This document shows positions 1 to 64,000 of a stretch of DNA of 64,000 nucleotides, one piece after another (position 1 is the stretch's first letter; each line of letters opens with the position of its first letter). Position numbers and translations under genes: made by a program. This DNA comes from Siphonodentalium dalli (lineage: Eukaryota; Mollusca; Scaphopoda; Gadilida; Siphonodentaliidae): contig CP136068.1 in the NCBI GenBank assembly GCA_032622095.1, positions 61,962,025 through 62,026,024 on the forward strand, read 5' to 3'. The notes beneath the pieces were generated by a model. The model was not told where the DNA came from and searched no databases. It saw nothing but the letters and a program-made list of their open reading frames with translations.

Positions 1-3000
1 TGACCACTCTTATATGTGTTCCTGCCTGTCCACTCTTATATGAGTTCCTGCCTGTCCACTCGTATATGAGTTCCTGCCTGACCACTCTTATATGCGTTCC
101 TCCCTGTTCACTCTTATATGAGTTCCTCCCTGTCCACTCTTATATGAGTTCCTCCCTGTCCACTCTTATATGAGTTCCTCCCTGTCCACTCTTATATGAG
201 TTCCTCCCTGTCCACTCTTATATGAGTTCCTCCCTGTCCACTCTTATGAGTTCCTCCCTGTCCACTCTAATATGAGTTCCTCCCTGTCCATCTTATATGA
301 GTTCCTCCCTGTCCCCTCTAATATGAGTTCCTCCCTGTCCACTCTAATATGAGTTCCTCCCTGACTCCTCTAATATGAGTTCCTCCCTGTCCACTCTAAT
401 ATGAGTTCCTGCCTGTCCACTCGCATATGAGTTCCTCCCTGTTCACTCTTATATGAGTTCCTGCCTGTCCACTCTTATATGAGTTCCTCTCTGTCCACTC
501 TTATATGAGTTGCTCCCTGTCCACTCTTATATGAGTTCCTCCCTGTCCACTCTTATATGAGTTCCTGCGTGTCCACTCTTATATGAGTTCCTGCGTGTCC
601 ACTCTTATATGAGTTGCTCACTGTCCACTCTTGTATGAGTTGCTCCCTGTCCACTATTTTATGAGTTGCTCCCTGTCCACTCTTTTATGAGTTGCTACCT
701 GTCCACTCTTTTATGAGTTCCTCCCTGTCCACTCTTATATGAGTTGGACCTGTATACTCTAATATGAGTTCCTCGCTGTCCACTCTTATATGAGTTCATG
801 CATGTCCACTCTTATTTGAGTCCCAGCCTGTCACTCTTATATGAATTCCTGCATGTCCACTCTTATATGAGTTCTTCCCTGTCCACTCTTATATGAGTTC
901 CTCCCTGTCAACTCTTATGAGTTCCTCCCTGTACACTGTTATATGAGTTCCTGCCTGTCCACTCTTATATGAGTTGCTGCCTGTCCACTCTTATATGAGT
1001 TCCTCCCTGTCCACTCTTATATGAGTTCCTCCCTGTTCACTCTTATATTAGTTCCTCCCTGTCCACTCTTATATTAGTTCCTCCCTGTACACTAATATAT
1101 TAATTCCTCCCTGTCCTCTCTTATATGAGTTCCTCCCTGTCCACTCTTATATGAGTTGCTGCCTGTCCACTCGTATATGAGTTCCAGCCTGTCCACTCTT
1201 ATGAGTTCCTCCATGTCCACTCTTATGAGTTCCTCCCTGTCCACTCTTATATGAGTTCCTGCCTGTCCACTCTTAAGAGTTCCAGCCTGTCCACTCTTAT
1301 GAGTTCCAGCCTATCCACTCTTATTTGAGTTCCTCCCTGTCCACTATTATATTAGTTCCTCCCTGTCCACTCTTATATTAGTTCCGCCCTGTCCACTCTT
1401 ATATTAGTTCCTCCCTGTCCACTCTTATATTAGTTCCTCCCTGTCCACTCTTATATTAGTTCCTCCATGTACACTCATATATTGGTTCCTCCCTGTCCTC
1501 TCTTATGAGTTCCTCGCTGTCCACTATTATATGAGTTGCTGCCTGTCCACTCGTATATGAGTTCCAGCCTGTCCACTCGTATATGAGTTCCAGCCTGTCC
1601 ACTCTTATATGAGTTCCTGCCTAACCACTCTTATGAGTTCCTCCATGTCCACTCTGATGAGTTCCTCCCTGTCCACTCTTATGAGTTCCTCCCTGTCCAC
1701 TCTTATATGAGTTCCTCCGTGTCCACTCTTATATGAATTCCTGCATGTCCACTCTTATATGATTTCTTCCCTGTCCACTCTTATATGAGTTCCTCCCTGT
1801 CAACTCTTATGAGTTCCTCCCTGTACACTGCTATATGAGTTCCTGCCTGTCCACTCTTATAAGAGTTCCTGCCTGTCCACTCTTATATGAGTTCCTGCCT
1901 GTCCACTCTTATATGGGTTCCTCCCTGTTCACTCTTATATGAGTTCCTCCCTGTTCACTCTTATATGAGTTCCTCTCTGTCCACTCTTATATGAGTTCCT
2001 CCCTGTCCACTCTTATATGAGTTCCTCCCTGTCCACTCTTATATGAGATCCTCCCTGTTCACTCTTATATGAGTTCCTCCCCGTCCACTCTTATATGAGT
2101 TCCTCCCTGTCCACTCTTATGAGTTCCTCCCTGTCCACTCTAATATGAGTTCCTCCCTGTCCACTCTAATATGAGTTCCTGCATGTCCACTCGCATATGA
2201 GTTCCTCACTGTTCACACTTATATGAGTTCCTGCCTGTCCACTCTTATATGAGTTCCTCTCTGTCCACTCTTATATGAGTTCCTCCCTGTCCACTCTTAT
2301 ATGAGTTACTCCCTGTCCACTCTTATATGAGTTCCTGCGTGTCCACTCTTATATGAGTTCCTGCGTGTCCACTCTTATATGAGTTGCTCCCTGTCCACTC
2401 TTATATGAGTTGCTCCCTGTCCACTCTTTTATGAGTTCCTCCCTGTCCAATATTATATGAGTTGCTGCCTGTCCACTCGTATATGAGTTCCAGCCTGTCC
2501 ACTCGTATATGAGTTCCAGCCTGTCCACTCTTATATGAGTTCCTGCCTGTCCACTCTTATGAGTTCCTGCCTGTCCACTCTTATATGAGTTCCTCCTTGT
2601 CCACTCTTATATGAGTTGCTCCCTGTCCATTCTTTTATGAGTTTATCCCTGTCCACTCAAATATGAGTTCCTCCCTGACCACTCTTATATGTGTTCCTGC
2701 CTGTCCACTCTTATATGAGTTGCTCCCTGTCCATTCTTTTATGAGTTTCTCCCTGTCCACTCAAATATGAGTTCCTCCCTGACCACTCTTATATGAGTTC
2801 CTCCCTGACCACTCTTATATGTGTTCCTGCCTGTCCACTCTTATATGAGTTCCTGCCTGTCCACTCGTATATGAGTTCCTGCCTGACCACTCTTATATGC
2901 GTTCCTGCCTGTTCACTCTTATATGAGTTCCTCCCTGTCCACTCTTATATGAGTTCCTCCCTGTCCACTCTTATATGAGTTCCTCCCTGTCCACTCTTAT

Positions 3001-5232
3001 ATGAGTTCCTCCCTGTCCACTCTTATATGAGTTCCTCCCTGTCCACTCTTATGAGTTCCTCCCTGTCCACTCTAATATGAGTTCCTCCCTGTCCATCTTA
3101 TATGAGTTCCTCCCTGTCCCCTCTAATATGAGTTCCTCCCTGTCCACTCTAATATGAGTTCCTCCCTGTCTCCTCTAATATGAGTTCCTCCCTGTCCACT
3201 CTAATATGAGTTCCTGCCTGTCCACTCGCATATGAGTTCCTCCCTGTTCACTCTTATATGAGTTCCTGCCTGTCCACTCTTATATGAGTTCCTCTCTGTC
3301 CACTCTTATATGAGTTGCTCCCTGTCCACTCTTATATGAGTTCCTCCCTGTCCACTCTTATATGAGTTCCTGCGTGTCCACTCTTATATGAGTTCCTGCG
3401 TGTCCACTCTTATATGAGTTGCTCCCTGTCCACTCTTATATGAGTTGCTCCCTGTCCACTATTTTATGAGTTGCTCCCTGTCCACTCTTTTATGAGTTGC
3501 TCCCTGTCCACTCTTTTATTAGTTCCTCCCTGTCCACTCTTATATGAGTTGGACCTGTATACTCCTATATGAGTTCCTCCCTGTCCACTCTTATATGAGT
3601 TCATGCATGTCCACTCTTATTTGAGTCCCAGCATGTCACTCTTATATGAATTCCTGCATGTCCACTCTTATATGAGTTCTTCCCTGTCCACTCTTATATG
3701 AGTTCCTCCCTGTCAACTCTTATGAGTTCCTCCCTGTACACTGTTATATGAGTTCCTGCCTGTCCACTCTTATATGAGTTGCTGCCTGTCCACTCTTATA
3801 TGAGTTCCTCCCTGTCCACTCTTATATGAGTTTCTCCCTGTTCACTCTTATATTAGTTCCTCCCTGTCCACTCTTATATTAGTTCCTCCCTGTACACTAA
3901 TATATTAATTCCTCCCTGTCCTCTCTTATATGAGTTCCTCCCTGTCCACTCTTATATGAGTTGCTGCCTGTCCACTCGTATATGAGTTCCAGCCTGTCCA
4001 CTCTTATGAGTTCCTCCATGTCCACTCTTATGAGTTCCTCCCTGTCCACTCTTATATGAGTTCCTGCCTGTCCACTCTTAAGAGTTCCAGCCTGTCCACT
4101 CTTATGAGTTCCAGCCTGTCCACTCTTATATGAGTTCCTCCCTGTCCACTCTTATATTAGTTCCTCCCTGTCCACTATTATATTAGTTCCTCCCTGTCCA
4201 CTCTTATATTAGTTCCTCCCTGTCCACTCTTATATTAGTTCCTCCCTGTCCACTCTTATATTAGTTCCTCCATGTACACTCATATATTGGTTCCTCCCTG
4301 TCCTCTCTTATGAGTTCCTCGCTGTCCACTATTATATGAGTTGCTGCCTGTCCACTCGTATATGAGTTCCAGCCTGTCCACTCGTATATGATTTCCAGCC
4401 TGTCCACTCTTATATGAGTTCCTGCCTGACCACTCTTATGAGTTCCTCCATGTCCACTCTGATGAGTTCCTCCCTGTCCACTCTTATGAGTTCCTCCCTG
4501 TCCACTCTTATATGAGTTCCTCCGTGTCCACTCTTATATGAATTCCTGCATGTCCACTCTTATATGATTTCTTCCCTGTCCACTCTTATATGAGTTCCTC
4601 CCTGTCAACTCTTATGAGTTCCTCCCTGTACACAATGCTATATGAGTTCCTGCCTGTCCACTCTTATATGAGTTCCTGCCTGTCCACTCTTATATGAGTT
4701 CCTGCCTGTCCACTCTTATATGGGTTCCTCCCTGTTCACTCTTATATGAGTTCCTCCCTGTCCACTCTTATATGAGTTCCTCCCTGTCCACTCTTATATG
4801 AGTTCCTCCCTGTCCACTCTTATATGAGTTCCTCCCTGTCCACTCTTATATGAGATCCTCCCTGTCCACTCTTATATGAGTTCCTCCCTGTCCACTCTTA
4901 TTTGAGTTCCTCCCTGTCCACTCTTATGAGTTCCTCCCTGTCCACTCTAATATGAGTTCCTCCCTGTCCACTCTAATACGAGTTCCTGCATGTCCACTCG
5001 CATATGAGTTCCTCACTGTTCACACTTATATGAGTTCCTGCCTGTCCACTCTTATATGAGTTCCTCTCTGTCCACTCTTATATGAGTTCCTCCCTGTCCA
5101 CTCTTATATGAGTTCCTCCCTGTCCACTCTTATATGAGTTCCTGCGTGTCCACTCTTATATGAGTTCCTGCGTGTCCACTCTTATATGAGTTGCTCCCTG
5201 TCCACTCTTATATGAGTTGCTCCCTGTCCACT
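1..5232. repeat. Type I higher-order repeat, two copies with 2,805-bp period
   Basis: Base 1 onward matches base 2806 onward. Landmark variants sit 2,805 bp apart: a monomer containing GGACCTGTATACTC at about 746 and 3551, and CATGTACACTCATATATTGG at 1466 and 4271. The match runs to about 2425 in the first copy and 5232 in the second. The remainder of copy 1 (about 2426-2805) is array sequence with CTCAAATATG and TATGTG variants that was not copied to the end of copy 2. A 2-bp insertion in copy 2 near 4635 is one of the few differences noticed. The GGACCTGTATACTC and TATTGG variants separate this type from the 2.0-kb units downstream. Confidence 0.88.
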
Positions 5233-7114
5233 CTTTTATGAGTTGCTCCCTGTCCACTCTTTTATGAGTTGCTCCCTGTCCACTCTTTTATGAGTTGCTC
5301 CCTGTCCACTCTTATATGAGTTGCTGACTGTCCACTCTTATATGAGTTCCTGCCTGTCCACTCTTATATGAGTTCCTCCCTGTCCACTAGTATATGAGTT
5401 GCTGCCAGCCACTAGTATATGAGTTCATCCATGTCCACTCTTATATGAGTTGCTGTCTGTCCACTCTTATATGAGTTCCTCCCTGTCCACTCTTATATGA
5501 GTTGCTGCATGTCCACTCTTATATGAATTCATCCTTGTCCACTCTTATATTAGTTCCTCCCTGTCCACTCTTATATGAGTTCCTCACAGTCCACTCTTAT
5601 ATGAGTTCCTCATTGTCCACTCTTATATGAGTCCCTCATTTTCCACTCTTATATGAGTTCCTCCCAGTCCACTCTTATATGAGTTGTTGCCTGTCCACTA
5701 TTATATGAGTCCCAGCCTGTCCACTCTTATATGAATTCCTGCATGTCCACTCTTATATGAGTTCTTCCCTGTCCACTGTTATATGAGTTCCAGCCTGTCC
5801 ACTCTTATTTGAGATCCTCCCTGTCCACTTTTATATGAGTTCCAGCCTGTCCACTCTTATATGAGTTCCTCCCTGTCCACTCTTATATGAGTTCCTCCCT
5901 GTCCACTCTTATGAGTTCATCCCTGTCCACTCTAATATGAGTTGCTGACTGTCCACTCTTATATGAGTTCCTGCCTGTCCACTCTTATATGAGTTCCTCC
6001 CTGTCCACTAGTATATGAGTTGCTGCCTGCCACTAGTATATGAGTTCATCCATGTCCACTCTTATATGAGTTGCTGTCTGTCCACTCTTATATGAGTTCC
6101 TCCCTGACCACTCTTATATGAGTTGCTGACTGTCCACTCTTATATGAATTCCTGCCTGTCCACTCTTATGAGTTCCAGCCTGTCCACTCTTATATGAGTT
6201 CCTCCCTGTCCACTCTTATATTAGTTCCTCCCTGTCCACTCTTATATTAGTTCCTCCCTGTCCACTCTTATATTAGTTCCTCCCTGTCCACTCTTATATT
6301 AGTTCCTCCCTGTCCACTCTTATATTAGTTCCTCCATGTACACTCATATATTAGTTCCTCCCTGTCCTCTCTTATGAGTTCATCCCTGTCCACTATTATA
6401 TGAGTTGCTGCATGTCCACTCGTATATGAGTTCCAGCCTGTCCACTCGTATATGAGTTCCAGCCTGTCCACTCTTATATGAGTTCCTGCATGTCCACTCT
6501 TATGAGTTCCTCCATGTCCACTCTTATGAGTTCCTCCCTGTCCACTCTTATGAGTTCCTCCCTGTCCACTCTTATTAGTTCCTCCCTGTCCACTCTTATA
6601 TGAATTCCTGCATGTCCACTCTTATATGAGTTCTTCCCTGTCCACTCTTATATGAGTTCCTCCCTGTCAACTCTTATGAGTTCCTCCCTGTACACTGCTA
6701 TATGAGTTCCTGCCTGTCCACTCTTATATGAGTTCCTGCCTGTCCACTCTTATATGAGTTCCTGCCTGTCCACTCTTATATGGGTTCCTCCCTGTTCACT
6801 CTTATATGAGTTCCTCCCTGTCCACTCTTATATGAGTTCCTCCCTGTCCACTCTTATATGAGTTCCTCCCTGTCCACTCTTATATGAGTTCCTCCCTGTC
6901 CACTCTTATATGAGTTCCTCCCTGTCCACTCTTATGAGTTCCTCCCTGTCCACTCTAATATGAGTTCCTCCCTGTCCATCTTATATGAGTTCCTCCCTGT
7001 TCACTCTAATATGAGTTCCTCCCTGTCCACTCTAATATGAGTTCCTGCATGTCCACTCGCATATGAGTTCCTCCCTGTCCATCTTATATGAGTTCCTCCC
7101 TGTCCACTCTAATA
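5233..7114. repeat. Type II higher-order repeat block between type I copies
   Basis: Monomer order changes here to the type II pattern. It has TTTTATGAGTTGCTCC runs, ACTAGTATATGAGTTCATCC monomers, CCTCACAG, CCTCATT, TTGTTGCC and GAGTCCCAGCC monomers, then a run of five or six TATTAG monomers ending at CATGTACACTCATATATTAG (6335). The same block reappears from about 8.99 kb with the landmark at 9643 (offset 3,308). It separates the second and third type I copies, so the two types are interleaved rather than in separate domains. Confidence 0.8.
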
Positions 7115-8940
7115 TGAGTTCCTCCCTGTCCACTCTTATATGAGTTCCTCCCTGTCCACTCTTATGAGTTCCTCCCTGTCCACTCTAATATGGGTTCCTC
7201 CCTGTCCATCTTATATGAGTTCCTCCCTGTCCCCTCTAATATGAGTTCCTCCCTGTCCACTCTAATATGAGTTCCTCCCTGTCCACTCTAATATGAGTTC
7301 CTCCCTGTCTCCTCTAATATGAGTTCCTCCCTGTCCATTCTAATATGAGTTCCTGCCTGTCCACTCGCATATGAGTTCCTCCCTGTTCACTCTTATATGA
7401 GTTCCTGCCTGTCCACTCTTATATGAGTTCCTCTCTGTCCACTCTTATATGAGTTGCTCCCTGTCCACTCTTATATGAGTTCCTCCCTGTCCACTCTTAT
7501 ATGAGTTCCTGCGTGTCCACTCTTATATGAGTTCCTGCGTGTCCACTCTTATATGAGTTGCTCCCTGTCCACTCTTATATGAGTTGCTCCCTGTCCACTA
7601 TTTTATGAGTTGCTCCCTGTTCACTCTTTTATGAGTTGCTCCCTGTCCACTCTTTTATGAGTTCCTCCCTGTCCACTCTTATATGAGTTGGACCTGTATA
7701 CTCTTATATGAGTTCCTCCCTGTCCACTCTTATATGAGTTCATGCATGTCCACTCTTATTTGAGTCCCAGCCTGTCACTCTTATATGAATTCCTGCATGT
7801 CCACTCTTATATGAGTTCTTCCCTGTCCACTCTTATATGAGTTCCTCCCTGTCAACTCTTATGAGTTCCTCCCTGTACACTGTTATATGAGTTCCTGCCT
7901 GTCCACTCTTATATGAGTTGCTGCCTGTCCACTCTTATATGAGTTCCTCCCTGTCCACTCTTATATGAGTTCCTCCCTGTTCACTCTTATATTAGTTCCT
8001 CCCTGTCCACTCTTATATTAGTTCCTCCCTGTACACTAATATATTAATTCCTCCCTGTCCTCTCTTATATGAGTTCCTCCCTGTCCACTCTTATATGAGT
8101 TGCTGCCTGTCCACTCGTATATGAGTTCCAGCCTGTCCACTCTTATGAGTTCCTCCATGTCCACTCTTATGAGTTCCTCCCTGTCCACTCTTATATGAGT
8201 TCCTGCATGTCCACTCTTAAGAGTTCCAGCCTGTCCACTCTTATGAGTTCCAGCCTGTCCACTCTTATATGAGTTCCTCCCTGTCCACTCTTATATTAGT
8301 TCCTCCCTGTCCACTTTTATATTAGTTCCTCCCTGTCCACTCTTATATTAGTTCCTCCCTGTCCACTCTTATATTAGTTCCTCCCTGTCCACTCTTATAT
8401 TAGTTCCTCCATGTACACTCATATATTGGTTCCTCCCTGTCCTCTCTTATGAGTTCCTCGCTGTCCACTATTATATGAGTTGCTGCCTGTCCACTCGTAT
8501 ATGAGTTCCAGCCTGTCCACTCGTATATGAGTTCCAGCCTGTCCACTCTTATATGAGTTCCTGCCTGACCACTCTTATGAGTTCCTCCATGTCCACTCTG
8601 ATGAGTTCCTCCCTGTCCACTCTTATGAGTTCCTCCCTGTCCACTCTTATATGAGTTCCTCCGTGTCCACTCTTATATGAATTCCTGCATGTCCACTCTT
8701 ATATGATTTCTTCCCTGTCCACTCTTATATGAGTTCCTCCCTGTCAACTCTTATGAGTTCCTCCCTGTACACTGCTATATGAGTTCCTGCCTGTCCACTC
8801 TTATATGAGTTCCTGCCTGTCCACTCTTATATGAGTTCCTGCCTGTCCACTCTTATATGGGTTCCTCCCTGTTCACTCTTATATGAGTTCCTCCCTGTCC
8901 ACTCTTATATGAGTTCCACCCTGTCCACTCTTATATGAGT
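7115..8940. repeat. Third, partial type I repeat copy
   Basis: Matches the second type I copy at an offset of 4,113 bp that becomes 4,139 bp after one extra monomer near 7240-7290. Diagnostic variants are GGACCTGTATACTC at 7690 and CATGTACACTCATATATTGG at 8410. The match ends near 8940, where CCTCCCAG monomers of type II begin. It is shorter than the 2,805-bp period, so it is a truncated copy. Confidence 0.82.
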
Positions 8941-11900
8941 TCCTCCCAGTCCACTCTTATATGAGTTCCTCCCTGTCCACTCTTATATGAGTTCCTCCCA
9001 GTCCACTCTTATATGAGTTGTTGCCTGTCCACTATTATATGAGTCCCAGCCTGTCCACTCTTATATGAGTTCTTCCCTGTCCACTGTTATATGAGTTCCA
9101 GCCTGTCCACTCTTATTTGAGATCCTCCCTGTCCACTTTTATATGAGTTCCAGCCTGTCCACTCTTATATGAGTTCCTCCCTGTCCACTCTTATATGAGT
9201 TCCTCCCTGTCCACTCTTATGAGTTCATCCCTGTCCACTCTAATATGAGTTGCTGACTGTCCACTCTTATATGAGTTCCTGCCTGTCCACTCTTATATGA
9301 GTTCCTCCCTGTCCACTAGTATATGAGTTGCTGCCTGCCACTTGTATATGAGTTCATCCATGTCCACTCTTATATGAGTTGCTGTCTGTCCACTCTTATA
9401 TGAGTTCCTCCCTGTCCACTCTTATATGAGTTGCTGACTGTCCACTCTTATATGAATTCCTGCCTGTCCACTCTTATGAGTTCCAGTCTGTCCACTCTTA
9501 TATGAGTTCCTCCCTGTCCACTCTTATATTAGTTCCTCCCTGTCCACTCTTATATTAGTTCCTCCCTGTCCACTCTTATATTAGTTCCTCCCTGTCCACT
9601 CTTATATTAGTTCCTCCCTGTCCACTCTTATATTAGTTCCTCCATGTACACTCATATATTAGTTCCTCCCTGTCCTCTCTTATGAGTTCATCCCTGTCCA
9701 CTATTATATGAGTTGCTGCCTGTCCACTCGTATATGAGTTCCAGCCTGTCCACTCTTATGAGTTCCTCCATGTCCACTCTTATGAGTTCCTCCCTGTCCA
9801 CTCTTATGAGTTCCTCCCTGTCCACTCTTATTAGTTCCTCCCTGTCCACTCTTATATGAATTCCTGCATGTCCACTCTTATATGAGTTCTTCCCTGTCCA
9901 CTCTTATATGAGTTCCTCCCTGTCAACTCTTATGAGTTCCACCCTGTACACTGCTATATGAGTTCCTGCCTGTCCACTCTTATATGAGTTCCTGCCTGTC
10001 CATTCTTATATGAGTTCCTGCCTGTCCACTCTTATATGGGTTCGTCCCTGTTCACTCTTATATGAGTTCCTCCCTGTCCACTCTTATATGAGTTCCTCCC
10101 TGTCCACTCTTATATGAGTTCCTCCCTGTCCACTCTTATATGAGTTCCTCCCTGTCCACTCTTATATGAGTTCCTCCCTGTCCACTCTTATGAGTTCCTC
10201 CCTGTCCACTCTAATATGAGTTCCTCCCTGTCCATCTTATATGAGTTCCTCCCTGTCCACTCTAATATGAGTTCCTCCCTGTCCACTCTAATATGAGTTC
10301 CTGCATGTCCACTCGCATATGAGTTCCTCCCTGTTCACTCTTATATGAGTTCCTGCCTGTCCACTCTTATATGAGTTCCTCTCTGTCCACTCTTATATGA
10401 GTTCCTCCCTGTCCACTCTTATATGAGTTCCTCCCTGTCCACTCTTATATGAGTTCCTGCGTGTCCACTCTTATATGAGTTCCTGCGTGTCCACTCTTAT
10501 ATGAGTTGCTCCCTGTCCACTCGTATATGAGTTGCTCCCAGTCCACTCTTTTATGAGTTGCTCCCTGTCCACTCTTTTATGAGTTGCTCCCTGTCCACTC
10601 TTTTATGAGTTGCTCCCTGTCCACTCTTATATGAGTTGCTGACTGTCCACTCTTATATGAGTTCATGCCTGTCCACTCTTATATGAGTTCCTCCCTGTCC
10701 ACTAGTATATGAGTTGCTGCCTACCACTAGTATATGAGTTCATCCATGTCCACTCTTATATGAGTTGCTGTCTGTCCACTCTTATATGAGTTCCTCCCTG
10801 TCCACTCTTATATGAGTTGCTGCATGTCCACTCTTATATGAATTCATACTTGTCCACTCTTATATTAGTTCCTCCCTGTCCACTCTTATATGAGTTCCTC
10901 ACAGTCCACTCTTATATGAGTTCCTCATTGTCCACTCTTATATGAGTCCCCCATTTTCCACTCTTATATGAGTTCCTCCCAGTCCGCTCTTATATGAGTT
11001 GTTGCCTGTCCACTATTATATGAGTCCCAGCCTGTCCACTCTTATATGAATTCCTGCATGTCCACTCTTATATGAGTTCTTCCCTGTCCACTGTTATATG
11101 AGTTCCTCCCTGTCCACTCTTATTTGAGATCCTCCCTGTCCACTTTGATATGAGTTCCAGCTTGTCCACTCTTATATGAGTTCCTCCCTGTCCACTCTTA
11201 TGAGTTCCTCCCTGTCCACTCTAATATGAGTTGCTGACTGTTCACTCTTATATGAGTTCCTGCCTGTCCACTCTTATATGAGTTCCTCCCTGTCCACTAG
11301 TATATGAGTTGCTGCCTGCCACTAGTATATGAGTTCATCCATGTCCACTCTTATATGAGTTGCTGTCTGTCCACTCTTATTTGAGTTCCTCCCTGTCCAC
11401 TCTTATATGAGTTGCTGACTGTCCACTCTTATATGAATTCCTGCCTGTCCACTCTTAAGAGTTCCAGCCTGTCCACTCTTATATGAGTTCCTCCCTGTCC
11501 ACTCTTATATTAGTTCCTCCCTGTCCACTCTTATATTAGTTCCTCCCTGTCCACTCTTATATTAGTTCCTCCCTGTCCACTCTTATATTAGTTCCTCCCT
11601 GTCCACTCTTATATTAGTTCCTCCATGTACACTCATATATTAGTTCCTCCCTGTCCTCTCTTATGAGTTCATCCCTGTCCACTATTATATGAGTTGCTGC
11701 CTGTCCACTCGTATATGAGTTCCAGCCTGTCCACTCGTATATGAGTTCCAGCCTGTCCACTCTTATATGAGTTCCTGCCTGTCCACTCTTATGAGTTCCT
11801 CCATGTCCACTCTTATGAGTTCCTCCCTGTCCACTCTTATGAGTTCCTCCCTGTCCACTCTTATATGAGTTCTTCCCTGTCCACTCTTATATGAGTTCCT

Positions 11901-14900
11901 CCCTGTCAATTATTATGAGTTCCTCCCTGTACACTGCTATATGAGTTCCTGCCTGTCCACTCTTATATGAGTTCCTGCCTGTCCACTCTTATATGAGTTC
12001 CTGCCTGTCCACTCTTATATGGGTTCCTCCCTGTCCACTCTTATATGAGTTCCTCCCTGTCCACTCTTATATGAGTTCCTCCCTGTCCACTCTTATATGA
12101 GTTCCTCCCTGTCCACTCTTATGAGTTCCTCCCTGTCCACTCTAATATGAGTTCCTCCCTGTCCATCTTATATGAGTTCCTCCCTGTCCACTCTAATATG
12201 AGTTCCTCCCTGTCCACTCTAATATGAGTTCCTGCATGTCCACTCGCATATGAGTTCCTCCCTGTTCACTCTTATATGAGTTCCTGCCTGTCCACTCTTA
12301 TATGAGTTCCTCTCTGTCCACTCTTATATGAGATCCTCCCTGTCCACTCTTATATGAGTTCCTCCCCGTCCACTCTTATATGAGTTCCTGCGTGTCCACT
12401 CTTATATGAGTTCCTGCGAGTCCACTCTTATATGAGTTGCTCCCTGTCCACTCGTATATGAGTTGCTCCCTGTCCACTCTTTTATGAGTTGCTCACTGTC
12501 CACTCTTTTATGAGTTGCTCCCTGTCCACTCTTTTATGAGTTGCTCCCTGTCCACTCTTATATGAGTTGCTGACTGTCCACTCTTATATGAGTTCCTGCC
12601 TGTCCACTCTTATATGAGTTCCTCCCTGTCCACTAGTATATGAGTTGCTGCAAGCCAATAGTATATGAGTTCATCCATGTCCACTCTTATATGAGTTGCT
12701 GTCTGTCCACTCTTATATGAGTTCCTCCCTGTCCACTCTTATATGAGTTGCTGCATGTCCACTCTTATATGAATTCATACTTGTCCACTCTTATATTAGT
12801 TCCTCCCTGTCCACTCTTATATGAGTTCCTCACAGTCCACTCTTATATGAGTTCCTCATTGTCCACTCTTATATGAGTCCCTCATTTTCCACTCTTATAT
12901 GAGTTCCTCCCAGTCCACTCTTATATGAGTTGTTGCCTGTCCACTATTATATGAGTCCCAGCCTGTCCACTCTTATATGAATTCCTGCATGTCCACTCTT
13001 ATATGAGTTCTTCCCTGTCCACTGTTATATGAGTTCCTCCCTGTCCACTCTTATTTGAGATCCTCCCTGTCCACTTTTATATGAGTTCCAGCTTGTCCAC
13101 TCTTATATGAGTTCCTCCCTGTCCACTCTTATATGAGTTCCTCCCTGTCCACTCTTATGAGTTCCTCCCTGTCCACTCTAATATGAGTTGCTGACTGTCC
13201 ACTCTTATATGAGTTCCTGCCTGTCCACTCTTATATGAGTTCCTCCCTGTCCACTAGTATATGAGTTGCTGCCTGCCACTAGTATATGAGTTCATCCATG
13301 TCCACTCTTATATGAGTTGCTGTCTGTCCACTCTTATTTGAGTTCCTCCCTGTCCACTCTTATATGAGTTGCTGACTGTCCACTCTTATATGAATTCCTG
13401 ACTGTCCACTCTTAAGAGTTCCAGCCTGTCCACTCTTATATGAGTTCCTCCCTGTCCACTCTTATATTAGTTCCTCCCTGTCCACTCTTATATTAGTTCC
13501 TCCCTGTCCACTCTTATATTGGTTCCTCCCTGTCCACTCTTATATTAGTTCCTCCCTGTCCACTCTTATATTAGTTCCTCCATGTACACTCATATATTAG
13601 TTCCTCACTGTCCTCTCTTATGAGTTCATCCCTGTCCACTATTATATGAGTTGCTGCCTGTCCACTCGTATATGAGTTCCAGCCTGTCCACTCGTATATG
13701 AGTTCCAGCCTGTCCACTCTTATATGAGTTCCTGCCTGTCCACTCTTATGAGTTCCTCCATGTCCACTCTTATGAGTTCCTCCCTGTCCACTCTTATGAG
13801 TTCCTCCCTGTCCACTCTTATGAGTTCCTCCCTGTCCACTCTTATATGAATTCCTGCATGTCCACTCTTATATGAGTTCTTCCCTGTCCACTCTTATATG
13901 AGTTCCTCCCTGTCAACTCTTATGAGTTCCTCCCTGTACACTGCTATATGAGTTCCTGTCTGTCCACTCTTATATGAGTTCCTGCCTGTCCACTCTTATA
14001 TGAGTTCCTGCCTGTCCACTCTTATATGGGTTCCTCCCTGTTCACTCTTATATGAGTTCCTCCCTGTCCACTCTTATATGAGTTCCTCCCTGTCCACTCT
14101 TATATGAGTTCCTCCCTGTCCACTCTTATATGAGTTCCTCCCTGTCCACTCTTATATGAGTTCCTCCCTGTCCACTCTTATGAGTTCCTCCCTGTCCACT
14201 CTAATATGAGTTCCTCCCTGTCCATCTTATATGAGTTCCTCCCTGTCCACTCTAATATGAGTTCCTCCCTGTCCACTCTAATATGAGTTCCTGCATGTCC
14301 ACTCGCATATGAGTTCCTCCTTGTTCACTCTTATATGAGTTCCTGCCTGTCCACTCTTATATGAGTTCCTCTCTGTCCACTCTTATATGAGTTCCTCCCT
14401 GTCCACTCTTATATGAGTTCCTCCCTGTCCACTCTTATATGAGTTCCCGCGTGTCCACTCTTATATGAGTTCCTGCGTGTCCACTCCTATATGAGTTGCT
14501 CCCTGTCCACTCGTTTATGAGTTGCTCCCTGTCCACTCTTTTATGAGTTGCTCCCTGTCCACTCTTTTATAAGTTGCTCCCTGTCCACTCTTTTATGAGT
14601 TGCTCCCTGTCCACTCTTATATGAGTTGCTGACTGTCCACTCTTATATGAGTTCCTGCCTGTCCACTCTTATATGAGTTCCTCCCTGTCCACTAGTATAT
14701 GAGTTGCTGCCTGCCACTAGTATATGAGTTCATCCATGTCCACTCTTATATGAGTTGCTGTCTGTCCACTCTTATATGAGTTCCTCCCTGTCCACTCTTA
14801 TATGAGTTGCTGCATGTCCACTCTTATATGAATTCATACTTGTCCACTCTTATATTAGTTCCTCCCTGTCCACTCTTATATGAGTTCCTCACAGTCCACT

Positions 14901-15490
14901 CTTATATGAGTTCCTCATTGTCCACTCTTATATGAGTCCCTCATTTTCCACTCTTATATGAGTTCCTCCCAGTCCACTCTTATATGAGTTGTTGCCTGTC
15001 CACTATTATATGAGTCCCAGCCTGTCCACTCTTATATGAATTCCTGCATGTCCACTCTTATATGAGTTCTTCCCTGTCCACTGTTATATGAGTTCCTCCC
15101 TGTCCACTCTTATTTGAGATCCTCCCTGTCCACTTTTATATGAGTTCCAGCTTGTCCACTCTTATATGAGTTCCTCCCTGTCCACTCTTATATGAGTTCC
15201 TCCCTGTCCACTCTTATGAGTTCCTCCCTGTCCACTCTAATATGAGTTGCTGACTGTCCACTCTTATATGAGTTCCTGCCTGTCCACTCTTATATGAGTT
15301 CCTCCCTGTCCACTAGTATATGAGTTGCTGCCTGCCACTAGTATATGAGTTCATCCATGTCCACTCTTATATGAGTTGCTGTCTGTCAACTCTTATTTGA
15401 GTTCCTCCCTGTCCACTCTTATATGAGTTGCTGACTGTCCACTCTTATATGAATTCCTGCCTGTCCACTCTTAAGAGTTCCAGCCTGTCC
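8941..15490. repeat. Regular type II higher-order repeat units of about 2 kb
   Basis: Successive copies of the landmark CATGTACACTCATATATTAG lie at 9643, 11624, 13581 and 15614, giving spacings of 1981, 1957 and 2033 bp. The next copy, at 17647, gives 2033 again. Order within a unit: TATTAG run, landmark, CCTCTCTTATGAG, two CTCGTATATGAGTTCCAGCC, several 24-mers, GAATTCCTGCATG, GTTCTTCCC, TCAACTCTTATGAG, TACACTGCTATATG, a CCTGCC run, ATGGGTTCC, consensus monomers, CTAATATG, CTCGCATATG, a CCTGCGTG pair, a TTTTATGAGTTGCTCC run, ACTAGTATATG, CCTCACAG and CCTCATT, TTGTTGCC, a second ACTAGTATATG block, then the next TATTAG run. Length steps close to 26 bp show gain or loss of whole monomers. Confidence 0.88.
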
Positions 15491-18289
15491 ACTCTTATAT
15501 GAGTTCCTCCCGGTCCACTCTTATATTAGTTCCTCCCTGTCCACTCTTATATTAGTTCCTCCCTGTCCACTCTTATATTAGTTTCTCCCTGTCCACTCTT
15601 ATATTAGTTCCTCCATGTACACTCATATATTAGTTCCTCCCTGTCCTCTCTTATGAGTTCATCCCTGTCCACTATTATATGAGTTGCTGCCTGTCCACTC
15701 GTATATGAGTTCCAGCCTGTCCACTCGTATATGAGTTCCAGCCTGTCCACTCTTATATGAGTTCCTGCCTGTCCACTCTTATGAGTTCCTCCATGTCCAC
15801 TCTTATGAGTTCCTCCCTGTCCACTCTTATGAGTTCCTCCCTGTCCACTCTTATGAGTTCCTCCCTGTCCACTCTTATATGAATTCCTGCATGACCACTC
15901 TTATATGAGTTCTTCCCTGTCCACTCTTATATGAGTTCCTCCCTGTCAACTCTTATGAGTTCCTCCCTGTACACTGCTATATGAGTTCCTGCCTGTCCAC
16001 TCTTATATGAGTTCCTGCCTGTCCACTCTTATATGAGTTCCTGCCTGTCCACTATTATATGGGTTCCTCCCTGTTCACTCTTATATGAGTTCCTCCCTGT
16101 CCACTCTTATATGAGTTCCTCCCTGTCCACTCTTATATGAGTTCCTCCCCGTCCACTCTTATATGAGTTCCTCCCTGTCCACTCTTATATGAGTTCCTCC
16201 CTGTCCACTCTTATGAGTTCCTCCCTGTCCACTCTAATATGAGTTCCTCCCTGTCCATCTTATATGAGTTCCTCCCTGTCCACTCTAATATGAGTTCCTC
16301 CCTGTCCACTCTAATATGAGTTCCTGCATGTCCACTCTTATATGAGTTCCTCCCTGTTCACTCTTATATGAGTTCCTGCCTGTCCACTCTTATATGAGTT
16401 CCTCTCTGTCCACTCTTATATGAGTTCCTGCCTGTCCACTCTTATATGAGTTCCTCCCTGTCCACTCTTATATGAGTTCCTGCGTGTCCACTCTTATATG
16501 AGTTCCTGCGTGTCCACTCTTATATGAGTTGCTCCCTGTCCACTCGTATATGAGTTGCTCCCTGTCCACTCTTTTATGAGTTGCTCACTGTCCACTCTTT
16601 TATGAGTTGCTCCCTGTCCACTCTTTTATGAGTTGCTCCCTGTCCACTCTTATATGAGTTGCTGGCTGTCCACTCTTATATGAGTTCCTGCCTGTCCACT
16701 CTTATATGAGTTCCTCCCTGTCCACTAGTATATGAGTTGCTGCCTGCCACTAGTATATGAGTTCATCCATGTCCACTCTTATATGAGTTGCTGTCTGTCC
16801 ACTCTTACATGAGTTCCTCCCTGTCCACTCTTATATGAGTTGATGCATGTCCACTCTTATATGAATTCATCCTTGTCCACTCTTATATTAGTTCCTCCCT
16901 GTCCACTCTTATATGAGTTCCTCACAGTCCACTCTTATATGAGTTCCTCATTGTCCACTCTTATATGAGTCCCTCATTGTCCACTCTTATATGAGTTCCT
17001 CCAAGTCCACTCTTATATGAGTTGTTGCCTGTCCACTATTATATGAGTCCCAGCCTGTCCACTGTTATATGAGTTCCTCCCTGTCCACTCTTATTTGAGA
17101 TCCTCCCTGTCCACTCTTATTTGAGATCCTCCCTGTCCACTCTTATATGAGTTCCAGCCTGTCCACTCTTATATGAGTTCCTCCCTGTCCACTCTTATAA
17201 GAGTTCCTCCGTGTCCACTCTTATGAGTTCCTCCCTGTACACTCTAATATGAGTTGCTGACTGTCCACTCTTATATGAGTTCCTGCCTGTCCACTCTTAT
17301 ATGAGTTCCTCCCTGTCCACTAGTATATGAGTTGCTGCCTGCCACTAGTATATGAGTTCATCAATGTCCACTCTTATATGAGTTGCTGTCTGTCCACTCT
17401 TATATGAGTTCCTCCCTGTCCACTCTTATATGAGTTGCTGACTGTCCACTCTTATATGAATTCCTGCCTGTCCACTCTTATGAGTTCCAGCCTGTCCACT
17501 CTTATATGAGTTCCTCCCTGTCCACTCTTATATTAGTTCCTCCCTGTCCACTCTTATATTAGTTCCTCCCTGTCCACTCTTATATTAGTTCCTCCCTGTC
17601 CACTCTTATATTAGTTCCTCCCTGTCCACTCTTATATTAGTTCCTCCATGTACACTCATATATTAGTTCCTCCCTGTCCTCTCTTATGTGTTCCTCCCTG
17701 TCCACTATTATATGAGTTGCTGCCTGTCCACTCGTATATGAGTTCCAGCCTGTCCACTCGTATATGAGTTCCAGCCTGTCCACTCTTATATGAGTTCCTG
17801 CCAGTCCACTCTTATGAGTTCCTCCATGTCCACTCTTATGAGTTCCTCCCTGTCCAATCTTATGAGTTCCTCCCTGTCCACTCTTATGAGTTCCTCCCTG
17901 TCCACTCTTATATGAATTCCTGCATGTCCACTCTTATATGAGTTCTTCCCTGTCCACTCTTATATGAGTTCCTCCCTGTCAACTCGTATGAGTTCCTCCC
18001 TTTACACTGCTATTTGAGTTCCTGCCTGTCCACTCTTATATGAGTTCCTGCCTGTCCACTCTTATATGAGTTCTTCCCTGTCCACTCTTATATGAGTTCC
18101 TCCCTGTCAACTCTTATGAGTTCCTCCCTGTACACTGATATATGAGTTCCTGCCTGTCCACTCTTATATGAGTTCCTGCCTGTCCACTCTTATATGAGTT
18201 CCTGCCTGTCCACTATTATATGGGTTCCTCCCTGTTCACTCTTATATGAGTTCCTCCCTGTCCACTCTTATATGAGTTCCTCCCTGTCC
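15491..18289. repeat. 2.8-kb tandem duplication, copy 1
   Basis: Starts at a monomer with the rare CTCCCGGTCCAC variant (15511) and shares private variants with the next segment at an offset of 2,799 bp. These are CCTGCATGACCAC (about 15888 and 18687), TTGATGCATG (about 16841 and 19640), and the landmark (15614 and 18413). The copy spans more than one 2.0-kb unit, so the amplified piece was larger than the basic higher-order repeat. Confidence 0.85.
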
Positions 18290-21062
18290 ACTCTTATATG
18301 AGTTCCTCCCGGTCCACTCTTATATTAGTTCCTCCCTGTCCACTCTTATATTAGTTCCTCCCTGTCCACTCTTATATTAGTTTCTCCCTGTCCACTCTTA
18401 TATTAGTTCCTCCATGTACACTCATATATTAGTTCCTCCCTGTCCTCTCTTATGAGTTCATCCCTGTCCACTATTATATGAGTTGCTGCCTGTCCACTCG
18501 TATATGAGTTCCAGCCTGTCCACTCGTATATGAGTTCCAGCCTGTCCACTCTTATATGAGTTCCTGCCTGTCCACTCTTATGAGTTCCTCCATGTCCACT
18601 CTTATGAGTTCCTCCCTGTCCACTCTTATGAGTTCCTCCCTGTCCACTCTTATGAGTTCCTCCCTGTCCACTCTTATATGAATTCCTGCATGACCACTCT
18701 TATATGAGTTCTTCCCTGTCTACTCTTATATGAGTTCCTCCCTGTCAACTCTTATGAGTTCCTCCCTGTACACTGCTATATGAGTTCCTGCCTGTCCACT
18801 CTTATATGAGTTCCTGCCTGTCCACTCTTATATGAGTTCCTGCCTGTCCACTATTATATGGGTTCCTCCCTGTTCACTCTTATATGAGTTCCTCCCTGTC
18901 CACTCTTATATGAGTTCCTCCCTGTCCACTCTTATATGAGTTCCTCCCTGTCCACTCTTATATGAGTTCCTCCCTGTCCACTCTTATATGAGTTCCTCCC
19001 TGTCCACTCTTATGAGTTCCTCCCTGTCCACTCTAATATGAGTTCCTCCCTGTTCATCTTATATGAGTTCCTCCCTGTCCACTCTAATATGAGTTCCTCC
19101 CTGTCCACTCTAATATGAGTTCCTGCATGTCCACTCTTATATGAGTTCCTCCCTGTTCACTCTTATATGAGTTCCTGCCTGTCCACTCTTATATGAGTTC
19201 CTCTCTGTCCACTCTTATATGAGTTGCTGCCTGTCCACTCTTATATGAGTTCCTCCCTGTCCACTCTTATATGAGTTCCTGCGTGTCCACTCTTATATGA
19301 GTTCCTGCGTGTCCACTCTTATATGAGTTGCTCCCTGTCCACTCGTATATGAGTTGCTCCCTGTCCACTCTTTTATGAGTTGCTCACTGTCCACTCTTTT
19401 ATGAGTTGCTCCCTGTCCACTCTTTTATGAGTTGCTCCCTGTCCACTCTTATATGAGTTGCTGACTGTCCACTCTTATATGAGTTCCTGCCTGTCCACTC
19501 TTATATGAGTTCCTCCCTGTCCACTAGTATATGAGTTGCTGCCTGCCACTAGTATATGAGTTCATCCATGTCCACTCTTATATGAGTTGCTGTCTGTCCA
19601 CTCTTACATGAGTTCCTCCCTGTCCACTCTTATATGAGTTGATGCATGTCCACTCTTATATGAATTCATCCTTGTCCACTCTTATATTAGTTCCTCCCTG
19701 TCCACTCTTATATGAGTTCCTCACAGTCCACTCTTATATGAGTTACTCATTGTCCACTCTTATATGAGTCCCTCATTGTCCACTCTTATATGAGTTCCTC
19801 CCAGTCCACTCTTATATGAGTTGTTGCCTGTCCACTATTATATGAGTCCCAGCCTGTCCACTGTTATATGAGTTCCTCCCTGTCCACTCTTATTTGAGAT
19901 CCTCCCTGTCCACTCTTATTTGAGATCCTCCCTGTCCACTCTTATATGAGTTCCTCCCTGTCCACTCTTATATGAGTTCCTCTCTGTCCACTCTTATGAG
20001 TTCCTCCCTGTACACTCTAATATGAGTTGCTGACTGTCCACTCTTATATGAGTTCCTGCCTGTCCACTCTTATATGAGTTCCTCCCTGTCCACTAGTATA
20101 TGAGTTGCTGCCTGCCACTAGTATATGAGTTCATCAATGTCCACTCTTATATGAGTTGCTGTCTGTCCACTCTTATATGAGTTCCTCCCTGTCCACTCTT
20201 ATATGAGTTGCTGACTGTCCACTCTTATATGAATTCCTGCCTGTCCACTCTTATGAGTTCCAACCTGTCCACTCTTATATGAGTTCCTCCCTGTCCACTC
20301 TTATATTAGTTCCTCCCTGTCCACTCTTATATTAGTTCCTCCCTGTCCACTCTTATATTAGTTCCTCCCTGTCCACTCTTATATTAGTTCCTCCCTGTCC
20401 ACTCTTATATTAGTTCCTCCATGTACACTCATATATTAGTTCCTCCCTGTCCTCTCTTATGTGTTCCTCCCTGTCCACTATTATATGAGTTGCTGCCTGT
20501 CCACTCGTATATGAGTTCCAGCCTGTCCACTCGTATATGAGTTCCAGCCTGTCCACTCTTATATGAGTTCCTGCCAGTCCACTCTTATGAGTTCCTCCAT
20601 GTCCACTCTTATGAGTTCCTCCCTGTCCATTCTTATGAGTTCCTCCCTGTCCACTCTTATGAGTTCCTCCCTGTCCACTCTTATATGAATTCCTGCATGT
20701 CCACTCTTATATGAGTTCTTCCCTGTCCACTCTTATATGAGTTCCTCCCTGTCAACTCGTATGAGTTCCTCCCTTTACACTGCTATTTGAGTTCCTGCCT
20801 GTCCACTCTTATATGAGTTCCTGCCTGTCCACTCTTATATGAGTTCTTCCCTGTCCACTCTTATATGAGTTCCTCCCTGTCAACTCTTATGAGTTCCTCC
20901 CTGTACACTGATATATGAGTTCCTGCCTGTCCACTCTTATATGAGTTCCTGCCTGTCCACTCTTATATGAGTTCCTGCCTGTCCACTATTATATGGGTTC
21001 CTCCCTGTTCACTCTTATATGAGTTCCTCCCTGTCCACTCTTATATGAGTTCCTCCCTGTCC
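18290..21062. repeat. 2.8-kb tandem duplication, copy 2
   Basis: Copy of 15491-18289 that begins with the same CTCCCGGTCCAC variant at about 18310. The offset drops from 2,799 to 2,773 bp after loss of one TTCCAGCC monomer near 19.95 kb. The private monomer AACTCGTATGAG followed by CCCTTTACACTGCTATTTGAG occurs at 17981 and 20754. Its right half also belongs to the younger 4.27-kb duplication, so the two events are nested. Confidence 0.83.
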
Positions 21063-23794
21063 ACTCTTATATGAGTTCCTCCCTGTCCACTCTTATGAGT
21101 TCCTCCCTGTCCACTCTAATATGAGTTCCTCCCTGTCCATCTTATATGAGTTCCTCCCTGTCCACTCTTATATGAGTTCCTCCCTGTCCACTCTTATATG
21201 AGTTCCTCCCTGTCCAATCTTATATGAGTTCCTCCCTGTCCACTCTTATATGAGTTCCTCCCTGTCCACTCTTATGAGTTCCTCCCTGTCCACTCTAATA
21301 TGAGTTCCTCCCTGTCCATCTTATATGAGTTCCTCCCTGTCCACTCTAATATGAGTTCCTCCCTGTCCACTCTAATATGAGTTCCTGCATGTCCACTCGC
21401 ATATGAGTTCCTCCCTGTTCACTCTTATATGAGTTCCTGCCTGTCCACTCTTATATGAGTTCCTCTCTGTCCACTCTTATATGAGTTCCTCCCTGTCCAC
21501 TCTTATATGAGTTCCTCCCTGTCCACTCTTATATGAGTTCCTGCGTGTCCACTCTTATATGAGTTCCTGCGTGTCCACTCTTATATGAGTTGCTCCCTGT
21601 CCACTTGTATATGAGTTGCTCCCTGTCCACTCTTTTATGAGTTGCTCACTGTCCACTCTTTTATGAGTTGCTCCCTGTCCACTCTTTTATGAGTTACTCC
21701 CTGTCCACTCTTATATGAGTTGCTGACTGTCCACTCTTATATGAGTTCCTGCCTGTCCACTCTTATATGAGTTCCTCCCTGTCCACTAGTATATGAGTTG
21801 CTGCCTGCCACTAGTATATGAGTTCATCCATGTCCACTCTTATATGAGTTGCTGTCTGTCCACTCTTACATGAGTTCCTCCCTGTCCACTCTTATATGAG
21901 TTGCTGCATGTCCACTCTTATATGAATTCATCCTTGTCCACTCTTATATTAGTTCCTCCCTGTCCACTCTTATATGAGTTCCTCACAGTCCACTCTTATA
22001 TGAGTTCCTCATTGACCACTCTTATATGAGTCCCTCATTGTCCACTCTTATATGAGTTCCTCCCAGTCCACTCTTATATGAGTTGTTGCCTGTCCACTAT
22101 TATATGAGTCCCAGCCTGTCCACTCTTATATGAGTTCTTCCCTGTCCACTGTTATATGAGTTCCTCCCTGTCCACTCTTATTTGAGATCCTCCCTGTCCA
22201 CTCTTATATGAGTTCCAGCCTGTCCACTCTTATATGAGTTCCTTCCTGTCCACTCTTATATGAGTTCCTCCCTGTCCACTCTTATGAGTTCCTCCCTGTC
22301 CACTCTAATATGAGTTGCTGACTGTCCACTCTTATATGAGTTCCTGCCTGTCCACTCTTATATGAGTTCCTCCCTGTCCACTAGTATATGAGTTGCTGCC
22401 TGCCACTAGTATATGAGTTCATCCATGTCCACTCTTATATGAGTTGCTGTCTGTCCACTCTTATATGAGTTCCTCCCTGTCCACTCTTATATGAGTTGCT
22501 GACTGTCCACTCTTATATGAATTCCTGCCTGTCCACTCTTATGAGTTCCAGCCTGTCCACTCTTATATGAGTTCCTCCCTGTCCACTCTTATATTAGTTT
22601 CTCCCTGTCCACTCTTATATTAGTTCCTCCCTGTCCACTCTTATATTAGTTCCTCCCTGTCCACTCTTATATTAGTTCCTCCCTGTCCACTCTTATATTA
22701 GTTCCTCCATGTACACTCATATATTAGTTCCTCCCTGTCCTCTCTTATGAGTTCCTCCCTGTCCACTATTATATGAGTTGCTGCCTGTCCACTCGTATAT
22801 GAGTTCCAGCCTGTCCACTCGTATATGAGTTCCAGCCTGTCCACTCTTATATGAGTTCCTGCCTGTCCACTCTTATGAGTTCCTCCATGTCCACTCTTAT
22901 GAGTTCCTCCCTGTCCAATCTTATGAGTTCCTCCCTGTCCACTCTTATATGAATTCCTGCATGTCCACTCTTATATGAGTTCTTCCCTGTCCACTCTTAT
23001 ATGAGTTGCTCCCTGTCAACTATTATGAGTTTCTCCCTTTACACTGCTATATGAGTTCCTGCCTGTCCACTCTTATATGAGTTCCTGCCTGTCCACTCTT
23101 ATATGAGTTCCTGCCTGTCCACTCTTATATGGGTTCCTCCCTGATCACTCTTATATGAGTTCCTCCCTGTCCACTCTTATATGAGTTCCCCCTGTCCACT
23201 CTTATATGAGTTCCTCCCTGTCCACTCTTATATGAGTTCCTCCCTGTCAACTCTTATATGAGTTCCTCCCTGTCCACTCTTATGAATTCCTCCCTGTCCA
23301 CTCTAATATGAGTTCCTCCCTGTCCATCGTATATGAGTTCCTCCCTGTCCACTCTAATATGAGTTCCTCCCTGTCCACTCTAATATGAGTTCCTGCATGT
23401 CCACTCTCATATGAGTTCCTCCCTGTTCACTCTTATATGAGTTCCTGCCTGTCCACTCTTATATGAGTTCCTCTCTGTCCATTCTTATATGAGTTCCTCC
23501 CTGTCCACTCTTATATGAGTTCCTCCCTGTCCACTCTTATATGAGTTCCTGCGTGTCCACTCTTATATGAGTTCCTGCGTGTCCACTCTTATATGAGTTG
23601 CTCCCTGTCCACTCTTATATGAGTTGCTCCCTGTCCACTCTTTTATGAGTTGCTCCCTGTCCACTCTTTTATGAGTTGCTCCCTGTCCACTCTTTTATGA
23701 GTTGCTCCCTGTCCACTCTTATATGAGTTGCTGACTGTCCACTCTTATATGAGTTCCTGCCTGTCCACTCTTATATGAGTTCCTCCCTGTCCAC
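19525..23794. repeat. 4.27-kb tandem duplication, copy 1 (empty insertion site)
   Basis: Bases 19525-23794 recur from 23795 at an offset of exactly 4,270 bp up to the insertion. By eye only a few substitutions separate the copies, for example AGTTACTCAT at 19741 against AGTTCCTCAT at 24011. Copy 1 keeps the intact monomer at 22230-22232 (a single TTA) where copy 2 carries the mobile element. The copy ends at a CACGAGTATATG monomer (23794/23795) that also ends copy 2 at 33294/33295. Confidence 0.88.
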
Positions 23795-26502
23795 GAGTAT
23801 ATGAGTTGCTGCCTGCCACTAGTATATGAGTTCATCCATGTCCACTCTTATATGAGTTGCTGTCTGTCCACTCTTACATGAGTTCCTCCCTGTCCACTCT
23901 TATATGAGTTGATGCATGTCCACTCTTATATGAATTCATCCTTGTCCACTCTTATATTAGTTCCTCCCTGTCCACTCTTATATGAGTTCCTCACAGTCCA
24001 CTCTTATATGAGTTCCTCATTGTCCACTCTTATATGAGTCCCTCATTGTCCACTCTTATATGAGTTCCTCCCAGTCCACTCTTATATGAGTTGTTGCCTG
24101 TCCACTATTATATGAGTCCCAGCCTGTTCACTGTTATATGAGTTCCTCCCTGTCCACTCTTATTTGAGATCCTCCCTGTCCACTCTTATTTGAGATCCTC
24201 CCTGTCCACTCTTATATGAGTTCCTCCCTGTCCACTCTTATATGAGTTCCTCTCTGTCCACTCTTATGAGTTCCTCCCTGTACACTCTAATATGAGTTGC
24301 TGACTGTCCACTCTTATATGAGTTCCTGCCTGTCCACTCTTATATGAGTTCCTCCCTGTCCACTAGTATATGAGTTGCTGCCTGCCACTAGTATATGAGT
24401 TCATCAATGTCCACTCTTATATGAGTTGCTGTCTGTCCACTCTTATATGAGTTCCTCCCTGTCCACTCTTATATGAGTTGCTGACTGTCCACTCTTATAT
24501 GAATTCCTGCCTGTCCACTCTTATGAGTTCCAACCTGTCCACTCTTATATGAGTTCCTCCCTGTCCACTCTTATATTAGTTCCTCCCTGTCCACTCTTAT
24601 ATTAGTTCCTCCCTGTCCACTCTTATATTAGTTCCTCCCTGTCCACTCTTATATTAGTTCCTCCCTGTCCACTCTTATATTAGTTCCTCCATGTACACTC
24701 ATATATTAGTTCCTCCCTGTCCTCTCTTATGTGTTCCTCCCTGTCCACTATTATATGAGTTGCTGCCTGTCCACTCGTATATGAGTTCCAGCCTGTCCAC
24801 TCGTATATGAGTTCCAGCCTGTCCACTCTTATATGAGTTCCTGCCAGTCCACTCTTATGAGTTCCTCCATGTCCACTCTTATGAGTTCCTCCCTGTCCAA
24901 TCTTATGAGTTCCTCCCTGTCCACTCTTATGAGTTCCTCCCTGTCCACTCTTATATGAATTCCTGCATGTCCACTCTTATATGAGTTCTTCCCTGTCCAC
25001 TCTTATATGAGTTCCTCCCTGTCAACTCGTATGAGTTCCTCCCTTTACACTGCTATTTGAGTTCCTGCCTGTCCACTCTTATATGAGTTCCTGCCTGTCC
25101 ACTCTTATATGAGTTCTTCCCTGTCCACTCTTATATGAGTTCCTCCCTGTCAACTCTTATGAGTTCCTCCCTGTACACTGATATATGAGTTCCTGCCTGT
25201 CCACTCTTATATGAGTTCCTGCCTGTCCACTCTTATATGAGTTCCTGCCTGTCCACTATTATATGGGTTCCTCCCTGTTCACTCTTATATGAGTTCCTCC
25301 CTGTCCACTCTTATATGAGTTCCTCCCTGTCCACTCTTATATGAGTTCCTCCCTGTCCACTCTTATGAGTTCCTCCCTGTCCACTCTAATATGAGTTCCT
25401 CCCTGTCCATCTTATATGAGTTCCTCCCTGTCCACTCTTATATGAGTTCCTCCCTGTCCACTCTTATATGAGTTCCTCCCTGTCCAATCTTATATGAGTT
25501 CCTCCCTGTCCACTCTTATATGAGTTCCTCCCTGTCCACTCTTATGAGTTCCTCCCTGTCCACTCTAATATGAGTTCCTCCCTGTCCATCTTATATGAGT
25601 TCCTCCCTGTCCACTCTAATATGAGTTCCTCCCTGTCCACTCTAATATGAGTTCCTGCATGTCCACTCGCATATGAGTTCCTCCCTGTTCACTCTTATAT
25701 GAGTTCCTGCCTGTCCACTCTTATATGAGTTCCTCTCTGTCCACTCTTATATGAGTTCCTCCCTGTCCACTCTTATATGAGTTCCTCCCTGTCCACTCTT
25801 ATATGAGTTCCTGCGTGTCCACTCTTATATGAGTTCCTGCGTGTCCACTCTTATATGAGTTGCTCCCTGTCCACTTGTATATGAGTTGCTCCCTGTCCAC
25901 TCTTTTATGAGTTGCTCACTGTCCACTCTTTTATGAGTTGCTCCCTGTCCACTCTTTTATGAGTTGCTCCCTGTCCACTCTTATATGAGTTGCTGACTGT
26001 CCACTCTTATATGAGTTCCTGCCTGTCCACTCTTATATGAGTTCCTCCCTGTCCACTAGTATATGAGTTGCTGCCTGCCACTAGTATATGAGTTCATCCA
26101 TGTCCACTCTTATATGAGTTGCTGTCTGTCCACTCTTACATGAGTTCCTCCCTGTCCACTCTTATATGAGTTGCTGCATGTCCACTCTTATATGAATTCA
26201 TCCTTGTCCACTCTTATATTAGTTCCTCCCTGTCCACTCTTATATGAGTTCCTCACAGTCCACTCTTATATGAGTTCCTCATTGACCACTCTTATATGAG
26301 TCCCTCATTGTCCACTCTTATATGAGTTCCTCCCAGTCCACTCTTATATGAGTTGTTGCCTGTCCACTATTATATGAGTCCCAGCCTGTCCACTCTTATA
26401 TGAGTTCTTCCCTGTCCACTGTTATATGAGTTCCTCCCTGTCCACTCTTATTTGAGATCCTCCCTGTCCACTCTTATATGAGTTCCAGCCTGTCCACTCT
26501 TA
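23795..26502. repeat. 4.27-kb tandem duplication, copy 2, part left of the insertion
   Basis: Left part of the second copy, equivalent to 19525-22232. It ends within a monomer at TCCACTC followed by TTA, directly against the GGGACC end of the mobile element. The copy resumes at 31706. With the element and one TTA removed, copy 2 is 4,294 bp, which is copy 1 plus one 24-bp monomer near 32.4 kb. Confidence 0.88.
26500..26502. repeat. Target-site duplication TTA, left
   Basis: TTA lies between the array sequence CCACTC and the element end GGGACC. The uninterrupted paralogous monomer at 22230-22232 has a single TTA. The same three bases appear again directly after the other end of the element, so this is a 3-bp target-site duplication. 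Confidence 0.9.
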
Positions 26503-26537
26503 GGGACCTTGTCCAATTCCGACGGAGTTTCCGTCGG
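26503..26537 (+). repeat. Left terminal inverted repeat, 35 bp
   Basis: Starts GGGACCTTGTCCAATT. It pairs with the right repeat over all 35 bases, with one mismatch at the fifth base (C here, G in the right repeat read inward). Its inner 19 bases (26519-26537) are themselves an inverted repeat: CCGACGGA and TCCGTCGG around a GTT spacer. A terminal repeat is the expected transposase recognition site, and the inner palindrome could bind a dimer or extrude as a hairpin, which is inference. Confidence 0.92.
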
Positions 26538-26790
26538 TGATCGGAGCTTTTAATCGGAGTTTTAATCGGAGTTTTCTCCCTCATCATCGGAATTTCTTAG
26601 ATCGGAGTTTTTTCTCCGATCAAGAACTCCGATCAATTCCGGTGAAAATTCCGATGAACTCTGAACAAAACTCCGATGAAATCAGAGTTTTTCTCCGATA
26701 TGAAAACTACGATGTTAAAACTCCGATTTAATCAGATTTCATCGGAGTTTTCTCCGATATCAAAACGGCGATGTGATCTGAGTTTTGTGT
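26538..26790. repeat. Left subterminal ATCGGAGT/ACTCCGAT array
   Basis: Perfect octamers ATCGGAGT at 26553, 26565, 26601 and 26741, and ACTCCGAT at 26626, 26670 and 26720, plus many one-base variants. Two pairs form perfect hairpins: GATCGGAG/CTCCGATC around six T at 26600-26621, and ATCGGAG/CTCCGAT around four T at 26741-26758. Subterminal short repeats in both orientations are typical transposase-binding arrays in TIR elements. The same octamer fills the other end of the element. A short open frame here (26537-26731) only reads through the repeats and is not taken as a gene. Confidence 0.8.
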
Positions 26791-27765
26791 AATAATTTCA
26801 TTTTTATTTATGCCAAACTTCCTCTGAAAAGTTGAGAAAGTCACCAGAAAAAGTTGAACAGACGGTTCGTTTAGGGGGAAATCCTTGTGATGAAGGGAAT
26901 ACACATCCCATCTCCGATTATAATTTAAACTTTTGCGGAGAAAACTGGAAAAATCTAGCTTTAATATCGAGTAAATCATAACATTTTATTACGTGATTGT
27001 TGATTGCGTCATTTTCAGTTTGTCGCTTTCGCAAAACACGTTGTTTATTTATCTGGTTCGATGGTATTACTCGTCTCTTAAATATGAATAATCCCTACGA
27101 TTCCCAATATCAATAAAAAATAAAAATAAATCCAACTTCCTTATTTGGGTGAGGCTTGATTCTGCCGTCACTGGATTGGTCCGGCTCTTCCATCAATTAT
27201 ACAGGCTCTTCCAATAACCTCCCGATTGATCCACTCTTCCGGTTTGCAACACAACACACACACGTGGTTTTGGAAGCTTGTTTAAAAGAATTAAAACTCT
27301 ACACGTTTCATGTTTTGATTCCAAGTTATTAAATTGTCCATTGAATTCTTTATGCATATTATTCATACAGCACATATCTCCTAGAAACGCTCTGAAGGAA
27401 ACGTAAAAAGGAATGGTTTCATAAAGGTAGTATCCCTTCAACACTAGCAATAGACTGTTCCAAAGTGAACGTGATAAAAAATTGAAATATATATTTGATA
27501 AAACTCTTTTGGCCCTAGAAATGTTCTCAAATAAAACTGTCATTTGATTTGATTTTTTCCCCTCATTCATCACAAGATCGAATAATATTTTATTTTAATA
27601 CACTGAGTGAGCAATTTTGAGAATTCAATAAAGTTTTGATCGAAAAGTTCAACAACATTTTCGATTTTCTCTTCAGTTACACGTCCCAACGTCACGCCAA
27701 TTCAGCCCAATATTGTGGGCACGGGGATTGCCTGGATTAGTACCCAAATAAATTATGTTGTTAAA
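26791..27765. other. Unique AT-rich interior of the element, no gene seen
   Basis: Low-copy AT-rich DNA. Small features are a direct repeat of GGCTCTTCCA at 27183 and 27204 and a short AC-rich run near 27247-27262. A 126-codon minus-strand frame (27193-27573) has no domain, repeat or signal that I recognise and fits chance expectation, so no gene is called. The end of the stretch, near 27740-27765, weakly resembles the end of the 0.47-kb repeat unit that follows. Confidence 0.5.
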
Positions 27766-28231
27766 GCGCATTAACAAATACATAATCTTGAGTATATTCT
27801 CCACACTATAATCGAAAAATACAAAGGAATGGACACATGACTCAATCCAAATTGTTTATTTAAAAAACACTCCCGCCAAGAAACCCCCACTGATGACGTG
27901 CGCAAAAAATATGTACCTACCGCAAACACGTGTTGTTGGAAATTGGGGCGCACAATGGGGACTCATTTATCATGGCTATATCTATTACCCATTCGGTAAT
28001 TCACAAATGACATTCATTGCAAATTCAAACAGAATATATCTTAGATTTAGTATTACTATCAATTGACCATTTATCGAATGCTATCATTGAACTTATTGAT
28101 CAGCTGATGACGATGAAAAAATCTAGGAACCTTGTCGACGTCATTGCAGCAATGATAAAATACTGTAGCACAAATTTATGTGCATCGGCCGTTTTGTTCT
28201 CTCGTTTGATTAATAAAATTAATGATTCTGC
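27766..28231 (+). repeat. Internal 0.47-kb tandem repeat, unit 1
   Basis: Begins GCGCATTAACAAATACATA and is followed directly by a diverged second copy. Shared blocks in order include ATCTTGAGTATATTCTCCAC, AATACAAAGGAATGGACACA, AACACTCCCGCCAAGAAA, GGGGCGCACAATGGGGACT, TTGATCAGCTGATGACGATG and GTTTTGTTCTCTCGTTTGAT. The unit is 466 bp. It contains most of an 86-codon open frame (28017-28277), which is not conserved as a clean frame in unit 2 and is not called as a gene. Confidence 0.9.
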
Positions 28232-28711
28232 GCGCATTGACAATTATATAATCTTGAGTATATTCTCCACAATGTAATCTAAAAATACAAAGGAATGGAC
28301 ACATGATTCAATCCAAATGGTTTATTTAAAAAACACTCCCGCCAAGAAAGATCAAGAAACGCCCACTGATAACGATCGAGCACAGAAATTTGTACCTGCG
28401 AACACGTGGTGTTGGAATGTGGGGCGCACAATGGGGACTGTCATCTATCATGGCTATATAACTATTAGCCATTCGGTAATAAATAAATGACATTCATTGC
28501 AAATTCAAACATAATATATCTTAGCTTTAGTGTTAGTATCAATTGACCATTTATCGAGTGTTTCCGTTGAACTTATTGATCAGCTGATGACGATGAAAAC
28601 ACCTCGGACCTTGCCGGCGTCAGCGCAACAATAATAAAATACTGTATAGCACAAATGTGCATCGATCGGCCGTTTTGTTCTCTCGTTTGATTAATAAAAT
28701 TATTATTCTCC
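28232..28711 (+). repeat. Internal 0.47-kb tandem repeat, unit 2
   Basis: Second copy, 480 bp, starting GCGCATTGACAATTATATAA. It has the same block order as unit 1, with scattered substitutions and small indels, for example an extra GATCAAGAAA after the CCGCCAAGAAA block. Divergence is visibly higher than between neighbouring satellite segments outside, so this internal duplication is older than the latest array amplification. Confidence 0.9.
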
Positions 28712-28815
28712 GCGCATTAACACTGCCAAATACTCAAGTAAATTGGCCATATCATGATGTGAAAAATCAAAGAAATGACATTGTTTAACATTAGTTACTT
28801 TTATTTGAACACAAG
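28712..28815 (+). repeat. Probable degenerate third unit of the internal repeat
   Basis: The GCGCATTAACA start recurs at 28712. It is followed at the expected spacing by AAAAATCAAAGAAATGACA, which matches the AAAAATACAAAGGAATGGAC block of units 1 and 2, and then by TTTATTTGAACAC, similar to their TTTATTTAAAAAACAC. Similarity fades after about 28815. This was judged by eye and an alignment would be needed to set the end. Confidence 0.5.
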
Positions 28816-30065
28816 AGTTCACGAGACAAACGCGGCTATTTTTAAATTGAAAGTGCGCATTAATTCCGAATAGTGCTGCATTTACCGCGAATTACTTAAC
28901 GGCACTGTCTTGTCATTTTATATTGAATATGATTGCTCAAAATTTCACTAAGAGAAAGCACTTTTCTCGATCATAAGATACAATGTAGACACGAAAGAAT
29001 TGTTTAATTTATTAATTGCACAAGATATGTGCGGTACGAATGTATTGACTGCAATGTCAAGGTCAAAAACCGGTGCGTTGTAAATTGAAGTAAACAAAAA
29101 AACACGTGCGTTGTAATCGATGGCACAATGTTGACTAGTTTGGACTAATAATGCAGTCAATTGTAACTGAATTTACACGTAACTATCCAAGAGTTGATAG
29201 GCCACTTGATGATTTATTTTATGTTTCATTTCACCACGTAGCCATGGCTTAAAACATTAATAAATCACTCAATTTCGTGATATGGTTTTCCGACAGAGAA
29301 ATTGAAACTGAATGTCACATTGATCTGTTGATAAAACAAAACTTACCTTTCGTTTGTTTATTACATTTATTGTTATAAAATATAAATATAAAACCTACTA
29401 AATATTCACCATACTATCATGCTTGGGGAGGGGGATTCACAACTCTGAATTTTTTTTTACTCCTCTGAATTTTTTTTTACTCCCAGTCCCCATCCATACA
29501 GATGAACATAATTTCATAAATCAGGAGCCACATAACATTTAGTAATAATACATGTTTTTCCCCAAAAAACTTTGACGTCACCAGAAAGTTCTGTTGGCTG
29601 GAGGTAATATTACTGTTGGGTAAATGGTTAATATCGAAAGTAAACTAAATAAAAGTTAGCAAGACATCTTTTTGAAAGAAAAAAATGACGAAATATAGGA
29701 GCAGGCCTACTACAAATAAATCGCATCGTGTTACCTTGACCTTGATGATGCAATCGTGAAATTCGACACTGTCAACATAATTAGGCTATGTTCAACTTAT
29801 CGAAATAATCAATGCAGCATTATAATTAGTAGTAATTACAGAAAACGAAATTAATGTAGAATATGAAAAGCAGCCCATGCACACATTTAATTGTCAGTTA
29901 AATGTTATGATTACTTCGCGTATTTATAACCTTTGCACTGCAGATTTGCATGGAATTTTCAATTCATATTTCCACACGCTCTTTATTTACCATATTACGA
30001 TTCATCAAAAAGTATGGAATATTACTGCTAAATGTTGCTAAAACTTTACATGTACAGCAGGGACA
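28816..30065. other. Unique AT-rich interior of the element, no gene seen
   Basis: No open frame of note: the only listed one, 70 codons on the minus strand at 28948-29160, is unrecognised. A 20-bp segment (CTCTGAA, nine or so T, ACTC) is repeated head to tail at 29443-29462 and 29463-29482. A TGACGTCA octamer, the consensus of the CRE element, lies at 29573-29580, but one such site is expected by chance often enough that no function is claimed. AGGCCTACTAC and TTAGGCTATG words recur. Confidence 0.5.
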
Positions 30066-30078
30066 CCCCCCCCCCCCC
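30066..30078 (+). repeat. Poly-C run, 13 bp
   Basis: Thirteen consecutive C. A second run of 16 C lies 81 bp downstream. The complementary strand has the matching G-runs. These are the most GC-rich points of an otherwise AT-rich element. Confidence 0.95.
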
Positions 30079-30134
30079 ATATGTCATGTTTCGAATTTCT
30101 ATAGCCTACTCTTGACTAAAGGGTAGAGAATCGT

Positions 30135-30160
30135 GTAGATCGATCGATCGATCGATCTAC
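30135..30160. repeat. 26-bp perfect palindrome built on (GATC)n
   Basis: GTAGAT, then repeated CGAT units, then ATCTAC. The whole 26 bp equals its own reverse complement and includes five GATC units. The 16-C run starts at its last base. Confidence 0.95.
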
Positions 30161-30175
30161 CCCCCCCCCCCCCCC
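30160..30175 (+). repeat. Poly-C run, 16 bp
   Basis: Sixteen consecutive C abutting the GATC palindrome and followed by GAAAC. With the run at 30066-30078 it makes two C-tracts within 110 bp. Homopolymers of this length also mutate quickly and are common sequencing-error sites. Confidence 0.93.
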
Positions 30176-31139
30176 GAAACTGCATGACCATGCAGAATGT
30201 AGGCATAACAGCAAAATTTCCTGCTTAGGCTAAAGTTAAACCCACTGTGGATATATATTTTTCTTTCTACGGCTGTCTACTGGCGAGATTTGTTGTTTCC
30301 ATGCATGTGCCGGTAAACAAAAATGCAATTGCCATGATTGCGTTATAAAGCACATCAAATGCTGCATGGACATCGCACATATTCCAATATAAATTTCGCC
30401 TAGGCTATGTATATTCGGAATATAGGCCTACGTGTACACAGGCCCGATATTTTTTTTAAGCTTGAGTTGTCCCATGTTTGAAATTGTTTTATAAATCCGT
30501 TCACTGTGTGAAATCTTCGAGACGTATTACTCTGCAATGCCACGTGTGTTGTTCCCAGAAACGTAAATATTGATGACCCCAATTCCGGGAATCGGGCTAA
30601 AAATAGAACATATACGACATCTCGTGTTAAGACTGCACTCGATTGTGCATGCATTAATTGTGTCGTCGGCGATTCGCGATTAAATACAAATCTTTTACAT
30701 TTGCCATAATATATGTATTTCTTTATTTCCTCCATATTTAAAAGTCGGATGTATTTAAACATATTACAAACACAATTAAGCTTTGAATATAGTAGCCGCT
30801 GCATGCAACGCCGAAATAAATCTTAGAATTTAATCAATTGATGGATCTGTTCTATTTTTAGAAAGTGAAAGTAGCCGCTTGCATTAAGGCCTACTATACA
30901 TATTTGGGTATGCTCCCCGTGAATTTATTTATTGATTTTGAAGATTTCCCGATGGGTGGGGTGTATTGTCCAGGTAAAATACCGATATTGTACGTAGCAC
31001 CCACTGATCACCACAGTATATAACATATAATAGTTCTACGACACGTGCCCCCTGATACTTTTAAAACTTTATACTAACGATTTCTCATGCTAGGAAACTA
31101 TTAAATCAATAATAAAGATAGGCATATAAAACATAAAAT
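30176..31139. other. Unique interior of the element, no gene seen
   Basis: AT-rich unique sequence. A 134-codon minus-strand frame (30400-30804), the longest in the window, shows no motif, transmembrane pattern or repeat that I can assign, so it is left uncalled. A GTAGCCGCTTGCAT segment at about 30871 resembles AGTAGCCGCTGCATGC at about 30790. GGCCTAC-type words occur near 30424 and 30887. Confidence 0.5.
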
Positions 31140-31370
31140 CGCGATAAAAGTCCGGAGTAATCCCGATACAGAAACTTTCCAAACAACATGCGTTGTTTTC
31201 GGAATATGATACTCCGAAATGAAAGTAAACTCCGATAGAATCCCGATAGACTATGTAAATATTCCGATAATTTCCCGAAAAACGTTGCGTCATTTCCCGA
31301 TAATTTCCCGATAACTGTATATATAACTATCGGTATCCTATCGGGAAATCTATCGGGATCCCGATAGTAG
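31140..31370. repeat. TCCCGATA/CTATCGGG repeat cluster near the right end
   Basis: About ten copies of TCCCGAT, TCCGAT and CTATCGGG variants, including the back-to-back TTTCCCGATAA TTTCCCGATAA near 31290-31310 and three CTATCGG at 31327, 31338 and 31350. The last one is part of an 18-bp perfect palindrome CTATCGGGATCCCGATAG at 31350-31367. No equivalent cluster is seen at the left end, so the element is asymmetric here. Confidence 0.8.
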
Positions 31371-31670
31371 TTTTGAGATGACCCCTTACATGTCTTTCTC
31401 CGTTGTGTCTGGTATATATATAAACAATATACACGAAGAACCGAAACGACGATTTATTAAAAGCTCCTACGAAAATTCACGGGATCGGAGTTTTCCAAAA
31501 CATACCGCACTTGAAGAACGGGAACTCCGATATAAAACTCCGATTGAATCGGATGATTTTACCGACGACACAGCGAAAAATCTCCGACGGAATCGGAGTT
31601 TTATACCGATACAAAAACTCCGATTGCCATCGGTATCGGAGATCGGAAATATCCATCGGAAACTCCGATT
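31371..31670. repeat. Right subterminal ATCGGAGT/ACTCCGAT array
   Basis: Perfect octamers at 31484 and 31592 (ATCGGAGT) and at 31524, 31537, 31617 and 31662 (ACTCCGAT). A seventh, at 31229, lies in the neighbouring cluster. Many near-copies with TCGGTAT and CTCCGACGG occur between them. Mirrors the left subterminal array, so both ends carry at least seven perfect octamers. Two overlapping open frames here (31378-31713 and 31511-31789) run through the repeats, TIR and satellite and are read as artefacts of repeat sequence. Confidence 0.8.
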
Positions 31671-31705
31671 CCGACGGAAACTCCGTCGGAATTGGACAAG
31701 CTCCC
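31671..31705 (-). repeat. Right terminal inverted repeat, 35 bp
   Basis: Inverse of 26503-26537, ending GGACAAGCTCCC against the satellite. The one mismatch is the fifth base from the outer end. It contains the same inner hairpin, CCGACGGA (31671-31678) and TCCGTCGG (31682-31689), with spacer AAC. Confidence 0.92.
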
Positions 31706-31708
31706 TTA
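31706..31708. repeat. Target-site duplication TTA, right
   Basis: TTA follows the CTCCC end of the element and runs into TATGAG, the rest of the interrupted monomer. Joining CCACTC, one TTA and TATGAG recreates a normal monomer. Confidence 0.9.
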
Positions 31709-33294
31709 TATGAGTTCCTCCCTGTCCACTCTTATATGAGTTCCTCCCTGTCCACTCTTATGAGTTCCTCCCTGTCCACTCTAATATGAGTTGCTGACTG
31801 TCCACTCTTATATGAGTTCCTGCCTGTCCACTCTTATATGAGTTCCTCCCTGTCCACTAGTATATGAGTTGCTGCCTGCCACTAGTATATGAGTTCATCC
31901 ATGTCCACTCTTATATGAGTTGCTGTCTGTCCACTCTTATATGAGTTCCTCCCTGTCCACTCTTATATGAGTTGCTGACTGTCCACTCTTATATGAATTC
32001 CTGCCTGTCCACTCTTATGAGTTCCAGCCTGTCCACTCTTATATGAGTTCCTCCCTGTCCACTCTTATATTAGTTTCTCCCTGTCCACTCTTATATTAGT
32101 TCCTCCCTGTCCACTCTTATATTAGTTCCTCCCTGTCCACTCTTATATTAGTTCCTCCCTGTCCACTCTTATATTAGTTCCTCCATGTACACTCATATAT
32201 TAGTTCCTCCCTGTCCTCTCTTATGAGTTCCTCCCTGTCCACTATTATATGAGTTGCTGCCTGTCCACTCGTATATGAGTTCCAGCCTGTCCACTCGTAT
32301 ATGAGTTCCAGCCTGTCCACTCTTATATGAGTTCCTGCCTGTCCACTCTTATGAGTTCCTCCATGTCCACTCTTATGAGTTCCTCCCTGTCCAATCTTAT
32401 GAGTTCCTCCCTGTCCACTCTTATGAGTTCCTCCCTGTCCACTCTTATATGAATTCCTGCATGTCCACTCTTATATGAGTTCTTCCCTGTCCACTCTTAT
32501 ATGAGTTGCTCCCTGTCAACTCTTATGAGTTTCTCCCTTTACACTGCTATATGAGTTCCTGCCTGTCCACTCTTATATGAGTTCCTGCCTGTCCACTCTT
32601 ATATGAGTTCCTGCCTGTCCACTCTTATATGGGTTCCTCCCTGATCACTCTTATATGAGTTCCTCCCTGTCCACTCTTATATGAGTTCCCCCTGTCCACT
32701 CTTATATGAGTTCCTCCCTGTCCACTCTTATATGAGTTCCTCCCTGTCAACTCTTATATGAGTTCCTCCCTGTCCACTCTTATGAATTCCTCCCTGTCCA
32801 CTCTAATATGAGTTCCTCCCTGTCCATCGTATATGAGTTCCTCCCTGTCCACTCTAATATGAGTTCCTCCCTGTCCACTCTAATATGAGTTCCTGCATGT
32901 CCACTCTCATATGAGTTCCTCCCTGTTCACTCTTATATGAGTTCCTGCCTGTCCACTCTTATATGAGTTCCTCTCTGTCCATTCTTATATGAGTTCCTCC
33001 CTGTCCACTCTTATATGAGTTCCTCCCTGTCCACTCTTATATGAGTTCCTGCGTGTCCACTCTTATATGAGTTCCTGCGTGTCCACTCTTATATGAGTTG
33101 CTCCCTGTCCACTCTTATATGAGTTGCTCCCTGTCCACTCTTTTATGAGTTGCTCCCTGTCCACTCTTTTATGAGTTGCTCCCTGTCCACTCTTTTATGA
33201 GTTGCTCCCTGTCCACTCTTATATGAGTTGCTGACTGTCCACTCTTATATGAGTTCCTGCCTGTCCACTCTTATATGAGTTCCTCCCTGTCCAC
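31706..33294. repeat. 4.27-kb tandem duplication, copy 2, part right of the insertion
   Basis: Equivalent to 22230-23794 at an offset of 9,476 bp (4,270 plus element plus TSD), rising to 9,500 after one extra 24-bp monomer near 32.4 kb. Private variants shared with copy 1 include CTGATCACTC (23141 and 32641), GAGTTCCCCCTGTCC (about 23184 and 32684), TCCATCGTATATG and TCTCATATGAG. It ends at the CACGAGTATATG monomer. Confidence 0.88.
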
Positions 33295-36200
33295 GAGTAT
33301 ATGAGTTGCTGCCTGCCACTAGTATATGAGTTCATCCATGTCCACTCTTATATGAGTTGCTGTCTGTCCACTCTTATATGAGTTCCTCCCTGTCCACTCT
33401 TATATGAGTTGCTGCATGTCCACTCTTATATGAATTCATCCTTGTCCACTCTTATATTAGTTCCTCCCTGTCCACTCTTATATGAGTTTTTCACAGTCCA
33501 CTCTTATATGAGTTCCTCATTGTCCACTCTTATATGAGTCCCTCATTGTCCACTCTTATATGAGTTCCTCCCAGTCCACTCTTATATGAGTTGTTGCCTG
33601 TCCACTCTTATATGAGTTCCTCCCTCTCCACTCTTATATGAGTTCCTCCCTGTCCACTCTTATGAGTTCCTCCCTGTCCACTCTTATATGAGTTCCTCCC
33701 AGTCCACTCTTTTATGATTTGCTCCCTGTCCACTCTTTTATGAGTTGCTCCCTGTCCACTCTTTTATGAGTTGCTCCCTGTCCACTCTTATATGAGTTGC
33801 TGACTGTCCACTCTTATATGAGTTCCTGCCTGTCCACTCTTATATGAGTTCCTCCCTGTACACTAGTAATTGATTTACTGCCTGCCACTAGTATATGAGT
33901 TCATCCATGTCCACTCTTATATGAGTTGCTGTCTGTCCACTCTTATATGAGTTCCTCCCAGTCCACTCTTATATGAGTTCCTCCCTGTCCACTCTTATAT
34001 GAGTTCCTCCCTGTCCACTCTTATGAGTTCCTCCCTGTCCACTCTTATATGAGTTCCTCCGTGTCCACTCTTATATGAGTTCCTCCGTGTCCACTCTTTT
34101 ATGAGTTGCTCCCTGTCCACTCTTTTATGAGTTGCTCCCTGTCCACTCTTATGAGTTCCTCCCTGTCCACTCTTATGAGTTGCTCCCTGTCCACTCTTAT
34201 GAGTTCCTCCCTGTCCACTCTTATATGAATTCCTGCATGTCCACTCTTATATGAGTTCTTCCCTGTCCACTCTTATGAGTTCCTCCCTGTCCACTCTTAT
34301 GAGTTCCTCCTTGTCCACTCTTATGAGTTCCTCCCTGTCCACTCTTATATGAATTCCTGCATGTCCACTCTTACATGAGTTCTTCCCTGTCCACTCTTAT
34401 ATGAGTTCCTCCCTGTCAACTCTTATGAGTTCCTCCCTGTACACTGCTATATGAGTTACTCCCTGCCCACTCTTATATGAGTTCCTGCGTGTCCACTCTT
34501 GTATGAGTTCCTGCGTGTCCACTCTTATATGAGTTGCTCCCTGTCCACTCTTATATGAGTTGCTCCCTGTCCACTCTTTTATGAGTTGCTCCCTGTCCAC
34601 TCTTTTATGAGTTGCTCCCTGTCCACTCTTTTATGAGTTGCTCCCTGTCCACTCTTTTATGAGTTGCTCCCTGTCCACTCTTTTATGAGTTGCTCCCTGT
34701 CCACTCTTATATGAGTTGCTGACTGTCCACTCTTATATGAGTTCCTGCCTGTCCACTCTTATATGAGTTCCTCCCTGTCCACGAGTATATGAGTTGCTGC
34801 CTGCCACTAGTATATGAGTTCATCCATGTCCACTCTTATATGAGTTGCTGTCTGTCCACTCTTATATGAGTTCCTACCTGTCCACTCTTATATGAGTTGC
34901 TGCATGTCCACTCTTATATGAATTCATCCTTGTCCACTCTTATATTAGTTCCTCCCTGTCCACTCTTATATGAGTTCCTCACAGTCCACTCTTATATGAG
35001 TTCCTCATTGTCCACTCTTATATGAGTCCCTCCCAGCCCACTCTAATATGAGTTCCTCCCAGTCCACTCTAATATGAGTTGTTGCCTGTCCACTCTTATA
35101 TGAGTTCCTCCCTGTCCACTCTTATATGAGTTCCTCCCTGTCCACTCTTATGAGTTCCTCCCTGTCCACTCTTATATGAGTTGCTCCCTGTCCACTCTTT
35201 TATGAGTTGATCCCTGTCCACTCTTTTATGAGTTGCTCCCTGTCCACTCTTTTATGAGTTGCTCCCTGTCCACTCTTATATGAGTTGCTGACTGTCCACT
35301 CTTATATGAGTTCCTGCCTGTCCACTCTTATATGAGTTCCGCCCTGTCCACTAGTATATGAGTTGCTGCCTGCCACTAGAATATGAGTTCATCCATGTCC
35401 ACTCTTATATGAGTTGCTGTCTGTCCACTCTTATATGAGTTCCTCCCAGTCCACTCTTATATGAGTTCCTCCCTGTCCACTCTTATATGAGTTCCTCCCT
35501 GTCCACTCTTATGAGTTCCTCCCTGTCCACTCTTATATGAGTTCCTCCCTGTCCACTCTTTTATGAGTTGCTCCCTGTCCACTCTTTTATGAGTTGCTCC
35601 CTGTCCACTCTTTTATGAGTTGCTCCCTGTCCACTCTTATATGAGTTCCTTCCTGTCCACTCTTATATGAGTTCCTTCCTGTCCACTCTTATATGAGTTC
35701 CTCCCTGTCCACTAGTATATGAGTTGCTGCCTGCCACTAGTATATGAGTTCCTCCCTGTCCACTCTTATATGAGTTGCTGCATGTCCACTCTTATATGAA
35801 TTCATCCCTGTCCACTCTTATATTAGTTCCTCCCTGTCCACTCTTATATGAGTTCCTCACAGTCCACTATTATATGAGTTCCTCATTGTCCACTCTTATA
35901 TGAGTCGCTCATTTTCCACTCTCATATGAGTTCCTCCCAGTCCACTCTTATATGAGTTCCTGCCTGTCCACTCTTATATGAGTTCATGCCTGTCCACTCT
36001 TATATGGGTTCCTCCCTGTTCACTCTTATATGAGTTCCTCCCTGTCCACTCTTATATGAGTTCCTCCCTGTCCACTCTTATATGAGTTCCTCCCTGTCCA
36101 CTCTTATATGAGTTCCTCCCTGTCCACTCTTATATGAGTTCCTCCCTGTCTACTCTTATGAGTTCCTCCCTGTCCACTCTAATATGAGTTCCTCCCTGTC

Positions 36201-39200
36201 CATCTTATATGAGTTCCTCCCTGTCCACTCTAATATGAGTTCCTCCCTGTCCACTGTAATATGAGTTCCTGCATGTCCTCTCGCGTATGAGTTCCTTCCT
36301 GTTCACTCTTATATGAGTTCCTGCCTGTCCACTCTTATATGAGTTCCTCTCTGTCCACTCTTATATGAGTTCCTCCCTGTCCACTCTTATATGAGTTCCT
36401 CCCTGTCCACTCTTATATGAGTTCCTGCGTGTCCACTCTTATATGAGTTCCTGCGTGTCCACTCGTATATGAGTTGCTCCCTGTCCACTCGTATATGAGT
36501 TGCTCCCTGTCCACTCTTTTATGAGTTGCTCCCTGTCCACTATGTTATGAGTTGCTCCCTGTCCACTCTTTTATGAGTTGCTCCCTGTCCACTCTTATAT
36601 GAGTTGCTGACTGTCCACTCTTATATGAGTTCCTGCCTGTCCACTCTTATATGAGTTCCTCCCTGTCCACTAGTATATGAGTTGCTGCCTGCCACTAGTA
36701 TATGAGTTCATCCATGTCCACTCTTATATGAGTTGCTGTCTGTCCACTCTTATATGAGTTCCTCCCTGTCCACTCTTATATGAGTTGCTGCATGTCCACT
36801 CTTATATGAATTCATCCTTGTCCACTCTTATATTAGTTCCTCCCTGTCCACTCTTATATGAGTTCCTCACAGTCCACTCTTATATGAGTTCCTCATTGTC
36901 CACTCTTATATGAGTCCCTCATTGTCCACTCTTATATGATTTCCTCCCAGTCCACTCTTATATGAGTTGTTGCCTGTCCACTATTATATGAGTCCCAGCC
37001 TGTCCACTCTTATATGAATTCCTGCATGTCCACTCTTATATGAGTTCTTCCCTGTCCACTGTTATATGAGTTCCTCCCTGTCCACTCTTATATGAGTTGC
37101 TGACTGTCCACTCTTATATGAGTTCCTGCCTGTCCACTCTTATATGAGTTCCTCCCTGTCCACTAGTATATGAGTTGCTGCCTGCCACTAGTATATTAGT
37201 TCATCCATGTCCACTCTTATATGAGTTGCTGTCTGTCCACTCTTATATGAGTTCCTCCCAGTCCACTCTTATATGAGTTCCTCCCTGTCCACTCTTATAT
37301 GAGTTCCTCCCTGTCCACTCTTATGAGTTCCTCCCTGTCCAATCTTATATGAGTTCCTCCCTGTCCTCTCTTTTATGAGTTGCTCCCTGTCCACTCTTTT
37401 ATGAGTTGCTCCCTGTCCACTCTTTTATGAGTTGCTCCCTGTCCACTCTTATATGAGTTGCTGACTGTCCACTCTTATATGAGTTCCTTCCTGTCCACTC
37501 TTATATGAGTTCCTCCCTGTCCACTAGTATATGAGTTGCTGCCTGCCACTAGTATATGAGTTCATCCATGTCCACTCTTATATGAGTTGCTGTCTGTCCA
37601 CTCTTATATGAGTTCCTCCCTGTCCACTCTTATATGAGTTGCTGCATGTCCACTCTTATATTAATTCATCCTTGTCCACTCTTATATTAGTTCCTCCCTG
37701 TCCACTCTTATATGAGTTCCTCACAGTCCACTCTTATATGAGTTCCTCATTGTCCACTCTTATATGAGTCCCACATTTTCCACTCTTATATGAGTTCCTC
37801 ACAGTCCACTCTTATATGAGTTCCTGCCTGTCCACTCTTATATGAGTTCCTGCCTGTCCACTCTTATATGGGTTCCTCCCTGTTCACTCTTATATGAGTT
37901 CCTCCCTGTCCACTCTTATATGAGTTCCTCCCTGTCCACTCTTATATGAGTTCCTCCCTGTCCACTCTTATATGAGTTCCTCCCTGTCCACTCTTATATG
38001 AGTTCCTCCCTGTCCACTCTTATGAGTTCCTCCATTTTCACTCTAATATGAGTTCCTCCCTGTCCATCTTATATGAGTTCCTCCCTGTCCACTCTAATAT
38101 GAGTTCCTCCCTGTCCCCTCTAATATGAGTTCCTGCATGTCCACTCGCATATGAGTTCCTCCTGTTCACTCTTATATGAGTTCCTGCCTGTCCACTCTTA
38201 TATGAGTTCCTCTCTGTCCACTCTTATATGAGTTCCTCCCTGTCCACTCTTATATGAGTTCCTCCCCGTCCACTCTTATATGAGTTCCTGCGTGTCCACT
38301 CTTATATGAGTTCATGCGTGTCCACTCTTATATGAGTTGCTCCCTGTCCACTCGTATATGAGTTGCTCCCTGTCCACTCTTTTATGAGTTGCTCCCTGTC
38401 CACTATTTTATGAGTTGCTCCCTGTCCACTCTTTTATGAGTTGCTCCCTGTCCACTCTTATATGAGTTGCTGACTGTCCACTCTTATATGAGTTCCTGCC
38501 TGTCCACTCTTATATGAGTTCCTCCCTGTCCACTAGTATATGAGTTGCTGCCTGCCACTAGTATATGAGTTCATCCATGTCCACTCTTATATGAGTTCAT
38601 CCATGTCCACTCTTATATGAGTTCCTCCCTGTCCACTCTTATATGAGTTGCTGCATGTCCACTCTTATATGAATTCATCCTTGTCCACTCTTATATTAGT
38701 TCCTCCCTGTCCACTCTTATATGAGTTCCTCACAGTCCACTCTTATATGAGTTCCTCATTGTCCACTCTTATATGAGTCCCTCATTGTCCACTCTTATAT
38801 GAGTTCCTCCAAGTCCACTCTTATACTAGTTCTTCCCTGTCCACTGTTATATGAGTTCCTCCCTGTCCACTCGTATTTGAGATCCTCCCTGTCCACTCTT
38901 ATATGAGTTCCAGCCTGTCCACTCTTATATGAGTTCCTCCCTGTCCACTCTTATATGAGTTCCTCCCTGTCCACTCTTATGAGTTCCTCCCTGTCCACTC
39001 TAATATGAGTTGCTGACTGTCCACTCTTATATGAGTTCCTGCCTGTCCACTCTTATATGAGTTCCTCCCTGTCCACTAGTATATGAGTTGCTGCCTGCCA
39101 CTAGTATATGAGTTCATCCATGTCCACTCTTATATGAGTTGCTGTCTGTCCACTCTTAAATGAGTTCCTCCCTGTCCACTTTTATATGAGTTGCTGACTG

Positions 39201-39280
39201 TCCACTCTTATATGAATTCCTGCCTGTCCACTCTTATGAGTTCCAGCCTGTCCACTCTTATATGAGTTCCTCCCTGTCCA
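33295..39280. repeat. Rearranged type II region lacking the TATTAG block
   Basis: Between landmark copies at 32184 and 39413 there is no run of TATTAG monomers, only isolated ones. Instead a sub-block recurs at irregular spacing: a TTTTATGAGTTGCTCC run, TTGCTGACTG, ACTAGTATATG, TTCATCCATG, TTGCTGTCTG. Copies of GCCACTAG fall near 33309, 33880, 34798, 35367, 35726, 36685, 37180, 37541, 38550 and 39103. A degenerate monomer with CTAGTAATTGATTTACTG occurs near 33860. The pattern suggests repeated unequal exchange within the unit. Confidence 0.75.
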
Positions 39281-42200
39281 CTCTTATATTAGTTCCTCCC
39301 TGTCCACTCTTATATTAGTTCCTCCCTGTCCACTCTTATATTAGTTCCTCCCTGTCCACTCTTATATTAGTTACTCCCGGTCCACTCTTATATTAGTTCC
39401 TCCATGTATACTCATATATTAGTTCCTCCATGTCCTCTCTTATGAGTTCCTCCCTGTCCACTATTATATGAGTTGCTGCCTGTCCACTCGTATATGAGTT
39501 CCAGCATGTCCACTCGTATATGAGTTCCAGCCTGTCCACTCTTATATGAGTTCCTGCCTGTCCACTCTTATATGAGTTCCTCCCTGTCCACTCTTATGAG
39601 TTCCTCCCTGTCCACTCTTATATGAGTTCCTCCCTGTCCACTCTTTTATGAGTTCCTCCCTGTCCACTCTTTTATGAGTTGCTCCCTGTCCACTCTTATG
39701 AGTTCCTCCCTGTCCACTCTTATGAGTTCCTCCCTGTCCACTCTTATGAGTTCCTCCCTGTCCACTCTTATATGAATTCCTGCATGTCCACTCTTATATG
39801 AGTTCTTCCCTGTCCACTCTTATGAGTTCCTCCCTGTCCACTCTTATGAGTTCCTCCTTGTCCACTCTTATGAGTTCCTCCCTGTCCACTCTTATATGAA
39901 TTCCTGCATGTCCACTCTTATATGAGTTCTTCCCTGTCCTCTCTTATATGAGTTCCTCCCTGTCAACTCTTATGAGTTCCTCCCTGTACACTGCTATATG
40001 AGTTCCTGCCTGTCCACTCTTATATGAGTTCCTGCCTGTCCACTCTTATATGAGTTCCTGCCTGTCCACTCTTATATGTGTTCCTCCCTGTTCACTCTTA
40101 TATGAGTTCCTCCCTGTCCACTCTTATATGAGTTCCTCCCTGTCCACTCTTATATGAGTTCCTCCCTGTCCACTCTTATATGAGTTCCTCCCTGTCAACT
40201 CTTATATGAGTTCCTCCCTGTCCACTCTTATGAGTTCCTCCCTGTCCACTCTAATATGAGTTCCTCCCTGTCCATCTTATATGAGTTCCTCCCTGTCCAC
40301 TCTAATATTAGTTCCTCCATGTCCACTCTAATATGAGTTCCTGCATGTCCACTCGCATATGAGTTCCTCCCAGTCCACTCTTATATGAGTTCCTGCCTGT
40401 CCACTCTTATATGAGTTCCTGCCTGTCCACTCTTATATGGGTTCCTCCCTGTTCACTCTTATATGAGTTCCTCCCTGTACACTCTTATGTGAGTTCCTCC
40501 CTGTCCACTCTTATATGAGTTTCTCCCTGTCCACTCTTATGAGTTCCTCCCTGTCCACTCTAATATGAGTTCCTCCCTGTCCATCTTATATGAGTTCCTC
40601 CCTGTCCACTCTAATATGAGTTCCTCCCTGTCCACTCTAATATGAGTTCCTGCATGTCCACTCGCATATGAGTTCCTCCCTGTTCACTCTTATATGAGTT
40701 CCTGCCTGTCCACTCTTATATGAGTTCCTCTCTGTCCACTCTTATATGAGTTCCTCCCTGTCCACTCTTATATGAGTTCCTCCCTGTCCACTCTTATATG
40801 AGTTCCTGCGTGTCCACTCTTATATGAGTTCCTGCGTGTCCACTCGTATATGAGTTGCTCCCTGTCCACTCGTATATGAGTTTCTCCCTGTCCACTCTTT
40901 TATGAGTTGCTCCCTGTCCACTCTTTTATGAGTTGCTCCCTGTCCACTCTTTTATGAGTTGCTCCCTGTCCACTCTTATATGAGTTGCTGACTGTCCACT
41001 CTTATATGAGTTCCTGCCTGTCCACTCTTATATGAGTTCCTCCCTGTCCACTAGTATATGAGTTGCTGCCTGCCACTAGTATATGAGTTCATCCATGTCC
41101 ACTCTTATATGAGTTGCTGTCTGTCCACTCTTATATGAGTTCCTCCCTGTCCACTCTTATATGAGTTGCTGCATGTCCACTCTTATATGAATTCATCCTT
41201 GTCCACTCTTATATTAGTTCCTCCCTGTCCACTCTTATATGAGTTACTCACAGTCCACTCTTATATGAGTTCCTCATTGTCCACTCTTATATGAGTCCCT
41301 CATTTCCACTCTTATATGAGTTCCTCCCAGTCCACTCTTATATGAGTTGTTGCCTGTCCACTATTATATGAGTCCCAGCCTGTCCACTCTTATATGAATT
41401 CCTGCATGTCCACTCTTATATGAGTTCTTCCCTGTCCACTGTTATATGAGTTCCTCCCTGTCCACTCTTATTTGAGATCCTCCCTGTCCACTTTTATATG
41501 AGTTCCAGCTTGTCCACTCTTATATGAGTTCCTCCCTGTCCACTCTTATGAGTTCCTCCCTGTCCACTCTAATATGAGTTGCTGACTGTCCACTCTTATA
41601 TGAGTTCCTGCCTGTCCACTCTTATATGAGTTCCTCCCTGTCCACTAGTATATGAGTTGCTGCCTGCCACTAGTATATGAGTTCATCCATGTCCACTCTT
41701 ATATGAGTTGCTATCTGTCCACTCTTATATGAGTTCCTCCCTGTCCACTCTTATATGAGTTGCTGACTGTCCACTCTTATATGAATTCCTGCCTGTCCAC
41801 TCTTATGAGTTCCAGCCTGTCCACTCTTATATGAGTTCCTCACTGTCCACTCTTATATTAGTTCCTCCCTGTCCACTCTTATATTAGTTCCTCCCTGTCC
41901 ACTCTTATATTAGTTCCTCCCTGTCCACTCTTATATTAGTTCCTCCCTGTCCACTCTTATATTAGTTCCTCCATGTACACTCATATATTAGTTCCTCCCT
42001 GTTCTCTCTTATGAGTTCATCCCTGTCCACTATTATATGAGTTGCTGCCTGTCCACTCGTATATGAGTTCCAGCCTGTCCACTCGTATACGAGTTCCAGC
42101 CTGTCCACTCTTATGTGAGTTCCTGCCTGTCCACTCTTATGAGTTCCTCCATGTCCACTCTTATATGAGTTCCTCCCTGTCCACTCTTATGAGTTCCTCC

Positions 42201-45200
42201 CTGTCCACTCTAATATGAGTTCCTCCCTGTCCATCTTATATGAGTTCCTCCCTGTCCACTCTAATATTAGTTCCTCCCTGTCCACTCTAATATGAGTTCC
42301 TGCATGTCCACCCGCATATCAGTTCCTCCCTGTTCACTCTTATATTAGTTCCTCCCTGTCCACTCTTATATTAGTTCCTCCATGTACACTCATATATTAG
42401 TTCCTCCCTGTCCTCTCTTATGAGTTCATCCCTGTCCACTATTATATGAGTTGCTGCCTGTCCACTCGTATATGAGTTCCAGCCTGTCCACTCATATATG
42501 AGTTCCAGCCTGTCCACTCTTATATGAGTTCCTGCCTGTCCACTCTTATGAGTTCCTCCATGTCCACTCTTATATGAGTTCCTCCCTGTCAACTCTTATA
42601 TGAGTTCCTCCCTGTCCACTCTTATGAGTTCCGCCCTGTCCACTCTAATATGAGTTCCTCCCTGTCCATCTTATATGAGTTCCTCCCTGTCCACTCTAAT
42701 ATTAGTTCCTCCCTGTCCACTCGTATATGAGTTCCTCCCTGTCCACTCTTATGAGTTCCTCCCTGTCCACTCTAATATTAGTTCCAGCCTGTCCACTCTT
42801 ATATGAGTTCCTGCCTGTCCACTCTTATGAGTTCCTCCCTGTCCACTCTTATATGAGTTCCTCCCTGTCAACTCTTATATGAGTTCCTCCCTGTCCACTC
42901 TTATATGAGTTCCTGCGTGTCCACTCTTATATGAGTTCCTCCCTGTCCACTCTTATATGAGTTCCTGCGTGTCCACTCTTATATGAGTTCCTGCGTGTCC
43001 ACTCGTATATGCGTTGCTCCCTGTCCACTCGTATATGAGTTGCTCCCTGTCCACTCTTTTATGAGTTGCTCCCTGTCCACTCTTTTATGAGTTGCTCCCT
43101 GTCCACTCTTTTATGAGTTCCTCCCTGTCCACTCTTATATGAGTTGCTGACTGTCCACTCTTATATGAGTTCCTGCCTGTCCACTCTTATATGAGTTCCT
43201 CCCTGTCCACTAGTATATGAGTTGCTGCCTGCCACTAGTATATGAGTTCATCCATGTCCACTCTTATATGAGTTGCTGTCTGTCCACACTTATATGAGTT
43301 CCTCCCTGTCCACTCTTATATGAGTTGCTGCATTTCCACTCTTATATGAATTCATCCTTGTCCACTCTTATATTAGTTCCTCCCTGTCCACTCTTATATG
43401 AGTTACTCACAGTCCACTCTTATATGAGTTCCTCATTGTCCACTCTTATATGAGTCCCTCATTTTCCGCTCTTATATGAGTTCCTCCCAGTCCACTCTTA
43501 TATGAGTTGTTGCCTGTCCACTATTATATGAGTCCCAGCCTGTCCACTCTTATATGAATTCCTGCATGTCCACTCTTATATGAGTTCTTCCCTGTCCACT
43601 GTTATATGAGTTCCTCCCTGTCCACTCTTATTTGAGATCCTCCCTGTCCACTTTTATATGAGTTCCAGCTTGTCCACTCTTATATGAGTTCCTCCCTGTC
43701 CACTCTTATATGAGTTCATCCCTGTCCACTCTTATGAGTTCCTCCCTGTCCATTCTAATATGAGTTGCTGACTGTCCACTCTTATATGAGTTCCTGCCTG
43801 TCCACTCTTATATGAGTTCCTCCCTGTCCTCTAGTATATGAGTTGCTGCCTGCCACTAGTATATGAGTTCATCCATGTCCACTCTTATATGAGTTGCTGT
43901 CTGTCCACTCTTATATGAGTTCCTCCCTGTCCACTCTTATATGAGTTGCTGACTGTCCACTCTTATATGAATTCCTGCCTGTCCACTCTTATGAGTTCCA
44001 GCCTGTCCACTCTTATATGAGTTCCTCCCTGTCCACTCTTATATTAGTTCCTCCCTGTCCACTCTTATATTAGTTCCTCCCTGTCCACTCTTATATTAGT
44101 TCCTCCCTGTCCACTCTTATATTAGTTCCTCCCTGTCCACTCTTATATTAGTTCCTCCATGTACACTCATATATTAGTTCCTCCCTGTCCTCTCTTATGA
44201 GTTCATCCCTGTCCACTATTATATGAGTTGCTGCCTGTCCACTCGTATATGAGTTCCAGCCTGTCCACTCGTATATGAGTTCCAGCCTGTCCACTCTTAT
44301 ATGAGTTCCTGCCTGTCCACTCTTATGAGTTCCTCCATGTCCACTCTTATATGAGTTCCTCCCTGTCAACTCTTATATGAGTTCCTCCCTGTCCACTCTT
44401 ATGGGTTCCTCCCTGTCCACTCTAATATGAGTTCCTCCCTGTCCATCTTATATGAGTTCCTCCCTGTCCACTCTAATATTAGTTCCTCCCTGTTCACTCG
44501 TATATGAGTTCCTCCCTGTCCACTCTTATGAGTTCCTCCCTGTCCACTCTAATATTAGTTCCAGCCTGTCCACTCTTATATGAGTTCCTGCCTGTCCACT
44601 CTTATGAGTTCCTCCCTGTCCACTCTTATATGAGTTCCTCCCTGTCAACTCTTATATGAGTTCCTCCCTGTCCACTCTTATGAGTTCCTCCCTGTCCACT
44701 CTAATATGAGTTCCTCCCTGTCCACTCTAATATGAGTTCCTCCCTGTCCATCTTATATGAGTTCCTCCCTGTCCACTCTAATATTAGTTCCTCCCTGTCC
44801 ACTCTAATATGAGTTCCTGCATGTCCACTCGCATATGAGTTCCTCCCTGTTCACTCTTATATGAGTTCCTGCCTGTCCACTCTGATATGAGTTCCTCTCT
44901 GTCCACTCTTATATGAGTTCCTCCCTGTCCACTCTTATATGAGTTGCTCCCTGTCCACTCTTATATGAGTTGCTCCCTGTCCACTCTTTTATGAGTTGCT
45001 CCCTGTCCACTCTTTTATGAGTTGCTCCCTGTCCACTCTTTTATGAGTTGCTCCCTTCCACTCTTATATGAGTTGCTGACTGTCCACTCTTATATGAGTT
45101 CCTGCCTGTCCACTCTTATATGAGTTCCTCCCTGTCCACGAGTATATGAGTTGCTGCCTGCCACTAGTATATGAGTTCATCCATGTCCACTCTTATATGA

Positions 45201-46286
45201 GTTGCTGTCTGTCCACTCTTATATGAGTTCCTCCCTGTCCACTCTTATATGAGTTGCTGCATGTCCACTCTTATATGAATTCATCCTTGTCCACTCTTAT
45301 ATTAGTTCCTCCCTGTCCACTCTTATATGAGTTCCTCACAGTCCACTCTTATATGAGTTGCTCATTGTCGACTCTTATATGAGTCCCTCATTGTCCACTC
45401 TTATATGAGTTCCTCCCAGTCCACTCTTATATGAGTTGTTGCCTGTCCACTCTTATATGAGTTCCTCCCTGTCCACTCTTATATGAGTTCCTCCCTGTCC
45501 ACTCTTATGAGTTCCTCCCTGTCCACTCTTATATGAGTTCCTCCCTGTCCACTCTTATATGAGTTCATCCCTGTCCACTCTTATGAGTTCCTCCCTGTCC
45601 ACTCTTATATATTAGTTCCTCCCTGTCCACTCTTATATGAGTTCCTCACAGTCCACTCTTATATGAGTTCCTCATTGTCCACTCTTATATGAGTCCCTCA
45701 TTTTCCACTCTTATATGAGTTCCTCCCAGTCCACTCTTATATGAGTTCCTGCCTGTCCACTCTTATATGAGTTCCTGCCTGTCCACTCTTATATGGGTTC
45801 CTCCCTGTTCACTCTTATATGAGCTCCTCCCTGTCAACTCTTATATGAGTTCCTCCCTGTCCACTCTTATGAGTTCCTCCCTGTCCACTCTAATATGAGT
45901 TCCTCCCTGTCCATCTTATATGAGTTCCTCCCCGTCCACTCTAATATTAGTTCCTCCCTGTCCACTCTAATATGAGTTCCTGCATGTCCACTCGCATATG
46001 AGTTCCTCCCTGTTCACTCTTATATGAGTTCCTGCCTGTCCACTCTTATATGAGTTCCTCTCTGTCCACTCTTATATGAGTTCCTCCCTGTCCACTCTTA
46101 TATGAGTTCCTGCCTGTCCACTCTTATATGAGTTCCTCTCTGTCCACTCTTATGAGTTCCTCCCTGTCCAATCTAATATGAGTTCCTCCCTGTCCATCTT
46201 ATATGAGTTCCTCCCCGTCCACTCTAATATTAGTTCCTCCCTGTCCACTCTAATATGAGTTCCTGCATGTCCACTCGCATATGAGT
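39281..46286. repeat. Mosaic type II region with a 1,777-bp spaced duplication
   Basis: Landmark copies lie at 39413, 41972, 42381 and 44158, so unit spacing is irregular. About 42.33-42.89 kb matches about 44.11-44.67 kb at an offset of 1,777 bp. This includes the rare junctions CTAATATTAGTTCCAGCC (about 42773 and 44550) and CTGTCAACTCTTATATGAG. Within the block, TATTAG, CTAATATG and 24-mer variants are recombined in orders not found in the regular units. Confidence 0.78.
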
Positions 46287-49200
46287 TCCTCCCTGTTCAC
46301 TCTTATATGAGTTCCTGCCTGTCCACTCTTATATGAGTTCCTCTCTGTCCACTCTTATGTGAGTTCCTCCCTGTCCACTCTTATATGAGTTCCTCCCTGT
46401 CCACTCTTATATGAGTTCCTGCGTGTCCACTCTTATATGAGTTCCTGCGTGTCCACTCTTATATGAGTTGCTCCCTGTCCACTCTTATATGAGTTGCTCC
46501 CTGTCCACTCTTTTATGAGTTGCTCCCTGTCCACTCTTTTATGAGTTGCTCCCTGTCCACTCTTTTATGAGTTGCTCCCTGTCCACTCTTATATGAGTTC
46601 CTGCCTGTCCACTCTTATATGAGTTTCTCCCTGTCCACGAGTATATGAGTTGCTGCCTGCCACTAGTATATGAGTTCATCCATGTCCACTCTTATATGAG
46701 TTGCTGTCTGTCCACTCTTATATGAGTTCCTCCCTGTCCACTCTTATATGAGTTGCTGCATGTCAACTCTTATATGAATTCATCCTTGTCCACTCTTATA
46801 TTAGTTCCTCCCTGTCCACTCTTATATGAGTTCCTCACAGTCCACTCTTATATGAGTTCCTCATTGTCCACTCTTATATGAGTCCCTCATTGTCCACTCT
46901 TATATGAGTTCCTCCCAGTCCACTCTTATATGAGTTGTTGCCTGTCCACTCTTATATGAGTTCCTCCCTGTCCACTCTTATATGAGTTCCTCCCTGTCCA
47001 CTCTTATGAGTTCCTCCCTGTCCACTCTTATATGAGTTCCTCCCTGTCCACTCTTTTATGGGTTGCTCCCTGTCCACTCTTTTATGAGTTGCTCCCTGTC
47101 CACTCTTTTATGAGTTGCTCCCTGTCCACTCTTATATGAGTTGCTGACTGTCCACTCTTATATGAGTTCCTGCCTGTCCACTCTTATATGAGTTCCTCCC
47201 TGTCCACGAGTATATGAGTTGCTGCCTGCCACTAGTATATGAGTTCATCCATGTCCACTCTTATATGAGTTGCTGTCTGTCCACTCTTATATGAGTTCCT
47301 CCCAGTCCACTCTTATATGAGTTCCTCCCTGTCCACTCTTATATGAGTTCCTCCCTGTCCACTCTTATGAGTTCCTCCCTGTCCACTCTTATATGAGTTC
47401 CTCCCTGTCCACTCTTTTATGAGTTGCTCCCTGTCCACTCTTTTATGAGTTGCTCCCTGTCCACTCTTTTATGAGTTGCTCCCTGTCCACTCTTATATGA
47501 GTTGCTGACTGTCCACTCTTATATGAGTTCCTTCCTGTCCACTCTTATATGAGTTCCTCCCTGTCCACTAGTATATGAGTTGCTGCCTGCCACTAGTATA
47601 TGAGTTCATCCATGTCCACTCTTATATGAGTTGCTGTCTGTCCACTCTTATATGAGTTCCTCCCTGTCCACTCTTATATGAGTTGCTGCATGTCCACTCT
47701 TATATGAATTCATCCTTGTCCACTCTTATATTAGTTCCTCCCTGTTCACTCTTATATGAGTTCCTCACAGTCCACTCTTATTTGAGTTCCTCATTGTCCA
47801 CTCTTATATGAGTCCCTCATTTTCCACTCTTATATGAGTTCCTCCCAGTCCACTATTGTATGAGTTCCTGCCTGTCCACTCTTATATGAGTTCCTGCCTG
47901 TCCACTCTTATATGGGTTCCTCCCTGTTCACTCTTATATGAGTTCCTCCATGTCCACTTTTATATGAGTTCCTCCCTGTCCACTCTTATATGAGTTCCTC
48001 CCTGTCCACTCTTATATGAGTTCCTACCTGTCCACTCTTATATGAGTTCCTCCCTGTCCACTCTTATGAGTTCCTCCCTGTCCACTCTAATATGAGTTCC
48101 TCCCTGTCCATCTTATATGAGTTCCTCCCTGTCTACTCTAATATGAGTTCCTCCCTGTCCACTCTAATATGAGTTCCTGCATGTCCACTCGCATATGAGT
48201 TCCTCCCTGTTCACTCTTATATGAGTTCCTGCCTGTCCACTCTTATATGAGTTCCTCTCTGTCCACTCTTATATGAGTTCCTCCCTGTCCACTCTTATAT
48301 GAGTTCCTCCCTGTCCACTCTTATATGAGTTCCTGCGTGTCCACTCTTATATGAGTTCCTGCGTGTCCACTCTTATATGAGTTGCTCCCTGTCCACTCGT
48401 ATATGAGTTGCTCCCTGTCCACTCTTTTATGAGTTGCTCCCTGTCCACTCTTATATGAGTTCCTCCCTGTCCACTATTTTATGAGTTGCTCCCTGTCCAC
48501 TCTTTTATGAGTTGCTCCCTGTCCACTCTTATATGAGTTGCTGACTGTCCACTCTTATATGAGTTCCTGCCTGTCCACTCTTATATGAGTTCCTCCCAGT
48601 CCACTAGTATATGAGTTGCTGCATGCCACTAGTATATGAGTTCATCCATGTCCACTCTTATATGAGTTGCTGTCTGTCCACTCTTATATGAGTTCCTCCC
48701 TGTCCACTCTTATATGAGTTGCTGCATGTCCACCCTTATATGAATTCATTCTTGTCCACTCTTATATTAGTTCCTCCCTGTCCACTCTTATATGAGTCCC
48801 TCATTGTCCACTCTTATATGAGTTGTTGCCTGTCCACTCTTATATGAGTTGTTGCCTGTCCACTATTATATGAGTCCCAGCCTGTCCACTCTTATATGAA
48901 TTCCTGCATGTCCACTCTTATATGAGTTCTTCCCTGTCCACTGTTATATGAGTTCCCCCCTGTCCACTCTTATTTGAGATCCTCCCTGTCCACTCTTATA
49001 TGAGTTCCAGCCTGTCCACTCTTATATGAGTTCCTCCCTGTCCACTCTTATATGAGTTCCTCCCTGTCCACTCTTATGAGTTCCTGCCTGTCCACTCTAA
49101 TATGAGTTGCTGACTGTCCACTCTTATATGAGTTCCTGCCTGTCCACTCTTATATGAGTTCCTCCCTGTCCACTAGTATATGAGTTGCTGCCTGCCACTA

Positions 49201-52046
49201 GTATATGAGTTCATCCATGTCCACTCTTATATGAGTTGCTGTCTGTCCACTCTTATATGAGTTCCTCCCTGTCCACTCTTATATGAGTTGCTGACTGTCC
49301 ACTCTTATATGAATTCCTGCCTGTCCACTCTTATGAGTTCCAGCCTGTCCACTCTTATATGAGTTCCTCCCTGTCCACTCTTATATTAGTTCCACCCTGT
49401 CCACTCTTATATTAGTTCCTCCCTGTCCACTCTTATATTAGTTCCTCCCTGTCCACTCTTATATTAGTTCCTCCCTGTCCACTCTTATATTAGTTCCTCC
49501 ATGTACACTCATATATTAGTTCCTCCCTGTCCTCTCTTATGAGTTCCTCCCTGTCCACTATTATATGAGTTGCTGCCTGTCCACTCGAATATGAGTTCCA
49601 GCCTGTCCACTCGTATATGAGTTCCAGCCTGTCCACTCTTATATGAGTTCCTGCCTGTCCACTCTTATGATTTCCTCCATGTCCACTCTTATGAGTTCCT
49701 CCCTGTCCACTCTTATGAGTTCCTCCCTGTCCACTCTTATGAGTTCCTCTCTGTCCGCTCTTATATGAATTCCTGCATGTCCACTCCTATATGAGTTCTT
49801 CCCTGTCCACTCTTATATGAGTTCCTCCCTGTCAACTCTTATGAGTTCCTCCCTGTACACTGCTATATGAGTTCCTGCCTGTCCACTCTTATATGAGTTC
49901 CTGCCTGTCCACTCTTATATGAGTTCCTGCCTGTCCACTCTTATATGGGTTCCTCCCTGTTCACTCTTATATGAGTTCCTCCATGTCCACTCTTATATGA
50001 GTTCCTCCCTGTCCACTCTTATATGAGTTCCTCCCTGTCCACTCTTATATGAGTTCCTCCCTGTCCACTCTTATGAGTTCCTCCCTGTCCACTCTAATAT
50101 GAGTTCCTCCCTGTCCATCTTATATGAGTTCCTCCCTGTCCACTCTAATATGAGTTCCTCCCTGTCCACTCTAATATGAGTTCCTGCATGTCCACTCGCA
50201 TATGAGTTCCTCCCTGTTCACTCGCATATGAGTTCCTGTCTGTCCACTCTTATATGAGTTCCTCTCTGTCCACTCTTATATGAGTTCCTCCCTGTCCACT
50301 CTTATATGAGTTCCTCCCTGTCCATTCTTATATGAGTTCCTGCGTGTCCACTCTTATATGAGTTCCTGCGTGTCCACTCTTATATGAGTTGCTCCCTGTC
50401 CACTCTTATATGAGTTGCTCCCTGTCCACTCTTTTATGAGTTGCTCCCTGTCCATTCTTTTATGAGTTGCTCCCTGTCCACTCTTTTATGAGTTGCTCCC
50501 TCTCCACTCTTATATGAGTTGCTGACTGTCCACTCTTATATGAGTTCCTGCCTGTCCACTCTTATATGAGTTCCTCCCTGTCCACGAGTATATGAGTTGC
50601 TGCCTGCCACTAGTATATGAGTTCATCCATGTCCACTCTTATATGAGTTGCTGTCTGTCCACTCTTATATGAGTTCCTCCCTGTCCACTCTTATATGAGT
50701 TGCTGCATGTCCACTCTTATATGAATTCATCCTTGTCCACTCTTATATTAGTTCCTCCCTGTCCACTCTTATATGAGTTCCTCACAGTCCACTCTTATAT
50801 GAGTTCCTCATTGTCCACTCTAATATGAGTTCCTCCCTGTCCACTCTAATATGAGTTCCTGCATGTCCACTCGCATATGAGTTCCTCCCTGTTCACTCGC
50901 ATATGAGTTCCTGTCTGTCCACTCTTATATGAGTTCCTCTCTGTCCACTCTTATATGAGTTCCTCCCTGTCCACTCTTATATGAGTTCCTCCCTGTCCAT
51001 TCTTATATGAGTTCCTGCGTGTCCACTCTTATATGAGTTCCTGCGTGTCCACTCTTATATGAGTTGCTCCCTGTCCACTCTTATATGAGTTGCTCCCTGT
51101 CCACTCTTTTATGAGTTGCTCCCTGTCCATTCTTTTATGAGTTGCTCCCTGTCCACTCTTTTATGAGTTGCTCCCTCTCCACTCTTATATGAGTTGCTGA
51201 CTGTCCACTCTTATATGAGTTCCTCCCTGTCCACTCTTATATGAGTTCCTCCCTGTCCACGAGTATATGAGTTGCTGCCTGCCACTAGTATATGAGTTCA
51301 TCCATGTCCACTCTTATATGAGTTGCTGTCTGTCCACTCTTATATGAGTTCCTCCCTGTCCACTCTTATATGAGTTGCTGCATGTCCACTCTTATATGAA
51401 TTCATCCTTGTCCACTCTTATATTAGTTCCTCCCTGTCCACTCTTATATGAGTTCCTCACAGTCCACTCTTATATGAGTTCCTCATTGTCCACTCTTATA
51501 TGAGTCCCTCATTGTCCACTCTTATATGAGTTCCTCCCAGTCCACTCTTATATGAGTTGTTGCCTGTCCACTATTATATGAGTTCCTCCCTGTCCACTCT
51601 TATTTGAGATCCTCCCTGTCCACTCTTATATGAGTTCCAGCCTGTCCACTCTTATATGAGTTCCTCCCTGTCCACTCTAATATGAGTTCCTCCCTGTCCA
51701 CTCTTATGAGTTCCTCCCTGTCCACTCTAATATGAGTTGCTGACTGTCCACTCTTATATGAGTTCCTGCCTGTCCACTCTTATATGAGTTACTCCCGGTC
51801 CACTAGTATATGAGTTGCTGCCTGCCACTAGTATATGAGTTCATCCATGTCCACTCTTATATGAGTTGCTGTCTGTCCACTCTTATATGAGTTCCTCCCT
51901 GTCCACTCTTATATGAGTTGCTGACTGTCCACTCTTATATGAATTCCTGCCTGTCCACTCTTATGAATTCCAGCCTGTCCACTCTTATATGAGTTCCACC
52001 CTGTCCACTCTTATATTAGTTCCTCCCTGTCCACTCTTATATTAGT
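46287..52046. repeat. 5.76-kb tandem segment, copy 1
   Basis: Matches the following segment, starting at an offset of 5,760 bp and changing in monomer steps. Shared private variants are TTTTATGGGTTGCTCC (47061 and 52821), CTGTCTACTCTAATATG (48133 and 53841), CTGCATGCCACTAG (about 48610 and 54303), CTCCCTCTCCAC (50501 and 56674), CTCCCGGTCCACTAG and GAATTCCAGCC. It also contains its own 675-bp tandem duplication, absent from copy 2. Confidence 0.8.
50141..51491. repeat. 675-bp tandem duplication inside copy 1
   Basis: Rare monomers repeat 675 bp apart: CTCGCATATGAGTTCCTGTC at 50221 and 50896, and TCTCCACTC after CTCCC at 50501 and 51176. The length equals 25 monomers of 26 bp plus one of 25 bp, which is the GCCACTAGT type. 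The copies run about 50141-50815 and 50816-51490. One substitution noted is CCTGCC against CCTCCC. Confidence 0.87.
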
Positions 52047-55000
52047 TCCTCCCTGTTCACTCTTATATGAGTTCCTGCCTGTCCACTCTTATATGAGTTA
52101 CTATCTGTCCACTCTTATATGAGTTCCTCCCTGTCCACTCTTATATGAGTTCCTCCCTGTCCACTCTTATATGAGTTCCTGCGTGTCCACTCTTATATGA
52201 GTTCCTGCGTGTCCACTCTTATATGAGTTGCTCCCTGTCCACTCTTATATGAGTTGCTCCCTGTCCACTCTTTTATGATTTGCTCCCTGTCCACTCTTTT
52301 ATGAGTTGCTCCCTGTCCACTCTTTTATGAGTTGCTCCCTGTCCACTCTTATATGAGTTCCTGCCTGTCCACTCTTATATGAGTTCCTCCCTGTCCACGA
52401 GTATATGAGTTGCTGCCTGCCACTAGTATATGAGTTCATCCATGTCCACTCTTATATGAGTTGCTGTCTGTCCACTCTTATATGAGTTCGTCCCTGTCCA
52501 CTCTTATATGAGTTGCTGCATGTCCACTCTTATATGAATTCATCCTTGTCCACTCTTATATTAGTTCCTCCCTGTCCACTCTTATATGAGTTCCTCACAG
52601 TCCACTCTTATATGAGTTCCTCATTGTCCACTCTTATATGAGTCCCTCATTGTCCACTCTTATATGAGTTCCTCCCAGTCCACTCTTATATGAGTTGTTG
52701 CCTGTCCACTCTTATATGAGTTCCTCCCTGTCCACTCTTATATGAGTTCCTCCCTGTCCACTCTTATGAGTTCCTCCCTGTCCACTCTTATATGAGTTCC
52801 TCCCTGTCCACTCTTTTATGGGTTGCTCCCTGTCCACTCTTTTATGAGTTGCTCCCTGTCCACTCTTTTATGAGTTGCTCCCTGTCCACTCGTATATGAG
52901 TTGCTGACTGTCCACTCTTATATGAGTTCCTGCCTGTCCACTCTTATATGAGTTCCTCCCTGTCCACTAGTATATGAGTTGCTGCTTGCCACTAGTATAT
53001 GAGTTCATCCATGTCCACTCTTATATGAGTTGCTGTCTGTCCACTCTTATATGAGTTCCTCCCAGTCCACTCTTATATGAGTTCCTCCCTGTCCACTCTT
53101 ATATGAGTTCCTCCCTGTCCACTCTTATGAGTTCCTCCCTGTCCACTCTTATATGAGTTCCTCCCTGTCCACTCTTTTATGATTTGCTCCCTGTCCACTC
53201 TTTTATGAGTTGCTCCCTGTCCACTCTTTTATGAGTTGCTCCCTGTCCACTCTTATATGAGTTGCTGACTGTCCACTCTTATATGAGTTCCTTCCTGTCC
53301 ACTAGTATATGAGTTGTTGCCTGCCACTAGTATATGAGTTCATCCATGTACACTCTTATATGAGTTGCTGTCTGTCCACTCTTATATGAGTTCCTCCCTG
53401 TCCACTCTTATATGAGTTGCTGCATGTCCACTCTTATATGAATTCATCCTTGTCCACTCTTATATTAGTTCCTCCCTGTCCACTCTTATATGAGTTCCTC
53501 ACAGTCCACTCTTATTTGAGTTCCTCATTGTCCACTCTTATATGAGTCCCTCATTTTCCACTCTTATATGAGTTCCTCCCAGTCCACTCTTATATGAGTT
53601 CCTGCCTGTCCACTCTTATATGAGTTCCTGCCTGTCCACTCTTATATGGGTTCCTCCCTGTTCACTCTTATATGAGTTCCTCCATATCCACTCTTATATG
53701 AGTTCCTCCCTGTCCACTCTTATATGAGTTCCTCCCTGTCCACTCTTATATGAGTTCCTCCCTGTCCACTCTTATGAGTTCCTCCCTGTCCACTCTAATA
53801 TGAGTTCCTCCCTGTCCATTTTATATGAGTTCCTCCCTGTCTACTCTAATATGAGTTCCTCCCTGTCCACTCTAATATGAGTTCCTGCATGTCCACTCGC
53901 ATATGAGTTCCTCCCTGTTCACTCTTATATGAGTTCCTGCCTGTCCACTCTTATATGAGTTCCTCTCTGTCCACTCTTATATGAGTTCCTCCCTGTCCAC
54001 TCTTATATGAGTTCCTCCCTGTCCACTCTTATATGAGTTCCTGCGTGTCCACTCTTATATGAGTTCCTGCGTGTCCACTCTTATATGAGTTGCTCCCTGT
54101 CCACTCGTATATGAGTTGCTCCCTGTCCACTCTTTTATGAGTTGCTCCCTGTCCACTATTTTATGAGTTGCTCCCTGTCCACTCTTTTATGAGTTGCTCC
54201 CTGTCCACTCTTATATGAGTTGCTGACTGTCCACTCTTATATGAGTTCCTGCCTGTCCACTCTTATATGAGTTCCTCCCTGTCCACTAGTATATGAGTTG
54301 CTGCATGCCACTAGTATATGAGTTCATCCATGTCCACTCTTATATGAGTTCCTCCCTGTCCACTCTTATGAGTTCCTCCCTGTCCACTCTAATATGAGTT
54401 CCTCCCTGTCCATCTTATATGAGTTCCTCCCTGTCTACTCTAATATGAGTTCCTCCCTGTCCACTCTAATATGAGTTCCTGCATGTCCACTCGCATATGA
54501 GTTCCTCCCTGTTCACTCTTATATGAGTTCCTGCCTGTCCACTCTTATATGAGTTCCTCTCTGTCCACTCTTATATGAGTTCTTCCCTGTCCACTCTTAT
54601 ATGAGTTCCTCCCTGTCCACTCTTATATGAGTTCCTGCGTGTCCACTCTTATATGAGTTCCTGCGTGTCCACTCTTATATGAGTTGCTCCCTGTCCACTC
54701 GTATATGAGTTGCTCTCTGTCCACTCTTTTATGAGTTGCTCCCTGTCCACTATTTTATGAGTTGCTCCCTGTCCACTCTTTTGTGAGTTGCTCCCTGTCC
54801 ACTCTTATATGAGTTGCTCCCTGTCCACTCTTATATGAGTTGCTGTCTGTCCACTCTTATATGAGTTCCTCCCTGTCCACTCTTATATGAGTTGCTGCAT
54901 GTCCACTCTTATATGAATTCATCCTTGTCCACTCTTATATTAGTTCCTCCCTGTCCACTCTTATATGAGTCCCTCATTGTCCACTCTTATATGAGTTCCT

Positions 55001-57545
55001 CCCAGTCCACTCTTATATGAGTTGTTGCCTGTCCACTATTATATGAGTCCCAGCCTGTCCACTCTTATATGAATTCCTGCATGTCCACTCTTATATGAGT
55101 TCTTCCCTGTCCACTGTTATATGAGTTCCTCCCTGTCCACTCTTATTTGAGATCCTCCCTGTCCACTCTTATATGAGTTCCAGCCTGTCCACTCTTATAT
55201 GAGTTCCTCCCTGTCCACTCTTATATGAGTTCCTCCCTGTCCACTCTTATGAATTCCTGCCTGTCCACTCTAATATGAGTTGCTGACTGTCCACTCTTAT
55301 ATGAGTTCCTGCCTGTCCACTCTTATATGAGTTCCTCCCTGTCCACTAGTATATGAGTTGCTGCCTGCCACTAGTATATGAGTTCATCCATGTCCACTCT
55401 TATATGAGTTGCTGTCTGTCCACTCTTATATGAGTTCCTCCCTGTCCACTCTTATATGAGTTGCTGACTGTCCACTCTTATATGAATTCCTGCCTGTCCA
55501 CTGTTATGAGTTCCAGCCTGTCCACTCTTATATGAGTTCCTCCCTGTCCACTCTTATATTAGTTCCTCCCTGTCCACTCTTATATTAGTTCCTCCCTGTC
55601 CACTCTTATATTAGTTCCTCCCTGTCCACTCTTATATTAGTTCCTCCCTGTCCACTCTTATATTAGTTCCTCCATGTACACTCATATATTAGTTCCTCCC
55701 TGTCCTCTCTTATGGGATCCTCCCTGTCCACTATTATATGAGTTGCTGCCTGTTCACTCGTATATGAGTTCCAGCCTGTCCACTCGTATATGAGTTCCAG
55801 CCTGTCCACTCTTATATGAGTTCCTGCCTGTCCACTCTTATGAGTTCCTCCATGTCCACTCTTATGAGTTCCTCCCTGTCCACTCTTATGAGTTCCTCCC
55901 TGTCCACTCTTATGAGTTCCTTCCTGTCCACTCTAATATGAATTCCTGCATGTCCACTCTTATATGAGTTCTTCCCTGTCCACTCTTATACGAGTTCCTC
56001 CCTGTCAACTCTTATGAGTTCCTCCCTGTACACTGCTATATGAGTTCCTGCCTGTCCACTATTATATGAGTTCCTGCCTGTCCACTCTTATATGAGTTCC
56101 TGCCTGTCCACTCTTATATGGGTTCCTCCCTGTTCACTCTTATATGAGTTCCTCCATGTCCACTCTTATATGAGTTCCTCCCTGTCCACTCTTATATGAG
56201 TTCCTCCCTGTCCACTCTTATATGAGTTCCTCCCTGTCCACTCTTATGAGTTCCTCCCTGTCCACTCTAATATGAGTTCCTCCCTGTCCATCTTATATGA
56301 GTTCCTCCCTGTCCACTCTAATATGAGTTCCTCCCTGTCCACTCTAATATGAGTTCCTGCATGTCCACTCGCATATGAGTTCCTCCCTGTTCACTCGCAT
56401 ATGAGTTCCTGTCTGTCCACTCTTATATGAGTTCCTCTCTGTCCACTCTTATATGAGTTCCTCCCTGTCCACTCTTATATGAGTTCCTCCCTGTCCATTC
56501 TTATATGAGTTCCTGCGTGTCCACTCTTATATGAGTTCCTGCGTGTCCACTCTTATATGAGTTGCTCCCTGTCCACTCTTATATGAGTTGCTCCCTGTCC
56601 ACTCTTTTATGAGTTGCTCCCTGTCCATTCTTTTATGAGTTGCTCCCTGTCCACTCTTTTATGAGTTGCTCCCTCTCCACTCTTATATGAGTTGCTGACT
56701 GTCCACTCTTATATGAGTTCCTGCCTGTCCACTCTTATATGAGTTCCTCCCTGTCCACGAGTATATGAGTTGCTGCCTGCCACTAGTATATGAGTTCATC
56801 CATGTCCACTCTTATATGAGTTGCTGTCTGTCCACTCTTATATGAGTTCCTCCCTGTCCACTCTTATATGAGTTGCTGCATGTCCACTCTTATATGAATT
56901 CATCCTTGTCCACTCTTATATTAGTTCCTCCCTGTCCACTCTTATATGAGTTCCTCACAGTCCACTCTTATATGAGTTCCTCATTGTCCACTCTTATATG
57001 AGTCCCTCATTGTCCACTCTTATATGAGTTCCTCCCAGTCCACTCTTATATGAGTTGTTGCCTGTCCACTATTATATGAGTTCCTCCCTGTCCACTCTTA
57101 TTTGAGATCCTCCCTGTCCACTCTTATATGAGTTCCAGCCTGTCCACTCTTATATGAGTTCCTCCCTGTCCACTCTTATATGAGTTCCTCCCTGTCCACT
57201 CTTATGAGTTCCTCCCTGTCCACTCTAATATGAGTTGCTGACTGTCCACTCTTATATGAGTTCCTGCCTGTCCACCCTTATATGAGTTCCTCCCGGTCCA
57301 CTAGTATATGAGTTGCTGCCTGCCACTAGTATATGAGTTCATCCATGTCCACTCTTATATGAGTTGCTGTCTGTCCACTCTTATATGAGTTCCTCCCTGT
57401 CCACTCTTATATGAGTTGCTGACTGTCCACTCTTATATGAATTCCTGCCTGTCCACTCTTATGAATTCCAGCCTGTCCACTCTTATATGAGTTCCTCCCT
57501 GTCCACTCTTATATTAGTTCCTCCCTGTCCACTCTTATATTAGTT
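52047..57545. repeat. 5.5-kb tandem segment, copy 2
   Basis: Second copy of the 46.3-52.0 kb segment. The offset drifts from 5,760 through 5,734 to 5,708 by loss of single monomers, then reaches 6,302 and 6,173 after an internal 594-bp duplication. It falls to 5,498 past the point where copy 1 has its extra 675 bp. Each copy therefore carries a private secondary duplication. Confidence 0.8.
53757..54815. repeat. 594-bp spaced duplication inside copy 2
   Basis: The stretch starting at the 24-mer near 53767 repeats from 54361 at an offset of 594 bp. It includes the rare CTACTCTAATATG at 53841 and 54435 and CTATTTTATGAG. The shared stretch is about 460 bp. The second part then joins TTGCTGTCTG monomers in an order not present in copy 1. 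Confidence 0.8.
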
Positions 57546-60500
57546 CCTCCCTGTCCACTCTTATATTAGTTCCTCCCTGTCCACTCTTATATGAGTTCCT
57601 CCCTGTCCACTCTTATATTAGTTCCTCCATGTACACTCATATATTAGTTCCTCCCTGTCCTCTCTTATGAGTTCCTCCCTGTCCACTATTATATGAGTTG
57701 CTGCCTGTCCACTCGTATATGAGTTCCAGTCTGTCCGCTCGTATATGTGTTCCAGCCTGTCCACTCTTATATGAGTTCCTGCCTGTCCACTCTTATGAGT
57801 TCCTCCATGTCCACTCTTATGAGTTCCTCCCTGTCCACTCTTATGAGTTCCTCCCTGTCCACTCTTATATGAATTCCTGCATGTCCACTCTTATATGAGT
57901 TCTTCCCTGTCCACTCTTATATGAGTTCCTCCCTGTCAACTCTTATTAGTTCCTCCCTGTACACTGCTATATGAGTTCCTGCCTGTCCACTCTTATATGA
58001 GTTCCTGCCTGTACACTCTTGTATGAGTTCCTGCCTGTCCACTCTTATATGAGTTCCTCCCTGTCCACTCTTATATGAGTTCCTCCCTGTCCACTCTTAT
58101 ATGAGTTCCTGCGTGTCCACTCTTATATGAGTTCCTGCGTGTCCACTCATATATGAGTTGCTCCCTGTCCACTCGTATATGAGTTGCTCCCTGTCCACTC
58201 TTTTATGAGTTGCTCCCTGTCCACTCTTTTATGAGTTGCTCCCTGTCCACTCTTTTATGAGTTGCTCCCTGTCCACTCTTATATGAGTTGCTGACTGTCC
58301 ACTCTTAATTGAGTTCCTGCCTGTCCACTCTTATATGAGTTCCTCCCTGTCCACTAGTATATGAGTTGCTGCCTGCCACTAGTATATGAGTTCATCCATG
58401 TCCACTCTTATATGAGTTGCTGTCTGTCCACTCTTATATGAGTTCCTCCCTGTCCACTCTTATATGAGTTGCTGCATGTCCACTCTTATATGAATTCATA
58501 CTTGTCCACTCTTATATTAGTTCCTCCCTGTCGACTCTTATATGAGTTCCTCAAAGTCCACTCTTATATGAGTTCCTCATTGTCCACTCTTATATGAGTC
58601 CCTCATTTTCCACTCTTATATGAGTTCCTCCCAGTCCACTCTTATATGAGTTGTTGCCTGTCCACTATTATATGAGTCCCAGCCTGTCCACTCTTATATG
58701 AATTCCTGCATGTCCACTCTAATATGAGTTCTTCCCTGTCCACTGTTATATGAGTTCCTCCCTGTCCACTCTTATTTGAGATCCTCCCTGTCCACTTTTA
58801 TATGAGTTCCAGCTTGTCCACTCTTATATGAGTTCCTCCCTGCCACTCCTATATGAGTTCCTCCCTGTCCACTCTTATGAGTTCCTCCCTGTCCACTCTA
58901 ATATGAGTTGCTGACTGTCCACTCTTATATGAGTTCCTGCCTGTCCACTCTTATATGAGTTCCTCCCTGTCCACTAGTATATGAGTTGCTGCCTGCCACT
59001 AGTATATGAGTTCATCCATGTCCACTCTTATATGAGTTGCTGTCTGTCCACTCTTATTTGAGTTCCTCCCTGTCCACTCTTATATGAGTTGCTGACTGTC
59101 CACTCTTATATGAATTCCTGCCTGTCCACTCTTAAGAGTTCCAGCCTGTCCACTCTTATATGAGTTCCTCCCTGTCCACTCTTATATTAGTTCCTCCCTA
59201 TCCACTCTTATATTAGTTCCTCCCTGTCCACTCTTATATTCGTTCCTCCCTGTCCACTCTTATATTAGTTCCTCCCTGTCCACTCTTATATTAGTTCCTC
59301 CATGTACACTCATATATTAGTTCCTCCCTGTCCTCTCTTATGAGTTCATCCCTGTCCACTATTATATGAGTTGCTGCCTGTCCACTCGTATATGAGTTCC
59401 AGCCTGTCCACTCGTATATGAGTTCCAGCCTGTCCACTCTTATATGAGTTCCTGCCTGTCCACTCTTATCAGTTCCTCCATGTCCACTCTTATGAGTTTC
59501 TCCCTGTCCACTCTTATGAGTTCCTCCCTGTCCACTCTTATGAGTTCCTCCCTGTCCACTCTTATATGAATTCCTGCATGTCCACTCTTATATGAGTTCT
59601 TCCCTGTCCACTCTTATATGAGTTCCTCCCTGTCAACTCTTATGAGTTCCTCCCTGTACACTGCTATATGAGTTCCTGTCTGTCCACTCTTATATGAGTT
59701 CCTGCCTGTCCACTCTTATATGAGTTCCTGCCTGTCCACTCTTATATGGGTTCCTCCCTGTTCACTCTTATATGAGTTCCTCCCTGTCCACTCTTATATG
59801 AGTTCCTCCCTGTCCACTCTTATATGAGTTCCTCCCTGTCCACTCTTATATGAGTTCCTCCCTGTCCACTCTTATATGAGTTCCTCCATGTCCACTCTTA
59901 TGAGTTCCTCCCTGTCCACTCTAATATGAGTTCCTCCCTGTCCATCTTATATGAGTTCCTCCCTGTCCACTCTAATATGAGTTCCTCCCTGTCCACTCTA
60001 ATATGAGTTCCCGCATGTCCACTCGCATATGTGTTCCTCCCTGTTCACTCTTATATGAGTTCCTGCCTGTCCACTCTTATATGAGTTCCTCTCTGTCCAC
60101 TCTTATATGAGTTCCTCCCTGTCCACTCTTATATGAGTTCCTCCCTGTCCACTCTTATATGAGTTCCTGCGTGTCCACTCTTATATGAGTTCCTGCGTGT
60201 CCACTCTTATATGAGTTGCTCCCTGTCCACTCGTATATGAGTTGCTCCCTGTCCACTCTTTTATGAGTTGCTCACTGTCCACTCTTTTATGAGTTGCTCC
60301 CTGTCCACTCTTTTATGAGTTGCTCCCTGTCCACTCTTATATGATTTGCTGACTGTCCACTCTTATGTGAGTTCCTGCCTGTCCACTCTTATATGAGTTC
60401 CTCCCTGTCCACTAGTATATGAGTTGCTGCCTGCCACTAGTATATGAGTTCATCCATGTCCACTCTTATATGAGTTGCTGTCTGTCCACTCTTACATGAG

Positions 60501-61971
60501 TTCCTCCCTGTCCACTCTTATATGAGTTGCTGCATGTCCACTCTTATATGAATTCATCCTTGTCCACTCTTATATTAGTTCCTCCCTGTCCACTCTTATA
60601 TGAGTTCCTCACAGTCCACTCTTATATGAGTTCCTCATTGTCCACTCTTATATGAGTCCCTCATTGTCCACTCTTATATGAGTTCCTCCCAGTCCACTCT
60701 TATATGAGTTGTTGCCTGTCCACTATTATATGAGTCCCAGCCTGTCCACTCTTATATGAGTTCTTCCCTGTCCACTGTTATATGAGTTCCTCCCTGTCCA
60801 CTCTTATTTGAGATCCTCCCTGTCCACTCTTATATGAGTTCCAGCCTGTCCACTCTTATATGAGTTCCTCCCTGTCCACTCTTATATCAGTTCCTCCCTG
60901 TCCACTCTTATGAGTTCCTCCATGTCCACTCTAATATGAGTTGCTGACTGTCCACTCTTATATGAGTTCCTGCCTGTCCACTCTTATATGAGTTCCTCCC
61001 TGTCCACTAGTATATGAGTTGCTGCCTGCCACTAGTATATGAGTTCATCCATGTCCACTCTTATATGAATTGCTGTCTGTCCACTCTTATATGAGTTCCT
61101 CCCTGTCCACTCTTATATGAGTTGCTGACTGTCCACTCTTATATGAATTCCTGCCTGTCCACTCTTATGAGTTCCAGCCTGTCCACTCTTATATGAGTTC
61201 CTCCCTGTCCACTCTTATATTAGTTCCTCCCTGTCCACTCTTATATTAGTTCCTCCCTGTCCACTCTTATATTAGTTCCTCCCTGTCCACTCTTATATTA
61301 GTTCCTCCATGTACACTCATATATTAGTTCCTCCCTGTCCTCTCTTATGAGTTCCTCCCTGTCCACTATTATATGAGTTGCTGCCTGTCCACTCTTATAT
61401 GAGTTCCAGCCTGTCCACTCGTATATGAGTTCCAGCCTGTCCACTCTTATATGAGTTCCTGCCTGTCCACTCTTATGAGTTCCTCCATGTCCACTCTTAT
61501 GAGTTCCTCCCTGTCCAATCTTATGAGTTCCTCCCTGTCCACTCTTATGAGTTCCTCCCTGTCCACTCTTATATGAATTCCTGCATGTCCACTCTTATAT
61601 GAGTTCTTCCCTGTCCACTCTTATATAAGTTCCTCCCTGTCAACTCTTATGAGTTCCTCCCTTTACACTGCTATATGAGTTCCTGCCTGTCCACTCTTAT
61701 ATGAGTTCCTGCCTGTCCACTCTTATATGAGTTCCTGCCTGTCCACTCTTATATGGGTTCCTCCCTGTTCACTCTTATATGAGTTCCTCCCTGTCCACTC
61801 TTATATGAGTTCCTCCCTGTCCACTCTTATATGAGTTCCTCCCTGTCCACTCTTATATGAGTTCCTCCCTGTCAACTCTTATATGAGTTCCTCCCTGTCC
61901 ACTCTTATGAGTTCCTCCCTGTCCACTCTAATATGAGTTCCTCCCTGTCCATCTTATATGAGTTCCTCCCT
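57546..61971. repeat. Type II units closest to distant array segments
   Basis: Landmark copies at 57628, 59301 and 61308. From about 58.10 to 60.72 kb the sequence tracks 12.38-15.00 kb at a near-constant offset of 45,720 bp, including the rare CTATATGAGTTCCTGTCTG (about 13945 and 59665) and GAATTCATACTTG. From about 60.74 kb it instead tracks 22.1-23.3 kb (offset 38,626, then 38,600) with CCCTTTACACTGC. The switch lies near 60.73 kb. Confidence 0.78.
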
Positions 61972-62982
61972 GTCCACTCTAATATGAGTTCCTCCCTGTC
62001 CACTCTAATATGAGTTCCTGCATGTCCACTCGCATATGAGTTCCTCCCTGTTCACTCTTATATGAGTTCCTGCCTGTCCACTCTTATATGAGTTCCTCTC
62101 TGTCCACTCTTATATGAGTTCCTCCCTGTCCACTCTTATATGAGTTCCTCCCTGTCCACTCTTATATGAGTTCCTGCGTGTCCACTCTTATATGAGTTGC
62201 TGACTGTCCACTCTTATATGAGTTCCTGCCTGTCCACTCTTATATGAGTTCCTCCCTGTCCACGAGTATATGAGTTGCTGCCTGCCACTAGTATATGAGT
62301 TCATCCATGTCCACTCTTATATGAGTTGCTGTCTGTCCACTCTTATATGAGTTCCTCCCTGTCCACTCTTATATGAGTTCCTCCCTGTCAACTCTTATAT
62401 GAGTTCCTCCCTGTCCACTCTTATGAGTTCCTCCCTGTCCACTCTAATATGAGTTCCTCCCTGTCCATCTTATATGAGTTCCTCCCAGTCCACTCTAATA
62501 TGAGTTCCTCCCTGTCCACTCTAATATGAGTTCCTGCATGTCCACTCGCATATGAGTTCCTGCGTGTCCACTCTTATATGAGTTGCTCCCTGTCCACTCT
62601 TATATGAGTTGCTCCCTGTCCACTCTTTTATGAGTTGCTCCCTGTCCACTCTTTTATGAGTTGCTCCCTGTCCACTCTTTTATGAGTTGCTCCCTGTCCA
62701 CTCTTATATGAGTTGCTGACTGTCCACTCTTATATGAGTTCCTGCCTGTCCACTCTTATATGAGTTCCTCCCTGTCCACGAGTATATGAGTTGCTGCCTG
62801 CCACTATAGTATATGAGTTCATCCATGTCCACTCTTATATGAGTTGCTGTCTGTCCACTCTTATATGAGTTCCTCCCTGTCCACTTTTATATGAGTTGCT
62901 GCATGTCCACTCTTATATGAATTCATCCTTGTCCACTCTTATATTAGTTCCTCCCAGTCCACTCTTATATGAGTTTTTCACA
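61972..62982. repeat. 1,011-bp tandem duplication, copy 1
   Basis: Every private variant checked recurs 1,011 bp later: CCACTATAGTATATG (62801 and 63812), GAGTTTTTCACAG (62971 and 63982), and CTCGCATATGAGTTCCTGCGTG junctions. I noticed no difference between the copies by eye. The unit joins parts of the 2.0-kb repeat in a shortened order. Confidence 0.9.
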
Positions 62983-63993
62983 GTCCACTCTAATATGAGT
63001 TCCTCCCTGTCCACTCTAATATGAGTTCCTGCATGTCCACTCGCATATGAGTTCCTCCCTGTTCACTCTTATATGAGTTCCTGCCTGTCCACTCTTATAT
63101 GAGTTCCTCTCTGTCCACTCTTATATGAGTTCCTCCCTGTCCACTCTTATATGAGTTCCTCCCTGTCCACTCTTATATGAGTTCCTGCGTGTCCACTCTT
63201 ATATGAGTTGCTGACTGTCCACTCTTATATGAGTTCCTGCCTGTCCACTCTTATATGAGTTCCTCCCTGTCCACGAGTATATGAGTTGCTGCCTGCCACT
63301 AGTATATGAGTTCATCCATGTCCACTCTTATATGAGTTGCTGTCTGTCCACTCTTATATGAGTTCCTCCCTGTCCACTCTTATATGAGTTCCTCCCTGTC
63401 AACTCTTATATGAGTTCCTCCCTGTCCACTCTTATGAGTTCCTCCCTGTCCACTCTAATATGAGTTCCTCCCTGTCCATCTTATATGAGTTCCTCCCAGT
63501 CCACTCTAATATGAGTTCCTCCCTGTCCACTCTAATATGAGTTCCTGCATGTCCACTCGCATATGAGTTCCTGCGTGTCCACTCTTATATGAGTTGCTCC
63601 CTGTCCACTCTTATATGAGTTGCTCCCTGTCCACTCTTTTATGAGTTGCTCCCTGTCCACTCTTTTATGAGTTGCTCCCTGTCCACTCTTTTATGAGTTG
63701 CTCCCTGTCCACTCTTATATGAGTTGCTGACTGTCCACTCTTATATGAGTTCCTGCCTGTCCACTCTTATATGAGTTCCTCCCTGTCCACGAGTATATGA
63801 GTTGCTGCCTGCCACTATAGTATATGAGTTCATCCATGTCCACTCTTATATGAGTTGCTGTCTGTCCACTCTTATATGAGTTCCTCCCTGTCCACTTTTA
63901 TATGAGTTGCTGCATGTCCACTCTTATATGAATTCATCCTTGTCCACTCTTATATTAGTTCCTCCCAGTCCACTCTTATATGAGTTTTTCACA
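62983..63993. repeat. 1,011-bp tandem duplication, copy 2
   Basis: Copy of 61972-62982 that ends seven bases before the window does, so whether a third copy follows cannot be seen. Near-perfect identity means either very recent amplification or an assembly duplication. Confidence 0.9.
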
Positions 63994-64000
63994 GTCCACT

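Follow-up and report, generated by a model that had tools for sequence, protein, structure and literature searches.

A 5.2-kb terminal inverted repeat transposon in a 26-bp satellite array, with a duplicated TTA and empty paralogous sites in the same array

A DNA transposon of the cut-and-paste type, 5,203 bp long and bounded by terminal inverted repeats (TIRs), sits in one monomer of a 26-bp satellite array and is flanked by a duplicated TTA; uninterrupted forms of the same site are found in paralogous copies within the array. This reading is supported by the 64-kb window (the whole stretch of DNA that was analysed, 64,000 nucleotides), in which the TIRs lie at the exact boundaries of the insertion and the target-site duplication (TSD) can be checked against an empty site. 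The element is probably a large non-autonomous transposon of PIF/Harbinger type that was moved in trans. Its features, and those of the surrounding array, are as follows (strand is given for the TIRs; no strand is assigned to the other features).

4..26502: satellite array of 26-bp monomers, on the left side of the element
22230..22232: TTA in the empty paralogue (offset -4270)
26500..26502: left TSD copy (TTA)
26503..31705: inserted element, whole, 5,203 bp
26503..26537, plus strand: left 35-bp TIR
26538..26918: left subterminal array, 12 CTCCGAT in both orientations
27766..28709: internal tandem duplication (copies 27766-28229 and 28232-28709)
31162..31366: second repeat array, CCCGATA-type, inside the right end
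31230..31670: right subterminal array, 8 CTCCGAT in both orientations
31671..31705, minus strand: right 35-bp TIR, 34/35 against the left
31706..31708: right TSD copy (TTA)
31706..64000: satellite array of 26-bp monomers, on the right side of the element

The two TIRs are identical at 34 of 35 positions; when the element was shuffled 2,000 times by mononucleotide, its terminal 35-mers matched at 21/35 at best. Ungapped identity stops after 35 bp, and a 1-base gap in local alignment brings in 11 bases more. The element begins with GGG and ends with CCC. TTA borders it on both sides and, among the repeat lengths of 1-5 bp that were tested, only 3 bp agrees. Removing the insert and one TTA puts the 26-bp satellite back in phase. 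A preliminary description of this DNA had proposed a 5.2-kb TIR transposon within a satellite monomer, with these matching ends, a TTA duplication and an unbroken array phase, and it holds in each of these respects. In the restored site C precedes the TTA and T follows it. (A 9-bp PIF target motif, CWCTTAGWG, did not turn up in the papers searched; the site agrees with it by eye at 7/9, which is not counted as evidence.) The left TIR folds into a small hairpin with a 4-bp stem and another with an 8-bp stem, and the right TIR folds into the same 8-bp-stem hairpin. The TIR contains a strong palindrome; the literature matches to its letters, among those listed and judged by title, seemed to be coincidences of spelling.

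The uninterrupted neighbour 4.27 kb upstream, already pointed out in the preliminary description, exists at 22230-22232: at offset -4270, 4,013 of 4,029 ungapped positions are identical to the restored site, and the ungapped match reaches 3,313 bp to the left and 715 bp to the right. The only mismatches within 600 bp on either side are at -537 and +11. For the two differences closest to the site, the copy with the element has the base seen in 11/11 and 12/13 paralogues, and both appear to be derived in the empty copy. The empty member of the proposed before-and-after pair is real, but it does not show the 'before' state unaltered, having apparently acquired changes itself. Nor is it the sole empty match. 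Fourteen offsets were taken as the best matches to the restored site (and are hence uninterrupted by selection); 13 of these run through the site, extending at least 86 bp to its left and at least 475 bp to its right. At the remaining offset, -15354, extension halts immediately on the left, yet identity is 96.5% over 400 bp on either side. Over 800 bp on either side, offset -9331 is the closer match (98.8%, against 96.6% for offset -4270). Near paralogues are common here: 38% of 150 random 400-bp windows have a non-self match of at least 99.5%.

Among the 2,284 monomers of the array in the 64-kb window there is no insertion of more than 6 bp besides the element, as had been noted. The accompanying statement that every monomer offers a TTA is too strong, because TTA is present in 1,883 of the 2,284. 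A lone insertion among so many targets had been presented, by implication, as a puzzle; it needs no special explanation, since a deficit could be judged only against an insertion rate. Among the papers listed for a 26-bp satellite, none is evidently about this one. Satellite fragments, scanned for as exact strings, gave 0 loci in viral_contigs and genome_contigs, and 303 bp of satellite had no match among plasmids, but such viral, prokaryotic and plasmid collections have little bearing on a eukaryote.

On TSD, leading base and TIR length, PIF/Harbinger is the superfamily that fits best. According to the available part of PMC4482050, this superfamily has a TWA duplication, a leading A or G and TIRs mostly <60 bp; the element has a TTA duplication (seen for one copy of the element), a leading G and 35-bp TIRs. 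In favour of the label, TTA or TAA stands at 2,213/58,797 array positions, and a transposase without preference would land on one or the other about 3.8% of the time. The preliminary description had pointed to the same label on the strength of TTA and GGG. The label is partly supported, but GGG alone does not separate groups, since it is also typical of NuwaI, whose TSD is CWG (PMC4482050, same part), and the element has no recognised transposase. Because no transposase or autonomous relative is seen, and three short features of one copy carry the label, it is unproved.

It is possible, though unlikely, that the element belongs instead to another superfamily with 3-bp TSDs (Zator, AcademX, a lineage of CMC or some other PHIS group), as a TIR transposon, non-autonomous or decayed, that landed on TTA by chance. 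One TSD cannot define a preference, and TTA occupies about 3.5% of array positions (2,051/58,797, counting both TSD copies). CACTA elements typically carry subterminal repeat arrays, which speaks for such an origin; on the other hand, CACTA ends begin with CAC and the element begins with GGG. In the parts of the sources at hand, TSDs are 3 bp (or 3-4 bp) in Zator and AcademX (PMC10045372), 2-4 bp in CMC (PMC4482050) and 3 bp in some EnSpm elements (PMC12730594). The TSD length here fits Zator and AcademX, and no transposase is recognised in the 43 open reading frames (ORFs) of at least 45 aa. Within PHIS, the TTA is a misfit to Pangu (ANT), NuwaI (CWG) and ISL2EU (AT; the symmetric ends are bordered by no repeat other than the 3-bp TTA), while the NuwaII target, C|TNA|G, described as a preference, agrees at this single site with the TTA and with the C on its left, but the G on the right is absent (PMC4482050, available part).

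The statement that no transposase is visible is borne out for ORFs of at least 45 aa: a profile scan found 0 matches to transposase or Myb/SANT families in 43/43 of these ORFs (E-value limit 10; HMMER filters discard most matches above about 0.1). The longest ORF has 140 aa, where simulations give a median of 105 (4% of 200 reach 140), and 4 ORFs of at least 100 aa are seen where 1.06 are expected; there is room for coding remnants in the element. Seven weak Pfam matches, all under their own cut-offs, were dismissed as chance; the best, Clat_adaptor_s (E 2.1e-4, 21.7 bits against a cut-off of 22.5), is in an ORF over the inner right array, and the others are TTI1, DASH_Dad4, RAG2_PHD, HEAT_HEATR1, EGF_Mua-3 and Pkr1. 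ARAGORN found no tRNA genes, and 6 Rfam matches were every one far under the gathering score. Exact scans for TIR fragments gave 0 loci in viral_contigs and genome_contigs, and the element had no match among phages, collections that, being viral or prokaryotic, have little bearing on a eukaryote.

At 5.2 kb the element is, in our judgement, large for a non-autonomous copy. That it is an old autonomous element and not a non-autonomous derivative, its transposase genes having decayed or lying in short exons, is nevertheless distinctly unlikely. Such an origin is compatible with the PIF/Harbinger label, and its probability is partly shared with that of the main reading. The length, near autonomous sizes (PMC4482050, available part), and the long ORFs favour it; the failure of all 43 ORFs to match DDE or Myb/SANT families counts against it, as do TIRs and flanks that look young and are ill-suited to heavy decay in place, although decay before the jump may apply.

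The subterminal regions are densely repetitive. CTCCGAT occurs 20 times in the element (0.47 expected), every copy lying no more than 420 bp from the left end or 480 bp from the right end, and the CCCGATA-type array holds 7 of the element's 8 copies of that motif. Predicted DNA folds give z = -9.0 for 26503-26790, -6.6 for 31450-31705 and -3.5 for 31130-31380. The copies of the internal tandem duplication are identical at 412 of 459 aligned bases, with 10 gaps. For a PIF/Harbinger-type element moved in trans, the host genome would encode elsewhere a DDE transposase, probably with a Myb/SANT partner. The transposase would attach to the TIRs and to the CTCCGAT arrays next to them as putative binding sites, cut the element out and insert it where a TTA in one monomer had received a staggered 3-bp cut; repair of the gaps would then duplicate the TTA. 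It is a long shot that the element represents an undescribed lineage, with a hairpin in each TIR and dense inverted CTCCGAT arrays, in which structured multi-site ends, beyond a short TIR, move a large non-coding element. Should relatives turn out to have the same hairpin ends and arrays, they would be good material for learning how such ends are recognised.

Since a paralogous block lacks the insert, the insertion probably came after duplication of the 4.27-kb block. That the empty copy at 22230-22232 is instead a former insertion, precisely excised, and not a never-occupied site, is barely credible: other paralogous stretches are empty too and, with no other insertion >6 bp in the array, a single insertion is a simpler account than repeated excision. 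Insertion of a TIR element into repeat DNA, with duplication of TTA, is an event of a common kind in eukaryotic genomes. What this array offers is one such insertion seen cleanly before and after within the same DNA, and a marker for ordering block duplications.

Among known systems, CACTA/EnSpm (CMC) elements resemble this one in that 3-bp duplications occur among them, and in their subterminal motif arrays, but differ in their ends, which are CAC...GTG and not GGG...CCC. NuwaI elements share the GGG start, and their TIR range of 12-61 bp includes 35; NuwaII elements share a GG start and the C before TNA, with a TIR range (13-46 bp) that also includes 35 (PMC4482050, available part). PIF/Harbinger, including its Tourist-type non-autonomous members, is like the element in TWA duplication, leading G and TIRs <60 bp. 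It is unlike it in having a DDE transposase and a Myb/SANT ORF, neither recognised here, and in size, the 5.2 kb of the element exceeding the mean of ~4,124 bp given for autonomous PIF/Harbinger candidates in the same part of PMC4482050.

The window is an array of a 26-bp satellite (consensus CCACTCTTATATGAGTTCCTCCCTGT), broken once by an insert of 5,203 bp at 26503-31705 that is poorer in GC (36% vs 45% in the array) and has no 12-mer in common with it. The terminal inverted repeats (TIRs) of this element match at 34 of 35 positions; when the element is shuffled 2,000 times by mononucleotide, its terminal 35-mers score 21/35 at best. (Ungapped identity ends at 35 bp; local alignment with a 1-base gap adds 11 bases, reaching the first subterminal motif.) Tested for duplications of 1-5 bp, these boundaries fit a length of 3 bp and no other, with TTA on each side, and the ends and duplication proposed in the preliminary description are thereby borne out. 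By eye, the junction letters alone are also compatible with boundaries shifted by one base (a 2-bp TA or 4-bp CTTA duplication); the TTA reading is preferred because its ends are symmetric.

Wrap-around alignment resolves 2,284 monomers, two partial ones at the edges included (1,031 to the left of the insert and 1,253 to the right), and finds no other insertion of more than 6 bp inside any of them, in agreement with the claim of a sole insertion. TTA had been said to occur in every monomer; it is present in 1,883 of the 2,284. A single event in roughly 59 kb of satellite does not in itself amount to a deficit, which would have to be judged against a genome-wide insertion rate. Monomers of 24 bp number 237/2,284, the commonest such form (109 copies) having CTCTTATGAG in place of CTCTTATATGAG. 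The base counts of the window (1-64000: T 24,164 and C 19,098 vs A 11,701 and G 9,037) are strongly strand-asymmetric, as expected of a pyrimidine-rich satellite strand.

Block duplications are numerous in the array (1-26502 and 31706-64000), 4270 being the top offset among shared 60-mers. Near-identical paralogues are frequent: 38% of 150 random 400-bp windows have a non-self match of at least 99.5% (median 99.0%). Once the insert and one TTA are taken out the array is in phase, as stated previously, and the paralogue at offset -4270 (that many bp from the site) aligns with the restored site without gaps over 3,313 bp to the left and 715 bp to the right (4,013/4,029 identical), with its uninterrupted TTA at 22230-22232, where it had been reported. 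Fourteen offsets were followed; chosen because they scored highest against the restored site in ungapped comparison, they are uninterrupted by selection. For thirteen of them the match, 97.1-99.6% identical, continues for no fewer than 86 bp on the left and 475 bp on the right; at offset -15354 left extension halts immediately, yet identity over ±400 bp is 96.5%. Over ±800 bp, offset -9331 (98.8%) outscores -4270 (96.6%) because the ungapped match of the latter stops 715 bp right of the site.

The simplest order of events is block duplication, then insertion. It is possible, instead, that the -4270 site was emptied by precise excision, which PMC4561436 describes as general for elements of this kind, or by conversion between blocks. 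The -4270 paralogue and the element-bearing copy differ at 16 positions, of which two, 537 bp to the left of the site (-537) and 11 bp to the right (+11), can be polarised with paralogues at least 90% identical over ±60 bp; for the remaining 14 (from -1603 outward) no paralogue qualifies in the 13 offsets tried. The element-bearing copy has the common base at both positions (11/11 and 12/13 paralogues, respectively), and the empty copy therefore carries changes of its own. The "before-and-after" pair of the preliminary description accordingly holds for the empty paralogue and fails for a pure "before" state.

Repeated features within the element are:

26540-26918, both orientations: left CTCCGAT cluster, 12 motifs
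27766-28229 and 28232-28709: tandem duplication of 0.47 kb, 412/459 aligned bases identical (~90%)
31162-31366: CCCGATA cluster of the inner right array, 7 of 8 copies
31230-31669, both orientations: right CTCCGAT cluster, 8 motifs

The element has 20 copies of CTCCGAT, both orientations counted (0.47 expected in order-1 simulation; maximum 4 in 200), and 8 of CCCGATA (0.65 expected; maximum 4 in 200). Single-strand DNA folding gives z = -9.0 for the left end (26503-26790), -6.6 for the right end (31450-31705) and -3.5 for the inner right array (31130-31380); an 8-bp stem within each TIR gives -3.3 on the left (2/200 shuffles fold equally well) and -4.0 on the right. These terminal arrays are plausibly binding sites for transposase or an accessory protein. 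The internal duplication is perhaps older than the surrounding block duplications, if rates are similar. At 30066-30180 the element also contains a GATC repeat and a pair of long C runs, possibly assembly-sensitive simple repeats.

A Pfam scan (E-value limit 10, HMMER filters removing most matches above about 0.1) of the 43 stop-to-stop ORFs of at least 45 aa overlapping the element, five of which extend beyond its right end, matches no transposase, DDE or Myb/SANT family, consistent with the earlier failure to see a transposase. (Seven weak matches all fall under their cut-offs.) The longest ORF, 140 aa, is attained in 4% of 200 simulations (median 105); 4 ORFs of at least 100 aa are observed vs 1.06 expected, and 43 of at least 45 aa vs 38.0. 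These ORF lengths and numbers speak against a purely non-coding element; the excess may be partly due to the right-end repeat arrays, where two of the long ORFs lie. ARAGORN finds no tRNA, Rfam gives no match close to its gathering score, and sequence searches of viral, prokaryotic, phage and plasmid collections give no match. The combination of an extended satellite of short units with such a TIR element suggests eukaryotic DNA.

The element is a TIR DNA transposon, probably a non-autonomous one of the PIF/Harbinger group that had been suggested, with group membership unproved and no transposase matched among its 43 ORFs. TTA or TAA occupies about 3.8% of array positions (2,213/58,797), the chance target of a transposase without preference; one TTA is therefore some evidence for a TWA preference, short of proof. 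In PMC4482050, duplications are AT for ISL2EU, ANT for Pangu and CWG for NuwaI (whose ends are usually GGG), and the NuwaII target is C|TNA|G. Zator (3 bp) and AcademX (3-4 bp; PMC10045372) are still candidates because their duplication lengths include 3 bp. PIF/Harbinger elements are described in PMC4482050 as having TWA duplications and TIRs mostly <60 bp that usually start with A or G, autonomous candidates averaging about 4,124 bp and mostly carrying one ORF for a DDE transposase and another of Myb/SANT type. On these accounts, the TTA duplication and G start of the element make PIF/Harbinger the best fit among the groups compared.
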